NCBI RefSeq assembly: GCF_902168135.1
Contig: NZ_CABHOL010000024.1
Coordinates: 62,001-126,000 of the forward strand
DNA length: 64,000 bases
Origin: an uncultured Fluviicola sp.
GTDB lineage: Bacteria > Bacteroidota > Bacteroidia > Flavobacteriales_D > Crocinitomicaceae
Direction: 5' to 3'
This document shows positions 1 to 64,000 of this stretch, one piece after another (the stretch's first letter is position 1; each line of letters opens with the position of its first letter). The notes under the pieces were generated by a model. The model was given only the letters and a program-made list of their open reading frames with translations. It was not told the DNA's origin and did not search any database. The position numbers and the translations under genes are program-made.

Positions 1-2036
1 GTACTTCGGTGACTGCTCAAGCAACAGATCCGGTATTGGAAAAAACGAGCCAGGTTACTTTATTGGAAGCTGCAGCCGAATACCTGAACGGTCAGAAGAT
101 ATTTGATGAAAGCAGGCAAATCGTTCAATCAGAAACAGCTTTAAAAGAACAGAAAAGACGCTTTTCCATTGAGATCGGGGAAATCGAAAGCCAGCTGAAA
201 AGGGCAACAACCGACCCGAAACAGGCTGAAGATTTAAAGAAACAGGAACAGGTATTTGTCAACGCTGTTGCTAAGATCGATGAACAGCTAGCTGCGCTGA
301 GTGCTGAAAAGAGGTATGATCTGATCAATGATCCGGCTTTGGCGAAAACCGTTTCCGTGGAAGAAGAACAGGCTATTGCTTCAAACAAGGACTACCCGCA
401 ATTGCGCGAGCAGCAGCAGGAGATCAACCGCTTAAAAGAAGCGGTGAACCAGCTGAAGACCCAATTGGAAGAGAAACGAAAAGAATATGTTACAGCGAAA
501 GATCCGGTCGATCGCACTGAACTGCAAACACAGATACAGCAGTTGTCCAGTGAATTGACAGCTAAGAACCAGCAGATTACTGAGAAGGAAAGCATCCTGA
601 ATACAACCCTGAACACCGTAGAAGGAGACAAGCAGTCCTGGAAAAACGTCTTAACACGTGAAGTACAGCCGAAAGCAGCTGTTTCAACAACCATTGCTGC
701 GGTTCTTGCTCCGGAAGTAGGAAGTGGATTTGAGATCAAAAAAGATCCGGAACTGGCACCTTCAGTGATTAAGAAAGCCATTCCGGTAGGAGTAAAGGCA
801 CCGACAGGATTGGTTTACCGTGTTCAGGTCGGGGCGTTCGCAAAACCAATTCCGGAAGCCTTGTTTAAGGAGTTCAGTCCGGTAACCGGGGAAAAACTCG
901 ATAACGGAATTACGCGCTATTTGGCTGGTTATTTCGGCAATCGTCAGAAAGTACTGGACGCACAAAAGGATATTCGTGCCCTGGGATATAACGACGCATT
1001 CGTAGTAGCTTATTGTGACGGAAAACGCATCAGCCTGGCGGAAGCGAGACAATTGGAGGAACAAGGTTTGTGTAAACCGATGCGCCAGGATTCGATCGTA
1101 ATGGAAGTGATCCAGAATACGATTGCACAGCTTCCGGCAGATACCATTGCGAAATACAAACCGGAACCGAAAATCAGCGATTACAACAGGGCTCCGGGAG
1201 CCGTTGCTGCAATAGCGATAGAAGAGATCAAAGGATTATTCTATACCGTTCAGGTTGGGGTTTATAACCGTCCGGCAACCAAAGAACAATTGCACGATAT
1301 CAATCCGCTGGTAACCCGCCGTTTGGAGAACGGGCAGATCCGCTATTCCACGGGAACTTTCCGTTCGATAGACGAAGCACGTCCGAAGAAAGCAGAAGCG
1401 GTTGAGAAAGGAGTTTCAGATGCTTTTATCACTGCTTATTTTAACGGAGAGCGCATTTCCTTACAGGAAGCGAAGAACCTGCTTGCAGAGCGAGGAGAAG
1501 AGATCTTGTTTAAAGAACAGGAACTACCGAGAGTGCCCGAAACACCTGTTAACGAGCAGGTAGCAAAAGAATATGCCAAGGAGAACCCGGTGATCGAAAA
1601 ACCGGTATTGAACCAATATTCCCTGGCTTCCAGAGAAATATATTCCGAATATCCGCGTAAGCTGATGAACCAGCTGCGGGTTCAGGGCGATTTCTATTTC
1701 GATCAGACAGATTTGCGTATCAAATCCCAACCAGGCAGGGAATTACCGCGTTTGGTAAACAATACAGTGCTATTCGATACTTTGGTGCGTATTCCATCAA
1801 AACAACCGGAATCAGTTGCGGCGGATGAACTAAATAAAAAGTTAGTTGTAGGAGTATGGGACTTTAAGGATATTCCGGGTTCGTGGGCAAACTGGCTGCT
1901 GCGCTTGACGCTTCCTTACGAAATAAAGACCAACGCTTTCACCATCGAAATCTCGATGAACGTAAGCGGGGAAGAGGAGCGAAAGGAAGCAGAGGGCATT
2001 TTGACAACTCACGGAGCCCGGTTGAAGTCAGAATGA
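1..2036 (+). CDS. SPOR-domain envelope protein, 5' end missing
   Basis: The reading frame is open to the left edge with no stop before base 9, so the gene starts outside the window and the GTG at 9 is probably internal. Counting from that GTG there are 675 residues. Residues 20-215 are rich in Glu, Gln and Lys and look coiled-coil. Two related repeats follow at about 267-355 and 408-495, each starting with (Y)xVQVGxx and ending in a DAFxxAYxxGxRISLxEA motif. These read as SPOR-like modules, which in other bacteria bind denuded peptidoglycan glycan. The last 140 residues are unlike anything I recognise. The upstream part is likely exported, with a role in cell-envelope or gliding/T9SS-type assemblies, but this is inference. 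Confidence 0.75.
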   Translation, partial: TSVTAQATDPVLEKTSQVTLLEAAAEYLNGQKIFDESRQIVQSETALKEQKRRFSIEIGEIESQLKRATTDPKQAEDLKKQEQVFVNAVAKIDEQLAALSAEKRYDLINDPALAKTVSVEEEQAIASNKDYPQLREQQQEINRLKEAVNQLKTQLEEKRKEYVTAKDPVDRTELQTQIQQLSSELTAKNQQITEKESILNTTLNTVEGDKQSWKNVLTREVQPKAAVSTTIAAVLAPEVGSGFEIKKDPELAPSVIKKAIPVGVKAPTGLVYRVQVGAFAKPIPEALFKEFSPVTGEKLDNGITRYLAGYFGNRQKVLDAQKDIRALGYNDAFVVAYCDGKRISLAEARQLEEQGLCKPMRQDSIVMEVIQNTIAQLPADTIAKYKPEPKISDYNRAPGAVAAIAIEEIKGLFYTVQVGVYNRPATKEQLHDINPLVTRRLENGQIRYSTGTFRSIDEARPKKAEAVEKGVSDAFITAYFNGERISLQEAKNLLAERGEEILFKEQELPRVPETPVNEQVAKEYAKENPVIEKPVLNQYSLASREIYSEYPRKLMNQLRVQGDFYFDQTDLRIKSQPGRELPRLVNNTVLFDTLVRIPSKQPESVAADELNKKLVVGVWDFKDIPGSWANWLLRLTLPYEIKTNAFTIEISMNVSGEEERKEAEGILTTHGARLKSE

Positions 2037-2107
2037 GAAACAGAAACAGAATGAGGATTTAATCATCATTCTCGCTCTCATTCTCCTTCTGCTATCTCAG
2101 AAAGTAC

Positions 2108-2115
2108 TAACTTTG
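2108..2115 (+). promoter_or_regulatory. Promoter -7 box before clpS
   Basis: TAACTTTG matches the Bacteroidota TAnnTTTG element exactly and lies 17 bases before the clpS start codon, giving a short leader. Confidence 0.55.
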
Positions 2116-2132
2116 TAAAACAAACAAAACAG

Positions 2133-2402
2133 ATGCAAACGCTTGAACAGAACGAAACGGAGGTCTTAGAATTACTCACAGAAAAGAAAGACCTGGTGGT
2201 ATACAACGATGATTTCAATACCTTCGATCACGTGATCGAATCCTTGATCAAAGTATGTAAGCACGAAGTAGAACAGGCAGAACAATGTACCTGGATTATC
2301 CATTTTAATGGTAAATGCCAGGTAAAACGCGGCGACTATGAAAAATTAGAGCCGATGTGTACTGCGCTGTTAGAAAGAGGAATAACGGCTGAGATCCAAT
2401 AA
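2133..2402 (+). CDS. clpS: ATP-dependent Clp protease adaptor ClpS
   Basis: An 89-aa protein of normal ClpS size. The motif VVYNDDFNTFDHVIESLIKV (residues 22-41) and the later EQAEQCTWIIHFNGKC segment are the ClpS core. ClpS docks on the ClpA/ClpC N-domain in the cytoplasm and hands over N-degron substrates with bulky N-terminal residues. The short negatively charged N-terminal tail, needed in known ClpS to trigger delivery, is present (residues 1-19). It has its own promoter-like TAnnTTTG and is followed by the tRNA-Arg gene, so it is probably monocistronic. Confidence 0.95.
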   Translation: MQTLEQNETEVLELLTEKKDLVVYNDDFNTFDHVIESLIKVCKHEVEQAEQCTWIIHFNGKCQVKRGDYEKLEPMCTALLERGITAEIQ

Positions 2403-2460
2403 GAAATCACATTTTAAAGAAAAAAGCGCAAAGATTGCTTGCAAAAACGAAAAAAGCACC

Positions 2461-2468
2461 TATCTTTG
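2461..2468 (+). promoter_or_regulatory. Promoter of tRNA-Arg
   Basis: TATCTTTG is a perfect TAnnTTTG box, with TTGCTTGC about 20-25 bases upstream as the -33 element. The tRNA begins 36 bases after it. Confidence 0.6.
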
Positions 2469-2503
2469 CACCCGCAATACAGTAGTAATACCAACGCAAA
2501 AAA

Positions 2504-2577
2504 GGCCTCGTAGCTCAATTGAATAGAGCATCAGATTACGGCTCTGAAGGTTTCAGGTTTGACTCCTGACGAGGTCA
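2504..2577 (+). tRNA. tRNA-Arg (anticodon ACG)
   Basis: A complete cloverleaf can be folded. The acceptor stem is GGCCTCG with CGAGGTC (one G-U pair), the D-stem GCTC/GAGC, the anticodon stem TCAGA/TCTGA around loop TTACGGC with ACG at positions 34-36, and the T-stem TCAGG/CCTGA. The discriminator is A; CCA is not encoded. It would read CGN codons after deamination of A34. Bases 2540-2557 are repeated at 8023-8040 (see findings). Confidence 0.95.
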
Positions 2578-2578
2578 C

Positions 2579-2624
2579 AAAAAGAAAAAGGATAATGGCG
2601 ATAGCTATTGTCCTTTTTCTTTTT
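2579..2624 (+). terminator. Terminator after tRNA-Arg
   Basis: An A-rich arm AAAAAGAAAAAGGATAAT pairs with a T-rich arm ATTGTCCTTTTTCTTTTT around a short GC-containing loop. This is a Rho-independent terminator able to work in both directions. Confidence 0.7.
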
Positions 2625-2826
2625 ACTTCATTCTCATTTTCATTCTGTCCTCATCCTGGATCCTTTTTCTTTCAGAGCGAGAGCGGAGAGTGAGAATTGA
2701 GGAAGGAATTATGCTAAGGAATCTAAATCTTCCACCTGGTTCGCTTTTTCTTTTTGCCCTCAAAACTCACGCTCACACTTTTGTGTAGCTTTGGATTACA
2801 AATATTTTCACGAAGAAGACCAAAAC

Positions 2827-3183
2827 ATGGCAATACCTAAGAAAAAATCAAGAATAATAACAATTGATGATATCCAATACAGATGGATTGTTGGACCAAA
2901 TGATGGATACAATGTTTTTGTAGCTGAAAAAGAAAATGTAAAAGGTAGTAAAATTGAAGTGTTTTTTGAAACAGATATAAATAGTTATTGGGTTGAATTT
3001 CCAAATGTGGAAAGTTTGAATTTAAAGATATTGAAACCTAAAGATGCAGAGACCATCATTAAGCAAGCTATAAAGATGGGTTGGAATCCTGATGAAAAAG
3101 GAGCGTCATTAATATTTGATTGGATTGAAGAAAAATTAATTAAAAGAAGCCAGCAGGTAACATCAATTAAAAGCCACGGCTAA
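2827..3183 (+). CDS. Hypothetical protein (118 aa)
   Basis: I chose the ATG at 2827 (MAIPKKKSRI) rather than the TTG at 2791 in the same frame, because the first 12 codons look like leader sequence. The protein is mixed alpha/beta with no signal peptide or membrane segment. It contains the phrase IDDIQYRWIVGPNDGYNVFV, and ends in a helical GWNPDEKGASLIFDWIEEKL. Similar short proteins with an xxYRWxV opening are scattered as orphans in Bacteroidota accessory DNA, which fits its place just inside the tRNA-linked region. Function unknown. Confidence 0.6.
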   Translation: MAIPKKKSRIITIDDIQYRWIVGPNDGYNVFVAEKENVKGSKIEVFFETDINSYWVEFPNVESLNLKILKPKDAETIIKQAIKMGWNPDEKGASLIFDWIEEKLIKRSQQVTSIKSHG

Positions 3184-3288
3184 ACAACCATATCCTTGAG
3201 GCCCGCGCCTCCCATTTGGAACACGTTATGCTTCAAATATTTTTGAAACTGTTCATTAATAGATCGCATCAAGTTGCAAAACCAACTC

Positions 3289-3319
3289 CAAATCCTCCCA
3301 CAAAAAGTTTGACATTTCC
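3289..3319 (+). repeat. Dispersed intergenic repeat, copy 1
   Basis: This 31-base stretch opens with CAAATCCTCC and continues CAAAAAGTTTGAC. It recurs at 8339-8369 with 28 of 31 bases identical. Both copies lie just before a terminator hairpin whose stem contains GGGAAAC or GGAAAC. Confidence 0.6.
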
Positions 3320-3325
3320 GCGCTT

Positions 3326-3369
3326 GAGATAAAAAAAGGGAAACAGCAATGTTTCCCTTTTTTTATCTC
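3326..3369. terminator. Bidirectional terminator
   Basis: A near-perfect palindrome: GAGATAAAAAAAGGGAAAC, a 6-base loop, then the exact complement ending TTTTTTTATCTC. Strong Rho-independent terminator shape on both strands. Confidence 0.85.
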
Positions 3370-3402
3370 AATAAGTTAAATCCCATATTTTTTCTAAAAT
3401 TC

Positions 3403-3410
3403 TATCTTTG
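3403..3410 (+). promoter_or_regulatory. Promoter -7 box of AraC gene
   Basis: TATCTTTG, a perfect TAnnTTTG, 17 bases upstream of the ATG at 3428. Confidence 0.5.
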
Positions 3411-3427
3411 AAAGGAAGTGTAACAAT

Positions 3428-4282
3428 ATGGAAATCCCAATACGGCAAATTTCAGATACGAAGGAAAATCCAACAGATAGATTCAATATAAGAACGATTG
3501 AATCTTTGTTGAATGGGCATCCTATGGTACATGATTTACATAGACACACCTATTTTTTTATTCTTGCTGTCAAAAATGGTCGAGGAGAACACGAAATCGA
3601 CTTTATAAATTATCCTGTTGGTGATTATTCGATCTTCATTCTTCGCCCGGGACAAGTACACAAGCTTCATTTGGATAAAGAGAGTGATGGTTTTTTGATG
3701 GAATTCAATTCAGAGTTTTATAGTCCAAAAGATAGCGACAGTAAACAACGGTTGAGAAGAGTTGCCTCTAAAAGTTTTTGTGCTGTTACTCGAGATCGAT
3801 TTGAACGGTTATATAATACTCTAACAACTATTTATATGGAATATGCCAATAAGCAAATGGGATATGCCGATTTGATCAAAGCTAATCTTGAAATCTTTTT
3901 TATTGAGTATTTAAGACAAAGTCTTTCTCCTAGCCAAAATTCAACGATAGAACTTTCCTATGAGCAAGAACGTTTTGAAGAGTTTCAGGAATTGTTAGAA
4001 TTGCATCTAACAGAGCATAAGACGGTAATTCAATATGCCGAGCTAATGGGCATTTCTGTATATCAACTGAATCGAATCACGAAAGAAGTGATGGGCAAAA
4101 CGGTTTCTGACTTAATTAATGATCAATTGATCTTAGAATCAAAAAGACTTTTACTTGCAACATTGAACCAAGTAAAAGAGATTGCATATTCTCTCGGTTT
4201 CGAAGATGTGTCCTACTTTATTCGCTTTTTCAAAAAACATACTGGTTCTTCACCAGAAGCATTCCGACAAAACTTCAAATAA
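3428..4282 (+). CDS. AraC-family transcriptional regulator
   Basis: A 284-aa regulator. Residues 35-110 look like a cupin-type effector pocket (HRHTYFFILAVKNGRGEHEIDF, then the IFILRPGQVHKL signature typical of AraC sensor domains). Residues 190-284 form the two-helix-turn-helix DNA-binding domain, including EIAYSLGFEDVSYFIRFFKKHTGSSPEAFR. It probably controls the redox genes downstream (5151-7910), since it is transcribed in the same direction and no other regulator lies between. The ligand cannot be told from sequence. Confidence 0.85.
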   Translation: MEIPIRQISDTKENPTDRFNIRTIESLLNGHPMVHDLHRHTYFFILAVKNGRGEHEIDFINYPVGDYSIFILRPGQVHKLHLDKESDGFLMEFNSEFYSPKDSDSKQRLRRVASKSFCAVTRDRFERLYNTLTTIYMEYANKQMGYADLIKANLEIFFIEYLRQSLSPSQNSTIELSYEQERFEEFQELLELHLTEHKTVIQYAELMGISVYQLNRITKEVMGKTVSDLINDQLILESKRLLLATLNQVKEIAYSLGFEDVSYFIRFFKKHTGSSPEAFRQNFK

Positions 4283-4331
4283 GGCCTATTCTTCTTGAAG
4301 CTTTTCCTCTTTTAAAGGATTGACCCTCAAA

Positions 4332-4339
4332 TACTTTTG
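4332..4339 (+). promoter_or_regulatory. Promoter -7 box before broken OM gene
   Basis: TACTTTTG, a perfect TAnnTTTG, 38 bases before the ATG at 4378. The promoter survives although the gene behind it is decayed. Confidence 0.4.
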
Positions 4340-4377
4340 TAGTGTTTGATTTTTACACACTTCAAAAACGTATTGAT

Positions 4378-4973
4378 ATGAAAAGAGGTCATTTATTAAT
4401 TGTTTTATCTTTTGCATTGTTCGCTGTGTCGCTGTTACGTGCTCAGGATGCTGCACGAATTTCCACTCCCAAATCGGTCACTGTAGAAGAAATGATCGGT
4501 GATCAACGGCAGTTCTTGCAACTCTTGGTAAACAAAACTATTACAGAAACAAAGAAAACAGGAATGTTATCCATTACGGCCTATGCAGCAGATTATAGCG
4601 ATCTCAGTAATAATGAGTTTCAAAACACTACTCTTCTTTATCAGCGTTTATTCAAAGGTCTAAGCATCAACTCGGGAGTCAGTTTTACTTCTGTAGATGG
4701 AATGAAAAATTTTGTGGGCCTGCAATATGTATCAGACTAGATTATTTTCTGCGGTGTACCTGCCGAGTTACTATTTTTCTCATGGACAAAAGATCTCCAA
4801 TACCGCACTAAGAATACAAGCCCGAAATCACTGAGAAATGGTCGTTGTATTCCCGTTTGCAGATTCACTACAATCATGATCTGGAAACTGGCAATCACTA
4901 TAGAAGCTACGTATATAGTCGTTTGGGTTTAACCTACAAGCATTTCAGATTTGGACTTGCGACTTGCACATAA
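4378..4973 (+). pseudogene. Frameshifted outer-membrane beta-barrel gene
   Basis: The ATG at 4378 opens with a clean signal peptide (MKRGHLLIVLSFALFAVSLL, then RAQ). The frame runs through SLSINSGVSFTS-like barrel strands and hits TAG at 4738-4740. One frame over, the protein resumes as TRLFSAVYLPSYYFSHG, stops again, and a third frame continues as EKWSLYSRLQIHYNHDLETG and RSYVYSRLGLTYKHFRFGLA up to TAA at 4973. The alternating, aromatic-rich strands typical of a Bacteroidota barrel protein are therefore split by at least two frameshifts. It is most simply a dead gene. An assembly error is possible but two in 250 bases is unlikely. Confidence 0.7.
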
Positions 4974-5150
4974 TTACGACTGTTACGGAGCCACCAAACA
5001 CACCAAAACAATTATGGGGTATTTCTAAAATTGACCCTGTAAACCACAGGGTTAAAAATTTCAAAACAATCCTATTGAACTTATTAATTGTCCTATAACA
5101 AAGGCTTTTGGGCAAGGTAATTTTACATTGTAACAATTTATACCATAAAA

Positions 5151-5759
5151 ATGAATACAAAACAAAAAATCGTAATCGTTGGTGCAACAGGTACCATGGG
5201 GCAGTTTTTGGCCAACTTACTGGAAAAGGAAAATCACGAAGTAATCAGAGTAAGTCGTAATTCCGAAGATGTGAAAGTAGATACTTCATCCATCCAATCA
5301 ATACAGGAAATGTTCGAAAAAATAGGCCCTTTTGATGCGTTGATTTCTACGGCAGGTCCAACGTTTGTTGGTCCATGGAAAAATCTCAATGATCAAACAT
5401 TTAGAGCAGGTGTAGAAGGTAAAATGATGGGGCAAATCAATTTAGTGCTCATTGGTCAACATTATATCAATCCAAAAGGATCGTTTACATTGATAACTGG
5501 AGCTTTAACACATGAACCTCAAATCAATTTCGCAAATGCGTCTGCGGCAAACGGGGCAGTTGAAGGATTCGTTCGAGCTGCCGCAATTGAGCTCCAAAAT
5601 GGAATCCGTATCAACGCGGTAAGTCCTACGGTAATTGAAGATTCTCCACAGTACTTCCCGTATTTCCCTGGTGAAATTCCTACAACTATGAGACAATTGG
5701 AATTTGGTTTCAAGAAAAGTTTGTTCGGAGCTATAACGGGACAAATTATTCAACCTTAA
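5151..5759 (+). CDS. Short-chain dehydrogenase/reductase (atypical active site)
   Basis: A 202-aa Rossmann protein with the nucleotide-binding GATGTMG at residues 11-17 and the structural STAG motif near 66. At the place where SDRs carry the catalytic Tyr-xxx-Lys, this protein has Ser131-Ala-Ala-Asn-Gly135 (NASAANGAVEGFVRAAAIEL). A small SDR subgroup with this kind of replacement exists, often annotated simply as short chain dehydrogenase, so it is probably functional but not by the standard mechanism. First of four genes reading in the same direction with short gaps (5151-7910); it likely acts on a small carbonyl or as a redox-sensing NAD(P)-binding protein. Confidence 0.8.
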   Translation: MNTKQKIVIVGATGTMGQFLANLLEKENHEVIRVSRNSEDVKVDTSSIQSIQEMFEKIGPFDALISTAGPTFVGPWKNLNDQTFRAGVEGKMMGQINLVLIGQHYINPKGSFTLITGALTHEPQINFANASAANGAVEGFVRAAAIELQNGIRINAVSPTVIEDSPQYFPYFPGEIPTTMRQLEFGFKKSLFGAITGQIIQP

Positions 5760-5769
5760 AACAAGAGTA

Positions 5770-5994
5770 ATGAGCACAAAAACAAAAGTCATTCAAGCAA
5801 TCAAAGTATGGATTGTGATCTATCCATCGATTACGCTCTTTAATCTATTGTTTGGGAGCTATTTGGTGAATCTTCCACTGCCAGTGAAGACACTCATTCT
5901 AACAATGGTGCTGGTTCCATGGATGGTATTTATCGGGTTACCGATTGTAAACAAGATTCAGCAAAAGATTTCTCAAAATGACAAACTTCAGTAG
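5770..5994 (+). CDS. Small two-helix membrane protein
   Basis: A 74-aa protein with hydrophobic helices at about 12-34 and 40-61 separated by a short LPLPVK turn, and a basic C-terminus. It starts 10 bases after the SDR stop and overlaps the next gene by 17 bases, so it is co-translated with the redox genes. Similar two-helix domains are found fused to antibiotic-biosynthesis-monooxygenase-like proteins. No function can be assigned. Confidence 0.7.
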   Translation: MSTKTKVIQAIKVWIVIYPSITLFNLLFGSYLVNLPLPVKTLILTMVLVPWMVFIGLPIVNKIQQKISQNDKLQ

Positions 5995-7003
5995 ACGAAG
6001 ATTTATTAAACAAACGGGGATCGTATCAACAGCTTTCTTCTTGCCGTTGCGCTTCAATCCTTTTTTTAAGGAAAAAGAAATGATGAATAAAAAACACGTT
6101 GAAGTAATCATTGTTGGAGGCAGTTATTCAGGACTTGCAGCCGCAATGGCATTAGGAAGGGCTTTGAGAAAAGTTTTGGTAATTGATAGTAAGAAACCCT
6201 GCAACAGACAAACTCCGTATTCACATAATTTTCTGACACAAGACGGAAAAACGCCAACGGAAATCTCAGAACTTGCAAAGCAACAAGTCTCTTCATACAA
6301 TACCATTGAATTTTTCGATGGCATAGTCACGAAAGCGAGTAAAGCCGATAACTTTTTTGAGGTTCAAACAGCTTCAGGAAATGTCGTTTACGCAAATAAG
6401 CTCATTTTCGCAACTGGTATAAAAGACGTAATGCCAGATATAAAAGGGTTTTCAGAATGTTGGGGAATTTCCGTCTTGCATTGCCCATATTGTCATGGAT
6501 ACGAAGTAAAGAGCGAAATTACAGGTGTTTTGGGTAATGGTGAATATGGATTTGAATTTTCCAAACTCATTTCAAATTGGACAAAAGAGTTGACATTATT
6601 CACCAACGGGAAATCAACATTGACACCCGAACAAACAAAAATACTCGAAAGACACAGCATTCGTATTGAAGAGAAAGAAGTTCAGGAATTAGAACACGTC
6701 CACGGAAAACTTCAATCCATCATTTTTAATGACGGTACAAAGCAATCGCTTCAGGCAGTCTATTCACGACTTCCGTTTAATCAACATTGTACCTTACCAG
6801 AAGAATTAGGATGTGAGATAACGGTTGAAGGATACTTAAAAGCAGATGCTTTGCAGAGAACAACAATTGACGGTGTTTTTGCCTGTGGCGATAATGTGAA
6901 TCGAATGCGAACTGTTGCGAGCGCTGTTGCGATGGGAACAACGGCTGGAATGACAGTAAATAAAGAACTTGTAGAAGAAAAATTTATCATAGAACGTAGA
7001 TAA
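5978..7003 (+). CDS. FAD-dependent disulfide oxidoreductase with Tat-type leader
   Basis: A 341-aa thioredoxin-reductase-fold protein. The N-terminus has a twin-arginine motif (SRRRFIK) followed by a hydrophobic stretch, suggesting export; an internal MMNKK start near 6081 would give a cytoplasmic form. The FAD motif is GGSYSG (47-52), the second nucleotide site is around GVLGNGEYGFE, and GVFACGD closes the FAD site (299-305). The redox pair is C169-P-Y-C172-HG. CPYCHG distinguishes the stand-alone reductases related to GliT-type dithiol oxidases from true thioredoxin reductase. Its place between an SDR and a quinone reductase-like gene suggests a detoxification or small-thiol role. Confidence 0.85.
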   Translation: MTNFSRRRFIKQTGIVSTAFFLPLRFNPFFKEKEMMNKKHVEVIIVGGSYSGLAAAMALGRALRKVLVIDSKKPCNRQTPYSHNFLTQDGKTPTEISELAKQQVSSYNTIEFFDGIVTKASKADNFFEVQTASGNVVYANKLIFATGIKDVMPDIKGFSECWGISVLHCPYCHGYEVKSEITGVLGNGEYGFEFSKLISNWTKELTLFTNGKSTLTPEQTKILERHSIRIEEKEVQELEHVHGKLQSIIFNDGTKQSLQAVYSRLPFNQHCTLPEELGCEITVEGYLKADALQRTTIDGVFACGDNVNRMRTVASAVAMGTTAGMTVNKELVEEKFIIERR

Positions 7004-7004
7004 A

Positions 7005-7910
7005 ATGAAAGCAGTTATTTATGAAAAATATGGTGACGCAGATGTTTTGAATCTAACTGACATCGAAAAGCCCGTTCCGAAAAAAGATGAAATTTTAATA
7101 AAGATCATCGCAACTTCTGTATCAGCAGCCGATTGGCGATTGAGAAAAGCAGACCCTTTTTTGGCAAGACTCTTTAATGGTTTGTTTAAACCCAGAAGAA
7201 TAAAAGTCTTAGGCTACGAGTTAGCTGGAATTGTTGAAGAAGGCGGAAGCGATGTACGTGAGTTTAATGTGGGAGATCCCGTTTTTGCCTATTGCATGCT
7301 CAAATTTGGAGGATATGCTGAATACACCTGTTTAAAAGAAACTGACATTATATCACTCAAGCCAGAAAACATGTCTTTTGAAGAGGCAGCAACAACCCCT
7401 TTGGGTGCATTAACTGCTTTCTCTTTATTGAAAAAAGCGAAAGTGACCTCTGGTCAGAAAATATTGATTTACGGAGCTTCTGGAAGTGTAGGTACCTATG
7501 CAATACAGTTTGCCAAGTATTTTGGTGCCGAAGTTACGTCGGTATGCAGTAGTAAGAACATTGAACTCGTCAAATCACTCGGGTCTGATTACACCGTTGA
7601 TTATACCCAGACAGAAATAACATCCTTGAACGCAACCTTCGATATTGTGTTTGATGCTGTTGGAAAAATAAGCAAGTCTACAATCAGAAAAATTATATCT
7701 CAAAATGGAAAGTTTGTGACAGTTAAGAGTCAAACCAAACCTAGTAAGAGAGAATTGCAGTTTGTCAAGGAATTGATCGAATCCAGAAATCTGATTTCAG
7801 TAATAGATAAGACTTACAAACTGAAGGATATCAGAGCTGCTCACATGTACGTCGAGCAATTCCGCAAGAGAGGCAATGTTGCAGTGCTAGTGCAAGAGGG
7901 ATTGATCTGA
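7005..7910 (+). CDS. NADPH:quinone reductase-like MDR protein
   Basis: A 301-aa medium-chain dehydrogenase/reductase. The N-terminal GroES-like part has the usual opening MKAVIYEKYGDADVLNL, and GYELAGIVEEGG around 66-77. The Rossmann motif is YGASGSVGTYAIQFAKYFGA (about 158-177). Neither the catalytic-zinc Cys/His set nor the structural-zinc four Cys are present, so it belongs to the zinc-free quinone oxidoreductase/enoyl reductase group. It begins one base after the FAD enzyme stop codon, which indicates a single transcript for 5151-7910. Confidence 0.88.
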   Translation: MKAVIYEKYGDADVLNLTDIEKPVPKKDEILIKIIATSVSAADWRLRKADPFLARLFNGLFKPRRIKVLGYELAGIVEEGGSDVREFNVGDPVFAYCMLKFGGYAEYTCLKETDIISLKPENMSFEEAATTPLGALTAFSLLKKAKVTSGQKILIYGASGSVGTYAIQFAKYFGAEVTSVCSSKNIELVKSLGSDYTVDYTQTEITSLNATFDIVFDAVGKISKSTIRKIISQNGKFVTVKSQTKPSKRELQFVKELIESRNLISVIDKTYKLKDIRAAHMYVEQFRKRGNVAVLVQEGLI

Positions 7911-7971
7911 TTGTAATTGAATTTTCAAAAACAAAACTATGAATTTATTTAAGTTAACAACAAGTAGATTG

Positions 7972-8006
7972 AAGGGGCTGTCTCAAAAGAGACAGCCCCT
8001 TTTTTG
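7972..8006 (+). terminator. Terminator after redox operon
   Basis: AGGGGCTGTCTC, a short loop, GAGACAGCCCCT and then a T-run. Perfect Rho-independent terminator. Confidence 0.85.
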
Positions 8007-8022
8007 GTTTTATGGATTTTAA

Positions 8023-8040
8023 GGCTCTGAAGGTTTCAGG
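8023..8040 (+). repeat. 18-bp copy of tRNA-Arg segment (possible att site)
   Basis: GGCTCTGAAGGTTTCAGG is identical to bases 2540-2557 in the tRNA-Arg gene, covering the anticodon-loop edge to the T-stem. The rest of the tRNA is not present. An imperfect hairpin (GATGAT/ATCATC) follows at once. Confidence 0.55.
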
Positions 8041-8131
8041 CCCGGACGATGATGACAATTATCATCTTTTGACATCGGGAGCGTCATATGAAAGACCCCA
8101 TTTTTTAGTGAACTTGTAAAAAAATAAGATC

Positions 8132-8317
8132 ATGAAAGAAAAAATAAAGCAAAATGCACCCAATGGCGCTGTTTATGGTTTGGGAATGATCGGTGCAGCA
8201 GTTTACTATATCTCAACAGCAACAGGATTCTGGATGGGAGTGGTTGGTTTTCTAAAAGCCCTGGTTTGGCCTGCTTTTCTTGTTTATGAAATCCTGAAAG
8301 CGGTACACGCCGGATGA
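8132..8317 (+). CDS. Small conserved membrane protein
   Basis: A 61-aa protein with the pattern NAPNGAVYGLGMIGAAVYYI, a polar link, then LKALVWPAFLVYEIL. Two short hydrophobic helices and the conserved WPAFLVY stretch are shared with small hypothetical proteins found in many Bacteria and Archaea. It is likely in the cytoplasmic membrane. Flanked by intergenic repeats and terminators, so probably a single-gene transcript. Function unknown. Confidence 0.75.
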   Translation: MKEKIKQNAPNGAVYGLGMIGAAVYYISTATGFWMGVVGFLKALVWPAFLVYEILKAVHAG

Positions 8318-8338
8318 AAGCTGTAACACGCAGGTATC

Positions 8339-8369
8339 CAAATCCTCCATCAAAAAGTTTGACGTTTCC
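8339..8369 (+). repeat. Dispersed intergenic repeat, copy 2
   Basis: 28 of 31 bases match 3289-3319. Again placed after a small gene and before a hairpin terminator. Confidence 0.6.
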
Positions 8370-8387
8370 CCATAGGGGGTGACGGAG

Positions 8388-8411
8388 GGAAACATTTTTG
8401 TTTCCTTTTTT
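8388..8411 (+). terminator. Terminator
   Basis: GGAAAC, loop ATTTTT, GTTTCC, then six T. Downstream of the 61-aa gene. Confidence 0.65.
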
Positions 8412-8535
8412 GTTTGAATATATTTTGGTTTCGTTTACTCAATAAAGGCTGCCCCCGGACAAATAAATATGAGGCTGTTTTTTAGAGTTACTCTGTAATT
8501 CAAGTTTTTTGAATCAACTCTGAAAAACAAAAATC

Positions 8536-9396
8536 ATGAGTATATTCGCTAATAATGAAGTTGTATGTCATTTTAAAACAACAACGCAAAAAATGAAGTT
8601 GGATTATTACAACCCCAAAAACAACCTGTTAAAAAAGTATATAGAAGGTTATTACTTCATTTCAGAAGACAAAAAGTCGGAGCAGATTAAATACTATACG
8701 TTTCCCAATAACTTTTGTATTCTATCTATAAATCAAAAAGCAAAAGTAGAACTTAAAGAGAATTCATATTTGGTAACAAGTGCTAAAACAAATGAAATTT
8801 CAACTGACATTGTAATCAGGTATACCGAACCCATTGAAGTAGTTTACAAAAATGCGGTGGATGAAATCACCATTTATTTCAAACCACTTGGGGTCAACCA
8901 TTTTATAGACAGTCCAACTATTTTTAAGCAACCATCCATGGTTAATGTTATTCCATTTGATGATTTTGAAGAGCAAATGCGAGTAGTTTTTAACCAATCG
9001 GACAGAGAAATTCAAATCGAATTATTGGAAAAATATTGGCTGTCAAAATTTGAAATGAAAAATCTGATGCTGATGGAACAAATTCTGGCCGATGTGGAAT
9101 CCGACTTAAACATGGAAGACATCGCTCTGAAATACAGAGTTTCAAGAAAGCACATCAATAGCCTGTTTTTAAGACATATTGGTAAACCGCCATCAGAATA
9201 CCGTAAAATTTACCGCTTTAGAAATGCGCTTTTAGAACATAAAAAGAGTAAAAATCTTACGGTACTTTCTCACTCAAGTCTATTTTATGACCAGTCACAT
9301 TTTATCAAGGATTTTAAAACATTGACAAAAGTAAGCCCCGGTAAATTCTTTAAAACCGTAGATACGGATAAAGAAAATATTTGGCTTTTTGTTTAG
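8536..9396 (+). CDS. AraC-family regulator
   Basis: Up to 286 aa. The ATG at 8536 is usable, but the conserved part begins at the ATG at 8593 (MKLDYYNPKN), so the true start is uncertain. The N-terminal half is a beta-rich ligand domain with LKKYIEGYYFISEDKK. The C-terminal HTH includes NMEDIALKYRVSRKHINSLF and the closing SHFIKDFKTLTKVSPGKFF. It reads towards an S41 peptidase and a beta-lactamase-like hydrolase, which are its plausible targets. Confidence 0.82.
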   Translation: MSIFANNEVVCHFKTTTQKMKLDYYNPKNNLLKKYIEGYYFISEDKKSEQIKYYTFPNNFCILSINQKAKVELKENSYLVTSAKTNEISTDIVIRYTEPIEVVYKNAVDEITIYFKPLGVNHFIDSPTIFKQPSMVNVIPFDDFEEQMRVVFNQSDREIQIELLEKYWLSKFEMKNLMLMEQILADVESDLNMEDIALKYRVSRKHINSLFLRHIGKPPSEYRKIYRFRNALLEHKKSKNLTVLSHSSLFYDQSHFIKDFKTLTKVSPGKFFKTVDTDKENIWLFV

Positions 9397-9434
9397 TGGT
9401 TACATTTTTACAATTCCCAAAAGAAGAGCCTGTC

Positions 9435-9442
9435 TACTTTTG
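9435..9442 (+). promoter_or_regulatory. Promoter -7 box of S41 peptidase
   Basis: TACTTTTG, perfect TAnnTTTG, 23 bases before the ATG at 9466. Confidence 0.5.
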
Positions 9443-9465
9443 TATGCTAATAATTTGGATGGGTG

Positions 9466-10524
9466 ATGAAAAAAAGTAGGTTATGCGTTATTATTTTGTT
9501 TTTTGGAAATTCTTTGTTCGCACAAAATAATTGCAATTGTGAAGTGGCTATCGAAAAACTAATTACTACAATAGAGAGTAATTATCCGGGATTTAAGGAA
9601 AAAACCGTGTTCAATACAGAACTATATAAAAATCACAAAACAGCAGCTCTTGAAAAGTCCGGGATATTTGATAATCAGGAATGTATAAAGGTGCTTAACG
9701 AATATGCTTCTTTTTTCAAAGACGAGCATATATACATTGAAGAAAAGGCTGAAAACAACCAGGATACCATTGAAATAGATTATCAAAAACAAGAGAAACC
9801 TGAGATTGAAGCAAAAAGGTTGGAGTCAAATATATTCTATATCAGGATTTCCAGTTTTAAATATGAAAATATTGCTCCGGTAAAAGAACTGATAGTCAAA
9901 AACAAAAAATACATTGAGAAATCAAAGGCACTGATTATTGATGTAAGGGATAATTTTGGTGGTACCGATGACGTTTACCAACCTTTACTACCTTATATTT
10001 TAACCAATCCGTTGCGGATTATGAATGTTGAATTTCTATCAACTCCTACGTTGATCAACGGCTTGCGGAACTATGCCTTGCAAAACGTACCTAAAGATTC
10101 GTTGAGAGCTGTACAACAAATCGAAGATGATCTGAAAGAATACAAAGAAAACCTTGGTGAATTTGTGTTATATGACGGTAAAAAAGTAACGGTGGATACC
10201 ATTCAGCTCTACGTAAAAAGTCCGAAAGAAATTATTGTTTTAGCCAATAAGCATGTAGCCAGTGCAGGGGAAAATTTTTTGTTCTCCGTGCGTCAGAGCA
10301 AAAAAGTAAAGATATTGGGAACTCCGTCAATGGGAGTGTTGGACTATGGTTCTATCAGGGAATTTAAACTGGGATGCGACAATTATACGCTCTATCTTCC
10401 CACTTATCGCTCGGCAAGACTTCCGCATTATCCGATTGACAATATAGGCATTCAGCCGGATGTGTACTTAGATGATACAGTTGATGATTGGCTGGATTTT
10501 GCCATCAAATACATCAAGGGATAA
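9466..10524 (+). CDS. Secreted S41 (C-terminal processing) family peptidase
   Basis: Start set at the ATG at 9466 rather than the GTG immediately before it. Residues 1-20 form a signal peptide ending LFAQ. The tail-specific protease fold is seen in FYIRISSFKYEN, ALIIDVRDNFGGTDDVY (about 154-170) and the nucleophile segment KHVASAGENFLF with Ser266. A PDZ domain is not evident, so this is one of the small PDZ-less S41 proteins common in Bacteroidota. It probably acts in the periplasm or at the surface. The next gene starts 35 bases after the stop, so the two are likely co-transcribed. Confidence 0.85.
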   Translation: MKKSRLCVIILFFGNSLFAQNNCNCEVAIEKLITTIESNYPGFKEKTVFNTELYKNHKTAALEKSGIFDNQECIKVLNEYASFFKDEHIYIEEKAENNQDTIEIDYQKQEKPEIEAKRLESNIFYIRISSFKYENIAPVKELIVKNKKYIEKSKALIIDVRDNFGGTDDVYQPLLPYILTNPLRIMNVEFLSTPTLINGLRNYALQNVPKDSLRAVQQIEDDLKEYKENLGEFVLYDGKKVTVDTIQLYVKSPKEIIVLANKHVASAGENFLFSVRQSKKVKILGTPSMGVLDYGSIREFKLGCDNYTLYLPTYRSARLPHYPIDNIGIQPDVYLDDTVDDWLDFAIKYIKG

Positions 10525-10559
10525 AATTTTTAGAACCAATGATAAATCCGAATAAAAAA

Positions 10560-11882
10560 ATGAAAATAAATCACCTGTTGCTTTTATGCATCAGCATGGT
10601 ATTCATCACACCGCTGTTTGCCCAACATCAATTAGACGCTTATTTTGAGCATCTTTCTGCAAACCGTAAGTTTATGGGAAGCGTTGCCATTTTTTTTAAC
10701 GACAGTATTATTTATACAAAATCTGTGGGCTTTGTCAATACCGATACCCAGGTAAAAATCAATAAGGACACCAAAATCAGGATAGGTTCAATAACCAAAA
10801 CTTATACTGCGGTGCTGGTTTTGAAAGCTGTTGAAGAAGGGTTAATAAAGTTAGATGATAAACTTTGCTCCTTTTATCCTCAGGTAAAAAATGCTAAAAA
10901 AATAACCATAGAACAATTGCTGAAACACCGAAGCGGGGTTTTCAACTTTACTGAAATTCCCGACGAAAACCAGTGGGAACAAGCGTTTCATACCGAAGAA
11001 GATTTTATCGGTTATTTTGTAAACGAAAAAAGCAATTTTGAACCCGGTACCGATTATGAATACAGTAATACTAATTACGCTTTATTGGGTTTTATACTTC
11101 AAAAAATCTATGGGAAATCATTCGCGCAAATTCTGGATGAGAAAATCTGTCGTCCCCTTTATCTGAAAAACACTTATTTCTCAACGGAAACGGACGAAAC
11201 AAAGAATGAAGCGTTGTCGTATAGCATTCAGGACAAATACATTCGAAATGCTAAAGTTAACTTTTCCAATCACCCTTCCAGCGGCGGAATGGTTTCTACC
11301 GCTGTTGAGTTAAATGTTTTTTTATCGGCTTTGTTCAATGGAAAATTGATTTCCAAAAAGAGTTTGGAACAGATGCTTCCCCCAAATAACGGTGAATATG
11401 GACTGGGAATTGAGAAACTTTATTTTAAAAGTCCGGAAGGTTACACACATGGAGGAAGGATTGAGAATTACTTTTCAGAGTACTGGTATTTCCCCAAAGA
11501 AAAATTAGGAATTGTAACGCTGTCAAATGCAATTAATATCTATACGGAAGACATCCAGACGACCCTGTTACAATTTGCTTACGGAAATGCCCCCGAATTA
11601 CCCAATTTTAAAAGAACAAATGACCTTTCGGAAAAAGAGTTTGAAGCAATAGCCGGGACCTATATTGAAAAAGAAAAAGGCTACAATTTAACCATTTCTT
11701 CAGACGGTCAGAATGCGATGTTTCAGAACGCAGCATCAGGACAAATGTATTTCCCGATTGCCAATAAAGGAAATAATACCTTTGAGTATGAGGACATAAG
11801 ACTGGAGTTTTTCCCTGTCACAAAAGAATTGAGTTTACAGCAGGGAGCTATTAAGGAACATTACGTAAAACTTGTTAAATGA
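10560..11882 (+). CDS. Secreted serine hydrolase, beta-lactamase/PBP4* family
   Basis: From the ATG at 10560 the protein has 440 aa and a clear signal peptide (MKINHLLLLCISMVFITPLF, then AQ); an ATG at 10539 is possible. Class C beta-lactamase-fold motifs are Ser77-Ile-Thr-Lys80 (SxxK), Tyr168-Ser-Asn170 (YxN) and His297-Gly-Gly (replacing KTG). This pattern is that of D-aminopeptidases, esterases and penicillin-binding-like hydrolases rather than proven beta-lactamases. A C-terminal beta domain from about 360 resembles the lipocalin-like extension often found in this family. Probably co-transcribed with the S41 peptidase. Confidence 0.87.
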   Translation: MKINHLLLLCISMVFITPLFAQHQLDAYFEHLSANRKFMGSVAIFFNDSIIYTKSVGFVNTDTQVKINKDTKIRIGSITKTYTAVLVLKAVEEGLIKLDDKLCSFYPQVKNAKKITIEQLLKHRSGVFNFTEIPDENQWEQAFHTEEDFIGYFVNEKSNFEPGTDYEYSNTNYALLGFILQKIYGKSFAQILDEKICRPLYLKNTYFSTETDETKNEALSYSIQDKYIRNAKVNFSNHPSSGGMVSTAVELNVFLSALFNGKLISKKSLEQMLPPNNGEYGLGIEKLYFKSPEGYTHGGRIENYFSEYWYFPKEKLGIVTLSNAINIYTEDIQTTLLQFAYGNAPELPNFKRTNDLSEKEFEAIAGTYIEKEKGYNLTISSDGQNAMFQNAASGQMYFPIANKGNNTFEYEDIRLEFFPVTKELSLQQGAIKEHYVKLVK

Positions 11883-12282
11883 ATTCCATTATATCGGGAT
11901 AAAACCACCCCGCTTTCTTGAGAAAATGAAACCTGTTTCCGATTATGGTAGCTGCTTAGATTTGGTTAATTCTTAGTGAAAATTTCCGAAGAGAAACGAG
12001 AAAAATAGGTGTCTTTAATGCTTTTGCAAGTATCTTTTTCACATAAAAATCTCATGACGAAATCTCCTGTTGATTAAATATTAAACCCTGATTGATCTTG
12101 AAAAACAGCTAAAAACAAAACAGAAAAAAATGAGCTGTTTGAAGAAATTAGAGATCGGGGAAACGATTCTGTAAAGTTGTCGGGGCAAAAGTTGCTGTAA
12201 ATACACCAAAAGCAGAAAAGATCAGAAAATCGTATCGAAACAGCTCAATTCTGTTTATTTTCACGAAGAATCGGTAATCATT
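11883..12282. other. Intergenic region with gene relics
   Basis: 400 bases without an intact gene. It holds the truncated nhaA relic listed below, then an open stretch reading VAVNTPKAEKIRKSY in one frame and stopping just before the kinase gene. No clear promoter or terminator. Confidence 0.5.
12008..12098 (+). pseudogene. Relic of the nhaA promoter and first codons
   Basis: The sequence TCTTTAATGCTTTT, TATCTTTTTCACATAAAA and ATCTCATG matches the bases just before nhaA at 17490-17538, and the next codons (MTKSPVD) match nhaA (MAKSPID). A TAA replaces the next Tyr codon and similarity fades after about 45 bases. It is therefore a vestigial copy of the nhaA leader and 5' end, left by a duplication about 5.5 kb away. 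Confidence 0.75.
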
Positions 12283-14226
12283 ATGAAAGGATTCATCTTT
12301 TTAGTTCTTCTTATTTCGTTTCGGTTTAGTGTCAGTGGCGCCATCTTCTTGCAGGAAAACCCGCGTTATAACCAGGCGGATCCGGCAAACACTTTTTTGT
12401 ATCAATTAAAGAAAGCCCGGCATACGCAACAAATTGATTCCTTAGAGGTTGTATTTTCTGCATTCATCAAGGAACAGCTGGCAGGGAATCGGCTGAAAGA
12501 AGGGCATGCCATTTTAAATCAGCTCATTGCTGATGTGAATACATCGGATACAATTCGAATACTCGCATACAAGAATAAAGCGATTCTTTACGGGCAGGAA
12601 GACCTTTCCAAGAAGCGTAAAGCTTTTGAAGATGCCATTCACTTGATTAAAGAAAAAAAAATAGTAAAATTTTTAATTCCCATTTATCAAGTTGAAATTT
12701 CAAAAACGTATTTATCTCAATCGAACTTTTCAAGAGCTACATTCTATTTAAACAAAGTAGATATAGCTAAAATCAGTGATCCCGAAAAAAAAGTAGAAAT
12801 CCTTGGAGTGATTGGTATTCTGTATGCACAAATGGACGATACCATTCAAGCGGTTAAAGCATTATACGAGGCTGTTTTTCTCTCTGAAAAACACAAAGAT
12901 TATTTCGGACTGGGAACCATTTACTCTTCACTGGGTAATGTTTATGCAACGAATTACAAGCAGCCTCAGCGGGCAATAGACTGTTTTCGGAAATCAATGA
13001 ATGCCTTTCGGAAAGCCGGTTATGATCATTATGCATTGGGGAGTCAAACAGATATCGGGGTGACCTATTCGAATTCCGGGAAACTGGATTCGGGGCTGTA
13101 TTATTTGCAAAAATCCTATCGGGAATCTATTGAAACAGGTTCTGTTTACGACCAGTCTATTTGTGCGAAAGAACTGGGAATCGTTTATAATCGACTGAAT
13201 CAACCGGAACTGGCACTGAAAATGTGCCGGGAAGCAAAACAATTGATTTGGGATTACAGCAGTGACAAATTTCGCTATACTTGTGCTTCCTGCCTGTCGG
13301 AAGCTTATGAGTCCTTAAACGAATACGATTCGTCACTCTACTACTTCAAACTCTACCACGCTTATTTAGATAGTACACTAAACAAGGATGAAACGAAAGC
13401 CATTGCTAAGTTCAATGCCGAATTGGAGAAGCAGTCCTATATTGCCAAACAAGAAAAGATCAACCTGGAAAAGGATCATGATTTAGAACAAAGAAACACC
13501 GTTATTGCTTTTTTAAGCATCACCGCGTTACTCATTTTAGCCATGTTCCTGTTGATATTACGAGGGGCGAAAAACCGAAAAAAACGGGAACTCATTGCAC
13601 AACAGGAGCAAGATCAACGCAAATTTTCACAAGACCTTCTTCAATCCCTGGAAGATGAACGCAAACGGGTTTCTATGGAACTGCACGATTCCGTAGGACA
13701 AATGCTCGTTGTGGCAGGAAGGAATGTACGTGACAAACAGCTCGATTCGGTAGAACCCATGCTTCAACATGCACTGAACGAAGTCCGATCCATTTCCCAG
13801 GGAATGCATCCGTACATCCTGGACAAATTAGGATTGGAAGATGCCATCCTGCACCTGATACAGACAACAGACCAGGGGAGCGATTTATTTATTGAAAGTG
13901 AAGTAGATCTTTCGGCAGTTCAGCTTAAAAAAGAGCAGGAAATTCATATTTACCGAATCTTGCAGGAATTGATTTCAAACGCGGTCAAACACTCAGAAAG
14001 CCCGTCGCTTTTTATTCAGGTTTTAGCTCGTCCAACAACATTGGAAATCCGGGTTAAGGACCGGGGAAAAGGATTCGATGTGAATCAACAGAAAGCATTG
14101 AAAAAACTTTCCTTGGGTTGGAAAACATTGCACGAGCGTGTGGCCCTGTTGCAAGGGTACATACAAATCACATCTACACCGAACCAGGGTACATTCGTTC
14201 ACATTCAAATTTCTTTATCCACATGA
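12283..14226 (+). CDS. TPR-containing sensor histidine kinase (NarL/HisKA_3 type)
   Basis: A 647-aa kinase. Signal peptide at 1-20, TPR-like helical repeats at about 135-370 (for example ALGSQTDIGVTYSNSGKLDS), a single membrane helix at 406-427 and then a short coiled linker. The phosphoacceptor is His468 in RVSMELHDSVGQ, the HisKA_3 type. The ATPase domain has the N box QELISNAVKH (Asn566) and G box DRGKGFD (593-599). The TPR part should lie in the periplasm. The partner response regulator overlaps its stop codon, so signal and output are co-translated. The stimulus is unknown; peptides or envelope state are common for this architecture. Confidence 0.92.
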   Translation: MKGFIFLVLLISFRFSVSGAIFLQENPRYNQADPANTFLYQLKKARHTQQIDSLEVVFSAFIKEQLAGNRLKEGHAILNQLIADVNTSDTIRILAYKNKAILYGQEDLSKKRKAFEDAIHLIKEKKIVKFLIPIYQVEISKTYLSQSNFSRATFYLNKVDIAKISDPEKKVEILGVIGILYAQMDDTIQAVKALYEAVFLSEKHKDYFGLGTIYSSLGNVYATNYKQPQRAIDCFRKSMNAFRKAGYDHYALGSQTDIGVTYSNSGKLDSGLYYLQKSYRESIETGSVYDQSICAKELGIVYNRLNQPELALKMCREAKQLIWDYSSDKFRYTCASCLSEAYESLNEYDSSLYYFKLYHAYLDSTLNKDETKAIAKFNAELEKQSYIAKQEKINLEKDHDLEQRNTVIAFLSITALLILAMFLLILRGAKNRKKRELIAQQEQDQRKFSQDLLQSLEDERKRVSMELHDSVGQMLVVAGRNVRDKQLDSVEPMLQHALNEVRSISQGMHPYILDKLGLEDAILHLIQTTDQGSDLFIESEVDLSAVQLKKEQEIHIYRILQELISNAVKHSESPSLFIQVLARPTTLEIRVKDRGKGFDVNQQKALKKLSLGWKTLHERVALLQGYIQITSTPNQGTFVHIQISLST

Positions 14227-14846
14227 AACTGCTGATTGCCGATGATTATCCACTAATTTTAGAAGGACTGGAGAAATTCCTTCGCGACTCCGGTTTTTCG
14301 GATATCCTTTTAGCTACCACCGGAACGGAAGCATTGACGCTTATCAACGACATGCAACCAGATATTGCGCTTTTGGACATGGAAATGCCGCACCTTTCCG
14401 GAATCCAGATTGCGCAGTTGTGCCAGCAGAATAAATCACGTACAAAAATTATTTTTTTAACCTATCGTTTAGATTCTTACCTGTTTCAAAAAGGAAAAGA
14501 AGCTGGTATTTTCGGATATATGCTGAAAGACGATCCGTTAGAGGAAGTGCTTAAATGCATCAAACAGGTTGAAGTGGGTGAAACTTATTTCAGCCCCAAA
14601 ATCATACACACGACCGAAAATGATTCTGCAGATGAAGTGCATTATAAGTTATTGACTCCTTCCGAACAAAAAATACTAAAACTGATTGCCAGGGGAGCTT
14701 CTTCTGCTGAAATAGCTGATCAACTGTTCATCTCTTTTCGAACCGTTGAAAAACACCGGAGTAACATCATTCAAAAATTAAAAATCGATAGCAGCAGGCA
14801 AAAATTGAATGAATGGGTCCTCATTAACTCCCACTTGTTTGATTAA
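14223..14846 (+). CDS. NarL/FixJ-family response regulator
   Basis: I chose the ATG at 14223, which overlaps the kinase stop as ATGA; an upstream in-frame start would add 35 residues that read as kinase shadow. In 207 aa the receiver domain shows Asp7/Asp8, phosphoacceptor Asp52 (LLDMEMP), Thr80 and Lys102. The LuxR-type helix-turn-helix lies at about 143-200 (LTPSEQKILKLIARGASSAE and TVEKHRSNIIQKL). It is the cognate regulator of the adjacent kinase. The TACGTG palindrome just after the gene is a candidate target site. Confidence 0.93.
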   Translation: MKLLIADDYPLILEGLEKFLRDSGFSDILLATTGTEALTLINDMQPDIALLDMEMPHLSGIQIAQLCQQNKSRTKIIFLTYRLDSYLFQKGKEAGIFGYMLKDDPLEEVLKCIKQVEVGETYFSPKIIHTTENDSADEVHYKLLTPSEQKILKLIARGASSAEIADQLFISFRTVEKHRSNIIQKLKIDSSRQKLNEWVLINSHLFD

Positions 14847-14850
14847 ATAA

Positions 14851-14866
14851 TACGTGTTACCACGTA
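14851..14866. promoter_or_regulatory. Candidate operator palindrome
   Basis: TACGTGTTACCACGTA is a 6-4-6 palindrome, and a third TACGTG follows at 14873-14878. It lies directly after the response regulator gene and upstream of a secreted-protein gene. LuxR-type regulators bind such short dyads; the link is inference. Confidence 0.3.
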
Positions 14867-15132
14867 GGTAATTACGTGTCGACTCCCATTTCATAACTCA
14901 TGATGATGCCTGAACTTTGCGTTGTCTGAAATGATACAGTTATGAAAATGTTCCTTTGTTTTTGTTGTTCTTCTTCTGTTTATACCGAAAAACGGTTATT
15001 CGCAGGCAGGTTATCCCTCAAAACAATTCAGATCCATATTTCATCTCCCCAAATACCGTTTGCTTACATGCTGATGGGACTAATAATTCAGCAGATAGCA
15101 AAAAATAATTAATTAATACCAACAGGTCATTC
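14867..15132. other. Intergenic region with a possible gene relic
   Basis: After a GAACTTTG promoter-like box at about 14912 comes ATGAAAATG at 14942. In the frames that follow are FIPKNGYSQAGYPSKQF and DPYFISPNTVCLHADGTN, which look like a signal-peptide end and mature protein divided by frameshifts. It may be the remains of a small secreted protein; support is weak. Confidence 0.3.
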
Positions 15133-16983
15133 ATGAAAACAACTTTTTTAATAGTATTCTTTTCAATACATGCAGCCATTTATTCTTTCTCACAATTGGA
15201 AGGAAACGCATTGAATTTTAATTCCTCGAACGGATATTGTCAGGCCGATTTACCGACAGTATTCGACAATATTTCCTTAAATGATTTTACACTTGAGTGC
15301 TGGGTTAAGCAGGAATCCGGTTCAACCTCCAAACGCATATTCTTTGCTCAGAAAGATGCCAATAATTTTTGTTCAATTCTGGTGAATTCTGGTAATACGC
15401 TGTATTTTTTTCTAAACGATAACGGAATATCTTATAGCGTGAATACTCAGGTTAACCTTTCATCTTCGGTATGGACACATCTTGCATTTACCTGGGATGC
15501 AAGCAGCAACACCATTACATCCTATATCAATGGGATTCAAATAAACGGAATAAGCGGCGGAGTTTCTTCTGCCGGAACTGACGGAATTATGACAATAGGA
15601 GCCAGAACCGACGGGCAGCAAATTTACAAAGGTTCCATCGACGAGTTTCGGGTATGGGATGATATCCGCACCCCATGTGAAATAGTTGCCGGTATGAATA
15701 ATACCTTTACAGCAGGGCAGCCTAATTTAATTGCGTCTTATGATTTTAATCAGGGAATAGCGGGGGGAACCAATTCGAGTGAAACAACCCTGAATGAACT
15801 AACTAATCTTTACGATGCTTCTCTTATAGATTTTACATTAAGCGGTACAACCTCCAATTGGGTAACATCAGGTATTGCTATTTCTCAAACAAATAATAAC
15901 AGTGAAACGATACATACGATTGATGAAATAGAAACTTGTGATAGTCTGATCTGGGTTGACGGGAATACCTACTATACAAACAATTATACCGCAACACACA
16001 GTTATATTAGTACTGTTACGGGTTGTGACAGTATTGTGCACCTGAATCTGAATCTTCATTTTTCAACCACGGGTACAGATGTTCAAACAGCTTGTGACTC
16101 CTATACATGGATAGACAATATAACGTATTATGCCTCCAATACAACGGCTACGCATACAATTACAGGCGGAGCGGCAAGTGGCTGCGATTCGGTCGTAACA
16201 TTACATTTAACACTGAACTCGTCCAGTTCCGGTACAGATGTTCAAACGGCTTGCGGGTCTTATACCTGGATAGATGGAAATACCTATTTTGCGAATAACG
16301 ATACTTCTACGTTTACTTTAATAAACTCAACAGGTTGTGATAGTATTGTAACATTAAACTTAACTGTTAATTCTCCAAGTACAGGTACAGATATCCAGAC
16401 GGCTTGCGGGTCATATACCTGGATGGATGGAAACACCTATTTTTCGGACAATGATACTTCCACGTTTACTTTAATGAACTCATTGGGTTGTGATAGTATT
16501 GTAACGTTGAACCTGACCATTCATCCTATTCCGGACGTATCAACCAGTATTTCAGGTATAACGATGACTGCTTCTGAAACAGGTTCGGCTTATCAGTGGA
16601 TAACCTGTCCTGATCACATCCTGATATCAAATGCTATATCCCAAAGTTTTACAGCGGAAGTGAACGGGGAATATGCAGTAATTGTTGATAATGGAACTTG
16701 CAGAGATACTTCAGCTTGTATGGTAATCAATACGGTCGGGTTGAATGAATTCGCGAACACTGCTTTCGAACTGTATCCGAATCCAACGAAAAAAGATGTA
16801 ACGATTAGGTTCAATGATCCGTCAGCCTTATTGGAAGTCCGCGATATAAAAGGAAAATTGTTTGTTTCCGCACAGATTTATCAGGAAAGTACCATTGATA
16901 TGACTTCTTTTCAATCTGGTGTTTATTTGTTTACATTGAAAAGTATGAGCGGTTTCGAGGTTTTTCGAATAACAAAAGAGTAA
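15133..16983 (+). CDS. T9SS-secreted LamG-domain protein with tandem repeats
   Basis: A 616-aa surface protein. It begins with a signal peptide (to about residue 21). Residues 25-195 form a LamG/concanavalin-like domain (FTLECWVKQ, WTHLAFTWDASSNTITSYIN, KGSIDEFRVWDD). Four tandem repeats of about 60 residues follow at roughly 265-470, each with CxSxxWxDxxTY and TGCDSIVxLNL. The C-terminus carries FELYPNPTKKDVTIRF and a final GVYLFTLKSMSG, the type A sorting signal of T9SS cargo. It is likely a cell-surface adhesin or carbohydrate-binding protein. The repeats are very alike at DNA level, so copy number could vary. Confidence 0.85.
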   Translation: MKTTFLIVFFSIHAAIYSFSQLEGNALNFNSSNGYCQADLPTVFDNISLNDFTLECWVKQESGSTSKRIFFAQKDANNFCSILVNSGNTLYFFLNDNGISYSVNTQVNLSSSVWTHLAFTWDASSNTITSYINGIQINGISGGVSSAGTDGIMTIGARTDGQQIYKGSIDEFRVWDDIRTPCEIVAGMNNTFTAGQPNLIASYDFNQGIAGGTNSSETTLNELTNLYDASLIDFTLSGTTSNWVTSGIAISQTNNNSETIHTIDEIETCDSLIWVDGNTYYTNNYTATHSYISTVTGCDSIVHLNLNLHFSTTGTDVQTACDSYTWIDNITYYASNTTATHTITGGAASGCDSVVTLHLTLNSSSSGTDVQTACGSYTWIDGNTYFANNDTSTFTLINSTGCDSIVTLNLTVNSPSTGTDIQTACGSYTWMDGNTYFSDNDTSTFTLMNSLGCDSIVTLNLTIHPIPDVSTSISGITMTASETGSAYQWITCPDHILISNAISQSFTAEVNGEYAVIVDNGTCRDTSACMVINTVGLNEFANTAFELYPNPTKKDVTIRFNDPSALLEVRDIKGKLFVSAQIYQESTIDMTSFQSGVYLFTLKSMSGFEVFRITKE

Positions 16984-17227
16984 TACCAAATGGCAATCGA
17001 AACAAGAATTGAAAATGCAAAGGGGGTAGAAAACAGGTTGACTTGAATTCTTGAATTGGTCTGTTCTCAAATGATTAGCCTAACCACTCCAAGATCAGAT
17101 ACCCGATCTTGGAGATAATGCATGGCTTCTATTGAGAATATAACAGCGGACGCAAAATAAGAAAGTATGGTCAGGCATACTGTAACTGATACCATTACTT
17201 CGCTGATCGTATTAAAAGTACATTATA

Positions 17228-17374
17228 AGCTCCGGCGACTTCACCGTATATCTTCCGAAACAGGGTAAAAGTGCTAACCAGGCATATTGCCCGGCGCAGA
17301 GAATGGTCAGTGGAGAGGCATTCAGGCATGAAGATGTGATATCATTGCCTGGTATTGCAGTTGCTACAGATTGA
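17228..17374 (+). pseudogene. C-terminal gene fragment
   Basis: 48 codons without a start, reading SSGDFTVYLPKQGKS and then GEAFRHEDVISLPGIAVATD before TGA. The residue mix looks like real protein, and an adjacent frame just upstream gives MVRHTVTDTITSLIVLKV. It reads as the decayed end of a gene. The family is not recognised. Confidence 0.35.
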
Positions 17375-17398
17375 TTAAGTTTTTTTCTATAGCTTTTG

Positions 17399-17439
17399 AA
17401 CAGAACACAGGGTCCTCTTACAGATCCTGTGTTCTGTTT
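17399..17439 (+). terminator. Terminator hairpin before nhaA
   Basis: AACAGAACACAGG, a loop, and CCTGTGTTCTGTTT. A 13-bp stem ending in a short T-run; it probably closes the vanished gene upstream. Confidence 0.65.
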
Positions 17440-17535
17440 AAATTAGTTACTCTTAACAGCAATTCTCAAAGAAAAAGCTAAGAAAATAAGTATCTTTAAT
17501 GCTTTTACAAATATCTTTTTCACATAAAAAATCTC

Positions 17536-18864
17536 ATGGCAAAATCTCCTATTGATTATATCTTAAGACCAGTTAACCGTTTTATTCATCGGGAGTATAC
17601 CGGCGGTATTGTTTTGTTTGTCAGTGTTGTTATTGCTATTATTTGGGCGAATTCCTCCTGGGGAGAATCTTACCATGATTTGTGGGAAACTCATTTTGCA
17701 GTGAATTTTAACGGGCACGGTTTGGATCAGCCGTTGCACGTATGGATTAATGACGGTTTAATGGCCTTATTCTTCTTTGTCATTGGACTGGAGTTAAAGC
17801 GTGAGTTTATGGCAGGTGAACTGTCAACGGCTAAAAAGGCATCACTTCCGATGATTGCTGCTCTTGGGGGAATGATCGTTCCGGCGTTGATCTATTTATT
17901 GGTGAATATGGGATCAGACAGTACCAAAGGCTGGGGGATACCAACGGCAACAGATATTGCTTTTGCCCTGGGACTGCTTTCATTAGCCGGACGTCACATT
18001 CCGTCTTCGGTAAAAGTTTTTTTATCGGCTCTGGCAGTTGCCGACGACCTGGGCGCGGTTTTAGTCATTGCTTTTTTCTATACCGCTCAAATTGCATGGG
18101 CTCCGCTAATCGTTGCCGGAATTTTTTTAGTGGTTCTTGCGGTCGGTAATATTTTGGGAATACGGAGTATTTTTTTCTATTTGATAATCGGCATAGCAGT
18201 TTGGGTAGGATTTCTTTTTTCGGGTGTTCACGCTACCATTGCAGGCGTATTGGTTGCTTTTACGATTCCGGCAAGAACCAAAATTAATGAAAGCGAATTC
18301 GCTGAAAAAACAAAAATCCATTTGGAAGAATTTGAAGAGCAAATACCGTTGAACAGTTCGCTAACCACACCCGAACAGCACGATATTATTCAGTCTATTA
18401 AAGAAAGATGTTTGGATGCCGAAACTCCTTTGCAGAAAATTGAGGATAAACTGCACCCCTGGGTGGCATTTGTGATCATGCCATTGTTTGCCTTATCCAA
18501 TGCCGGAATTATTATTCAGGGTGACTTTTTTTCATCCTTGGGAAATCCGGTGAGCATCGGTATCATCGCAGGCTTACTTGCAGGAAAGTTCATAGGTGTA
18601 TTTTCCTTCACCTGGCTGGCAGTAAGGCTCAAACTATCGGAGCTGCCCGAAGGTGCTAACTGGATACATGTTACCGGCGTGGCGGTGTTGGCGGGTGTTG
18701 GATTTACCATGTCGCTATTTGTTACGGGACTTGCTTTTACCAATCCACTTTACACAGACCAGGCAAAATACGGTATTTTGACAGCATCATTTGTTGCAGG
18801 AGTTGCTGGAATTCTGTTACTTAAATTTTCTAAAAGGAGTAGATCACATATTTTGAAGGATTAA
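17536..18864 (+). CDS. nhaA: Na+/H+ antiporter NhaA
   Basis: A 442-aa protein with about 12 membrane helices and the NhaA signatures: NDGLMALFFFVIGLELKREF, the TDIAFALG segment and the adjacent Asp pair in ALAVADDLGAVLVIAFFYT that bind Na+/H+. It exchanges cytoplasmic Na+ for H+, important at alkaline pH or in salt. A cytoplasmic insert of about 45 residues rich in Glu and Lys (around 255-305) is longer than in E. coli NhaA and usual in Bacteroidota forms. The DUF389 gene starts 9 bases later, so they form an operon. A relic of this leader and start is at 12008. Confidence 0.95.
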   Translation: MAKSPIDYILRPVNRFIHREYTGGIVLFVSVVIAIIWANSSWGESYHDLWETHFAVNFNGHGLDQPLHVWINDGLMALFFFVIGLELKREFMAGELSTAKKASLPMIAALGGMIVPALIYLLVNMGSDSTKGWGIPTATDIAFALGLLSLAGRHIPSSVKVFLSALAVADDLGAVLVIAFFYTAQIAWAPLIVAGIFLVVLAVGNILGIRSIFFYLIIGIAVWVGFLFSGVHATIAGVLVAFTIPARTKINESEFAEKTKIHLEEFEEQIPLNSSLTTPEQHDIIQSIKERCLDAETPLQKIEDKLHPWVAFVIMPLFALSNAGIIIQGDFFSSLGNPVSIGIIAGLLAGKFIGVFSFTWLAVRLKLSELPEGANWIHVTGVAVLAGVGFTMSLFVTGLAFTNPLYTDQAKYGILTASFVAGVAGILLLKFSKRSRSHILKD

Positions 18865-18873
18865 TACAGCTGT

Positions 18874-20202
18874 ATGGAAACAGAAAATAATCAGTTATTC
18901 AAAGTATTTAAACGAGCTGTTATTCAATGGTTCAATTTACGTCATGACCAGGCTGATGAAGAACAGGTCATAAACTCGATTACCCGGAACTCGGATTTCG
19001 TGGGAGCAAATCTCTGGACATTGATCTTTGCCATTTTGATAGCTTCCATCGGTTTGAATATGAATTCAACCGCAGTCGTTATCGGGGCAATGCTTATTTC
19101 CCCGCTCATGGGTCCTATCATGGGAGTTGGCCTTGGAATGGGGACCGAAGATTTTGATTTGGTAAAAAAAGGCATTCGTAACCTGCTCATAGCAACCGTT
19201 ATCAGTATCATCACTTCAGCCATTTATTTTTGGATCACTCCTTTGCACGAAGCCAAAAGTGAATTATTGGCCAGAACAACTCCAACCTTGTGGGACGTAC
19301 TCATTGCTTTCTTTGGCGGACTTGCCGGAGTTGTTGCCGCTACGCGTAACGAAAAAAGCAATGCAATACCGGGAGTTGCCATCGCAACCGCGTTAATGCC
19401 GCCTTTGTGTACTGCCGGTTATGGTTTGGCAACAGCGAATTATTATTATTTCCTGGGAGCATTGTACCTGTACTGCATCAATAGTATTTTCATTTGTATC
19501 AGTACCTTCCTGATTATCCGCTTGATGAAATTCAAACGAAGGTCATTTGAAGAGCACGTGCAAGGAAGAAAGGTTTCCCGGTACATTCTGCTTACAATAT
19601 TTATAACCATTCTTCCAAGTATTTACCTGACATACAAGATTGTCAACAAGAGCCTTTTCGAAAGTAGGGCAAAACAATTTGTGGAAGAGCAGTTCCAATT
19701 CGATAATGCTCTTGTTGTATCCAAAAACTTCAGTTATGACGATAATCCTTCGAAAATCAATGTGCTCCTGATTGGAAAACGATTGCCTGAAACCTTGATC
19801 GATTCGATAAGACGCAATTTAAAGACTTACGATCTGGGTAATGCTGAGTTACTTGTACGACAAGGTCTTAATTCCAAACAGGAAATAGATATGGAACAGA
19901 TTAGAGCGAGTATTCTCAACGACGTTTTCAGACATGATTCGCTAAAGGTCCAATCTGTGAACCAAACAAATAAGCTGCATGAAATTCCCGATTTAACAGA
20001 AGAATTGAAAGCACTTCTGCCGGGTTTTCGCTCGTATAGTGCGAGCAGGGTTGTTGAGAACTATACAGACAAGAGTACGGATACACTAATATTGGTGGTA
20101 ATTGGTACAAATAAGCCTGTTAGAGCTTTGCAGCGCACGCAATTGAATACCTGGTTGATAGAAAGAACGAAATCGGATACCATTAAGCTGATCTTTGAAT
20201 AA
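18874..20202 (+). CDS. DUF389 membrane protein
   Basis: A 442-aa protein. Residues 50-235 contain about six membrane helices and the DUF389 signatures NMNSTAVVIGAMLISPLMGP and AIPGVAIATALMPPLCTAGY. A soluble C-terminal half (270-442) follows another helix at about 245-262. The biochemical role of DUF389 proteins is not established. The tight spacing with nhaA suggests a link to ion homeostasis. Confidence 0.9.
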   Translation: METENNQLFKVFKRAVIQWFNLRHDQADEEQVINSITRNSDFVGANLWTLIFAILIASIGLNMNSTAVVIGAMLISPLMGPIMGVGLGMGTEDFDLVKKGIRNLLIATVISIITSAIYFWITPLHEAKSELLARTTPTLWDVLIAFFGGLAGVVAATRNEKSNAIPGVAIATALMPPLCTAGYGLATANYYYFLGALYLYCINSIFICISTFLIIRLMKFKRRSFEEHVQGRKVSRYILLTIFITILPSIYLTYKIVNKSLFESRAKQFVEEQFQFDNALVVSKNFSYDDNPSKINVLLIGKRLPETLIDSIRRNLKTYDLGNAELLVRQGLNSKQEIDMEQIRASILNDVFRHDSLKVQSVNQTNKLHEIPDLTEELKALLPGFRSYSASRVVENYTDKSTDTLILVVIGTNKPVRALQRTQLNTWLIERTKSDTIKLIFE

Positions 20203-20353
20203 CTAGTAGAGAAGCTAATTTTTCTAAAGGTTTGTGAAATTGTTTACTTTCAAATCCGGGTAATGAACAACTGCGGCCTGACAAAATTTTCTGACATTTG
20301 AAGGATGAATAACAACAATCGAAAAAGACTTTCACGGCTAACACATGTATACT

Positions 20354-21070
20354 ATGAAACATAAAACAATACTTCTCGCACTAACCATTTTTACTTTAAC
20401 AAGTAACAGTTCGATTGCACAGCAGACTTCCGGCGATGTGAAAATTGTCGGGGAGATGAAAAATGTTATGTGGAACGGACAACTTTCCGGGAACATAGAT
20501 CTCGACACCCTAACGAACAAAATACATTTATACGGACTTGGACCGGTTGAATACCTGAGAGGCGAAATCTTAATTGTCGATGGTAAATCTTATAAATCCA
20601 CGGTTGTTTCCGGGAAAACCATGAAAGTGGAAGAAACTTACGACATAAAAGCTCCTTTTTTTGGGTATGCAGTCATTTCAAAATGGACGGAACATGAGCT
20701 TCCCGACAGCGTTCAATCCATTCCGCAGCTTGAAACCTATTTGAATCAGACAACTAAAAATGCGCCACGCCCTTTTATGTTTAAACTCACCGGAACAGTC
20801 GAACAGGCAACCATACATGTGGTGAATTTGCCCGAAGGTTCAAAAGTAAGCTCGCCGGATGAAGCACATAAAGGACAGAAAAATTATGACCTCAAAAACG
20901 AGCAATCAGAAATAATCGGCTTCTTCTCAACGGGGCATAAGGCCATTTTTACACATCACGACACTTTCCTGCATATGCACTTAATAACAAAAGACCGCCT
21001 AAAAATGGGACATTTGGACAAAGTGGTATTCAAAAAGGGAACGGTAAAACTCTACTTGCCGACAGAGTGA
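20354..21070 (+). CDS. Exported alpha-acetolactate decarboxylase-like protein
   Basis: Start at the ATG at 20354, which opens a clean signal peptide ending SSIAQ; an ATG nine bases upstream is also possible. Length is 238 aa. The core resembles BudA: YLRGEILIVDGKSY, and FLHMHLITKDRLKMGHLD, in which the spacing His-x-His-x10-His matches the three zinc ligands of known acetolactate decarboxylase (His194, His196, His207 in Brevibacillus). That enzyme converts acetolactate to acetoin. Export is unusual but occurs in this family. No acetolactate synthase lies nearby, so the true substrate is uncertain. Confidence 0.75.
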   Translation: MKHKTILLALTIFTLTSNSSIAQQTSGDVKIVGEMKNVMWNGQLSGNIDLDTLTNKIHLYGLGPVEYLRGEILIVDGKSYKSTVVSGKTMKVEETYDIKAPFFGYAVISKWTEHELPDSVQSIPQLETYLNQTTKNAPRPFMFKLTGTVEQATIHVVNLPEGSKVSSPDEAHKGQKNYDLKNEQSEIIGFFSTGHKAIFTHHDTFLHMHLITKDRLKMGHLDKVVFKKGTVKLYLPTE

Positions 21071-21563
21071 AAAAACAACTTCCTGTTGACAATTAGAAAG
21101 CTGTTTTATTATCGTTGTTGTCTGATATGCTTTTTGAAAATCTAATTTCCAATCTTTGGTGAATTAATACTAGTTGCCAACACGCACAATTACACGACAC
21201 TTAGAAACATTTCGAAGCTTTCTAATCACTACCCGTCCTTCTGGTCTTCTTAAAGAAACGACAACCAGCCGATTTGGTTATCAATCCCGGAAAGTGCTAA
21301 TTCTGTAGTGTTTGTAAAACAACTACAGAATTGCATTTTGGATCCTGATCCCGCCTTTTCGTGGATTGATCCGGATCGGCTGGTTGGCCGAAAGCGGTAA
21401 TTGTGCAAAGGCTACCTCGTATTACGTTTCAAAGAAACTATACTTCGTCTTCAATCCACTTCGTGGCTTTCTTTTGCCTACTTTTTGGGCCTGACAAAAA
21501 GTAGGGGGAGGCAAGGAGGATTGTTAGTAGGTGTTGAGAATTTAATGGCGTAACAATTATTTT
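21071..21563. other. Intergenic region with long nested inverted repeat
   Basis: 493 bases with no gene. It holds the nested palindromic element listed next and, at about 21470-21505, a CTACTTTTT/AAAAAGTAG hairpin of a kind seen between genes elsewhere in the window. Confidence 0.6.
21184..21406. repeat. Nested inverted-repeat element (~223 bp)
   Basis: Paired arms from outside inward: GCACAATTAC (21184) with GTAATTGTGC (21397); GCTTTC near 21215 with GAAAGC near 21390; CAACCAGCCGAT (21262) with ATCGGCTGGTTG (21374); CAATCC with GGATTG; and AATTCTGTAGT (21299) with ACTACAGAATT (21322). All are exact complements in nested order, so the whole region can fold as one long hairpin. It could be a MITE-like remnant or a structured RNA. 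Confidence 0.65.
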
Positions 21564-23984
21564 TTATTTAAACGTATTAAGCCTGAGTGTCACAATGAAA
21601 TTTCTTCCGGGCGCACTGATATTAGATGAAAACGTTCGGTAATTTTGATCCAATATATTTTCACAGGCAACCTGGGCAGATAATTTAGAACTGAACTGAT
21701 ACCCGATTCTTAAGTTGTAAGTGACCCAGGAGGGCATTCCATCCGCCGTTGCGTAAGCCAGGTTGTCTTCCCCGCTGTCGGAATAATCTGCTAACCTTTT
21801 CCAGGCGGAGTATTGACTGAAGAATTCTGCCCGGAACTTTTTCCAGGTAAATTGGAGAGATGTTTTTCCATAAAGAGGTGGTATATGGTCGAGCGGTTTT
21901 TCTCCATCCTCCGAATAAAGCCGTCCGTAGGTATAATTAATCGAAGAACTCAAACTCCAGTATTTCAGGAACTGTGCTTTAACACTTCCTTCGGCACCGT
22001 AAATAATGCCATAATTTGCATTTTGAGCGGCGTAAATATCTACGTAGTTTTCATTGTAAAAAGCAGTGTCGGAACCATTTAATGTGAAGGGAAGAACCGC
22101 AATGACATTTTCTATCCTGGAATAATATCCCAGAGCCGACACCTGGACCTGGTCCTTGTACCGGTAGCTTACCCCCAATTCACCGGTATACACTGTTTCA
22201 GGTTTTAAATTGGTGTTCGGAATCACCAGTTTTCCAGTGGTATTGCTTGTTTCTACAACCGACTCAAATACTTTGGCTAAATCGTCAATATTTGGTGCTC
22301 TAAACCCGGTTGATCCGCTCAATGAAATCCGGATACTTTTTACCGGTTGCAGAATGATTCCGATATTCCCATTAACTGCGCTATTGTTTTGTTTCGCTTC
22401 ACTGTATGGGAATGGATAAAAGGTACGGTCATTGAATTTAGCATTTAACATCACGTAATTGGCACGTATCCCGCCGCTTAAAATAACCTTGTCCGAAATC
22501 TCTATGGCGTCTGTTAAGTATAAAGCACCGGTAAGCATTGAAGATCCTCCGTCCGGGTAACGGGTATCCAAAGAGCCGGAAGTATCCACTACAATGTTTT
22601 GCTTCTCTGCGTTTGATTGGACGCGATCGTATTTCGCAAACAGCCCGTATCTGATTTCATGTTTCCGGGCTTTTTTCTCCAAATCAAGCAGGAAAGTACT
22701 AACCATCACTTTTTCAGTCCTGCGATTTAAAAAATCAGATTTATAGGCTCTGTCATGACGGCTCTCCTTAATCCATTGCTGTGAAACATTTGCTTTCACC
22801 TGGTCATATAACTTCGATTTTTTTGTGATGGATAAATCATAACTGATTAACGATCTGAATTGAGGTCCGTAATACCATTCCGAAAAGCGGGGAAGGCCGT
22901 TCTTTGTCTGGGTAAGCCTGTCATATCGATCAATATCGGAAGAATTTGAAAGCTGTATGTTCAGTGTATGGACCACGAAATTATTTTGTTTGAATGCAAT
23001 TTTTTGAAGAATGTCGTATTGTGAATAGGCTGATCCTACCTGTTTGTTTTTGTTCGGATTAACCATCATGGAGTCCGTATCATTGATTCGTTCTACATAA
23101 AATGTTCTTTCGCCAAAATCCGGGTACTTGCCGGTTCTTACTTTTCCCTGGGTCAGGTCTCCGAAATGAGAATACGTAAAACCGGTAACTGAAGACCAGC
23201 GTTTCCAGCCAAGGTTCAATGACGTGTGTCCCGAATAGCCGTTTGCAGCTGAAAAGTACCTTGCGTATGAATTCGTTTTGATCAGTAAGGTATCCGTTTC
23301 GGAGAACAGGGGTTTCATCGTGTGGAAATGCATGACTCCTCCAAGGGCATCAGATCCGTATACGACCGAGCCCGGCCCGTAAACAATTTCAACGCTTTCC
23401 AAAGATGCCGGATCGATTGTGAGGACATTCTGAAGGTGACCGCCCCTGTAAATGGCATTATTCAACGGAACACCGTCTACTACGAGTAGCACTTTATTGG
23501 TTTCAAATCCTCTGATTACGGGTGAACCACCTCCCAATTGGGATTTTTGAACGAAAACGGCTCCGCTGGATGCAAGTACATCGGCGCTGCTGGTTTGATT
23601 CATTTGTTGTAGGTCAGAACTCCTGATGGATTCGATGCGTTTCGGAACATCTGATTTCTTTTCTAAAAACCGGCTCGATGAAACGGTTACTTCATCCAGG
23701 TCCATATTTTTTTCAAACAGCGAAACAACAGTCAATTCCCGGTTGGAGATTTGGATAGTCATGCTCGCATAATTCGGATGCCGGACGATGACTTCCGAAG
23801 GAACAGTAATTCCCGTCAGATCCATTAATCCGGCAGCATTTGAGGTGTAAGTTTTTTGGTTTTGAACAGCAACAGCACCTACAATTGGTTGGTTGGTATA
23901 GTTATCGAGAACTTGGATTTTTTGGGAATGGGCAAAAGCGGAAACACAGACAGTAACGACCATTGCTGCAACTATTTTGAGCAT
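21564..23984 (-). CDS. TonB-dependent outer-membrane receptor
   Basis: An 806-aa receptor with a signal peptide (to about residue 20) and a carboxypeptidase-regulatory-like domain at 22-90. The plug includes GGGSPVIRGFETNKVLLVVD (about 152-171), NNAIYRGGHLQNVLTIDP and GPGSVVYGSDALGG. These phrases are characteristic of the hemoglobin/heme or transferrin-type TonB receptor family. The rest is a 22-strand barrel ending in an aromatic-poor LRLNTFK. It would take up a siderophore, heme or other metal complex using TonB energy. No TonB or ABC partner is nearby and the substrate cannot be named with certainty. Confidence 0.88.
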   Translation of the reverse strand: MLKIVAAMVVTVCVSAFAHSQKIQVLDNYTNQPIVGAVAVQNQKTYTSNAAGLMDLTGITVPSEVIVRHPNYASMTIQISNRELTVVSLFEKNMDLDEVTVSSSRFLEKKSDVPKRIESIRSSDLQQMNQTSSADVLASSGAVFVQKSQLGGGSPVIRGFETNKVLLVVDGVPLNNAIYRGGHLQNVLTIDPASLESVEIVYGPGSVVYGSDALGGVMHFHTMKPLFSETDTLLIKTNSYARYFSAANGYSGHTSLNLGWKRWSSVTGFTYSHFGDLTQGKVRTGKYPDFGERTFYVERINDTDSMMVNPNKNKQVGSAYSQYDILQKIAFKQNNFVVHTLNIQLSNSSDIDRYDRLTQTKNGLPRFSEWYYGPQFRSLISYDLSITKKSKLYDQVKANVSQQWIKESRHDRAYKSDFLNRRTEKVMVSTFLLDLEKKARKHEIRYGLFAKYDRVQSNAEKQNIVVDTSGSLDTRYPDGGSSMLTGALYLTDAIEISDKVILSGGIRANYVMLNAKFNDRTFYPFPYSEAKQNNSAVNGNIGIILQPVKSIRISLSGSTGFRAPNIDDLAKVFESVVETSNTTGKLVIPNTNLKPETVYTGELGVSYRYKDQVQVSALGYYSRIENVIAVLPFTLNGSDTAFYNENYVDIYAAQNANYGIIYGAEGSVKAQFLKYWSLSSSINYTYGRLYSEDGEKPLDHIPPLYGKTSLQFTWKKFRAEFFSQYSAWKRLADYSDSGEDNLAYATADGMPSWVTYNLRIGYQFSSKLSAQVACENILDQNYRTFSSNISAPGRNFIVTLRLNTFK

Positions 23985-24279
23985 AATTGGAAAGAGGTAA
24001 TAAGGATTTTCACGCAGTAATTAACGATTTGAGTACTAAGTAATCTGTTTTTTTGACGCTGTCAAACAAAATCCTTGTGAAATAGTGTTGCATTCTTGGA
24101 TTTGAATCGGACAGAAACCGGGAGGTATTAGATGAATCCCGGGTGATATTTAACTTTACGAAGGAATTTCTTTAATAGGTAACCATCTTTCATGAATAGC
24201 AATTAACTTTAAACTTCACATTCGGATAATCGTGAATTTGTTTAATTCGTTTTATTTTGCTTCCCGATAACAGATAACT

Positions 24280-25059
24280 ATGATCATTGAGTATATAACA
24301 ATTTGCTTTTTTTCACTGCTCGGTTCCGGGCTGACATTTTTTTCGGGATTTGGACTGGGAACGATACTTGTTCCTGTTTTTGCCATTTTCTTTCCGCTGG
24401 AAATAGCCATATCCCTGACCGCAATTGTTCATTTTCTGAATAATCTTTTCAAGCTTTTCCTGGTGGGGAGAAATGCAAGTAAGAGTGTTATCATTCGCTT
24501 CGGGATACCCGCCATTCTTTTTGCATTCCTGGGAGCTTACCTGTTAACCGTAATTTCCGGTGTTCAGCCGCTTTTTTCTTACTCTTTTCTAAATAAAACC
24601 GCTGATGTTACATGGGTAAAACTCATCATAGGATTATTGCTGGCATTTTTTGCCTTAGTGGATCTCATTCCATTTTTATCGAAAATAAACTTTAGTCAAA
24701 AATACATACCGCTCGGAGGCGTATTGAGCGGTTTTTTCGGTGGACTTTCCGGGAATCAGGGTGCTTTAAGATCCGCCTTTCTAATTCGGGCAAACTTATC
24801 TAAAGAGCAATTTATCGCTACCGGAGTAATCATAGCTGTTCTCATTGATCTTTCGCGATTGACTATTTACGCCGCCGATCTTTCAAAACAGTACGATAAA
24901 CTGGACTATTTGCTCTTAACCCTGGCAGTTCTATCCGCATTCTTAGGAGCCTATGCCGGAAATAAGCTGTTGAAAAAAGTAACGATCGGATTTCTTCAAA
25001 CCTTCGTCGCAATCATGCTTTTAGTGTTTTCCATGCTTTTAATGACCGGAATTTTGTAA
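24280..25059 (+). CDS. TauE/SafE (TSUP) family permease
   Basis: A 259-aa integral membrane protein with about eight helices. The two TSUP half-motifs are GSGLTFFSGFGLGTILVPVF (16-35) and GGVLSGFFGGLSGNQGALRS (about 147-166). Family members move sulfite, sulfonates, organic acids or similar anions across the cytoplasmic membrane. Divergent from the TonB receptor with a 295-base shared upstream region that contains only a small TTTGAC/GTCAAA hairpin. Confidence 0.88.
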   Translation: MIIEYITICFFSLLGSGLTFFSGFGLGTILVPVFAIFFPLEIAISLTAIVHFLNNLFKLFLVGRNASKSVIIRFGIPAILFAFLGAYLLTVISGVQPLFSYSFLNKTADVTWVKLIIGLLLAFFALVDLIPFLSKINFSQKYIPLGGVLSGFFGGLSGNQGALRSAFLIRANLSKEQFIATGVIIAVLIDLSRLTIYAADLSKQYDKLDYLLLTLAVLSAFLGAYAGNKLLKKVTIGFLQTFVAIMLLVFSMLLMTGIL

Positions 25060-25533
25060 GCAGGTTTTCACTCCTCATGCAGTCTGTCGGATCAATTGGA
25101 ATTTTCTCTAAGGATCCGGATTAACCAAATAAAGCATTAATTTTTACTTCATTATTTGAATCCTAGATCGTTTTAGTTAAAATTATAACAGCTATAAATT
25201 TATTCACATGTATCTCATGGATACTGAATTGACCATTTTCTACATTCTTAAGACTTAAATTGAAGCAGGCTTTTTATTTTGGAAGGTTCGTTGTATGCCT
25301 TAATTTTTGGGAAAGGGGGAGTTTTTCGGGTAGAAATGAATCATCAAAAATCCGTTGGGTATGTTTGTAAACAAAATAAGCGGTTAAGTTGGAAATACAA
25401 CATGCGAACAATTTTTGATGCATTTGTTATTTTTTCAATCTACGAAGGGAAGTTTATTAACTTTCGCTTCGAAAAAATGTTGTTTTTTAGACATTTGGAA
25501 AACAACTAAAATAAACCATAAAACTGTATACTT
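25060..25533. other. Intergenic region, nothing clear
   Basis: 474 bases. A 76-codon frame from a TTG at 25279 is open, but it has poor composition, a weak start and no recognisable domain; I do not call it. The end of the region is AT-rich and may hold the promoter of the two-gene unit beginning at 25534. Confidence 0.4.
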
Positions 25534-26058
25534 ATGAATGGCAAACGGCAAATTGGAATACTACTAACATTCCTGCTCCTGTTTTGTATCAACTTCATCA
25601 GTCTCTCCCAGGACTCCGGAAAGAAATACAAACCCAGACAATTTCGAAAAGAACCCATTTGGATTGAAATGATGAATGATCCGAACGCGAACTATTATCT
25701 CACAATCAGAGCCTTTAGAGAATTTTGGAAGAGCAGGGTATTACCCGAAGAACCCTTTGAAAATCATGAACTGGACACATTCGAAAGAGAAGTGGGCTTA
25801 GAACAGGATGAAGAATCGGAGGAAGAACGCAAAAGGGAGCACGCCCGAAAAGAAAAAAAGCGAAAGCGAAAAGGCAAACCGGACGAAACAATGCTTTATG
25901 CGGCTGAGGTTCGCGCATTTAAAGGATGGATGAAAGCTGTAAAGCCCTGGGTTCGTGAGGATGGAAGTATCGTTTCTCCGGAGGAACAGCAAAAAATCAT
26001 TGATGCTCAATCCGAAGAGCGAAAAAAGATAGAAGAACTCAATACTCCTAAAAAGTAA
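25534..26058 (+). CDS. Hypothetical secreted charged protein
   Basis: A 174-aa protein with a signal peptide ending SLSQ at about residue 27. The mature part has a conserved-looking opening (WIEMMNDPNANYYLTIRAFR), followed by a strongly basic KEKKRKRKGKP stretch at about 106-118 and a helical end. It lies 6 bases before the large T9SS protein and is certainly co-transcribed. Short partners of this kind are found next to BNR-repeat T9SS proteins in Flavobacteriales, suggesting it helps or accompanies that protein. No domain recognised. Confidence 0.7.
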   Translation: MNGKRQIGILLTFLLLFCINFISLSQDSGKKYKPRQFRKEPIWIEMMNDPNANYYLTIRAFREFWKSRVLPEEPFENHELDTFEREVGLEQDEESEEERKREHARKEKKRKRKGKPDETMLYAAEVRAFKGWMKAVKPWVREDGSIVSPEEQQKIIDAQSEERKKIEELNTPKK

Positions 26059-26064
26059 TTTCCG

Positions 26065-29000
26065 ATGAAAAAAATACTACTTATATGTGCAGTTCTGCTG
26101 AGTATCTGCTCGTATGCGCAATTAGCCAACTGGACACCGGTTCCGGGTGGGACGAATTTCCCCACAAATATTTCCGGACAAATACACGGTTTCTGCCGGA
26201 TTAGTCAAATGAAGTTTCACGCTTCAGATACCAATAAATATTATGCGGTTACCGGGGAAGGCGGACTATTCTTCTCAAACGATCAGGGAGCAAACTGGAC
26301 AGTGGCACCCGGAACAGATGTGCTGACGAATAACTGTGCTTCCATTTGTATCGATTATACCAATGATCAACACTTACTTTTGGGAACCGGAGATGCCAAT
26401 TACTATTCCAATAGTTCTGCCGGATTAAGAAAATCAAACGATGGGGGAGTAACTTTTACTGCCACTAGCCTTACAAACTGTTTGGTGATCGAAATTATCC
26501 AAAATTCAACCAATTCTCTGGAATACATTGCTGCTACCAATAAAGGGATTTATAAGTCAACAGATGGAGGAAACAACTGGACGGCTTCTACCGCTACAAA
26601 TATTCCTTTTTCAGACATGAAAATGAATACAGCAGCGAATTCCCAAATTGTTTATGCATGTACGGAGGAAGATGTCCCGCGTTTTTACAGATCCACCAAT
26701 TTCGGTACCAGCTGGACACAAATAACCAGCGGAGTGATTGCTTCAACAGCAAATATCCAGTCGGGATCACGTATTGGTGTAACTCCTGCTAATCCGAATA
26801 TTGTGTATTTATCCATTGTCGGAGGCGGGGGCATTATCCTCAAATCAGTGGATAGCGGTTTGACTTTCACCACCCAAAAAGCGGAAGGGAGTCCCTACAT
26901 CACTTTTTACGATGATGATGTAACAGAAGGCGGACAGGGGAATTACAACCACGCCATCACGGTAGATTTGGTGGATCCCACTAAATTATGGCTGCAATCG
27001 CATTGTACCTGGTATTCCTCAAACAGCGGCGTTACCTGGACATTGTTAACCCACTGGTGGGAAAAATGCCACACGGATATGCATCAAATTGAGCAGGCAC
27101 CGTTCAATCGAAACAAATTGTACAGCATGAACGACGGAGGTGTTTGGTTGAGTACCGACGGTGGGAATAACTGGACTCCGGTAAGTAACGGGCTTTATGC
27201 TTATGAGATCGGCAACAAGTGCGGGATCGGCAGTCAGGTCGACAAAGATTTTATCTCTATCGGAACACAGGATAACGGACGTGTTATCGCCAATGCAAAT
27301 GGATGGTTCACTACCGGTGGTGGAGATGATTATGCCAAGCGTCAATGTGACTATAACGGCAATATTTATTTTGACGGTACGGAACGACAACTCAATCACA
27401 CGGGAGCTACCGGAGATTATGGACTTCCGACAACCAACTGGAATGCATTCGGATTTAACCGCACGAACGTCAATTTAGGATTTGTCGGAGTAACGAATGT
27501 TTATAGAACCACGAATCTGACAGCAGGAACACCGACGTGGACCCAAATATCGACATTCAATCAAACAATCGTGGATATTCACAGTAGTATTGCAGATCCG
27601 AATCGCTTGTATGTATTGGTATCAAACGGCGATGTCTATGTGTCATCCAATGCTTTAGCTGCAAGTCCGACATTTGTATTGCGTACTCCGCCCGGATCAG
27701 CAACTTCCCTCGGAAGTGTTGCAGCCATAGCCAATAATGCGGATATCGTTTATGTATCTGAAAACAATGCGGTTTACAGGTCGGCGGATGCCGGTGCAAC
27801 CTGGACCAATGTAACTTACAACCTCCCGAATGTGAACCACCGAAGAATTTTGGCAGAACAATTCGGGGGAACGGAAGAATTGGTGTTTATAGCAACAAAT
27901 AATGCCGTTTATTACAAAAAAGCCGGGGCAGTAAGCTGGACGAATTACAGTACAAACCTGCCTTCGAGAAGATCTCCGACCGAATTTTCGATGTATGACG
28001 ACGGAACCAATCAATCCCGGATCCGGTACGCGAGTTTTGGAAGAGCTATTTGGGAAAGCGGATTTGATAACCTGCGTCCGTTCAGTGCAAACATTATTGT
28101 TGGGGACAGCGTCATTGATTGTGATAACTCTTCGGTGCTTTATACTCAGGGGTGTGTTGGAGCTGTGAATACTCCGATTACCTATTCCTGGAGTTTCCCT
28201 GGAGGAACACCTTCCACATCCACGGCTGCAAGTGCAAATGTCACTTATCCGGCTACGGGAACCTATAACGTTACATTAACCGCAACGGATGCACTGAATA
28301 ATACATCCACGAGAACCATTGCAGTATTTGTGCAGGTAAATACAGAGCTTGACTTGCCATTGACCGAAGGTTTTGTTGCGGCTGCATTCCCGCCTATGGG
28401 CTGGAGCCAGGTCAATATAGCTAACATTTCGGAGCAGTGGGAGCGCAACTCAGTTGTAGGATCACAGGGTTCGACAGAAAGTATGCAGTACCGCAATTAT
28501 GATCACTACAATGGGAACCAGGATGAAATGAGAAGCAGTACTTACGATTTCACAGGAATGTCGAGTGCTACTTTAACTTTTGATGTGGCATTCAGAAGGT
28601 ATTCTGGAGCCAATTCGGATTCCCTGGCGGTACTTGTTTCAACGGACTGTGGAGCATCATTTACAACGGTTTACTACAAAGGAGGAAACGCCTTGTCGAC
28701 GGTTCCGGGAGATTATACCCCGGATGGATTCGTGCCTACACCTTCCCAATGGCGTACAGAAACGGTAGATATGACGCCTTATATCGGTAATCAGAGCGTG
28801 ATGATCAGTTTTCAGAACAGAGGTCATTACGGACAAAATATCTATATCGATAACATTAATTTGACTGGCGTTATCGCGTCTCCCGGCCCTAATTTCGGTG
28901 CGGCACCGGCAGCTGTTTGTACAGGAGAAACAGTAACTGTAACAGATGCTTCCGTAGGAACTATTACATCCTGGGATTGGGATTTCGGACCCGGAGCTAC

Positions 29001-29829
29001 ACCAGCCACGGCAACGGGCATTGGTCCTCATTCCGTTTCTTATGCTTCGGCAGGAACAAAAACAATTACATTGACGGTTAACGGTGGCGGAACTGTAACA
29101 CACGATGTGACAGTGACGGGAACACCGGCGGTACCAACCATTACAGCAGACGGACCTACAACATTCTGTGCAGGCAACAGTGTCACTTTGACATCATCTG
29201 CTGCAAGCGGTAATACATGGTCGAATGGAGAAACCACATCATCAATAACCGTTTCAAATGCGGGAACGTATACGGTAACAACCTCAAATGGAACTTGTTC
29301 TTCGGCGGCTTCTGCAGGGACTATAGTAGCAGTTAACCCGAATCCAACAGTTGCATTTGCTGCGATTGCAGATCTTTGCCTGAATGATCCGGCGTTCTCA
29401 CTTAACCAGGGAACTCCGGCAGGTGGAACTTACAGCGGGGTAGGTGTCAGCGGCGGTCAATTCAATCCGGCTATTGCAGGAACCGGTGTATCAACCCTGA
29501 CCTATTCGGTTACAGATGGGAATGGTTGTGCCGGGACAGCATCGATCGATGTACAGGTAGATGACTGTGCGGGAATAAAGGAAAGCGAACTTTCGTTTGT
29601 TTCCATTTACCCGAATCCGTCAAACGGATTGTTTACGGTTGATGCTGGGAAGTTGATCATTGAGCATATTGTAGTTTACGACAGCAAAGGAAGAGTCGTA
29701 CGTGAACTCAAAGATTCCAAAAATACAACTGTAAAGATGAACATTTCAGACCTGGCAAACGGAGCATATACGATTAAAGTAATAGCTGCGGGTGCACGTC
29801 AGACAGTTCCGATAGTATTGGAAAAGTAA
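26065..29829 (+). CDS. Large T9SS-secreted BNR/VPS10-like protein with PKD domains
   Basis: 1254 aa. A signal peptide (to about 18) is followed by a beta-propeller of Asp-box repeats through about residue 670, seen as SNDQGANWT, STDGGNNWT, SADAGATWT and similar. A PKD domain follows (about 675-760), then a cleaved-adhesin/MAM-like jelly roll (about 768-935), a second PKD region and an Ig-like tail. The C-terminus has SIYPNPSNGLFTVDAGK and ends NGAYTIKVIAAGARQTVP, the type A T9SS sorting domain. Probably a surface-attached or secreted glycoside- or protein-binding adhesin; a catalytic site was not identified. Confidence 0.88.
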   Translation: MKKILLICAVLLSICSYAQLANWTPVPGGTNFPTNISGQIHGFCRISQMKFHASDTNKYYAVTGEGGLFFSNDQGANWTVAPGTDVLTNNCASICIDYTNDQHLLLGTGDANYYSNSSAGLRKSNDGGVTFTATSLTNCLVIEIIQNSTNSLEYIAATNKGIYKSTDGGNNWTASTATNIPFSDMKMNTAANSQIVYACTEEDVPRFYRSTNFGTSWTQITSGVIASTANIQSGSRIGVTPANPNIVYLSIVGGGGIILKSVDSGLTFTTQKAEGSPYITFYDDDVTEGGQGNYNHAITVDLVDPTKLWLQSHCTWYSSNSGVTWTLLTHWWEKCHTDMHQIEQAPFNRNKLYSMNDGGVWLSTDGGNNWTPVSNGLYAYEIGNKCGIGSQVDKDFISIGTQDNGRVIANANGWFTTGGGDDYAKRQCDYNGNIYFDGTERQLNHTGATGDYGLPTTNWNAFGFNRTNVNLGFVGVTNVYRTTNLTAGTPTWTQISTFNQTIVDIHSSIADPNRLYVLVSNGDVYVSSNALAASPTFVLRTPPGSATSLGSVAAIANNADIVYVSENNAVYRSADAGATWTNVTYNLPNVNHRRILAEQFGGTEELVFIATNNAVYYKKAGAVSWTNYSTNLPSRRSPTEFSMYDDGTNQSRIRYASFGRAIWESGFDNLRPFSANIIVGDSVIDCDNSSVLYTQGCVGAVNTPITYSWSFPGGTPSTSTAASANVTYPATGTYNVTLTATDALNNTSTRTIAVFVQVNTELDLPLTEGFVAAAFPPMGWSQVNIANISEQWERNSVVGSQGSTESMQYRNYDHYNGNQDEMRSSTYDFTGMSSATLTFDVAFRRYSGANSDSLAVLVSTDCGASFTTVYYKGGNALSTVPGDYTPDGFVPTPSQWRTETVDMTPYIGNQSVMISFQNRGHYGQNIYIDNINLTGVIASPGPNFGAAPAAVCTGETVTVTDASVGTITSWDWDFGPGATPATATGIGPHSVSYASAGTKTITLTVNGGGTVTHDVTVTGTPAVPTITADGPTTFCAGNSVTLTSSAASGNTWSNGETTSSITVSNAGTYTVTTSNGTCSSAASAGTIVAVNPNPTVAFAAIADLCLNDPAFSLNQGTPAGGTYSGVGVSGGQFNPAIAGTGVSTLTYSVTDGNGCAGTASIDVQVDDCAGIKESELSFVSIYPNPSNGLFTVDAGKLIIEHIVVYDSKGRVVRELKDSKNTTVKMNISDLANGAYTIKVIAAGARQTVPIVLEK

Positions 29830-29847
29830 CGATAACTTACAGGATGA

Positions 29848-29886
29848 AAGCCCCGGTTTTGTGTATGCAGAGCCGGGGTTTTGTTT
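29848..29886 (+). terminator. Terminator after large T9SS gene
   Basis: CCCCGG, a 16-base loop, CCGGGG, then TTTTGTTTT. Confidence 0.75.
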
Positions 29887-30239
29887 TAGCTATCCGGTGA
29901 GAATAGTTGTCATCCTTTTAAAAGAATTATTCCATATACAAAGTTTAGTTGACAAATAGGATAGAACTTACTTATACTGACAAGTGAAAATGGTGCAGGA
30001 TTACGAATCCATTTGGTTTGAAATGATGCTGTTGGCGATGAAGGGAGTAGATCTAAACCAGGAAGCGATCCGGAAGATTCCTATATGATGTGCTGCATCA
30101 AATTTTCAGCTGTTTTCAAGAAAACATTTGAATACAATCCTTCGGAGCTATAAAGAGAAAGGTACGGAAACAGGACTAAGTCACTTTGTTGTTTTCCCAC
30201 GGATTCCTATCTTTCTACCGTATTTATAAATGTCACCCA
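29887..30239. other. Intergenic region with AraC gene relic
   Basis: About 350 bases. The only content is the relic below and a TATCTTTC promoter-like box at about 30208 for the next gene. Confidence 0.4.
29990..30157 (+). pseudogene. Relic of an AraC-type DNA-binding domain
   Basis: One frame reads MVQDYESIWFEMMLLAMKGV and EAIRKIPI, then stops. A neighbouring frame continues FSAVFKKTFEYNPSEL, which is the closing part of the AraC HTH (compare FxxxFKKxxGxxPSEFR in the intact AraC genes here). The frame break and missing N-terminus mark it as decayed. Confidence 0.4.
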
Positions 30240-30788
30240 TTGGAAAAGCAACCCGAAAACAAGACCTGTTATTACCTCTTACTAAATCCCGATGCGGAAT
30301 CCATGCAATTCCTGGTCGACCGGAAAGCAGCAGCTGCACGTGCAGGAATTCCCGAAAAGTACACGCAAACCTCGAAACCGCACATCACGCTGGTTTCCTG
30401 GGAAGATAAACCGGAGGCCGATGAATGGATGGTAAATGGAATTACTACTGTTCTTCAAAGTCATGAATTGTTGAATGTGCACCTGGGTAAAGCCAGCCTG
30501 GTAGGTCCGCAGTGGGGAAAACACCTGGTGATTGAAGCTAATGCTTCCGAGCCTCTTGCCAAACTGATCGCCGATCTGAAAACAGAAGTTCCGAAAGGCA
30601 GAAAAGGAAAATGGCATCTGACGCTTGCGTATAAAGTTCCGGGCGATAAAATCCCGCAAACGCTCGTCGTAGATCATTTCGATGTCAACCGCGAACTGGT
30701 TTTCGATCAGTTTACCTTATTGAAATACACCTCAGACAGGAAATACGTGGAACTCGGACAGTTTCAGCTAAAAAGAGGCGGTGAATAA
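30240..30788 (+). CDS. 2H phosphoesterase / 2'-5' RNA ligase-like protein
   Basis: No ATG precedes the conserved region in this frame. I place the start at the TTG at 30240 (LEKQPENKTCYYLLLNPD), giving about 182 aa. Two HxT motifs, KPHITLVSW and KWHLTLAYKV, spaced about 85 residues apart, are the paired catalytic motifs of the 2H superfamily (LigT, CPDase). These enzymes act on 2',3'-cyclic phosphate or 2'-5' linked RNA ends. It is cytoplasmic. Neighbours give no further hint. Confidence 0.82.
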   Translation: MEKQPENKTCYYLLLNPDAESMQFLVDRKAAAARAGIPEKYTQTSKPHITLVSWEDKPEADEWMVNGITTVLQSHELLNVHLGKASLVGPQWGKHLVIEANASEPLAKLIADLKTEVPKGRKGKWHLTLAYKVPGDKIPQTLVVDHFDVNRELVFDQFTLLKYTSDRKYVELGQFQLKRGGE

Positions 30789-31129
30789 AAACCACATAGT
30801 TATCATTCAATCCGATAAAACAATTCATTTCTGATTCGCGAAATTCGTGAGATCGCCAACGTTTATGCTTACGCCGGAGCTTGTGCCGCCGCTAAAGCTT
30901 TGGCGACATGCGGTCAGCATAGGCGCATAGCCAAGGCGTAAGCGTTCAGCGTGTAAAACAAAAAAGCTCTGTCCGCGGCGTGCAAATCTACCAAACCATT
31001 CTCCCTGTTCCAACGACTTCATAAATCACCTGTCTTCCCGTAAAGTTTATTCGATAAATACTTGTGTTACAAGGCATCACGAAACCAAAAAAACCGTATT
31101 TTCATCCTGATTTATAAAAACCTCTATTC
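30789..31129. other. Intergenic region with structured repeat
   Basis: 341 bases. It contains the repeat at 30878-30914, enclosed by GCTTACGCC (about 30867) and its complement GGCGTAAGC (about 30935), so it can fold. No gene. Confidence 0.5.
30878..30914. repeat. Short structured intergenic repeat, copy 1
   Basis: AGCTTGTGCCGCCGCTAAAG followed by CTTTGGCGACATGCG. A second copy with a few changes is at 54790-54825, and a weaker one at about 61591-61620. All three are intergenic. Confidence 0.55.
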
Positions 31130-31756
31130 ATGGCAACAATTAAAAACCTGGAGCTCAAAGTAGCTCGCGGGAAAACGAAAAACCGCGCTAAAATTTCATT
31201 AAAGTTTGACGTATCATTTACTCAGGCCGAACGGGCACATAGACTTAAATTTGGTATGTATGCAGGAATCCATGAAATTGATTACTCGGAAGATTCCATA
31301 CTAGCAATCCCGAACGGTTACGAAAGCCTCAGTATTCTGAATCTGAAATATACGGTCAATAAAAGCACCAACAGTGAGGATGATTTTGTGACCTGGCTGA
31401 AACCTCAGGTTATTTATCCCAATGGCAGGGCAAAAGTAAGTTATGAAATAGAGGAGGAAATACTCGTGAAGAACAGGGATGTATCCGAAGAAACGTTTAA
31501 AGCTTTTGTTTACGTAATTCCGGAGATCTTTGCCGGTTTCGGGTGGAGTGAAAAAGCAACTATTCCAAAAGAAGCTGCACCCGTTACCACACCAACTCCG
31601 AAGTCCGAAAGTGGGACAGGAGGGAAGGATGTTTTGGTCACGGAACAAAAAACTCCTCAGCCGGAAGTCAAGCCTAAGCCCGTGGTTGCAGCTAAACCCA
31701 AAGCTGTTAAAAAAGCGGCACCGAAAACGGTGAAACCAACGCAGTCGAAAGCATAA
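31130..31756 (+). CDS. Unknown protein with Lys/Ala/Pro-rich tail
   Basis: A 208-aa protein. Residues 1-145 are a beta-rich globular part (KISLKFDVSFTQAERAHRLK, then VSYEIEEEILVKNRD), with no signal peptide. Residues 148-208 are low-complexity, Lys, Ala, Pro and Thr rich (KPKAVKKAAPKTVKPTQSKA), like a histone-H1 or polymorphic-toxin linker. It converges on the eleven-gene minus-strand cluster and shares its terminator; the globular part could be a companion of that cluster, but this rests on position only. Confidence 0.65.
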   Translation: MATIKNLELKVARGKTKNRAKISLKFDVSFTQAERAHRLKFGMYAGIHEIDYSEDSILAIPNGYESLSILNLKYTVNKSTNSEDDFVTWLKPQVIYPNGRAKVSYEIEEEILVKNRDVSEETFKAFVYVIPEIFAGFGWSEKATIPKEAAPVTTPTPKSESGTGGKDVLVTEQKTPQPEVKPKPVVAAKPKAVKKAAPKTVKPTQSKA

Positions 31757-31790
31757 AAAAAATGGGGGAAGTCAACTTCCCCCATTTTTA
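31757..31790. terminator. Bidirectional terminator between convergent genes
   Basis: AAAAATGGGGGAAGT, loop CA, ACTTCCCCCATTTTT. Perfect and symmetric, serving the 208-aa gene on one side and the eleven-gene cluster on the other. Confidence 0.92.
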
Positions 31791-31806
31791 GTTATTACCG
31801 GATTCA

Positions 31807-34800
31807 TCAGATCTTGGACTTGATAGCATCGTAAACGGTTTGTCCTTCACCTTCGGTTTTGTAGGATATTTTTTCATGAACATAAATATCCGCATTGGTC
31901 AAACTCAATTCCTTCTTCAGTAAATTCACCAAATAGGCCACTGAGTCTGCCTGATCGGCAGGAACAGCATCCCAGGTTTTGGAAGATGCAGTATAAGCAC
32001 CGACTACTTCAATTCCTATGGAATCTCCATTATATGGATATCTGTCCGGGTAGGATTTACCAAGCTCATGATTATGTACTTTTTCTACCCGATCTCCATA
32101 AGAAGTCTTTCCTTCCCAGATCTTTTTAATGGCTTTGCCGTCATCTGCGGAACAGGTTTTTTCCTGTTCACATCGGGAGCGAATCTTTCCGACATGTTGT
32201 GCTTTTCTGTCTGTTCCAACCGTTTGAATGATTTCGCCGTCTTTTCCCACTACAAAGTGAGCTGCTATTCCACTTTTAAATCCGCTTACAGTACCGGATG
32301 TACTGTTGTTTTCTGTTCGGTGTAATACAATTGCAACCGGTGTTATAGCACCTTTATCGGCTTCACTTACTTTTTGGATTTTTATTTTACTGTCGGTAAA
32401 CCACCCTTTTGTAAGCGTACTTGTTCCGGCAGCTGCACCTTTCTTTGTGACAGGTATCTGAATCGTTTCATTCAAACCTGGTTCCCAGGAAGCTGATTTG
32501 CCATTTTTGGAAGCGGTCATTTCCACAAGCTCTTTTACCTGGTTTGCATTTGATTTATCAGAAGCCGGAAGCTTCCATTTACCACGAATAATGGACCACA
32601 AACTTTCTCCGGATTTCACCTTGTAAGTTTCCCAGTTATAATCCGTTGGATTTAAGCTCGCAGAACCCGGAGCGGAGGAACCTTTTTTGGTTGTCGGAAT
32701 GTAAATGGGATCGTTTAATCCGGGCTGCCACCCATCTGATTTGCCATTTCTCGCAACAGTCATCTCGGCAAGTTCTTTTACCTGCTTCACATTGGATGCA
32801 TCGGAAGCCGGAAGGTTCCATTTGCCGCGAATAATAGACCACAAGCTTTCACCGCTCTTAACCTTGTATATTTCCCAGGTGTAATCGTCCGGATTCAAAC
32901 CGAAAGCATGCAGATAGCTTTTCCCTTCAGAGATCCCGTCCGGAGAATAAATAAAACTGTTCGCCCGGGTTTTCCAGCCTTTCAGGAATTGCTCCATTTG
33001 AGGTTTCTTTTCTACCAAACGTTCGTAATATTGGATTCTTTTTGCACGGAATGCGTTAAACAGTTGTTCACCATTTACTGCATTGATTGCATCCAATGTG
33101 TCCCTATCCATAATTCCTGTTACGGGAACCGGTTTGCCCAAACTGTTCAATACACGCTGCATGGTGCGAATGGCATTCGATCCGGCATTGATATAGAAAT
33201 CAACGTATTGATAGGCAACCTGAACATCTTTTATTTCCTCACCCGATAATTTGTTCCAGTAAATCTGCTCGTAAATAAGCCCGGCTTGTTCATCAGTCAA
33301 TTTTTTCAGGTTCTCCAAAGTTGGCTCGACTGCTAAAAGTGATTCACCGTATTTTTGGAAAGTTCCGATGGTGATTCCTTTATTCGTAGCACCACCCGGA
33401 TCTGCCGGATTGTTTACAAATCCTCCTTCGTGCTTCAAAATAGTTGGTAAAAAGGCTTTGAATTTGGCGCTTTTAATATGAGGGAAAGGATCTGAAAATG
33501 ATTTAGACTTTGATAATCTCACAGTTGTTTTAAATGTTAAGAACTCGTCCTCATAATTATTGACATCTCCGTAAACACCGTTTTCAAATAAATCATATTC
33601 TGCATTTCTACGCTTGAAAAGACCTCTTAATCTTCTGCCTCCTGAAGTAACAATATCCATTTCACGGGCAGCATCAGCGAATCGTCCTGCATTAAGATGC
33701 CTTCCAAAATTCCGCGATAAAGTGTTACCAACTCCGGCATTGTATACATAACTTACTGCGGCATCAAATTGATGTTGAGTTAATGTCGGTGTGACAGAAT
33801 TATTTACTGCATTTTCGGCCCATGCCAGGTCACTTTGCAGCAAAGTTTCTGCCTGTGCTTCTGTAATTCCGCTTTGGAACCGATAGTTTCCTCTTCGGTA
33901 AGCCTCAATTTCCGTGTCTGTTAAGCGATGACCATGACCGATGGTTAGGAAACCTGTCCAGGTAGTTGGGTTTCGCACATTCGGGTTTACATCATCATAG
34001 ACATGATCACGATAGCCTTCACAACGTTTCAGGAAGTCGATACCATTTTGGCTCATGCGCAAAGGAGGATTGGCTAACCCGTCGCTATAGTAGGATTGGC
34101 CTTTACTTGTTTTGTTAGTTAGTTGGACATAAGTTGTTCCTTCTATCAAAACACCTTTTTTCACCAATGCCAGTAACTGCCCTTCGCTGTACCCGAATGT
34201 CATTTGTAAATGTGGCTTATCCACGAGGTTTTTAAAATCTCCGCCCCATTCAAAGCCCATTGCTTTACCTTCCTTTCCAATTAAGCTCCAGCGGCTTTGG
34301 TCATACCCCTTTTCATAACCGAAATACGGTTTAATTTCTACCACGTCAATAGCCAATCCGTAATTGTGATAGCTTTCTCCTGCACGTGCATTGGTTACAA
34401 TTTTTCCGGGTTTGGTTCTGCCTTGTGCATACAATTCGTCTTGTTCTTTAAAAGTACGGTATGGATTGCCTGTAACCCGCACTTTCATTCCGTGCTTGCT
34501 TTCCATCAGGTTGATATATTCCGCAACGGTTATTCGGATGTCGGGATGCAGTTCCAAAATTCTTTTATCGGTATGGGTGTCCCAGGTTTTCGGTATGCTT
34601 AAAGCCGACACACGTGCTTTTTGATAAGACAGGCTTAAAGATTGAGATCCTGACCGTGAGGTTACAATAGTTGCATTGTTCCGCACAAAACCAAGATGTC
34701 CGTGATCGTTATGTCCATTTTCTCGTGCCACATTGTTCAGATTACCACTATTTCCCTGGAAATTGAGGGTAAAACCGAATAATCGGGCAGTATCGTAAAG

Positions 34801-35427
34801 TGTCTGGTTATTTTCCTGGCTGAAATTAGGGCTGTTAAAAGCATTTGCAGCCTGGAAACTGGTTCCCTGGCGATTTAAATAGCGAAAATCAATATCTAAA
34901 CCCGAACGGTTCCCGTTGTGGCCGTGTCCTGCATGATGTGGGAAACCGGCTTGCCACGGATCCCGGCCATTGGAGGAAGACATGTCTCCAAGAGATACCG
35001 TGAACTGGTGGTCGGCGTTCAGTCGTCGCATCAAACCGAATAATGCCGCAGCGGTAACAGGAAGTAAAAAATGATCCCCCGGACCGTAAACTACACCATT
35101 ATCCGTTCCTCCGGCGTCAACAGTTCCATAACGTGCGAAACCGGTTCCTGTATCCGGAATCTGCACCAATCCGCTTGCATTGGCAACCAATGTATAGGAG
35201 GGCTGCTGGTTACCTTCGAAAAAGTAACGGTGCGTTGTATTCGTTCCGGCTGTATAAGTAATTGTCCCATTATTTGCGATCACATAATTATGAGGAGTAC
35301 CTGTCTTTGCCATCGATAAATCTGACAAGGACCTTCCATAACCTAAGTTCTGAGGCAATTTCTTTTGAGCTCGTTCAATTTCAAGTAAAACATTTCTTTT
35401 TTGACGTTTCTTTATGAAATTTTCCAT
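31807..35427 (-). CDS. Five-domain peptidoglycan hydrolase without signal peptide
   Basis: 1206 aa, last gene of the minus-strand cluster. Domains in order: a MepA-like/LAS metalloendopeptidase (about 110-250; HNGNRSGLDIDF with Asp178, HNDHGHLGF near 239-247); a VanY/M15-like peptidase (about 275-412; His354, Asp361, His406); a GH24 phage-type lysozyme (about 455-620; Glu470, GFLTIGHGH); a GH108-type muramidase with peptidoglycan-binding part (about 655-825; Glu667 in KHEGGF); two LysM-like repeats (about 852-912 and 934-993); and an N-acetylmuramoyl-alanine amidase_2 domain (about 1025-1200; His1036, His1057). These would cut both glycan and peptide bonds of murein. The N-terminus MENFIKKRQKRN is basic and not a Sec signal, so export needs another route, or the protein is a stored or injected lysin. 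Confidence 0.88.
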   Translation of the reverse strand: MENFIKKRQKRNVLLEIERAQKKLPQNLGYGRSLSDLSMAKTGTPHNYVIANNGTITYTAGTNTTHRYFFEGNQQPSYTLVANASGLVQIPDTGTGFARYGTVDAGGTDNGVVYGPGDHFLLPVTAAALFGLMRRLNADHQFTVSLGDMSSSNGRDPWQAGFPHHAGHGHNGNRSGLDIDFRYLNRQGTSFQAANAFNSPNFSQENNQTLYDTARLFGFTLNFQGNSGNLNNVARENGHNDHGHLGFVRNNATIVTSRSGSQSLSLSYQKARVSALSIPKTWDTHTDKRILELHPDIRITVAEYINLMESKHGMKVRVTGNPYRTFKEQDELYAQGRTKPGKIVTNARAGESYHNYGLAIDVVEIKPYFGYEKGYDQSRWSLIGKEGKAMGFEWGGDFKNLVDKPHLQMTFGYSEGQLLALVKKGVLIEGTTYVQLTNKTSKGQSYYSDGLANPPLRMSQNGIDFLKRCEGYRDHVYDDVNPNVRNPTTWTGFLTIGHGHRLTDTEIEAYRRGNYRFQSGITEAQAETLLQSDLAWAENAVNNSVTPTLTQHQFDAAVSYVYNAGVGNTLSRNFGRHLNAGRFADAAREMDIVTSGGRRLRGLFKRRNAEYDLFENGVYGDVNNYEDEFLTFKTTVRLSKSKSFSDPFPHIKSAKFKAFLPTILKHEGGFVNNPADPGGATNKGITIGTFQKYGESLLAVEPTLENLKKLTDEQAGLIYEQIYWNKLSGEEIKDVQVAYQYVDFYINAGSNAIRTMQRVLNSLGKPVPVTGIMDRDTLDAINAVNGEQLFNAFRAKRIQYYERLVEKKPQMEQFLKGWKTRANSFIYSPDGISEGKSYLHAFGLNPDDYTWEIYKVKSGESLWSIIRGKWNLPASDASNVKQVKELAEMTVARNGKSDGWQPGLNDPIYIPTTKKGSSAPGSASLNPTDYNWETYKVKSGESLWSIIRGKWKLPASDKSNANQVKELVEMTASKNGKSASWEPGLNETIQIPVTKKGAAAGTSTLTKGWFTDSKIKIQKVSEADKGAITPVAIVLHRTENNSTSGTVSGFKSGIAAHFVVGKDGEIIQTVGTDRKAQHVGKIRSRCEQEKTCSADDGKAIKKIWEGKTSYGDRVEKVHNHELGKSYPDRYPYNGDSIGIEVVGAYTASSKTWDAVPADQADSVAYLVNLLKKELSLTNADIYVHEKISYKTEGEGQTVYDAIKSKI

Positions 35428-35457
35428 AATCTGAGTTTTATTAATTGTGAGTAGTGA

Positions 35458-36009
35458 TTAATCTATTTGAAGGGTTTCAACAGCAATAAATTCAAGCTGT
35501 TTGGACTGCAGCAGCTGTTTTTCAGAAGGCAGATGCAAACGATGCAAAACACTGTTGACCGGTTTTTCGTTGAGTATTTTCTTCCATTCGGTATTTCCCT
35601 GACTTTCGTACGGCAAAATCGGCAGTTCGAATGCTCCGTCCTGACCTGCAACCAAAACCCTTGCTTTTGCTTGTGACAAACTATTTTTTACATCCATCGG
35701 ATACGATACCATTAAAACAAAAGAACCTTTGCTGTCTGTTTTAGCTAAATCCACAACCGGTTTTACAGATACTCGTTTGTTTTGAACAAAGATTCCATCC
35801 AATTGCACGGACATTCGCGGAAGCGGGGTTTGTGATCCGTTGCGCACCAATTGTCCGACAATAAGCAGGTAAGCCGAAGTGGTATTTTCTCTGGATACCA
35901 TTACCGGAAGTGAAGGTTGTTTTAATCCGCTTCCGTTGATCTGAAAACCCTCTTTTTGAGGCAGACTGAATCGCTGTACCCGGCTTTGAAGTTTCAGGAG
36001 TCTATTCAT
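35458..36009 (-). CDS. Unknown cluster protein (beta-rich, 183 aa)
   Basis: Its ATG overlaps the TGA of the upstream gene (ATGA), so the two are translationally coupled. The protein is beta-rich; a central segment LLIVGQLVRNGSQTPLPRMSVQLDG and TDSKGSFVLMVSYPMD resembles the carboxypeptidase-regulatory/transthyretin-like fold that carries cargo or links domains. No signal peptide. Ends 30 bases before the giant hydrolase. Possible adaptor between the cluster and the hydrolase; inference from position. Confidence 0.68.
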   Translation of the reverse strand: MNRLLKLQSRVQRFSLPQKEGFQINGSGLKQPSLPVMVSRENTTSAYLLIVGQLVRNGSQTPLPRMSVQLDGIFVQNKRVSVKPVVDLAKTDSKGSFVLMVSYPMDVKNSLSQAKARVLVAGQDGAFELPILPYESQGNTEWKKILNEKPVNSVLHRLHLPSEKQLLQSKQLEFIAVETLQID

Positions 36010-36977
36010 AATTCAGCTGATTCAGTTGTTTCCTCTTCTTCGACGATTTCGGCATCTTCATAGGCATCCCGTGTTTGGCTGCTTCTTCCGTTATCCGGAC
36101 TTGATTCGGCCAATGATTCCATATACTCAAAATCTTCAGCCAATTCCATACCATCCAGAGTCATAGCAGCTTCAGTTACGACTTCTTCCAATTTTTGTTT
36201 TTTAGCCGTATTCTCATTCAACAAGTCGGCATCTGCACGATCAAAAATTTCTTCCAGGTGTACTTCACCTAATTGGAATGTTTGAAGACGGTTCATATCA
36301 AGCGCCAATTGTTCGAAAATAGCTTCGTCTTTCACCATTTTTTCTTCAACCTGTTGCGAAGCATTTTCAGCTGCCGGTTTGGCTTTCTCTTCTTTTAGAT
36401 AGTCTTGATCAGCATATTCGGATAATTGCGCCAGGCTTTTCTTGCCTGAGAGCACGGCTTGTAAATCACGCGCAAACTGATCGTTGAATTCTTCGTCCTC
36501 GTCGGCTGAGTTATTTCCTGAATGCGAGTCTTCATTTTCGAATAAATGGTCATCAACCTGGAAAACATCCGAGAATGGATTGTTTCGATCTTCCGGTTCC
36601 TCTTTTGAGTTATTTGAATAATGAATATCATCATCATGATCGTCATCATAGGCTTTGGCAGTCGCATAGTTCTCTTCATCCGAACCATCATAATCATAAG
36701 CTTTTGCCATTACCATTTCTTCCTGGTCTTCACCGGAATCCTCAAAATATACAGGATCATTTTGGTCGTCATCTTCATCTGCTTCAAATGCCTGATGCGT
36801 ATAATCGAAAGCATGAGATTGGATGCTCATTCCATGGTGATAGGACCGCTGGCTTTGCTTCTGGTCATTTTCGGTTACAATTAAGCCATCTTTAAACATC
36901 AATTTTATTGGTTTTTTATGATCATAATGGGCTTTTGAAGCTCTTTTATGCATTAATTTCTTAAATTCAGGTACCAT
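36006..36977 (-). CDS. Highly acidic unknown cluster protein
   Basis: 323 aa with a basic opening (MVPEFKKLMHKRASKAHYDH) and a very acidic middle (residues 60-170), including AKAYDYDGSDEENY repeated as AKAYDDDHDDD. Two helical motifs follow: NDQFARDLQAVLSGKKSL (about 164-181) and EAIFEQLALDMNRLQTFQLG (about 222-241) with VHLEEIFDRADADL after it. From memory, a similar pair (a short D(M)QAxLxGKK helix, then IFDxIAQxM...LGxVxLExRF) occurs in Bacteroidota proteins associated with eCIS-type or polymorphic-toxin loci, but I could not check this. No enzyme motif or signal peptide. Confidence 0.65.
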   Translation of the reverse strand: MVPEFKKLMHKRASKAHYDHKKPIKLMFKDGLIVTENDQKQSQRSYHHGMSIQSHAFDYTHQAFEADEDDDQNDPVYFEDSGEDQEEMVMAKAYDYDGSDEENYATAKAYDDDHDDDIHYSNNSKEEPEDRNNPFSDVFQVDDHLFENEDSHSGNNSADEDEEFNDQFARDLQAVLSGKKSLAQLSEYADQDYLKEEKAKPAAENASQQVEEKMVKDEAIFEQLALDMNRLQTFQLGEVHLEEIFDRADADLLNENTAKKQKLEEVVTEAAMTLDGMELAEDFEYMESLAESSPDNGRSSQTRDAYEDAEIVEEEETTESAEL

Positions 36978-37002
36978 AATTTTTTTGTTTTTTTATACCA
37001 GC

Positions 37003-37767
37003 TCATCTGGGTTTAGCAGTAACATTGAGGTTAAAAACCGTATGTTCATCCAGTTGAACAATCAACTGATTATCCTTTTTCGATGGTAATTCGGCCAATT
37101 CCAACACGATTTGATCTGCGCCGGCTTGAATAACTCTTGCTTCCTTGCTATTTAGCAATGCTTTGAGCTGATCCGAATTTTTAATGACGAGATTTTCCCC
37201 TTTGATTGCCAGGACATTTTTTCCCTGAACAGTTGCCAATTGAGCGGCAAATACTTTGGGAGGCTTCTGTCCCCGTTGAGCTTTATTAATTAAACCTGCT
37301 AATTTTTTAAAATCAATGGTGTTTCCGGTTCCTTCATTGGAAGCTCCGGGTTTGCTCACCTTGATATTTTGATTTTGGATTTTTTCGACCTCTTTGGCAG
37401 ATCTTATTCCCATTCTGTTCAATTGAAGTTTCGTTTCCGGATCGATCTCTTCGATTTCATCCAGAGCAATATCGTCTGCTTCAATGGGTTTTTTAGCTGT
37501 TTCACGAATCTGACGATCTGTTATTGAACCCAACGACAGACTGATTTTAGAAGAACCTGATTCCCCCGAACCGGCTGTAACAAAGCGAACGTCTTTTCCA
37601 TTGTATTCCGGAAATACATGCAGTTCCATTGAAACATCTTTTACAGCATAGGTTAGCGGACTGCTCAATCCCTTGATGGAAAGCGTTTCACGAGCCTTAT
37701 CGAGCTCGTAAACCAGAGAATCGATAAAATCCTCTAATTGCCAGGATTTATTATTCTTGTTCGCCAT
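37003..37767 (-). CDS. Trypco2-like domain protein
   Basis: 254 aa. The N-terminal 80 residues (FIDSLVYELDKARETL..., then VKDVSMELHVFPEYNGKDVR, FVTAGSGES, KISLSLGSI) follow the layout of the trypsin-co-occurring domain 2: a helix, a strand reading xExELxV, a variable loop and a final KxxLxL strand. The middle has a helix-hairpin-helix-like ETKLQLNRMGIRSAKEVEKI, and the C-terminal 80 residues form a separate beta domain. Trypco domains were described beside peptidases in predicted conflict systems; here the nearby peptidase is a subtilase. It overlaps the gene before it by 17 bases. Family call is by eye. Confidence 0.6.
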   Translation of the reverse strand: MANKNNKSWQLEDFIDSLVYELDKARETLSIKGLSSPLTYAVKDVSMELHVFPEYNGKDVRFVTAGSGESGSSKISLSLGSITDRQIRETAKKPIEADDIALDEIEEIDPETKLQLNRMGIRSAKEVEKIQNQNIKVSKPGASNEGTGNTIDFKKLAGLINKAQRGQKPPKVFAAQLATVQGKNVLAIKGENLVIKNSDQLKALLNSKEARVIQAGADQIVLELAELPSKKDNQLIVQLDEHTVFNLNVTAKPR

Positions 37768-38056
37768 TGAGATCTTCTAGTCTTACAATCGTTAATTTCA
37801 AATTCTGTATCGTCGGCATAAAACTCGTTTCAATATGTTGAGTCGGAGGAGCCGAACCTAGTGTAATTGTGTTGTCATCATTCACCAAAACATCTATTTC
37901 CAAAGGAAGATCAACCAAAATCCTGTCAACCTTCAATGTTTCCCAAAAATCAGATTCCGGGGCAGCATGAGTGATGGCCGACAATGATTCTATCAGTACC
38001 GAAAAGGGTTGAAGCTTTTCGTCAATCTGGTCATATATCTTATCCGTTGTTTTCAA
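37751..38056 (-). CDS. Unknown cluster protein (101 aa)
   Basis: A small mixed alpha/beta protein: KIYDQIDEKLQPFSVLIESL helix, then beta strands DLPLEIDVLVNDDNTITLG and a terminal IQNLKLTIVRLEDLNGE. No signal peptide. It overlaps its neighbours by 17 bases on each side, so three genes in a row share overlapping ends and should be made in a fixed ratio. Function unknown. Confidence 0.7.
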   Translation of the reverse strand: MKTTDKIYDQIDEKLQPFSVLIESLSAITHAAPESDFWETLKVDRILVDLPLEIDVLVNDDNTITLGSAPPTQHIETSFMPTIQNLKLTIVRLEDLNGEQE

Positions 38057-38213
38057 CTTTTTTTGATGAAATTTTGTAATCGATATCTACAGGAGTTGCG
38101 GTTACTTTTTTGTCAAAAATCACCTTCAATCCATCCAGCAATACGGTAGCGTCCTCTGTGCTGAATGCGCCGGAAAAAGACTGCGATGTCGGGAATAATG
38201 TTTGCTCTTTCAT
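38040..38213 (-). CDS. Very small cluster protein (57 aa)
   Basis: ATG at 38213, TAA at 38040, reading MKEQTLFPTSQSFSGAFSTE and then DATVLLDGLKVIFDKKVTAT with a basic tail KISSKKVENNG. It starts 5 bases after the stop of the 614-aa gene and overlaps the next gene by 17 bases, which fills an otherwise empty gap in a tightly packed cluster. The balance of residues and overlap pattern support a real gene. No known family. Confidence 0.65.
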   Translation of the reverse strand: MKEQTLFPTSQSFSGAFSTEDATVLLDGLKVIFDKKVTATPVDIDYKISSKKVENNG

Positions 38214-38218
38214 AGTTA

Positions 38219-40063
38219 CTAATTAGAGGTTACACCTATAAAATGTGCTGAGGCGACAGCGGGGAAGTAAACCATTTCTTCCACCGTGTTTTCAATATTT
38301 CCATACTGATTTACAGCTCCCTGCTTTTGCAGGTAAACTTCTGTTGCCTGAACTTCCGGATATACCCAAAGTGCAGCCATTTCGCCGGCTTTTCCTTTAT
38401 ATTCAAGACCTGTCCTTGATGCTTTTTGCTGATTGACAATAAAATCTTCCGCTTCCACTGCAGCCAGCTGCTGATCGTTAAGCATTGGAAATTGCCCGAT
38501 TGCGGGAAGCAACTGATTCAGTACGGTAGGACTGAGTATCAATCCGGATTTCATTTTGCCTTCCATTTTTCGGGGTCTTGCGGGAGACATCAGCTCAATG
38601 GTTTCCATTTGGGCATTTCTGGTCCTTCCGTGTTCCAATGCAAAATAATACTTGCATTCAAACTCATAACGTACTATGTCTTCTGTAAAATCAGACTGCC
38701 ATACTTTATGCCAAAACGCCCGGTATTTATTGATGTCATTCAGTGGAACAGCTTCTTTGGATGCTCCGATTCTATCATAGAAATAACCCGAAGAAACCAT
38801 GATCGGAAGATCCATGGAAGTCCCCAGCTTTTCACCGTTCTTCCCGCGCCAAAGTACTGCAATGTATACCTTGTATAGTTCACCCGGGATTAAATCATCC
38901 GCCAAATGGGCTGGTATTTCAGGTACAACAGACAAGACTCCCAGGTTTGATCCGTTATGCTCCAAACGGTGCTGGATCAGTGTCTCGCCGCTTTCCCGTC
39001 TTACGATCAATTGAACCATTCCTTTAGGAATATCTTTCGGTGCGTTGATCTTTAAAGGAAATCCCATAGCCCTGCCATATGAAAAGCAAAAACACGACTG
39101 ATTTTTAAAGGGCAGGGGAGTTAATCCGTCGATTTTCAAACTGGCCAGAGTGCTGGTTTTGAATTTAACAGAAGGAAAAGGATACGTTTTTACTCCCATT
39201 TGGTTCAAAAGCCCCTGTACATCTTTATCTTCGACACCAGGATTGAATTTTGCCATTGCGTCCAGTTCGTCTTTGTTGATCTGTGCACCAATGGTTCCCA
39301 ATTTTTGTAATCCGTCGGTAATGGCAGAAATCAGGGTCATAATTGTCATCGGGTCCATCATGGCTCCCGACCACTTATTTGACCGGGCATAACTTTTACC
39401 TTCACTTTTGGTTTCCTGGCCGGACGGGGTCAGTAATCCTTTCAGCAAATCCAACACCTTTTGCAGTTGTTCGGGATCGCTGATCAGTTTTAATAGTTGG
39501 TCCTGCATACCGGTTTTCCCTCCGCCTTTTTGATCCGGTTTCGATTTTCCACCGAGTAGACCTCCAATCATAGGAAGTGCTTTGGGTAAAAACTCCATCA
39601 ATTTGTCCAAAAACAAGGCATTCGAAACGGGCTTTTCTTTGTATTGAAAAGCAACACTTCCAACAGTTTTTTCAAGTGCAGCCGGTGGAGTAGTACGTGC
39701 CGAAAAGGAAACCGAATTTTGCATGGGAGGGATATTTGTTAAACCGGGAATTACACGGACAATAGATGAAATAGCAATTCCATTCTCATCTTTGTCTTTG
39801 TATGAATACAACTGCACATAGGCATGTTCGCGAGTAATTAAATTTGCAGGAATCTCGAAGTGTATTCTACCGAAAGATGAATCCGGAATAGGTCCGTACA
39901 GCGGACTTGCGAACTTTTGATCCTTCATGAAAGGAACACCATAACGGCTGAATGTCTCGGCACCGCCAACAATGATCCGGAAATAACGGTTCTTACCAAT
40001 ATTCCCGGAAAACTGCTGATTGTTCCCGGAATTAACATCGTATTTTAAGATAGCAAGTGCCAT
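38219..40063 (-). CDS. Unknown cluster protein (614 aa)
   Basis: No signal peptide. Residues 1-130 are beta-rich (RYFRIIVGGAETFSRYGVPF; FGRIHFEIPANLITREHAYV). Residues 150-260 hold a Gly/Lys-rich hinge (LLGGKSKPDQKGGGKTG) between helices LPKALPMIGG and DQLLKLISDPEQLQKVLDLL. Residues 300-500 are again beta-rich, with a CFCF pair (QSCFCFSYGRAM), and a final part ends in EEMVYFPAVASAHFIGVTSN. Repeated beta domains and a flexible middle would suit a structural or scaffold protein. Starts 9 bases after the 347-aa gene. No homology recognised. Confidence 0.7.
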   Translation of the reverse strand: MALAILKYDVNSGNNQQFSGNIGKNRYFRIIVGGAETFSRYGVPFMKDQKFASPLYGPIPDSSFGRIHFEIPANLITREHAYVQLYSYKDKDENGIAISSIVRVIPGLTNIPPMQNSVSFSARTTPPAALEKTVGSVAFQYKEKPVSNALFLDKLMEFLPKALPMIGGLLGGKSKPDQKGGGKTGMQDQLLKLISDPEQLQKVLDLLKGLLTPSGQETKSEGKSYARSNKWSGAMMDPMTIMTLISAITDGLQKLGTIGAQINKDELDAMAKFNPGVEDKDVQGLLNQMGVKTYPFPSVKFKTSTLASLKIDGLTPLPFKNQSCFCFSYGRAMGFPLKINAPKDIPKGMVQLIVRRESGETLIQHRLEHNGSNLGVLSVVPEIPAHLADDLIPGELYKVYIAVLWRGKNGEKLGTSMDLPIMVSSGYFYDRIGASKEAVPLNDINKYRAFWHKVWQSDFTEDIVRYEFECKYYFALEHGRTRNAQMETIELMSPARPRKMEGKMKSGLILSPTVLNQLLPAIGQFPMLNDQQLAAVEAEDFIVNQQKASRTGLEYKGKAGEMAALWVYPEVQATEVYLQKQGAVNQYGNIENTVEEMVYFPAVASAHFIGVTSN

Positions 40064-40072
40064 AATAATCTA

Positions 40073-41116
40073 TTATTTTCCTGTTCCGTTTGGTCCTCCT
40101 GCAGGATTTGAACGATTCGGATTAGTAGCTATTTCAGTATCACTCTCAATTTTGTAGAGATCCACAAACTTATCCAGCTTGAAATAATCTGTTGAAAACT
40201 GGAGTTCTACGTTTCCCGTTAACTTTGCTGCCAATTCATCATTCATGGAACTTTTTGCAGACGAAACGCTCACCGATGTTGATTGTCTGGAGTTACTGGT
40301 ACCACCGGAAGGACCGCCAAATATCGAACCGATTAATCCACCGCTCGCCTTCATGTGGCTTCCTCCGGATGAACTGTTCTTGTTCATCGCCTTGTCCTGG
40401 AATGCAGCATCAGTTTTGGATTTGAAGTCGAATACAACACCTGCTTTAATCGTTCCTTTATCGATAACCATCCGTGTAACTCCGGCTAAAACAATTTGTT
40501 GAAGTGTTTTTCTGTGCTCTTTTGCCATTCTAAGCTTGGCGTCCATAATGGCAGCTTTGACTTCATTGTCCTCCATATCGACAGGTTCGCCTTCCTTGCT
40601 CGTCAATTTGGCACCCTCATCATCAAAGGATAAATTAAAATTGTCATTGGAATTGGCTAATTCGCCGAAAGCGTCTTCATCACTCACTTGTTTGACAAAT
40701 TGAGCCACCGACTTGGATGCTTCTTTCATCAAACGGATGTAACTTTCGGTTTGTTCCTTCATTACGGCCATATTTGCGTCAAACACACCCTTCACAAGGT
40801 CTTTTACGAATAACGGAAAATCGACCGTATCAACCAACTCGTCAAAAGCTTCAACACCTCTTCCGATTTCATGTTTATGTCGGCTGTCTTTGATCAAATC
40901 ACTGGCTCTGTCAGCCGTCTGAGATCCTCTCAATTTATCAATAAACCCATTGGCCTGCTGTTCAGTCAACCGTTTGGCATTGGCCAGTACCATGTCTTTG
41001 TACATAGACATTTGATCAGGTCTGGACATCACTTGAAATGCACTGCTCCTACTAAGGACTTCTTTTGCTTCGGAGCGCGCAAGATTTTTTATTTCTTCAG
41101 GAGTTAACTCTGGCAT
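40073..41116 (-). CDS. Unknown cluster protein (347 aa, helical then beta)
   Basis: Residues 1-150 are helical (PEEIKNLARSEAKEVLSRSS; a long amphipathic DLVKGVFDANMAVMKEQTES). Residues 185-240 contain LQQIVLAGVTRMVIDKGTIK and AGVVFDFKSKTD, reading as two beta strands. Then comes a Ser/Gly-rich flexible stretch, and a strand-rich end NVELQFSTDYFKLDKFVDLY. No signal peptide, no enzyme motif. The helix-linker-strand order recalls a membrane-active or assembly protein but nothing definite can be said. Confidence 0.7.
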   Translation of the reverse strand: MPELTPEEIKNLARSEAKEVLSRSSAFQVMSRPDQMSMYKDMVLANAKRLTEQQANGFIDKLRGSQTADRASDLIKDSRHKHEIGRGVEAFDELVDTVDFPLFVKDLVKGVFDANMAVMKEQTESYIRLMKEASKSVAQFVKQVSDEDAFGELANSNDNFNLSFDDEGAKLTSKEGEPVDMEDNEVKAAIMDAKLRMAKEHRKTLQQIVLAGVTRMVIDKGTIKAGVVFDFKSKTDAAFQDKAMNKNSSSGGSHMKASGGLIGSIFGGPSGGTSNSRQSTSVSVSSAKSSMNDELAAKLTGNVELQFSTDYFKLDKFVDLYKIESDTEIATNPNRSNPAGGPNGTGK

Positions 41117-41171
41117 AATTGAATATTTTAAGTTTAATACTTGAACAAATCATAGATTGGTGTGATAAAAA

Positions 41172-42722
41172 TTAATTATCCCAATCTTCAAATTCTTCTT
41201 CAACTGCTGCCAATTCACCTCTTGTGATTCCGCTGTTACCTGTCGTGCTTCCTTCCTGGCTCAGGGCAATGATGTATGACTCTGCCGATTGAATGAAACC
41301 GATAAACTGGTTGTTGTCGAATGCTGCATCGCTGAAATTGGAAACATACTGGAACAATTTGTAACCTTCAACCGCTGCAGTTTTGTACGCCGTAATGTTC
41401 GGTGCGGAACCGTAAGTTTCTTTGTGTAATACATCAATAACAGACCAAACGTTCTTGCTTCTTCCCGGAGCAATTTGATTGATAATTCCATCGTCTGCCA
41501 GAATTTCCATGGCGTCTTGCAAATGGTTGTACATTTCAGTAGCCTGAACATGAGCCATTCCCGTAAAGAACGATGTCAGGTTGTATTGAATTTCACGGAT
41601 CAACTGTGTGATAGGCAAACGAGAAACAAAATCACGATTATTGGATGTTTCCGTTTTAGTAATGTATTCCACAATCTGATGCATTAATTCAGACCACAAG
41701 CGTGAGAACGATTCATTGACAATTGTTCCCTCCAATAAATTGGCATCACTCAAATTAAGTACGCGCTTGAACAACATGCTTCGTTCATCGTTATTCGCTC
41801 TTTCTTCAAGCAGCTTGTAGAAACGGTACAATTTTCCTTCGGTCGCAGGGTCAGAAACATATACGTTACCACGGGCCCACTTCAATATCAGGGCTTCTGC
41901 CAGGTTAAAACACTGAAGCTGCTCCCCAAGTACATAAGTATAGTACAATGCACCGGCACCTAAAATATTTCTGGGAACAATTCCTTGTTTTGCAGAACTT
42001 TCAAAAAGGTCCACGGAAAAATCCCAGGTATTCTGACTTCCCTTAATGCGATACAGATCAATAGGATCCACACCGCCGCTTTCAACACGCAATGCATAAT
42101 CCAATGCCAATGCAAAATATTCATCAAATGAATGGTTGGTAACGGCAGCATCCAATCCGGCGATCGTTTGTGGAATAGACAATTTCATCGAGCTCATATA
42201 ATCAACCATCGCATTGATTATCTTGTCGTTGAATTGATTCGGATCAACATCTCCCGAATAGGTAATGTACTGGCGCACAAAATAATTGATTGGCCCTAAT
42301 TCTTTTACCTTGTAGTAAATGGCAACGATAATGTCCGCTGATTCACCGTTTGAAATTGGTACGTTAGACTGCAGTACCACGCTCAGCATCATTTCAGTAA
42401 TCTGATCAGCTAAATCAGCATCTGCCGGTAAACTGATTCCTCTTAAAGTCAATACTTCATCAATCAGTTCTCTGTAGAAATCCTGAACCAGTTTCTGCAG
42501 ACTGCGCATACAAGCCTGGTAGATTCCGTTTACATCCGTGTTATTTACATTTTCCACAAAAAATGCATAATCCAAACAGGTAGCATATAAAGCTGGAACA
42601 GAAATGATTTTTCGTTCAACCGCCGATAAATTAGCGTTATTAATTAAGCTGTTTACCTGATTGATAACGCCTGTTAATCCATTATCATTGATATGCTGGC
42701 GTACTTTGTCTTCAATATTCAT
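41172..42722 (-). CDS. Unknown all-helical cluster protein (516 aa)
   Basis: Predominantly helical throughout with evenly spaced aromatic residues (VPALYATCLDYAFFVENVNN; GAGALYYTYVLGEQLQCFNL; IREIQYNLTSFFTGMAHVQA). It has an acidic end EEEFEDWDN. No signal peptide, coiled-coil heptads are weak, and there is no nucleotide-binding motif. It may form a repeat solenoid or a shell-like subunit. Gaps of about 50 bases on both sides are the largest within the cluster. Confidence 0.7.
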   Translation of the reverse strand: MNIEDKVRQHINDNGLTGVINQVNSLINNANLSAVERKIISVPALYATCLDYAFFVENVNNTDVNGIYQACMRSLQKLVQDFYRELIDEVLTLRGISLPADADLADQITEMMLSVVLQSNVPISNGESADIIVAIYYKVKELGPINYFVRQYITYSGDVDPNQFNDKIINAMVDYMSSMKLSIPQTIAGLDAAVTNHSFDEYFALALDYALRVESGGVDPIDLYRIKGSQNTWDFSVDLFESSAKQGIVPRNILGAGALYYTYVLGEQLQCFNLAEALILKWARGNVYVSDPATEGKLYRFYKLLEERANNDERSMLFKRVLNLSDANLLEGTIVNESFSRLWSELMHQIVEYITKTETSNNRDFVSRLPITQLIREIQYNLTSFFTGMAHVQATEMYNHLQDAMEILADDGIINQIAPGRSKNVWSVIDVLHKETYGSAPNITAYKTAAVEGYKLFQYVSNFSDAAFDNNQFIGFIQSAESYIIALSQEGSTTGNSGITRGELAAVEEEFEDWDN

Positions 42723-42769
42723 TTTAATAATTTTAAAGTTGAATTACAGATTGTTTTTATTTAACCGGT

Positions 42770-43012
42770 TTATTTTGATGGAGTTGGATTCGGGGTCGGA
42801 GCTTTAATGACAAGGGTGTTTGCCTTGTACTTGTCCATTAGTTTTTGCATCGCCTGCACCGCAATTTTGTCCATTACGATATCTATCCCGTTCAATTTTA
42901 AGATATTCATTGAAGGTAAGTTAATGGATAACTGATTGGGGAATGCTGCACTGATAGAGGGCGTAAAACTTGTTGAAACCAGATCAAACTGGGAAAGATT
43001 AATTGTGTTCAT
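42770..43012 (-). CDS. Unknown cluster protein (80 aa)
   Basis: 80 aa: MNTINLSQFDLVSTSFTPSI, two short hydrophobic helices or strands (INLPSMNILKLNGIDIVM), a KIAVQAMQKLMDKY helix and a Pro/Thr tail (APTPNPTPSK). It starts 6 bases after the subtilase stop. Size and position fit a chaperone, immunity or inhibitor partner of the protease, but no such family is recognised. Confidence 0.65.
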   Translation of the reverse strand: MNTINLSQFDLVSTSFTPSISAAFPNQLSINLPSMNILKLNGIDIVMDKIAVQAMQKLMDKYKANTLVIKAPTPNPTPSK

Positions 43013-43018
43013 ACGTAT

Positions 43019-44326
43019 TTAATTTATGTTTAGTTTATATTTTACCATTTGCAGGGCATCCTCCAGGTTCAGCATTCCATAGCCTGCTTTCATGTCTTTG
43101 AAACTTTTTCCCAGCTTATCGGAACTGTGTTTAAGGATGTATTTTACTTGTTGATCGTTTAATGATTTTCCCTTTTGTTTCGCATAAGATTTTAGCAAGG
43201 CAATACCGCCGGTAACAAAAGGTGTTGAATGAGATGTTCCACTCGAAAAGGCATATTTTCCCTCAATGTGGGTGCTGAAAATATCTGTTCCAGGAGCAAC
43301 GAAATCTACCTGGTCGCCAAAAGTTGAAAAGGCCGCAGCTCCCATCATTTCTTTATCTAATGCACCCACTCCAATGACATGTGGGAGGGAAGAAGGGTAA
43401 TATTTGGCGTTCTGGCCGTCATTTCCTGTTGCCGCAACAATGGTAACTCCTTTGTCTTTGGCATACTTTACGATTTCTTCGTGCGGCAGACCACCGCCTT
43501 CATGCACAATTCCAAGGCTCATATTGATAACCTGTGCACCCTGATCGACAGCCCATTTGATCCCGGAATTGATATTGTCGATCAGACCTGCACCAACGCG
43601 GTCTTCACCTCGTTTCATTGCGCCCAGTACTCTTACCGGAAGTATTTTGCAGTGGGGTACAACCCCGGGAGACATGTGGATTCCTTTGGCACCAATGATC
43701 CCGGCAACATGTGTTCCATGTCCCACTTCATCGTCAGGATCGGTATCATAGCCGAGGAAATCCCCGATAAATTCATTTGCTCCGGAAATAATATCCACAA
43801 AATCATAACCCGGTAAAAGGCAGTGTTGTAATTCCGGATGTTTCAGCTGGATTCCCGTATCCAAAACAGCAATTATCACCGAAGGGTCGCCCAAAGTTTC
43901 TTTCGCCACTTTATCCAGTCCGATCGATTTGCGTACATGGTCATACCGGTATGAATCCTTCTTTCCCAGAGACAAGGTTAATGCGGGAAGAGGTGTGCTT
44001 GCGATTCCGCCCACCTGAACGGATTCAATTTCAGGAAGTAATTCTAAACGGTTTATCAGAGAAGTTGGAATCCGGGTATCTTCTGAGAGAATGAACCTGT
44101 AAAACCGGTTTAACTCCGCTTTGATTTCATCTTCAGACCAAACCTCGTTCTTTTTAGGATATTCGGAAGTAACAACGTAGCCAAGATTATATTCTCTGAA
44201 CACCTCTTCAACATTTGCTGAAAAGGATGAGTTCGCCCTTGCTTTTCCTAAGGCAACATCTCCCCAAAATGGGATATAGGGTAAATTAAAAGACGTAGTA
44301 GTCTTTAGAACTAAATGTGGTTTCAT
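43019..44326 (-). CDS. Subtilase (S8) without signal peptide
   Basis: A 435-aa serine protease and first gene of the cluster. The catalytic set is complete: Asp156 (AVLDTGIQLKHPEL), His203 (GHGTHVAG), oxyanion Asn in AATGNDG (about 302) and Ser365 (SGTSHSTPFVTGG). Residues 1-130 would be the propeptide-like or N-terminal domain (FREYNLGYVVTSEYPKKNEV). There is no Sec signal, unlike most extracellular subtilases, so it acts in the cytoplasm or leaves by another route. Intracellular subtilases mature proteins or degrade targets on demand; beside a trypco2-like gene it may be the effector or processing protease of this cluster. Confidence 0.9.
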   Translation of the reverse strand: MKPHLVLKTTTSFNLPYIPFWGDVALGKARANSSFSANVEEVFREYNLGYVVTSEYPKKNEVWSEDEIKAELNRFYRFILSEDTRIPTSLINRLELLPEIESVQVGGIASTPLPALTLSLGKKDSYRYDHVRKSIGLDKVAKETLGDPSVIIAVLDTGIQLKHPELQHCLLPGYDFVDIISGANEFIGDFLGYDTDPDDEVGHGTHVAGIIGAKGIHMSPGVVPHCKILPVRVLGAMKRGEDRVGAGLIDNINSGIKWAVDQGAQVINMSLGIVHEGGGLPHEEIVKYAKDKGVTIVAATGNDGQNAKYYPSSLPHVIGVGALDKEMMGAAAFSTFGDQVDFVAPGTDIFSTHIEGKYAFSSGTSHSTPFVTGGIALLKSYAKQKGKSLNDQQVKYILKHSSDKLGKSFKDMKAGYGMLNLEDALQMVKYKLNIN

Positions 44327-44364
44327 CCAGAAGTGTGAATAGGGTTATCTAACTAAAATCGGGT

Positions 44365-44393
44365 CAATAATAGAAAAAATATTTGGATTCAAA
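44365..44393 (-). promoter_or_regulatory. Putative promoter of the eleven-gene cluster
   Basis: On the minus strand, TTTG, 17 bases, then TATTATTG (one mismatch to TAnnTTTG), about 40 bases before the subtilase start. It is the best match in the upstream region. Confidence 0.4.
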
Positions 44394-44774
44394 GTTTTTT
44401 GTGAAATTTTTATAAGAGTTGTTCTAATTTGACTTTTTTCACCTGTTTTTTGAAGGGTTTCAGGAGAATATCCTGCTGATTTTAAAGGAAAATCTTGCTG
44501 ATAGTTGCGTGTAAATATTTGTGAATTGCGGGTATCAATGAGTCGTTGGTGATTCGATAACCGGATAAGTTTGATTGATAATCACTCTCACCTGCGAGAA
44601 AATCTGAAAGGGAAAATGGGGTTAAATCTTTTAAAGCTTAAGGGAAATGATTGTCTTAAGAGCGAGTTAAAACCAGTTTTTGCAATGCTTTAAAAAAGCA
44701 TAATTCTGGGAATGCTAAGAAGCCATTAGTTAATTTTCCGTTTTAAAAGAGTTGTTTTAAAGCAGTAAGTCGTT

Positions 44775-44782
44775 TACATTTG
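44775..44782 (+). promoter_or_regulatory. Promoter of the HYC_CC_PP gene
   Basis: TACATTTG, a perfect -7 box, with TTG 20 bases upstream and the ATG 21 bases downstream. Confidence 0.55.
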
Positions 44783-44802
44783 TTTTAGGATTAACAGCAT
44801 TT

Positions 44803-45219
44803 ATGAAGCGAATAATTTCACTGATAGTAATGGTCTTATACCTTGTTCCGGCATTTGGAATAACGGTATCTGTGCATTATTGCGGTGGAAAATTAGCAGA
44901 CGTTTCCGTTCTGGTACCAAACAAAAACAAGCCTTGTGCCTGCAGCGTTCCGGCCGAAAAAAACGAAACCATTGTTAGCGGAAAGTGTTGTGAGCAGCTT
45001 GTCTTTTCCCTCAAACTTGAAAATCAACAGCTCAAGGCATCAACAGTAAGTTGGAAATCCCTTGAAGTTGTACCTTTCAAAAGTGAACCTTTTGTTTTTG
45101 TGCCCAAAAATGAAAGGGTTGTTTCTACCGGTAAACAGCGCTCTGACTATCATCCTAATCGGCCGCCGGGCAGATTCAATGAACCCATCTACATTCAAAA
45201 CGAATCATTCCTGATATAG
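44803..45219 (+). CDS. HYC_CC_PP family protein
   Basis: 138 aa with a signal peptide (to about residue 19). The defining motifs are His25-Tyr-Cys27-GGK, Cys62-Cys63 in GKCCEQLVF, and PP in HPNRPPGRF near 120. Additional Cys residues in PCACSVP make a likely metal site. The family is typical of Bacteroidota and is commonly next to copper or heavy-metal genes, as here. Its molecular role is unknown; periplasmic metal binding is plausible. Confidence 0.85.
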   Translation: MKRIISLIVMVLYLVPAFGITVSVHYCGGKLADVSVLVPNKNKPCACSVPAEKNETIVSGKCCEQLVFSLKLENQQLKASTVSWKSLEVVPFKSEPFVFVPKNERVVSTGKQRSDYHPNRPPGRFNEPIYIQNESFLI

Positions 45220-45306
45220 AATTACCTCTTTTCAGACCGCCTTTTCACAAGGCTGAACTAATCCGTTTGTGGATTAGAAATTCGTTATTCATCAAAAAAA
45301 GAAATT

Positions 45307-46155
45307 ATGAAAAAGATACAGCACCTCATGTTGGGAATGCTCTTGTTAGTAGCATTTACCAGCTGTGCATCACCGATTAAAAATGCAAAAACGGAAATCC
45401 TTAAAGTAGCCGGAAATTGCGAAATGTGCAAAAAAACAATTGAAACTGCAGCTAATAGGAAAGGGATTTCTTCCGCTGAATGGAACAAAGATTCCAAAAT
45501 ACTCACCCTGCAATACGATGCTGAGAAAACAACTTCGGATGAGGTGTTGAAACGCATTGCCTACGCAGGTTATGACAATGAGAAATTCCTGGCACCCGAT
45601 GATGCTTATGCGAAGCTGGCAGAATGTTGTAAATACGAGCGCATGAAGAAAGATGTCGTAGTAAAAGAGCCGGTTGCGAAAGTGGAAAATACCACCGCGT
45701 CCGCACAAGAGCAAGCTGCAGAAACCAACCTGCTGGAAAAAGTTTACACGGCCTATTTCGCGTTGAAAGATGCTTTGGTTAAAGACAACGAGGCGGCGGC
45801 TTCAGCAAAGTCAACAGATTTGGCAAAAGCAATTAAAGCAGTTGATATGTCTAAAATGAGCGCTCCGGAACACACGGTTTGGATGAAAGTTGAAAAAGAC
45901 CTATTGATGCATGCCGGGCGTATCGGAGAGGCGAAGGATATCAATTCCCAACGCGAACATTTTTCATTGCTTTCGAAAGAAATGTATGACCTGGTGAAAG
46001 TTTTCAAAGCAGATCAAACAATGTACCTGCAGCATTGTCCCATGTACAATGATGGCGCCGGAGCAGATTGGCTGAGTCTTGAAAACGCAGTGAAAAATCC
46101 GTATTACGGCAGTTCCATGCTCACTTGTGGTAAAACAACCGAAACCATTAAGTAA
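45307..46155 (+). CDS. Lipoprotein with HMA and DUF3347 domains
   Basis: 282 aa. A lipobox gives lipidated Cys20 (AFTSC). Residues 30-95 form a heavy-metal-associated domain with the GNCEMC pair at 38 and 41 (CxxC). Residues 140-275 are the DUF3347 domain, with the closing signature YLQHCPMYNDGAGADWLSLE and NPYYGSSMLTCG. DUF3347 occurs in CusB-like efflux adaptors and stand-alone copper-binding proteins. A CTAATCC/GGATTAG hairpin lies in its leader. It probably captures copper in the periplasm. The next gene begins 3 bases after it. Confidence 0.88.
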   Translation: MKKIQHLMLGMLLLVAFTSCASPIKNAKTEILKVAGNCEMCKKTIETAANRKGISSAEWNKDSKILTLQYDAEKTTSDEVLKRIAYAGYDNEKFLAPDDAYAKLAECCKYERMKKDVVVKEPVAKVENTTASAQEQAAETNLLEKVYTAYFALKDALVKDNEAAASAKSTDLAKAIKAVDMSKMSAPEHTVWMKVEKDLLMHAGRIGEAKDINSQREHFSLLSKEMYDLVKVFKADQTMYLQHCPMYNDGAGADWLSLENAVKNPYYGSSMLTCGKTTETIK

Positions 46156-46158
46156 CAG

Positions 46159-46719
46159 ATGGTAATCTATGTAAAGAATATGGTTTGCAACCGCTGTAAA
46201 ATGGTGGTGAAGTCCGAGCTTGAAAAACTCGGATTTCATCCACTTGCGGTTGAACTGGGAGAAGTGGAATTAAAAGATACACCTGCCGAAGAGGATTTGG
46301 AGAAGATCGCAAAGCGCTTTGCCGAAATCGGATTCGAACTGATCGATGATAAACGGAGCCGGTTAATTGAACGCGTGAAAACCCTCATTGTTGAATTGGT
46401 GCACCATTCGGATGAAACCATACAGGTCAATGTTTCCGATTACCTGGTACAGCATATTCCGATGGAATACAAGTACCTGAGTACCCTGTTTTCAGAAATA
46501 GAAGGAACAACCATTGAGAAGTTTTACATTTCTCAACGGATTGAGCGGGTGAAAGAATTATTGGTTTACGATGAATGGTCGTTAAGCCAGATTGCTGATC
46601 AGATGGGATACAGCAGTGTGGCCTATTTGAGTACACAATTTAAAAAAGTAACAGGCCTTACTCCAAGCCATTTCAAGTCGATCAAAGAGTCTAAACGCAA
46701 ACCTTTGGACCAGTTGTAA
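46159..46719 (+). CDS. Metal-sensing AraC regulator (HMA-like N-terminus)
   Basis: 186 aa. Instead of a cupin sensor the N-terminus (1-75) resembles a heavy-metal-associated fold with MVCNRC (Cys10, Cys13) and the usual strand order. The C-terminal 95 residues are an AraC HTH (KELLVYDEWSLSQIADQMGY; STQFKKVTGLTPSHFK). It starts 3 bases after the DUF3347 gene. It probably senses Cu(I) and controls the motifs found before copA and the copZ-like gene, which begin just after its own stop codon. It is intracellular because it lacks a signal peptide. Confidence 0.85.
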   Translation: MVIYVKNMVCNRCKMVVKSELEKLGFHPLAVELGEVELKDTPAEEDLEKIAKRFAEIGFELIDDKRSRLIERVKTLIVELVHHSDETIQVNVSDYLVQHIPMEYKYLSTLFSEIEGTTIEKFYISQRIERVKELLVYDEWSLSQIADQMGYSSVAYLSTQFKKVTGLTPSHFKSIKESKRKPLDQL

Positions 46720-46721
46720 AT

Positions 46722-46751
46722 GTTATAACTCAATCAGAAAATATCATAAGT
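46722..46751 (+). promoter_or_regulatory. Candidate operator before copA
   Basis: GTTATAACT, 12 bases, then ATCATAAGT; the two half-sites start 21 bases apart. A second copy is at 49231-49260. Exactly 20 bases after the second half-site comes the -7-like GAACTTTG (46772-46779). Confidence 0.6.
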
Positions 46752-46789
46752 CTTTTCCTGCGTTTCCTTCTGAACTTTGTAGCATATAA

Positions 46790-49228
46790 ATGGAAATTAT
46801 GGAAACAACAGATCAAGACTTGCTTTTTATCCCCCTGGAGGGAGTTGAAAGTGAGCATTGTGCACTTATAGTGGACGGTGGTTTGAAAAAGCTGGAAGGC
46901 GTTACGCTTCATAAAGTGGAGCTGAACAATAACCGGGCGATCATCAATGAAACAAAAGCATTTAATATTTTACCCGGAGCTGTAAAAACCATTCGGGATT
47001 TGGGGTATGGAGTAACTACCGTGAAAAAGAACTTCCCGGTTTTGAATATGACCTGTGCTTCTTGTGCTATCAGTGCTCAGACCATTCTTGAAAGTGTAAA
47101 GGGTGTGGCCGCAGTCTCGGTAAATTACGCCAATAACCTGGCATCGGTGGAGTACATTCCGTCAATAACAGGTCCAAAGGAGCTCCAGACTGCTATGCGC
47201 TCAATCGGGTATGACTTAATGATTGATGAAACCGAAACTGCTAAAGACACACTGGAAGAATTGCACCGGCAGAAATTTCGAAAACTGAAAAATAAAACGA
47301 TCGGTGCCATTCTTTTTTCGATTCCGGTAGTTGCAATCGGTATGTTCTTTATGCATATTCCGTATGCAAACTATATCATGTGGATACTTTCTACGCCGGT
47401 GATTGTTTGGTTGGGTAAGGATTTCTTCATCAATGCCTGGAAACAGGCGAAGCATCGTTCTGCAAATATGGATACATTGGTTGCTCTGAGTACCGGTATC
47501 GCTTATTTATTCAGTGTTTTTAATACGCTGTTTATGGAAGTGTGGCATAAACAGGGGCTGCATGCGCATGTTTATTTTGAAGCCGCAACGGTAGTAATAG
47601 CTTTTATTTTGCTTGGAAAATTACTCGAAGAAAAAGCGAAGGGAAATACATCTTCGGCACTCAAAAAACTGATTGGTTTGCAGCCTAAAACAGTTACGAT
47701 TCTGAATAAGCAGGGAGAGTCTGAAGAAATTCCGATTATCCATGTTCAGATCGGTGATACCATTGTGGTAAAACCAGGTGAAAAGATTGCTGTAGACGGA
47801 ACTGTTATCTCCGGGAAATCCTTTGTGGACGAAAGTATGTTGAGCGGTGAACCACTGGCTGTTGAGAAGATCGAAAACGCGAAAGTTTTTGCCGGAACGA
47901 TCAATCAAAAAGGCAGTTTCCATTTTAAAACCGAAAAAGTAGGTGATGCAACCATGCTGGGACAGATCATTAAAATGGTCCAGGACGCTCAGGGTAGTAA
48001 AGCTCCGGTTCAAAAACTCGTAGATAAAATTGCGGGAATTTTCGTGCCTGTGGTTTTAGGGATTTCCATACTAACGCTAATCCTTTGGGTAATCCTGGGC
48101 GGTGAAAACGGGCTCACGCAAGGAATTTTGTCCCTTGTAACAGTTCTTGTAATTGCTTGTCCGTGTGCTTTGGGACTCGCTACGCCAACGGCAATTATGG
48201 TTGGAGTGGGTAAAGGTGCTGAAAACGGTATCCTGATAAAAGATGCAGAAAGCCTGGAACTGGGACGTAAGGTAAACGCAGTGGTGCTCGATAAAACAGG
48301 AACGATTACCGAAGGAAAACCCAAGGTTACAGGAATTGAATGGTTAAACAAAGACACCGGTTTGCAAGCTGTTCTATACAGTATTGAAAAACAATCGGAG
48401 CACCCGTTGGCTGAATCAGTGGTCCATTATTTTAACGAAACGGAAACCCGCCACGTGCATCATTTTGAAAGCATTACCGGATTCGGAGCTAAAGCGGAAG
48501 TTGACGGACACACGTATTTCGTTGGAAATAAGGCATTGCTGGACCAAAATAAAATCAGTATTGACAGCGGCTTGAGTTCCATTTCAGAGACCTGGCTATC
48601 CGATGCGAAAACAGTCATTTTCTTTGCAGATACCAAAAAGGCGTTAGCTGTAATAGCCATTTCGGATGAACTAAAAGAAACTTCCATTGAAGCCGTCCGC
48701 CAACTCCGGGAATCCGGAATTGAAGTATACATGCTCACCGGTGATAACAGACAAACGGCAAAAGCCATCGCCGATAAAGCAGGAATCGGGCACTATAAAG
48801 CAGAAGTACTGCCCGCAGATAAATCGGAATTCATCAGGCAGCTGCAGGCTGAAGGGAAAATAGTAGCCATGGTCGGAGACGGTATCAATGACAGCAACGC
48901 GCTCACCCAGGCAGATGTGAGTATTGCAATGGGACAGGGGAGTGATATTGCCATGGACGTTGCCCGCATGGTAATCATTTCTTCAGATCTGATGAAAATC
49001 CCGGTTGCCTTTCAGCTTTCAAGGCAGACGGTTTCTGCCATTAAACAAAATTTGTTCTGGGCGTTTATTTATAATGTAATCGGTATTCCAATTGCAGCCG
49101 GAGCCCTTTATCCGGTTAATGGGTTCTTATTGAATCCAATGATTGCCGGAGCAGCCATGACACTCAGTTCATTGAGTGTTGTAAGCAATAGTTTGCTGCT
49201 GAAATTCAGACGCCTGAATAAATCGTAA
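46790..49228 (+). CDS. copA: Copper-exporting P1B-type ATPase
   Basis: Up to 812 aa (an ATG at 46799 is an equally good start). A complete second HMA domain has NMTCASC (Cys89, Cys92). The first, at about 12-80, keeps the fold but has only one Cys (SEHC24). The membrane CPC motif is in [14 protein letters not shown], the phosphorylation site is [11 protein letters not shown], the SEHPLAES motif of the N-domain is intact and [10 protein letters not shown] closes the P-domain. It pumps Cu(I) from the cytoplasm to the periplasm. It has the same promoter design as the copZ-like gene. Confidence 0.95.
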
Positions 49229-49230
49229 AA

Positions 49231-49260
49231 ATCATAAATCGTTCGGAAAAAATCATAAGT
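49231..49260 (+). promoter_or_regulatory. Candidate operator before copZ-like gene
   Basis: ATCATAAAT, 12 bases, then ATCATAAGT, again with 21-base spacing. The linker resembles that of the copA copy (C-TTCGGAAAA against C-ATCAGAAAA). Twenty bases on is AATCTTTG (49281-49288). Confidence 0.6.
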
Positions 49261-49311
49261 ATAAAGCCCCTGAGAAAGCGAATCTTTGCAGGGTATTAAA
49301 AGTAAATAATC

Positions 49312-49527
49312 ATGGAAAAGAAACAGTTCAAAACAACCATTAAATGTACAGGATGCCTGGAAAAAGTATCCCCTTTCTTAAATGAAAAACTATCCCCGTC
49401 TGAGTGGAATGTAGATATTCTTACACCGGCAAAGATCCTGACCGTTACCTCAGATAAAGTAAGCGCTGAAGAAATTGAAGAACAGGTGAAATCTGCAGGA
49501 TTCCAAATCGAGCGGATCGAAGCATAA
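49312..49527 (+). CDS. CopZ-like copper chaperone
   Basis: 71 aa with KCTGCLEKV (Cys13 and Cys16), the CxxC of HMA chaperones, and helix ending SAEEIEEQVKSAGFQIERIEA. It lies just downstream of copA and shares its operator, so it likely carries Cu(I) in the cytoplasm to the ATPase. The N-terminal methionine before the Cys pair is replaced by Lys, a known variation. Confidence 0.88.
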   Translation: MEKKQFKTTIKCTGCLEKVSPFLNEKLSPSEWNVDILTPAKILTVTSDKVSAEEIEEQVKSAGFQIERIEA

Positions 49528-49587
49528 TAGGAAGTTTATGCTCCTTCTGTGAGGTGAAAAAGGTAGTAATGATGTAAATTGATAGTA

Positions 49588-51807
49588 ATGAAAAGAATAG
49601 TATTGGTTATAGGAATGATTTGGATGCAGCTTTTGGCTTTTGCCCAGAAAAATGTGCGGTACGATCTATACATTCGGGATACAACGGTGAATTTTACCGG
49701 GAAAGAACGCCATGCCTATTCCGTCAACGGAAGTATTCCAATGCCTGAGTTACACTTCACGGAAGGAGATACCGCTGAAATTTGGATCCATAATGAATTG
49801 AATACGGAAACATCCATCCACTGGCACGGGTTAATATTACCCAATGAGCAAGATGGAGTTCCTTATTTGACAACAGCGCCTATCAAGGCCGGAAAGACAC
49901 ATCTTTACAAATTTCCAATTGTTCAAAACGGTACCTATTGGTACCACTCACATACCGGTTTGCAGGAACAGGGTGGAATGTACGGTGCATTTATTATTCA
50001 CAAGCGAGATGAAAAACCGATGCAGGAATACACACTTATTCTCAGTGACTGGACGGATATGAAACCGGAGCAGGTACACCGCCGGCTGCACATGGCCAAT
50101 GACTGGTCGGCCATTAAGAAAGCATCCGTTCAAAAAGGAGCAGTGCAGAGTTATGGCGATGCAATTCTTTCCGGAAGGCTGAAAACAAAGCTTGGAAACG
50201 AATGGAAACGCATGCTGGCAATGGATGTGAGTGATGTGTATTACAACACATTCCTGTCGAATGGTAAGCCGGAAATACAAGCTCCGACATTCAGGGCAGG
50301 AGATAAAGTCCGGGTTCGGATTATCAATGGTAGTTCATCCACGTATTTCTGGATGCGCTGGTCGGGCGGTAAAATGGATGTGATAGCCAGTGACGGTTCG
50401 GATGTGGTCCCGGTTGCAGTAGACCGATTCATCATTGCTGTTTCGGAAACGTACGATATAGTCGTGACAATTCCTTCCGATAGTACAGCTTTTGAGTTGC
50501 AAGCCACGTCGGAAGACCGGATCAGAAGTACTTCTTTGTGGTTGGGAGATGGTGTCAAACAACTTGTTTCCCCGCTTCAGCCTTTAAAATATTTTGAAGG
50601 AATGCAGATGATGAACGACATGATCCGGATGAATGGAAACCTGGACGACATGGGCATGAATATGAGCCTGCAGCAAATGGATATGAATGTCGTTATGTAT
50701 CCTGAAATAACCGGAGCTCTTCCGAAAAAGAAAAAAAGCCATAACCATATGGATATGACAAACAGTGATCAATACAAAAGCAACGATCTGTCTGATATTG
50801 TGACCTTGAATTACAACATGCTTCGCTCACCTGTTAAGACAACACTTCCGGATGTAAAAACGACTGTTTACCAGTTTGAACTAACCGGAAATATGAACCG
50901 TTATGTATGGAGCATTAACAACAAAACGGTTTCGGAAGCGGATAAGATCCTGATCCGGAAAGGTGAAAACGTTCGGATCATCCTTTACAATAATTCCATG
51001 ATGCGCCACCCGATGCACCTGCATGGTCATTTTTTCAGAGTGGTTAATGGGGCCGGCGATTATTCACCCTTGAAAAACGTACTGGATATTATGCCGATGG
51101 AAACAGATACGATAGAGTTTGCTGCCACAGAAAGCGGTGATTGGTTTTTCCATTGTCACATCCTTTATCACATGATGAGCGGAATGGGACGAATTTTTAC
51201 CTATGAAAACTCACCTCCCAATCCACAGCTGCCAAATCCGGAAAAAGCCTTGAAAAAGCTTTACGCTGACGACCGGGAATTCCACTTTATGTTCCAGAAC
51301 GACTTTGCTACTAACGGGAACGACGGAGAAATGATGTACATGAATACCCGCTGGAACCTGCAGGCAGAATGGCGGCTCGGATACGATAAAATGATGGGGT
51401 GGGAGACCGAAACACATCTGGGCAGGTATATCGGTAAGATGCAATGGCTTTACCCGTATGTCGGATTTGATTACCGCTACCGCAAAATGGAAATGGGCGA
51501 AACTGAACGGAATCTTTTCGGTCAGGTAAACACCAAAGATCAGCGTGCGGCCTTGTGTTTTGGTATCCAATACACCTTACCGATGCTGATAATAGCAGAC
51601 TTTCGGATTGATACGGATGGAAAACTACGCCTTCAATTCATGCGGGAAGACATTCCGCTGACAAAAAGATTGCGGCTGGGGCTGATGTATAATTCCGATT
51701 TTGAGTACATGGGCAGCCTGAAATATGTCCTCAATCAATCGTTTTCCCTTTCGGCGCATTACGACAGCGATATGGGATTTGGAGGCGGATTTACCTTTAC
51801 CTATTGA
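49588..51807 (+). CDS. Multicopper oxidase fused to CopB-like outer-membrane domain
   Basis: From the ATG at 49588, 739 aa with signal peptide MKRIVLVIGMIWMQLLAFAQ. Copper sites are HWHG (78-81), HSH (120-122), HPMHLHGHFF, and HCHILYHMMSGM, giving type 1, 2 and 3 centres. A Met-rich insert (MQMMNDMIRMNGN; MNMSLQQMDMN) near 340-380 would bind Cu(I). From about residue 570 the sequence changes to EWRLGYDKMMGWETETHLGR, and strand-rich segments ending in GFGGGFTFTY, typical of CopB barrels. The protein therefore joins the PcoA/CopA oxidase and PcoB/CopB functions in one chain. It oxidises Cu(I) outside the cytoplasmic membrane. Confidence 0.9.
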   Translation: MKRIVLVIGMIWMQLLAFAQKNVRYDLYIRDTTVNFTGKERHAYSVNGSIPMPELHFTEGDTAEIWIHNELNTETSIHWHGLILPNEQDGVPYLTTAPIKAGKTHLYKFPIVQNGTYWYHSHTGLQEQGGMYGAFIIHKRDEKPMQEYTLILSDWTDMKPEQVHRRLHMANDWSAIKKASVQKGAVQSYGDAILSGRLKTKLGNEWKRMLAMDVSDVYYNTFLSNGKPEIQAPTFRAGDKVRVRIINGSSSTYFWMRWSGGKMDVIASDGSDVVPVAVDRFIIAVSETYDIVVTIPSDSTAFELQATSEDRIRSTSLWLGDGVKQLVSPLQPLKYFEGMQMMNDMIRMNGNLDDMGMNMSLQQMDMNVVMYPEITGALPKKKKSHNHMDMTNSDQYKSNDLSDIVTLNYNMLRSPVKTTLPDVKTTVYQFELTGNMNRYVWSINNKTVSEADKILIRKGENVRIILYNNSMMRHPMHLHGHFFRVVNGAGDYSPLKNVLDIMPMETDTIEFAATESGDWFFHCHILYHMMSGMGRIFTYENSPPNPQLPNPEKALKKLYADDREFHFMFQNDFATNGNDGEMMYMNTRWNLQAEWRLGYDKMMGWETETHLGRYIGKMQWLYPYVGFDYRYRKMEMGETERNLFGQVNTKDQRAALCFGIQYTLPMLIIADFRIDTDGKLRLQFMREDIPLTKRLRLGLMYNSDFEYMGSLKYVLNQSFSLSAHYDSDMGFGGGFTFTY

Positions 51808-51831
51808 ATGCTCCTTCCGGAAAATTTGACA

Positions 51832-51890
51832 GAATGAGAATGAGAATGAGAATGAGAATGAGAATGAGAATGAGAATGAGAATTTAGTTT
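51832..51890 (+). repeat. Hexanucleotide tandem repeat (GAGAAT)9
   Basis: Nine perfect copies of GAGAAT (51836-51889) preceded by GAAT. It lies 25 bases upstream of the TATCTTTG box that drives the next gene, so repeat length changes could alter upstream spacing. Confidence 0.9.
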
Positions 51891-51914
51891 ACATACACTC
51901 TCTTTCATCTTTAC

Positions 51915-51922
51915 TATCTTTG
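51915..51922 (+). promoter_or_regulatory. Promoter -7 box
   Basis: TATCTTTG, 43 bases before the ATG at 51965. Confidence 0.5.
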
Positions 51923-51964
51923 GGAAGTTACGATCATGGAGAAAGTATTAAAACTCAAAATTCA

Positions 51965-52312
51965 ATGAAAATAATCTTATTAATAGCATGCTTATTCGCC
52001 GTTCAATTAGCGACGGGACAAAAAGCTCCGGCCAAACAGACAATCACCGTTAAAACACCCAATACCTGTGACCATTGCAAAGTATGCGAAACCTGCGGTG
52101 GAAAACTGGAAGGCCAACTAGGGCTGGCTAAAGGAGTGCAGTCGGTGACATACAACGAAGCAGACCAAACGACCACTGTAGTCTATTGGACAAAAAAAAC
52201 AACACCGGAAAAGATCCGCAAAGAGATTTCACTGCTTGGTTTTGATGCCGATGAGGTGAAAGCAGATCCGAACGGGTATAAAGAGCGGGATAACTGCTGC
52301 AAAGAAAAATAA
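51965..52312 (+). CDS. Exported HMA-type copper-binding protein
   Basis: ATG at 51965 chosen because it opens a good signal peptide (MKIILLIACLFAVQLATGQ). Mature length is about 96 aa. The metal loop is CDHCKVCETC (Cys35, 38, 41, 44), four Cys rather than the usual two, and another Cys pair is near the end (DNCCKEK). The remaining fold reads as an HMA domain. Its location after the oxidase fits periplasmic copper storage or transfer. Confidence 0.8.
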   Translation: MKIILLIACLFAVQLATGQKAPAKQTITVKTPNTCDHCKVCETCGGKLEGQLGLAKGVQSVTYNEADQTTTVVYWTKKTTPEKIRKEISLLGFDADEVKADPNGYKERDNCCKEK

Positions 52313-52391
52313 CAGCATTCCGGAGGAACGACAAAGCGGTTAACAGCCGCTTTCTTTTTTTGTAATTTAGCTCCCCAAAATCAAACGGAAG

Positions 52392-53198
52392 TTGAAATTG
52401 AATTCTTTAAACAGGCAAATCCATTTTACAGCATCGGGGAAACGGCGTGCGTTGATCGGGCTTATTTTGGCTGTTTACCTGTGCTTCATAATCATTGTGC
52501 TGCAGCCTTTTGATACCAGTCAGTTTGACGCGGAATATAAAACACTGCTTCTTTCCGGTTATGGTATTTTTGCCGGTATTCTGTTTATAATCCAGGCCGG
52601 AATTGAGAATACACTTTATGCTGCCAGAGGTAAGGTCTGGACCGTTTTTCACGAAATCAGCTCGGTATTGGTTTTTTGTTTCATCTCCGGTACAGTGCTT
52701 TATTTCTATAATCGGTCAATCGTTAACAATTTCAAAGATTATACCTGGTGGACCTATTGGCGCTTTTTAAGTGTAACAGTTGTCTGCATGATCCCGGTTT
52801 TTGTTCCCCTGATGGTTTACTTCAGGCAGAAACTGGGTGAACGGATTGTTCCGCCTGCTGCCAGTTCCTTCGTTTTGATCGGGGAGAATAAGAACGAAGT
52901 GCTGCACCTGGAAAAAGAACAGCTCTTGTTTATCAAAGCCGTAGAAAACTATGTAGAGATCTGTTTTACGGATGAAGACCAAAAAGTAGTTTCCCTTACA
53001 TTCCGGCAAACATTGTCGAATGTTTCCAAACAACTTCCTTTTTTGGAGCAATGCCACCGGTCTTATCTGGTAAATACAAAATCCATCCGAAAAATTATAG
53101 GGAATTCCCAGGGAGCAAAACTGGTGTTCAAAACAAGTGATAAAGAAATTCCGCTGTCGAAGACCTATTATAAGGAAGTGAAATCAAAACTTGGGTAA
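52392..53198 (+). CDS. Membrane-bound LytTR-type transcriptional regulator
   Basis: 268 aa with a TTG start (MKLNSLNRQI) since no ATG fits. Four membrane helices at about 20-40, 52-72, 85-107 and 124-146, then a LytTR DNA-binding domain at 165-266 (LLFIKAVENYVEICF; FLEQCHRSYLVNTKSI). Such proteins control nearby genes directly from the membrane in Bacteroidota. The following gene, an S41 peptidase, is a candidate target. Confidence 0.87.
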   Translation: MKLNSLNRQIHFTASGKRRALIGLILAVYLCFIIIVLQPFDTSQFDAEYKTLLLSGYGIFAGILFIIQAGIENTLYAARGKVWTVFHEISSVLVFCFISGTVLYFYNRSIVNNFKDYTWWTYWRFLSVTVVCMIPVFVPLMVYFRQKLGERIVPPAASSFVLIGENKNEVLHLEKEQLLFIKAVENYVEICFTDEDQKVVSLTFRQTLSNVSKQLPFLEQCHRSYLVNTKSIRKIIGNSQGAKLVFKTSDKEIPLSKTYYKEVKSKLG

Positions 53199-53373
53199 TT
53201 ATCAAGGAGGAAACTCACTTGATAATTCATCATTTGAGCATTGATAATTTAGAAGTTGGTCTTTTCGTCAAAAAAACGTATCATTTCATCACTTTTTCAG
53301 CAACAGTAAGGGTTTTCATGTTTCCTTTGAGGACTTCATTAAATCCTGTTTACATATGCACAACAACACAAAA

Positions 53374-54729
53374 ATGAAATTCATAGGGTTGAGTTTCGGA
53401 TTGATTTTCGGATTGATTTTTCTTTTGAATACTTCCTTTGCACAGAATGGCACTGATCGCTTTAAGAGTGAAATTGACCTGGGCGGCGGAACAGTTATCA
53501 CCACCTTTTTAGATTTCAGGTTAGCTGAAAACGAGTTTAAAATGACTTCACCCAAAAATGCAGATGTCCGGATTATGGGCGGGAAAGCAAGATTGGGTCG
53601 AGTGATGGGGAAAGCTCCCAAAAAAGGAACCATTGTAACAATTAAGGGAACAAAACAGGCGGATAGTCTGATCGGTCAGACAGCAATTCCGATGTTCGGA
53701 AAATTGGGTTTCAAAGGAATAGTAAAAGCAGGAACACTCAGCGGAGAATTAGTAAATAACGCAGGAGAAGCAGTTGGAACCGTAAAGGGAACGAGTTCCA
53801 AAGAAGAACGGATGAATTACAGTGAGCTTTATCCGAAAGTGATCAATACCATCAAAGAGAATATTTATTCAAAAGAAGTTCTCCAAACCGGGGAATGGAA
53901 GAAATTCGAGAAAAAATTAGAAAAACTCTTTCACAAGTCGCACGACGATATCGAATTGTTTTTCGGGTTCAGCATCCTGAGCCAGAAACTTCCTTTCACG
54001 CATTTGAATTTCCTGATCACACAAGATACTTCCGATAATATGGGAACAGAAGTTCCTGCCAAATCGGTTTTCTTCGAAGAAAAAGATCCCGAAACGGCTT
54101 ACCTTCAGATCAAAAACTTCAGTACTTCGGCAGATGAACTGACTGAGATTTTACCGAAAATAGTGGGAAATCCCGCTTATAAAAACCTGATTATCGATCT
54201 GAGAAACAATGGCGGCGGCGGAATTGATGCTGCGTTTGCATTTGCAAAATACATTGTAGCGGAAGACCTGGAAGTAGGGTACTTTCCAACCAATAAGCTC
54301 GCTTATTCCGGTTACCAGCCCGAACTGTTCAGTAAACTTCCGGAAATGCAGCCAAAAACAACGGATGAATTCGGGAATGAGCTCAAAACAACGCCGGGAG
54401 TGAAACTGGTTTTCAAAAAACCTTCGAACCCGGTATTTACCGGAAAGATCTACATTTTGACCAACGGAAATACGGCAAGTACCTGCGAACCCATCGTTTA
54501 TGCACTGAAAAGCGACAAAAGAGCTACCATTATCGGTGAAAGAACACGAGGCGCTATGCTGTCCGCATCCCCTTTTGTAGTGTCGGGAAAATACCTGTTG
54601 ATGCTGCCTGTCGGAGATTTCTATACACATGACGGAGTGCGGTTGGACAAAGCAGGAGTGGCTCCGGATATCGAAGTGAAATCAGAGGAAGCATTGACTA
54701 AAGCATTGGAACTTATTCAAGCAAAATGA
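53374..54729 (+). CDS. Secreted S41 family peptidase
   Basis: Start at ATG 53374 (MKFIGLSFGL...), a good signal peptide ending SFAQ; ATG 53356 adds six residues. About 451 aa. An N-terminal beta region precedes the S41 fold: AYLQIKNFSTSADEL, NLIIDLRNNGGGGIDAAF, the nucleophile Ser369 in LTNGNTASTCEPIVYALKSD, and the end DGVRLDKAGVAPDIEV. It resembles the interphotoreceptor/tail-specific protease group. Periplasmic or surface protease with unknown target. Confidence 0.86.
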   Translation: MKFIGLSFGLIFGLIFLLNTSFAQNGTDRFKSEIDLGGGTVITTFLDFRLAENEFKMTSPKNADVRIMGGKARLGRVMGKAPKKGTIVTIKGTKQADSLIGQTAIPMFGKLGFKGIVKAGTLSGELVNNAGEAVGTVKGTSSKEERMNYSELYPKVINTIKENIYSKEVLQTGEWKKFEKKLEKLFHKSHDDIELFFGFSILSQKLPFTHLNFLITQDTSDNMGTEVPAKSVFFEEKDPETAYLQIKNFSTSADELTEILPKIVGNPAYKNLIIDLRNNGGGGIDAAFAFAKYIVAEDLEVGYFPTNKLAYSGYQPELFSKLPEMQPKTTDEFGNELKTTPGVKLVFKKPSNPVFTGKIYILTNGNTASTCEPIVYALKSDKRATIIGERTRGAMLSASPFVVSGKYLLMLPVGDFYTHDGVRLDKAGVAPDIEVKSEEALTKALELIQAK

Positions 54730-54789
54730 AAATGAGGGCGAGAATGAGAATGAAGAATCAAATTCTCATTCTCATTTCGCTACCGCTAT
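54730..54789. repeat. Purine-rich GAGAATG hairpin repeat
   Basis: GAGAATGAGAATGAAGAATC followed by AAATTCTCATTCTCATTT, an inverted pair of the GAGAAT motif seen also at 2030-2095, 2625-2700 and 51832. It can act as a terminator after the S41 gene. Confidence 0.5.
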
Positions 54790-54825
54790 AGCTTGTGCCA
54801 TCGCTAAAGCTATTGGTGACATGCG
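54790..54825. repeat. Short structured intergenic repeat, copy 2
   Basis: AGCTTGTGCCATCGCTAAAG followed by CTATTGGTGACATGCG, close to 30878-30914. Flanking ACCGC/GCGGT pair. Confidence 0.55.
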
Positions 54826-54941
54826 ATTAGCGAACGCGGTCTGTTTTTCATTCTGTAAAATGCATCCTATATTCCGACTTTTGACTACTTCCAACTTTCC
54901 CTTATTCCGGTTCTTTGCATCATTACTTTTAAATAAGACAC

Positions 54942-55748
54942 ATGAATGCAACATTAATTACCGGGGCATCGGACGGAATCGGAAAAGCAATTGCCCGTGA
55001 ATTTGCTTCCCTCAAACACAACCTGGTGCTGGTAGCCCGTAACAAAGAACGATTAGCGACACTTTGTGAGGAGTTAAAATCAAAGTATCAGATCCGGGCT
55101 CACTATATCGTAGCAGATTTAACCAAACCGGAAGCGCCCGGAGCCCTTTTTGAGGAATGCCGTCAGAGAAGTATTTCGGTGGATGTGTTGATTAATAATG
55201 CCGGAAAAGGTTCCAGCGGAGAGTTTTTTCAAAATGACCTGGAGGCAGAATTGGAAATAATCCGGCTCAACAATTCGAGCCTGGTTGCGTTGACCCATTT
55301 GTTCCTGCCCGAAATGATCCGGAACAAAAAAGGATTTATCATCAATGTAGCTTCCATGATCGCATTTTTTCCGAGCCCGTACATGGCTGTTTATGCCGGG
55401 TCCAAGCATTTTGTAAAAGCTTTTACCTATTCAATTACGGAAGAATGCAGACCTTATGGCGTGAATGTTCTATTGTTCAGTCCCGGGCTCACTACTTCCA
55501 ATTTTATGAATACGAAAGCAAACAACAACGATTGGGGGAAAGTACTGGTTCAGGGAAGTAACACACAAACGCCGGAGCAGGTTGCCAAAGAACTCGTATC
55601 AGCTTATAAAAGAAACAAAACTTTTCACGTATCGGGTTCGCGGAACAGGGTATTTGCTATCTTGGCAGCTCATCTTTCACCCGGTTTTATTGCGCGAAGT
55701 TTTGCAAAACAGAAAAGAAAACAAATAGGATGGAAACAATTCATGTAA
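54942..55748 (+). CDS. Short-chain dehydrogenase/reductase
   Basis: 268 aa with the classical motif set: TGASDGIGKAIA (7-18), NNAGKG near 86, and Tyr-Ala-Gly-Ser-Lys in VYAGSKHFVKAF (YxxxK). It is NAD(P)-dependent and cytoplasmic, substrate unknown. An AraC-type gene overlaps its end by 19 bases, a pairing common in Bacteroidota, where the regulator controls the enzyme. Confidence 0.88.
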   Translation: MNATLITGASDGIGKAIAREFASLKHNLVLVARNKERLATLCEELKSKYQIRAHYIVADLTKPEAPGALFEECRQRSISVDVLINNAGKGSSGEFFQNDLEAELEIIRLNNSSLVALTHLFLPEMIRNKKGFIINVASMIAFFPSPYMAVYAGSKHFVKAFTYSITEECRPYGVNVLLFSPGLTTSNFMNTKANNNDWGKVLVQGSNTQTPEQVAKELVSAYKRNKTFHVSGSRNRVFAILAAHLSPGFIARSFAKQKRKQIGWKQFM

Positions 55749-56631
55749 AATCGATTGCTCAAAGCCATCAGTTGCTGAAGCTGGAAAAACCAAAACATCC
55801 TTTATTCAGCATTATGCGCTTTGAAGAAATGCCGCACACCGAGGTTCCGGATAAAACCAAACTGATCTTTGATTATTACCAGATCGTATTCAAAAAAAAC
55901 TGTCCGAGCAAATTGCAATACGGGCAGACCATCTATGATTTTGATGAAGGAGTGATGTCTTATTTTGCCCCGAAACAAGTAAGTATTGTTGATCCCGGAG
56001 CATTGTTTCCTGTTTCCGGGTGGGTCATTCAGCTGCATCCTGATTTTTTGCGGGGGTATGAGCTGGATAAAAAGATCAAAGAGTATGGTTTCTTTGAATA
56101 TGCGGCCAATGAAGCCCTCATTCTTTCTGAAGACGAAGAGAAAACAATGGAACAGATCCTGCAGCAGCTTCATAAAGAATACCATCTGCCCATCGATAAA
56201 TTCAGTCAGGATGTGGTAGTTGCCAACCTGGAATTAGTGCTGACCTACAGCAATCGGTACTACAACCGGCAATTCATTGTAAGAAAGGTAGTTAACGACA
56301 CGCTGCTCGGTAATTCGAGCAATTGCTGAACCGGTATTTCGGAGATAAACAAAGGGAAAGAGCGTTGCCCGCTGTCAACTATTTTGCGGCACAGTTGAAT
56401 TTGTCGGATAAGTATTTTTCCGATTTGCTCAAACAGCAGACCGGATTATCCGCATTGCAGCACATCCATGAAAAGATTATTGAGAGAGCAAAAGAAAAAT
56501 TAGCTGCTACCGACTTAACCGTGAGTGAAATAGCATATGAATTGGGCTTTGAGCATCCGCAGTCTTTTAGTAAGTTATTCAAGGCCAAAACAAACCTTTC
56601 ACCCTTAGAGTTCCGGCGGTTGTTTAATTAA
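55730..56631 (+). pseudogene. AraC-family regulator split by a frameshift
   Basis: The first frame (from ATG 55730) codes for a ligand domain (MRFEEMPHTEVPDKTKLIFD; MSYFAPKQVSIVDP) and stops at 56329 after RKVVNDTLLGNSSNC. The other frame, from about 56310, continues as FEQLLNRYFGDKQRERALPA and the complete AraC HTH (TVSEIAYELGFEHPQSFSKL; LSPLEFRRLF). Together they make one normal regulator of about 300 aa, so one base was lost or gained around 56310. It may be a recent mutation, phase change or sequencing error. Confidence 0.75.
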
Positions 56632-56798
56632 CTTTCCATGCTGTAAGTTTCCTGCGCCAGACTTTTCCGGGAATAGCAAAAAGGACGATTGGTTGCTCTG
56701 GATAAAACAAATGTGTTAGTTTTAAGCCTTAAGAAAGTGAAACAAATCGCTGTGTATCACTATTATTTTTTATATTGGTAACTAAAACTATTCACGCC

Positions 56799-58013
56799 AT
56801 GAAGAACATATTTTCAGATGCGATCTCATTCGATGATTTGGAAATGGCTGAAAAAGTGGCTCAGGGAAACCTGAAGACTTTTTTGGAAGTGTTTAACTCC
56901 AGTCCTGCCTGTATGTCTATTACTACACTTGAAAGAAGATATATCCGTGTAAACAAACGATTTGTAGAAATTTACGGTTTTGAGGAAGCAGAAGTCGTGG
57001 GGCGAAATGCCCGCGAACTTGGAATTCTCGATCCGGAGGAACATGAACGGGTTTCGAACCTTATTCTGGAAAAGGGACGGATAAAAAACGAAACAATCAA
57101 ATGCAGGGGAAAGGACGGAAGAATCATTTATGCCATAAGCTCCATTGAAAACCTGGAAATCAACGGCGAAAGGTTCCTGGTCTCATCCTTTTTGGATATC
57201 TCACCAATCTTGCAGCAGCAGCAGTTGATTGAACAGCAGAATAAAGAAATGCTGGAGAGTATCCGCTATGCAAAACTCATTCAGAAAGCCATATTTCCTA
57301 CAAAAGCTCAGTTAGATGCCATTCTTACGGATTCATTCGTACTGCTTAAGCCCAAGCACATCGTGAGTGGAGATTTTTACTGGATCAAAGAACACCGGGA
57401 TAAAATTTTCATAGCAGCCTGTGACTGCACCGGTCATGGAGTTCCGGGAGCATTTATCAGTATTATCGGGAACAACCTGCTGAGTAAATGCATTACCGAT
57501 TACGGACAGACAAATCCGGCCGATATCTTGAACCAGCTGAACAATGAGTTTCAGAGTGCGAATCAGAAAATCATTGACCGCAGCTATGAAATAAAAGACG
57601 GAATGGACATTGCATTGTGCGTGATCGACAAATCAAACAGGATCATGGAATACGCCGGGGCTTACAACCCGATCTACCAGGTGAAAAACGGCGTACTCAC
57701 CAAGCTGGCAACCGACAAAATTCCTATTCACCTCTTTTCCAAAAACACCGATAAGCAGTTCACAAGTTACCAGATCAATATAGAATCCGGAGACAGCTAC
57801 TACCTGTTTAGCGATGGGTACGCAGACCAGTTTGGCGGGGAAGAAGGAAAGAAATTCACTTACCGGAATTTCAAGGAATTGATCCTCTCCATGCAGGACC
57901 TCACTATGAAAGAACAGCGTGACGTGTTCAATCAGACCATTGAAGAATGGAAAATCCAATCCGATGAAGAGCAGACAGACGATATTTTGATCGTTGGATT
58001 CAGAGTACCGTGA
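56799..58013 (+). CDS. PAS-SpoIIE serine phosphatase
   Basis: From the ATG at 56799, 404 aa. PAS domain at about 28-145 (FNSSPACMSITTLERRYIRV; RVNKRFVEIYGFEEAEVVGR). The PP2C/SpoIIE domain at about 165-404 has the acidic metal residues in VSGDFYW, ACDCTGHGVPGAF and DGMDIAL, and the SDGYADQFGG segment. It likely dephosphorylates an anti-sigma-factor antagonist in a partner-switching pathway. No sigma factor or anti-sigma gene is adjacent. Confidence 0.9.
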   Translation: MKNIFSDAISFDDLEMAEKVAQGNLKTFLEVFNSSPACMSITTLERRYIRVNKRFVEIYGFEEAEVVGRNARELGILDPEEHERVSNLILEKGRIKNETIKCRGKDGRIIYAISSIENLEINGERFLVSSFLDISPILQQQQLIEQQNKEMLESIRYAKLIQKAIFPTKAQLDAILTDSFVLLKPKHIVSGDFYWIKEHRDKIFIAACDCTGHGVPGAFISIIGNNLLSKCITDYGQTNPADILNQLNNEFQSANQKIIDRSYEIKDGMDIALCVIDKSNRIMEYAGAYNPIYQVKNGVLTKLATDKIPIHLFSKNTDKQFTSYQINIESGDSYYLFSDGYADQFGGEEGKKFTYRNFKELILSMQDLTMKEQRDVFNQTIEEWKIQSDEEQTDDILIVGFRVP

Positions 58014-58365
58014 CACCATCTTACTTTTTTCCAAAGCAAAAAAAGTAAGTAAAAATGCTTTGCCCGCTTGCCGTTCAAGCAGAATCCCATTTCGGACCGA
58101 TTAGCGGAAAGAAGGGATCAGGATCCCAAATGCAAACCACAGCAGTTTTACAAACGCTGCGGTTTTTAGCACTTTCCGAGATCGGTTTCCGAAATGGAAA
58201 TCCTTAGTCTTCGACCGGCCAATAATCGTTGGAAAATAATTTTTAGTTCTAATTATGATACGGGAATCCGCAATCGGGTGGAGGTTCACTGTGATAAATT
58301 GGTATTAATAATTCAAATTCTTGTTCTGTGAAGAGGTTTTCAACCTTAAGATAGAGTTGAATAGA
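58014..58365. repeat. Dispersed intergenic repeat, copy A
   Basis: About 280 bases sharing ordered blocks with 62187-62440: a TTACTTTTT/AAAAAGTAA hairpin, CCCGCTTGC and TCAAGCAG, GGGATCAGGATCCCAAATG (58114), TCTTCGACCGG (58208) and GAATCCGCAATCGGG (58264). Not coding in any frame. Confidence 0.7.
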
Positions 58366-58480
58366 TTACCTCATTCTCCCTACTAATTCTGCCCAATGTT
58401 CTGATGTCCTTACGCCATCCACGTATGAGATTTTGTTCCGGATATTCCCATAAAAAAACAGGTTCGTTCAGTAGTGATTC
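58366..58480 (-). pseudogene. C-terminal fragment of a small protein
   Basis: On the minus strand, FFYGNIRNKISYVDGVRTSE and HWAELVGRMR end at TAA (58366-58368), without an upstream start in frame. The residue pattern looks like a real protein end, possibly of a SUKH or other immunity-type gene. It sits between the repeat and the SUKH gene. Confidence 0.35.
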
Positions 58481-58489
58481 TGTTTTAGT

Positions 58490-58954
58490 TTACCCCTCAA
58501 AAACAGCCGTGTAATCAATCAGACCATTTATGAAATCCGTGAAAGAAGCCGCCAGGAATTCCAGCTCTACCTCCGAATAATGGACGTAGATGTTTCCGTA
58601 CGAATTTTCGTCCAGTGACATGGCCAGGTAGCCGGTCCCCGTTCTGCCGATCGCCAGGTGCTTTTCAGGCAGGTAATCCCTGCGTTCAACCAGGAGCGTA
58701 TCCCCGTGCTTGATCGGGTAGAAGCCCAGCAGGTTGATCCCGTCATCCGGAAGACCGAAGAACAGGTAGATACTCACCACCGCACCGCCATTGTAAGTGA
58801 GCATATGTGCTTTGTAATCTTCAGGAAGTACCAATCCGGTAGCAGTTTCAAACCCCTTCAGTTCTTCGACAGAAATAGCCGGGTTTTCCGATGTGAAAAG
58901 ATCGGGCCTCCGGGCATCATTTGTCAGCCAGCTGTTTCGAATGAATTGTTTCAT
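58490..58954 (-). CDS. SMI1/KNR4 (SUKH) family protein
   Basis: 154 aa. The SUKH pattern is ISVEELKGFETATGLVLPED, YKAHMLTYNGG and the middle NLLGFYPIKHGDTLL with a helical end ASFTDFINGLIDY. SUKH proteins are often immunity proteins that block toxins of polymorphic-toxin systems. It lies beside, and points away from, a toxin-like gene with an eCIS/T6-effector-style N-terminus. Cytoplasmic, since no signal peptide. Confidence 0.88.
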   Translation of the reverse strand: MKQFIRNSWLTNDARRPDLFTSENPAISVEELKGFETATGLVLPEDYKAHMLTYNGGAVVSIYLFFGLPDDGINLLGFYPIKHGDTLLVERRDYLPEKHLAIGRTGTGYLAMSLDENSYGNIYVHYSEVELEFLAASFTDFINGLIDYTAVFEG

Positions 58955-59132
58955 AGTGTTTTAATCCGTATTGATGGGTTGAATGGGGAACAAAAGTAAA
59001 CCATTCAAAGTGCCTGAAAACCCTCAAAACCGGGTGAATTTATATTAGGGGAGATTTAATTGACAGGTGTATAGAAAGGAAATATATTTGTTTGACCGAA
59101 TTTACTATATTCGAAAAACTATTCACACCCGT

Positions 59133-60020
59133 ATGCAGACGCAGGAAAAGAAGACCCAACAGCAAAAAGCAGCATTCACCCGGGATACCGGAAAACAAAA
59201 CAACCCCGGACTGAGTTTAACGGATAACCGCCCGGAAGCACTCATTCAACGCAAGATTCAGGAAGCTGCAGATAACAGTCCGCAGGCAAAGAACAATTCA
59301 TTGGTACAAGCTATGGCAGAGCAGCCCGTTCAAGGAAAAGTCGTTACACAGCTGGCACGTACCAAAAGAGAGAAAAAGGGAACCGTGAGCGGACACGGCG
59401 GATTGCGGCGCAATAAAAAAACAGGAGCATTGATCGGATACAAGGTCCCGAAAGGGAAAAAGATCGTGATCACAGCACCGCCGGGAGCAACCCTCGGAGA
59501 TATTTCCCTGGTGTTGAACACCACAGACAACCCGGATTACAAAAAGATCCGGAAAATGATGAAGATCAGTACCAACAAAGATCTTTGGAAAAATAGTACG
59601 GTAATCTCCATTGTTCGGGGCAACAAGCAAATAGGAAAAACGGACCTGCAGGCAAAACTGCTGAAAAAGCTTGACACCGGCAAGCTGACCTTCAACGACC
59701 TGAAGGGAAACGAAAAAGGATCACTTGCAGCATTGGAACGCAGCCCCGAATTTGAAGAATGGGCAGAATCCTACGTAACCCCCGAAACATTCCAGGTGAA
59801 AAACGAAGGAGAAGAAATGGACGACATGGTCCTGGAGCCATTTGAAGATGAATTACGCAGTGACGACGTTGATACAGCCAACCAAAACGACTACATCGAA
59901 AAGAAGCAAATGCTTTCTACCTACGTGAAAAACAACCCCGACCTCACCCAAATCACTATCAATGCCTGCAGCGCCGATGAGCATTCAGACTTCACCGGCT
60001 TCCAGATTGATAAAAAATAA
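59133..60020 (+). CDS. Polymorphic-toxin or eCIS-effector-like protein
   Basis: Start at ATG 59133 (MQTQEKKTQQ), giving 295 aa; an upstream TTG/GTG extension is unlikely. The N-terminus has a charged opening followed by LTDNRPEALIQRKIQEAADN (29-48) and SPQAKNN, a leader I recall before DUF4157-like and other effectors of extracellular contractile injection systems in Bacteroidota. From about 85, GHGGLRRNKKTGALIGYKVP and PPGATLGDISLVLNTTDN resemble the putative adhesin Stv domain. It lacks a Sec signal. The acidic tail has no catalytic motif I recognise. Confidence 0.65.
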   Translation: MQTQEKKTQQQKAAFTRDTGKQNNPGLSLTDNRPEALIQRKIQEAADNSPQAKNNSLVQAMAEQPVQGKVVTQLARTKREKKGTVSGHGGLRRNKKTGALIGYKVPKGKKIVITAPPGATLGDISLVLNTTDNPDYKKIRKMMKISTNKDLWKNSTVISIVRGNKQIGKTDLQAKLLKKLDTGKLTFNDLKGNEKGSLAALERSPEFEEWAESYVTPETFQVKNEGEEMDDMVLEPFEDELRSDDVDTANQNDYIEKKQMLSTYVKNNPDLTQITINACSADEHSDFTGFQIDKK

Positions 60021-60035
60021 AAGAGGATCTTAATT

Positions 60036-60087
60036 TCCCCCTTTTATCCCTCCCGACAGGAACTCGTCGGGAGGGATAAAAGGGGGA
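60036..60087. terminator. Long-stem terminator-like palindrome
   Basis: A 22-bp perfect stem (TCCCCCTTTTATCCCTCCCG, AC, and its complement) with an 8-base loop. It ends the toxin-like gene. A diverged relative with CCCCCTTT and AAAGGGGG is at about 63300-63368. Confidence 0.8.
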
Positions 60088-60166
60088 GGATAAACCCTCA
60101 TCTAACCATGCAACCTTCCGCATCTTCAGTTGTATTACCCGCATACACACAACAAAAAAAAGAACT

Positions 60167-61474
60167 ATGAATAACTTACGCAAGACACTATTCGCGGCGG
60201 TCATGCTTTTAGTTGCAACCGGCACTTACGGCCAGTTAACCTACATCGGATCGCCTGCCCAGGACCTCTCCTGGATGAGCAACCCATTGATGAAATTAAA
60301 ACAAGATACCTTGTTCGTACCCACGCAAAACGGGTTGTTTAAAAAATCACTTCAATCTGGCGGCACTACCTGGATCGCGGCCGGGTTTCAGGGATTGAAG
60401 ATCAATGATTTTGTACTCATAGGGCAGGATACAATTGTCTGCGTGGCAGACAGCACAGCAGGAAATACCATTTTCACCTCTGTCAATAACGGGAACTCTT
60501 TCGTCAATACAACCAATGGTTTCGGCGCTACAGGCATTGACTTCCAGCCGGGAACAAGAATAGACGTAAATCCAAACAACCACCAGGAGCTTATTGCCAT
60601 GAGCGGATCATGTGTGGCACGCTCCACGGATTTTTCCGCAAGCTGGTCGCCCATTTATTTAGATTGGGGTTATTCGGTTTACCAGCCAAGCGTACTTCGC
60701 TACCATCCTTTAAACCCTGCCTACATCTATTCCGGTGGTGAGTTGTCACTTTTCGATTCCTACCTGGCTTATTCCCTGGATGCAGGAGCAAACTGGGCCG
60801 TTTCTGCCGTTGAAACCAACCAGGCAGTCAACGGAATTGCATTTCATCCAACGAATACCGATACCCTATTTATCGGGAAGGAGGGAAGCATACACCGCTC
60901 TGTCAACAAAGGAGCTTCCTGGAGCAATGTCTTCACCACTCCGAATTACGAATACATCTATTCTGTTGTGTACGACCCGAACAACTCCAATATCCTGTAT
61001 GCAGCCGGAGCTATCAACGGAGAAAACGATACCGTACGCATTTTCAGAAGTACAAATGGCGGCTCCAACTGGAGCGAATGGTACCAGGAATCCTTCCCTG
61101 GCAGCGATAAACAGGTGATCAACATGGTCATGTACAACACCACACTATGTCTGCTCACCCGTGATCATTCCTCAAACCTCACCGGAGTGTACAAACTCGA
61201 CGCATCAACGGCATCCGTTCCGCATCTGGTGCAAGAAAACCTTCACATCTTCCCGAACCCGTTTTCCGGTGAAACCACCATCCGTGCAGAGAAACCTTTC
61301 ACAAATGCCGAGCTCTCCATTGTCAACAGCCTGGGCGAACCCGTGAAGCATATTCATCACATTTCCGGCCCGGAAATTAAAATCGCCCGCGAAACACTCC
61401 CGAGTGGTGTATACGTGGTGCGCATAACAGGCGAAACAGAAAGCTATACGCAGAAGATGGTAGTGAGAGATTAG
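60167..61474 (+). CDS. T9SS-secreted BNR-repeat protein
   Basis: 435 aa. Signal peptide to about residue 22, then a beta-propeller-like set of Asp-box repeats (SLDAGANWAVS, SVNKGASWSN, STNGGSNWSEW). The C-terminus has LHIFPNPFSGETTIRAE and ends GVYVVRITGETESYTQKMVV, the T9SS type A sorting domain. It is a smaller relative of the 1254-aa protein at 26 kb. Likely surface-attached. Confidence 0.87.
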   Translation: MNNLRKTLFAAVMLLVATGTYGQLTYIGSPAQDLSWMSNPLMKLKQDTLFVPTQNGLFKKSLQSGGTTWIAAGFQGLKINDFVLIGQDTIVCVADSTAGNTIFTSVNNGNSFVNTTNGFGATGIDFQPGTRIDVNPNNHQELIAMSGSCVARSTDFSASWSPIYLDWGYSVYQPSVLRYHPLNPAYIYSGGELSLFDSYLAYSLDAGANWAVSAVETNQAVNGIAFHPTNTDTLFIGKEGSIHRSVNKGASWSNVFTTPNYEYIYSVVYDPNNSNILYAAGAINGENDTVRIFRSTNGGSNWSEWYQESFPGSDKQVINMVMYNTTLCLLTRDHSSNLTGVYKLDASTASVPHLVQENLHIFPNPFSGETTIRAEKPFTNAELSIVNSLGEPVKHIHHISGPEIKIARETLPSGVYVVRITGETESYTQKMVVRD

Positions 61475-61723
61475 GTTTTTTTATTTCACAGCAAAGAAGA
61501 GCCAGCTGTGGCTGGTGAAGACGGAGTGCAGTCTGAAAGACACGGCACGAAGGTAAAAGAGCGCAAAGGGCATGAAGAAAAACTTTGTGCCTTCGCTGAA
61601 GCTATGGTGCAGGCCTTGCGTCCTTATTCTCTTTGCGGTTTATTTATTCAGATATCTTACTAAGAACCCCGTCTTATTCATTCCGGATTTTTGTTAATTT
61701 AGAGAAAGATCGAATCAGGTAGT

Positions 61724-62185
61724 ATGGATGTAGATGTTAAGTTTGAATTGATCATAGGAGCAAAGCTGCTTTTTGCCCTGGTGTTGGGCGGACTTATCGG
61801 CTTTGAGAGGGAACAGCACAGCAAGTTTGCCGGTGTGCGCACCTTCGGCGCGATAGCCGTGTCTGCGTGTATTTTCGTAGCCATTGCAGAGCACCTCACT
61901 AACGATACCTCGGCCATTGCGCGGATCCTGGCGGCCATTGCAACCGGTATCGGGTTCATTGGAGCCGGACTCATTTTCAAAGACGGGAACCACATGCACG
62001 GATTAACCACCTCCGCGTCACTTTGGGCCACCGCCGGTATCGGTTCGGCTGTTGCATTGAACATGTTTATCATTGCCAGCCTGGCCACAGCAATCGTTTA
62101 TTTCCTGCTGCACGTGAAACGCTTCGGCTGGTATAAAAAAATGATCGAAGACGAAGATGAAAAAGGCAATTCGAAGGAGAAGTAG
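61724..62185 (+). CDS. MgtC/SapB-family membrane protein
   Basis: 153 aa with four membrane helices. The family signature is LGGLIGFEREQHSKFAGVRT, and TGIGFIGAGLIFKDGNHMHG (about 66-85) with TTSASLWATAGIG following. MgtC proteins affect virulence, Mg2+ starvation survival and membrane potential; this form has a long hydrophilic C-tail ending KGNSKEK. Flanked by non-coding repeats on both sides. Confidence 0.9.
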   Translation: MDVDVKFELIIGAKLLFALVLGGLIGFEREQHSKFAGVRTFGAIAVSACIFVAIAEHLTNDTSAIARILAAIATGIGFIGAGLIFKDGNHMHGLTTSASLWATAGIGSAVALNMFIIASLATAIVYFLLHVKRFGWYKKMIEDEDEKGNSKEK

Positions 62186-62761
62186 GATAACATGTTTTTA
62201 CTTTTTGCTTGTCCAAAAAGTAACAAAAAGGACCTTTTCCCCGCTTGCTGGTCAAGCAGCCTTCCGTTTCGGAGCGCTTCACGGAAAGGAGGGATCAGGA
62301 TCCCAAATGACAAGCACTTTCCGGAACCGCTTCGCCGAAACGGAAGTCCTTATTCTTCGACCGGTCATTCCTGGTTTGAAAATCAATTGGTGCGTTGATA
62401 TGCGATCGGAGAATCCGCAATCGGGAGATCATGCTTCGCTGTAACAAGTTTTTTAAGAAGCACAAATTATAGCTCTGAAGAAAAATCAATAAACGGCTTA
62501 AGCCGTTAGGGAAATCCGATGAATGGCCTTACGTACATCGCGTAGAAGAACAAACGAAATGGAGCGCAGCCGAACCCCTGTTTGAGCTCAGCCATCGGAT
62601 TCTTTGAAAAAGAATTCGTTTATGGTGTGGTGAGTTTGGGGTGCAGGCAGTGGGATGACGTGTAGTTCTCAAACGAGGGATGTACCGCCTTGACCTTTTT
62701 GCTTCTTTTTGTGTCAAGACAAAAAGAAGGGGAGCAAACCTGCTTCACCACCTGATTCATT
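62186..62761. repeat. Intergenic region: dispersed repeat copy B and hairpins
   Basis: 576 bases without a gene. The blocks of copy A recur in order at 62187-62440 (GGGATCAGGATCCCAAATG at 62291, TCTTCGACCGG at 62354, GAATCCGCAATCGGG at 62411). Further on are AACGGCTTAAGCCGTT (perfect palindrome near 62492) and CTTCTTTTTGT/ACAAAAAGAAG near 62700. Confidence 0.65.
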
Positions 62762-63232
62762 TCAGTGAGAATCCACATGCTTCAGCATATATTCCAGTTT
62801 CTTATCCATGAAGTAATTCGGGTCCAGATTATAAAATGCATCTGTTAGGGTTGTCCATGTTTCATCAGCCGGATTTTCTTCCGGCAATGATTCCATGATT
62901 TGTCTGCATGCTTCCAGGTCTTGAGGAATCTCAGCAGCCGGAAAAGCATCAACAGCCTGTTTGAAAATCTCGTACACTTCGGTCATTCCCAGTTTTTGAA
63001 AGGCATCCAATCCCGCAGTGGTATACTTGTCAGCGTTATTGAAAAAATAGGTGTTGATTCCGCCGCCATTGATCGAATCCTCAATGATCTGTGAAATGAT
63101 CAGAGGTTTTTCAAATTCATTCAGCTCTTGCAGCGCAAATCCATCGTTGCATTTATCCCAAAGTTCATCCATGATTTGCCCATAAATGTTGTCCTTGTTA
63201 TCTGCTGTCAGGTTTGTTAAGTGTTGTTTCAT
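62762..63232 (-). CDS. DUF4375 (DMP19-like) protein
   Basis: 156 aa. The segment LIISQIIEDSINGGGINTYF, FFNNADKY and the DAFQKLGMTEVYEIFKQAVD helix match the DUF4375/DMP19 layout, in which a conserved Asn-Gly-Gly-Phe/Ile region is followed by the YFFN motif. Such proteins are often found as single genes near toxin-immunity or repeat-containing regions. No signal peptide. Role unknown. Confidence 0.8.
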   Translation of the reverse strand: MKQHLTNLTADNKDNIYGQIMDELWDKCNDGFALQELNEFEKPLIISQIIEDSINGGGINTYFFNNADKYTTAGLDAFQKLGMTEVYEIFKQAVDAFPAAEIPQDLEACRQIMESLPEENPADETWTTLTDAFYNLDPNYFMDKKLEYMLKHVDSH

Positions 63233-63534
63233 GTTCTGATTAAAGAACTTAAAATTAGAAAAAGATTTTAGGTCTCCTACTTGGAGTGATCTTAAACATC
63301 CTCCCCCTTTCGTTCCCTCTGACGGAGTCTTACACTCGTCTGAGTCGTCACGACCTCCAAAGGGGGAATTGATAGTGCTTCGAAAATAAAAAAATCGAAA
63401 CCTGGAGTGATTTCCGGATCATTAAGACTATCTATAAAAAGAAGGAGAATTTGTCAGGACAAATAAAGTGGGAGGAACTTGTAAAGAGAGAGAAAAGTCT
63501 GACCCACAGAAATTGTTGGCTTTTTATTTCTGTT
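63233..63534. other. Intergenic region with diverged palindrome
   Basis: About 300 bases. CTCCCCCTTTCG near 63300 and AAAGGGGGA near 63360 form the degenerate relative of the palindrome at 60036. Otherwise nothing seen. Confidence 0.4.
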
Positions 63535-63542
63535 TACTTTTG
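63535..63542 (+). promoter_or_regulatory. Promoter -7 box of OmpA-domain gene
   Basis: TACTTTTG, perfect TAnnTTTG, with TTGTTGG about 18 bases upstream and the ATG at 63565, 22 bases downstream. Confidence 0.6.
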
Positions 63543-63564
63543 GAATGATCAGACATCTCCCTGT

Positions 63565-64000
63565 ATGAATACTCGCTTTTATCTTTTTATGTCCCTTTGG
63601 GTGGTGTCTTTTTTTGCTGCGGGACAACAATCAACTCACCAGGTAGTTTATTTCCGAACAGACAGTTATCAGCTGGACGAGCATAGCTGCCAAACGATCG
63701 ATAGTATCTCCGGGCAATTAAAAAACGGTGGAGATTATGCCATTCAATTAGTCGGGCACACCGATAATGTAGGTACAAATGAGTACAACCATGAATTGGC
63801 GAAAAACCGCGCTATAGCAGTGCAGAACCGGTTTGTTTCAAAGAATATTCCCCCGGAGAAAATAGCAATCAGTCAATTTGGCGAACTACAGCCCGTAAAA
63901 GACAATGAATCATCCTTCCAGCGGTCACAAAACAGGAGGGTTGAAATCCGGGTTATTATTCAAACGGTTGCTCCGGCTATTCCAACCGAAGAACCCGTTC
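63565..64000 (+). CDS. OmpA/MotB-domain protein, 3' end missing
   Basis: The ATG at 63565 opens a signal peptide (MNTRFYLFMSLWVVSFFAAG, then QQ). Residues 25-135 match the OmpA C-terminal peptidoglycan-binding domain: VVYFRTDSYQL, QLVGHTDNVGTNEYN, LAKNRAIAVQNRFV and SQNRRVEIRV. The domain is at the N-terminus, so a further unknown part lies beyond the window edge. It probably anchors an envelope component to murein. Confidence 0.85.
   Translation, partial: MNTRFYLFMSLWVVSFFAAGQQSTHQVVYFRTDSYQLDEHSCQTIDSISGQLKNGGDYAIQLVGHTDNVGTNEYNHELAKNRAIAVQNRFVSKNIPPEKIAISQFGELQPVKDNESSFQRSQNRRVEIRVIIQTVAPAIPTEEPV

What the first reader, a model, noticed from the sequence alone, without database searches (positions are those of the whole stretch)
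31807..44326. Eleven-gene cluster: cytoplasmic subtilase, unknown proteins and a five-domain lysin
Seen directly: eleven minus-strand genes with short gaps or overlaps of 4 and 17 bases, one best promoter match at 44365-44393 and one shared bidirectional terminator at 31757. None has a recognisable signal peptide, although the first is a subtilase and the last carries five murein-cutting domains. Known families: S8, LAS/M15 peptidases, GH24, GH108, LysM, amidase_2. The trypco2 call is by eye. Eight members match nothing I know. Inference: an assembly, stored lysin or conflict system whose cytoplasmically made lytic protein is released or delivered without Sec. I saw no sheath, tube or AAA ATPase genes, so it is not a standard contractile injection system.
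Basis: partly seen in the sequence, partly recalled or inferred. Interest (0 to 1): 0.88.

Follow-up and report, generated by a model that had tools for sequence, protein, structure and literature searches.

The report
Modular lysin-cargo operon with protease core
This eleven-gene cluster is one copy of a rare, apparently undescribed module, with relatives in cyanobacteria and Burkholderia, in which a conserved protease-containing core of unknown proteins sits beside exchangeable proteins, many of them cell-wall-cutting, most of which in the Bacteroidota copies share a short start sequence, so it may be a new way for bacteria to load and release wall-cutting toxins.

Summary
In detail: eleven minus-strand genes (31807-44326), first a signal-less subtilase, last a multi-domain murein hydrolase. 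The block subtilase-g3-g4-g5-g6-g7-g8 recurs in order in three further Bacteroidota lineages and on a Tolypothrix plasmid, and rearranged, without g5, on a Burkholderia pyrrocinia plasmid. g3, g4 and g5 have only chance-level family matches. The module is rare (g4 in 3 of 395 class and 3 of 14 genus genomes, own included) and under purifying selection. Behind the core the cargo is swapped: lysin; DUF4347 protein plus Tae4 amidase (a T6SS-effector type); DUF4347 protein; or GH24 lysozyme plus M23 peptidase. Nine Bacteroidota cargo proteins of five body types start with a shared amphipathic leader (about N-R-L-x-x-L-Q-x-E-L), recovered in leave-one-locus-out tests. Best reading: a Sec-independent antibacterial effector module whose core recognises the leader, with the protease maturing or releasing cargo; export and target are inferred. 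Main rival: an accessory of an eCIS elsewhere in the genome, whose sheath gene is in 5 of 6 cluster genomes against 58 of 384 other class genomes. The g4 structure model was poor; g5 was never accepted for folding.

The parts
43019..44326 (-). g1: S8 subtilase, 435 aa, no signal peptide; triad D156/H203/S365 in invariant DTG/GHGTH/GTS motifs; conserved N-terminal region that looks like an I9-type prodomain (by eye, recalled)
   Evidence: Pfam PF00082 1.2e-46; alignment of window, L011, L013; best NCBIfam model T7SS mycosin, below its cut-off
42770..43012 (-). g2: 80 aa, unknown; found only in the two same-genus loci examined; dN/dS 0.198 against G008
41172..42722 (-). g3: 516 aa acidic core protein without a named family; whole in L013 and L021, split in two in L019, relatives in L025 and L026
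40073..41116 (-). g4: 347 aa core protein without a named family; relatives in all loci examined, four in the Burkholderia locus
38219..40063 (-). g5: 614 aa core protein without a named family, beginning MALAxxKY in Bacteroidota; middle region rich in glycine and hydrophobic residues; no relative found in L026
38040..38213 (-). g6: 57 aa, conserved small protein (about INGMKVLFDEKVxLMPVxL in L013 and L021), similar to the C-terminal part of one Tolypothrix protein
37751..38056 (-). g7: 101 aa (TTG start), conserved small acidic protein
37003..37767 (-). g8: 254 aa; weak Trypco2-like N-terminal part, weak helix-hairpin-helix-like middle, weak TIG-like C-terminal part; adaptor role inferred
36006..36977 (-). 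g9: 323 aa, very acidic (pI 4.2); an acidic protein takes a like place in L011, L013, L019, L021; weak shared motif
35458..36009 (-). g10: 183 aa, cargo leader MNRLLKLQSRVQR plus a domain homologous to L013 g10-like proteins, which in turn match the modules joined to Tae4 in L021
31807..35427 (-). g11: 1206 aa cargo lysin: weak leader (RNVLLEIERAQKK), M15/VanY, GH24, GH108 + PG_binding_3, LysM, Amidase_2; N-terminal LAS-like region unproven
31758..31789 (-). terminator hairpin between the cluster and the convergent gene
31130..31756 (+). convergent 208 aa gene, no Pfam match at E 0.05, kept beside the cluster in G008 (74.8% identity); possible accessory gene

Best explanation
The cluster is one copy of a mobile effector-loading module. 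Shown by sequence: (1) a conserved core (S8 protease, g3, g4, g5, small g6 and g7, adaptor-like g8) keeps its order over large divergence in Bacteroidota and Cyanobacteriota; (2) downstream of it, in Bacteroidota, lies exchangeable cargo, mostly peptidoglycan hydrolases and DUF4347 proteins, most with a shared N-terminal amphipathic leader; (3) none of the window's proteins has a Sec signal or a clear membrane segment by hydropathy. Inferred: the core proteins form a soluble cytoplasmic complex; the leader helix docks cargo to it, perhaps through g8 and the acidic g9; the subtilase, a likely zymogen, trims the leader or a core part so that cargo is held until release; the loaded complex leaves by lysis or by an unknown route, and the cargo cuts the peptidoglycan of other bacteria. 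The release step and the target are the weakest steps.
For: Order g1-g3-g4-g5-g6-g7-g8 in four Bacteroidota lineages: window genus, Roseivirga thermotolerans (L013), uncultured Flavobacteriaceae (L019), G611 (L021), and on the Tolypothrix plasmid. Subtilase, g3, four g4, g8 and a weak g7 (E 0.022) with a 1254-aa Amidase_2 protein on a Burkholderia pyrrocinia plasmid. Swapped cargo with Tae4 (2.5e-15), DUF4347, GH24, M23; the Tae4 part aligns to Serratia Ssp1, sharing the cysteine that is C50 there (4bi4 is the C50A mutant). Leader: with each locus held out, 9 of 9 seed cargo proteins outscore all 101 background N-termini; among 506 ORFs of the own genome, with window leaders left out of training, g10 ranks 2 and g11 ranks 3. 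A peptidoglycan hydrolase is in 4 of 6 independent loci and a PG_binding_1 protein in a fifth. dN/dS 0.04-0.20 for all eleven genes. DUF4347 occurs in PA0256, called a putative antibacterial T6SS toxin (PMC8262886, one passage seen). In L021 a protein with a signal-peptide-like start follows the Tae4 gene, 126 bases on, same strand: a candidate immunity gene (no Pfam match).
Against: No usable structure and no experiment. The g4 model is too poor (pLDDT 47.4, pTM 0.29) and g5 could not be run. No recognised energy source, channel or contractile part is in the cluster. The leader is weak on the window lysin (10.8; next ORF 10.2) and one unrelated ORF scores above both window leaders (17.6); core g4 of the window also exceeds background in the held-out test (8.9 against 5.6). 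Seeds were picked by eye. The L019 M23 protein and the 23 Tolypothrix and Burkholderia proteins tested do not stand out from background. Charge pairing of acidic g9 with basic cargo holds in the window (pI 4.2 against 9.8 and 9.1) but the DUF4347 cargos are acidic (pI 5.5, 5.4). I noticed no immunity gene in the window, L013 or L019 (by eye). Roseivirga cargo has no peptidoglycan enzyme found by Pfam.
Confidence: 0.45

Rival explanations
1. Accessory effector module of an extracellular contractile injection system (eCIS) encoded elsewhere in the same genome: the core is a chaperone/adaptor complex, and the leader is the signal that loads cargo into that particle.
For: A sheath gene like the own genome's (L035:7819-9366; beside it a Phage_base_V spike/hub gene, and tube-, LysM- and baseplate-like genes by eye) is in 5 of 6 cluster genomes. 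In the class sample 61 of 387 genomes have it, 3 of them cluster genomes, so 58 of 384 others. By lineage 3 of 4, about p 0.012 by hand arithmetic, post hoc. eCIS cargo is loaded by N-terminal signals (PMC11495950, abstract and outline seen).
Against: Genus-mate G007 has the sheath but no g4; G1066 (L019's genome, completeness not given) has the cluster and no sheath hit. No profile of g1, g3, g4, g5, g7 or g8 hits ORFs of three sheath loci and no ORF there has the leader. 88% of known eCIS toxins lie within ten genes of the operon (PMC11297309, passages); here the sheath is on another contig in 4 genomes (in G000 the cluster is over 90 kb from either contig end) and about 465 kb away in G358.
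Confidence: 0.2
2. Self-lysis or abortive defence system: a trigger activates the subtilase, which frees stored murein hydrolases that kill the producing cell, stopping a phage or releasing goods.
For: Cytoplasmic protease plus lysins without signals; weak Trypco2 similarity, a domain of predicted conflict systems; PADLOC subtilase and IetS hits on g1; a CHAT gene (L013) or weak C13-like gene (L021) and weakly ECF-sigma-like genes near the cluster.
Against: PADLOC hits are generic S8 similarity; no NTPase, sensor or holin was recognised; Tae4 and DUF4347 are effector-type domains used against other cells; exchangeable cargo with a shared leader fits delivery better than suicide.
Confidence: 0.2
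3. A storage compartment or peptidoglycan-remodelling complex used in the normal life of the cell (growth, spreading, secreted enzymes).
For: Peptidoglycan hydrolases in 4 of 6 independent loci and a peptidoglycan-binding protein in a fifth; no toxin activity shown.
Against: Rare and patchy (3 of 14 genus genomes; 2 of 395 phylum genomes), on plasmids in two other phyla, variable cargo; not expected of a housekeeping complex.
Confidence: 0.1

Closest known systems
Extracellular contractile injection systems (eCIS, e.g. PVC, Afp, AlgoCIS)
   Same: Cytoplasmic cargo without Sec signal, N-terminal loading signal, exchangeable toxins
   Different: No sheath, tube, spike or AAA ATPase recognised in the cluster; core profiles do not hit ORFs of three sheath loci
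Type VI secretion effectors (Tae4/Ssp1, DUF4347 protein PA0256)
   Same: Cargo domains Tae4 and DUF4347
   Different: No PF05943 (TssC/VipB) match in 6 of 6 cluster genomes at E 0.001 (two genomes are incomplete or of unknown completeness, and a diverged Bacteroidota sheath could be missed); Tae4 is joined to a different leader and Ig-like module
Trypco2 / VMAP-MoxR-vWA conflict systems (Kaur et al. 2020, PMC7159879, passages seen)
   Same: Weak Trypco2-like N-terminal part of g8; peptidase in the operon
   Different: No trypsin, MoxR ATPase or vWA match in the cluster; Trypco2 below the Pfam cut-off
Mycosins (T7SS) and PatA/PatG leader proteases
   Same: g1 matches both S8 models (4.1e-56 and 3.6e-30)
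   Different: Both scores are below the models' cut-offs; T7SS or cyanobactin partners were not looked for beyond the cluster
Phage endolysin cassettes
   Same: GH24, GH108, M15, Amidase_2 domains match endolysin or amidase PHROGs
   Different: No phage structural or holin match among the ten proteins scanned; g4 not found in phage records; g5, g8 and g4 not found in viral contigs by pattern scans

Membership tests
eCIS | Sheath, tube, spike and AAA ATPase in the locus | tested here: not met
   Pfam and PHROG scans of ten of the eleven window proteins; six core profiles against ORFs of three sheath loci. A separate eCIS lies at G000:C48
eCIS | Cargo physically loaded in the particle | not testable with these tools
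   needs particle purification
T6SS | TssB/TssC sheath and membrane complex | tested here: not met
   PF05943 in 0 of 6 genomes; TssB and the membrane complex were not searched, and a diverged sheath could be missed
Trypco2 conflict system | Trypco2 domain over Pfam cut-off | tested here: inconclusive
   2 of 7 members, best E 0.0098; own genome has no match over the cut-off
Trypco2 conflict system | Trypsin, MoxR and vWA genes in the cluster | tested here: not met
   Pfam scan of ten of eleven cluster proteins
Tae4 amidase (L021 cargo) | Tae4 match with catalytic Cys and His | tested here: met
   Pfam PF14113 2.5e-15; Ssp1 alignment shares the Cys (C50A mutant in PDB) and the His of GHID (role of the His recalled)
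S8 subtilase (g1) | Asp-His-Ser triad | tested here: met
   Motifs invariant in window, L011 and L013
Encapsulin / phage-capsid compartment | HK97-type shell protein | tested here: inconclusive
   No significant Pfam or PHROG match for g3-g5, but no usable fold model
Holin-endolysin (T10SS-like) cassette | Holin or other membrane protein beside the lysin | tested here: not met
   No 19-mer of mean hydropathy above 1.36 in the eleven proteins; no holin PHROG among ten scanned

The most novel reading that the evidence does not exclude
A new class of toxin-delivery particle, unrelated to phage tails: a self-assembling, protease-matured protein complex, spread across at least three phyla, that recognises a short N-terminal leader and carries wall-cutting toxins to other bacteria without Sec, sheath or a recognised motor.
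Probability: 0.35. Interest if true: 0.93.

Novelty: categorically new. Interest (0 to 1): 0.8.

Why it matters
If true, bacteria have another, simpler way to arm and release wall-cutting toxins, with a short tag that could be tested on any protein. It would also give functions to several protein families that the libraries used here do not name, and an explanation for rare toxin genes found far from any T6SS or eCIS locus.

Tried and rejected
Phage or prophage origin: no relative of g5, g8 or g4 found in viral contigs (three pattern scans), none of g4 in phage records. T6SS elsewhere in the genome: PF05943 in 0 of 6. g7 as a paralogue of g8: hhalign gives no support. A motif shared by the acidic g9-like proteins and cargo: the held-out site is found at the expected place in the four acidic proteins, but 0, 1, 2 and 9 of 300 own shuffles equal it and an unrelated protein (L021 g3) outscores it in two of the four tests; in the L013 cargo it is not found. 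An M15-like start of the L013 DUF4347 protein, seen by eye: not supported. Remote relatives of g4, g5, g8 in the PDB: none significant (RNA polymerase alpha at E 0.023 for the middle of g8). Fold search was not run because the only model had pLDDT 47. Foreign base composition: none (42.0% against 41.5% G+C). Literature: ten searches (open-licence PMC papers only) listed nothing that I recognised as this module; five papers were opened, four for passages and one for abstract and outline. Subscription journals and preprints were not covered.
Full report
What is there. Eleven minus-strand genes lie at 31807-44326 with spacings from -17 to 55 bases and end at a 14-pair terminator shared with a convergent gene. 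I call them g1 (subtilase) to g11 (lysin). Its promoter is no better than chance. Four of its five murein-cutting domains are supported; the fifth has no Pfam match at E 10 and lacks the usual first metal motif.

It is a system, not a chance neighbourhood. Within the genus, 3 of 14 genomes, own included, carry g4. In Roseivirga thermotolerans (L013), an uncultured Flavobacteriaceae (L019) and genome G611 (L021), g1, g3, g4, g5, g6, g7 and g8 stand in the same order; where measured, identity to the window is 24-50%. Profiles built without L019 and L021 find g1, g3, g4, g5, g7 and g8 in both, with E-values from 3e-178 to 1e-13. In L019 g3 is split in two ORFs. A tblastn of g4 against 72,556 plasmid records hits four records from two sources: three near-identical Tolypothrix-type plasmids, with g1, g3, g4, g5, g7, g8 and a g6-like tail in order, and Burkholderia pyrrocinia pBPJTT, with subtilase, g3, four g4-like genes, g8, a weak g7 and no g5. 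The annotation calls the unknown ones hypothetical protein. In wider samples, own genome included, the module is rare: g5 in 2 of 395 phylum genomes, g4 in 3 of 395 class genomes, g8 in 2 of 349 order genomes and 2 of 395 phylum genomes. One genome-contig scan with g4 returned four loci, all in Bacteroidota; that scan relies on short conserved peptides and did not reach the cyanobacterial or Burkholderia relatives. All eleven genes are under purifying selection between the window and G008 (dN/dS 0.04-0.20).

Cargo is exchangeable. Downstream of g8 the window has an acidic protein, g10 and a lysin. Roseivirga has a DUF4347 protein, an acidic protein and two g10-like genes. G611 has a DUF4347 protein, an acidic protein and a 520-aa protein made of two g10-like modules and a Tae4 amidase. 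L019 has an acidic protein, an unknown 203-aa protein, a GH24 lysozyme and an M23 peptidase. In Tolypothrix a PG_binding_1 protein sits between the subtilase and g3; in Burkholderia a 1254-aa protein with Amidase_2, C70 and C92 domains precedes g4. Roseivirga is the one of six loci without a recognised peptidoglycan domain. Tae4 is a T6SS effector family, and DUF4347 occurs in a putative T6SS toxin.

A shared leader. By eye, cargo proteins begin with a 13-residue amphipathic stretch, about x-N-R-L-x-x-L-Q-x-E-L-x-x. Seeds were chosen by eye, so I held out each locus in turn: 9 of 9 seeds beat all 101 background N-termini; so did two acidic proteins and one core protein (window g4, 8.9 against 5.6). 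The L019 M23 protein did not, nor did any of the 23 Tolypothrix and Burkholderia proteins tested. Over 359 ORFs of eight loci, three of them sheath loci, thirteen cluster proteins score 22.5 or more and the next 8.3; eleven of the thirteen were training sequences and two are their G008 orthologues. Over 506 ORFs in about 382 kb of the own genome, with the window's leaders left out of training, g10 ranks second and g11 third; an unrelated ORF ranks first. Because g10-like proteins and the front of the Tae4 protein are homologous, I count five body types with the leader: g10/Tae4, lysin, DUF4347, the 203-aa protein and GH24. The leader is strong outside the window and on g10, weak on the window lysin.

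Mechanism. Shown: conserved core, exchangeable cargo, shared leader, no Sec signals and no clear membrane segment in the window proteins. Inferred: the leader docks cargo to a core complex; the subtilase, with a likely prodomain (by eye) and nearest to mycosin and PatA/PatG models, trims it; the loaded complex or its cargo leaves by lysis or an unknown route and attacks the wall of other cells. In G611 a protein with a signal-peptide-like start follows the Tae4 gene and could be its immunity protein (by eye; no Pfam match). Charge pairing between g9 and cargo holds in the window but not for the acidic DUF4347 cargos.

The eCIS question. The own genome holds an eCIS on contig C48. A matching sheath is in 5 of 6 cluster genomes. 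In the class sample it is in 61 of 387 genomes, three of which carry the cluster. By lineage this is 3 of 4, suggestive but post hoc. Against a tight link: G007 has the sheath without g4, G1066 the reverse, core profiles do not match ORFs of three sheath loci, and no ORF there has the leader. I keep it as the main rival.

Comparison. g3, g4, g5 and g7 match no known family beyond chance-level scores in Pfam, PHROGs, PADLOC or NCBIfam; g6 was not scanned, and g9-g11 were not scanned against NCBIfam. g8 has weak Trypco2, helix-hairpin-helix and TIG signals. Ten literature searches in open-licence PMC papers listed no description that I recognised. I rate the kind as categorically new, with the caution that fold-level kinship with known particles was not testable: the g4 model was poor and the g5 job was never accepted.

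Noticed in passing
window 59067-60020 +: 317-aa protein with an eCIS-effector-like start (DNRPEALIQRKIQEAADNSPQ, resemblance recalled) and a Pfam Stv domain (3.6e-6); possible cargo of the eCIS on contig C48.
   Followed up: partly
L035 (own genome C48) 6539-13724: Part of an eCIS locus: sheath and spike/hub by tools, tube-, LysM- and baseplate-like genes by eye, near the contig end.
   Followed up: partly
L013 16615-19822 and L021 15730-18533: Weakly ECF-sigma-like genes and TPR-like genes (by eye) near the subtilase in both loci, with a CHAT protein (L013) or a weak C13-like peptidase gene (L021); may control the cluster.
   Followed up: partly
L026 13848-25753: The Burkholderia locus carries four diverged g4-like genes and a second partial g3-like gene, as if the core had been multiplied.
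   Followed up: no
L011 7746-9779: g5 of G008 carries an extra copy of a segment of about 60 residues in its middle region, absent from the window copy (by eye).
   Followed up: no
window 31130-31756 +: Convergent 208-aa gene with no Pfam match, kept beside the cluster in G008; possible accessory or immunity gene.
   Followed up: partly
window 44803-53198 +: Genes that look like heavy-metal (copper-type) handling directly upstream of the cluster: HMA-like proteins, a P-type ATPase and a multicopper oxidase (by eye).
   Followed up: no
L021 1776-2645 -: 289-aa protein with a signal-peptide-like start followed by Q, 126 bases behind the Tae4 cargo gene on the same strand; candidate immunity protein.
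   Followed up: partly
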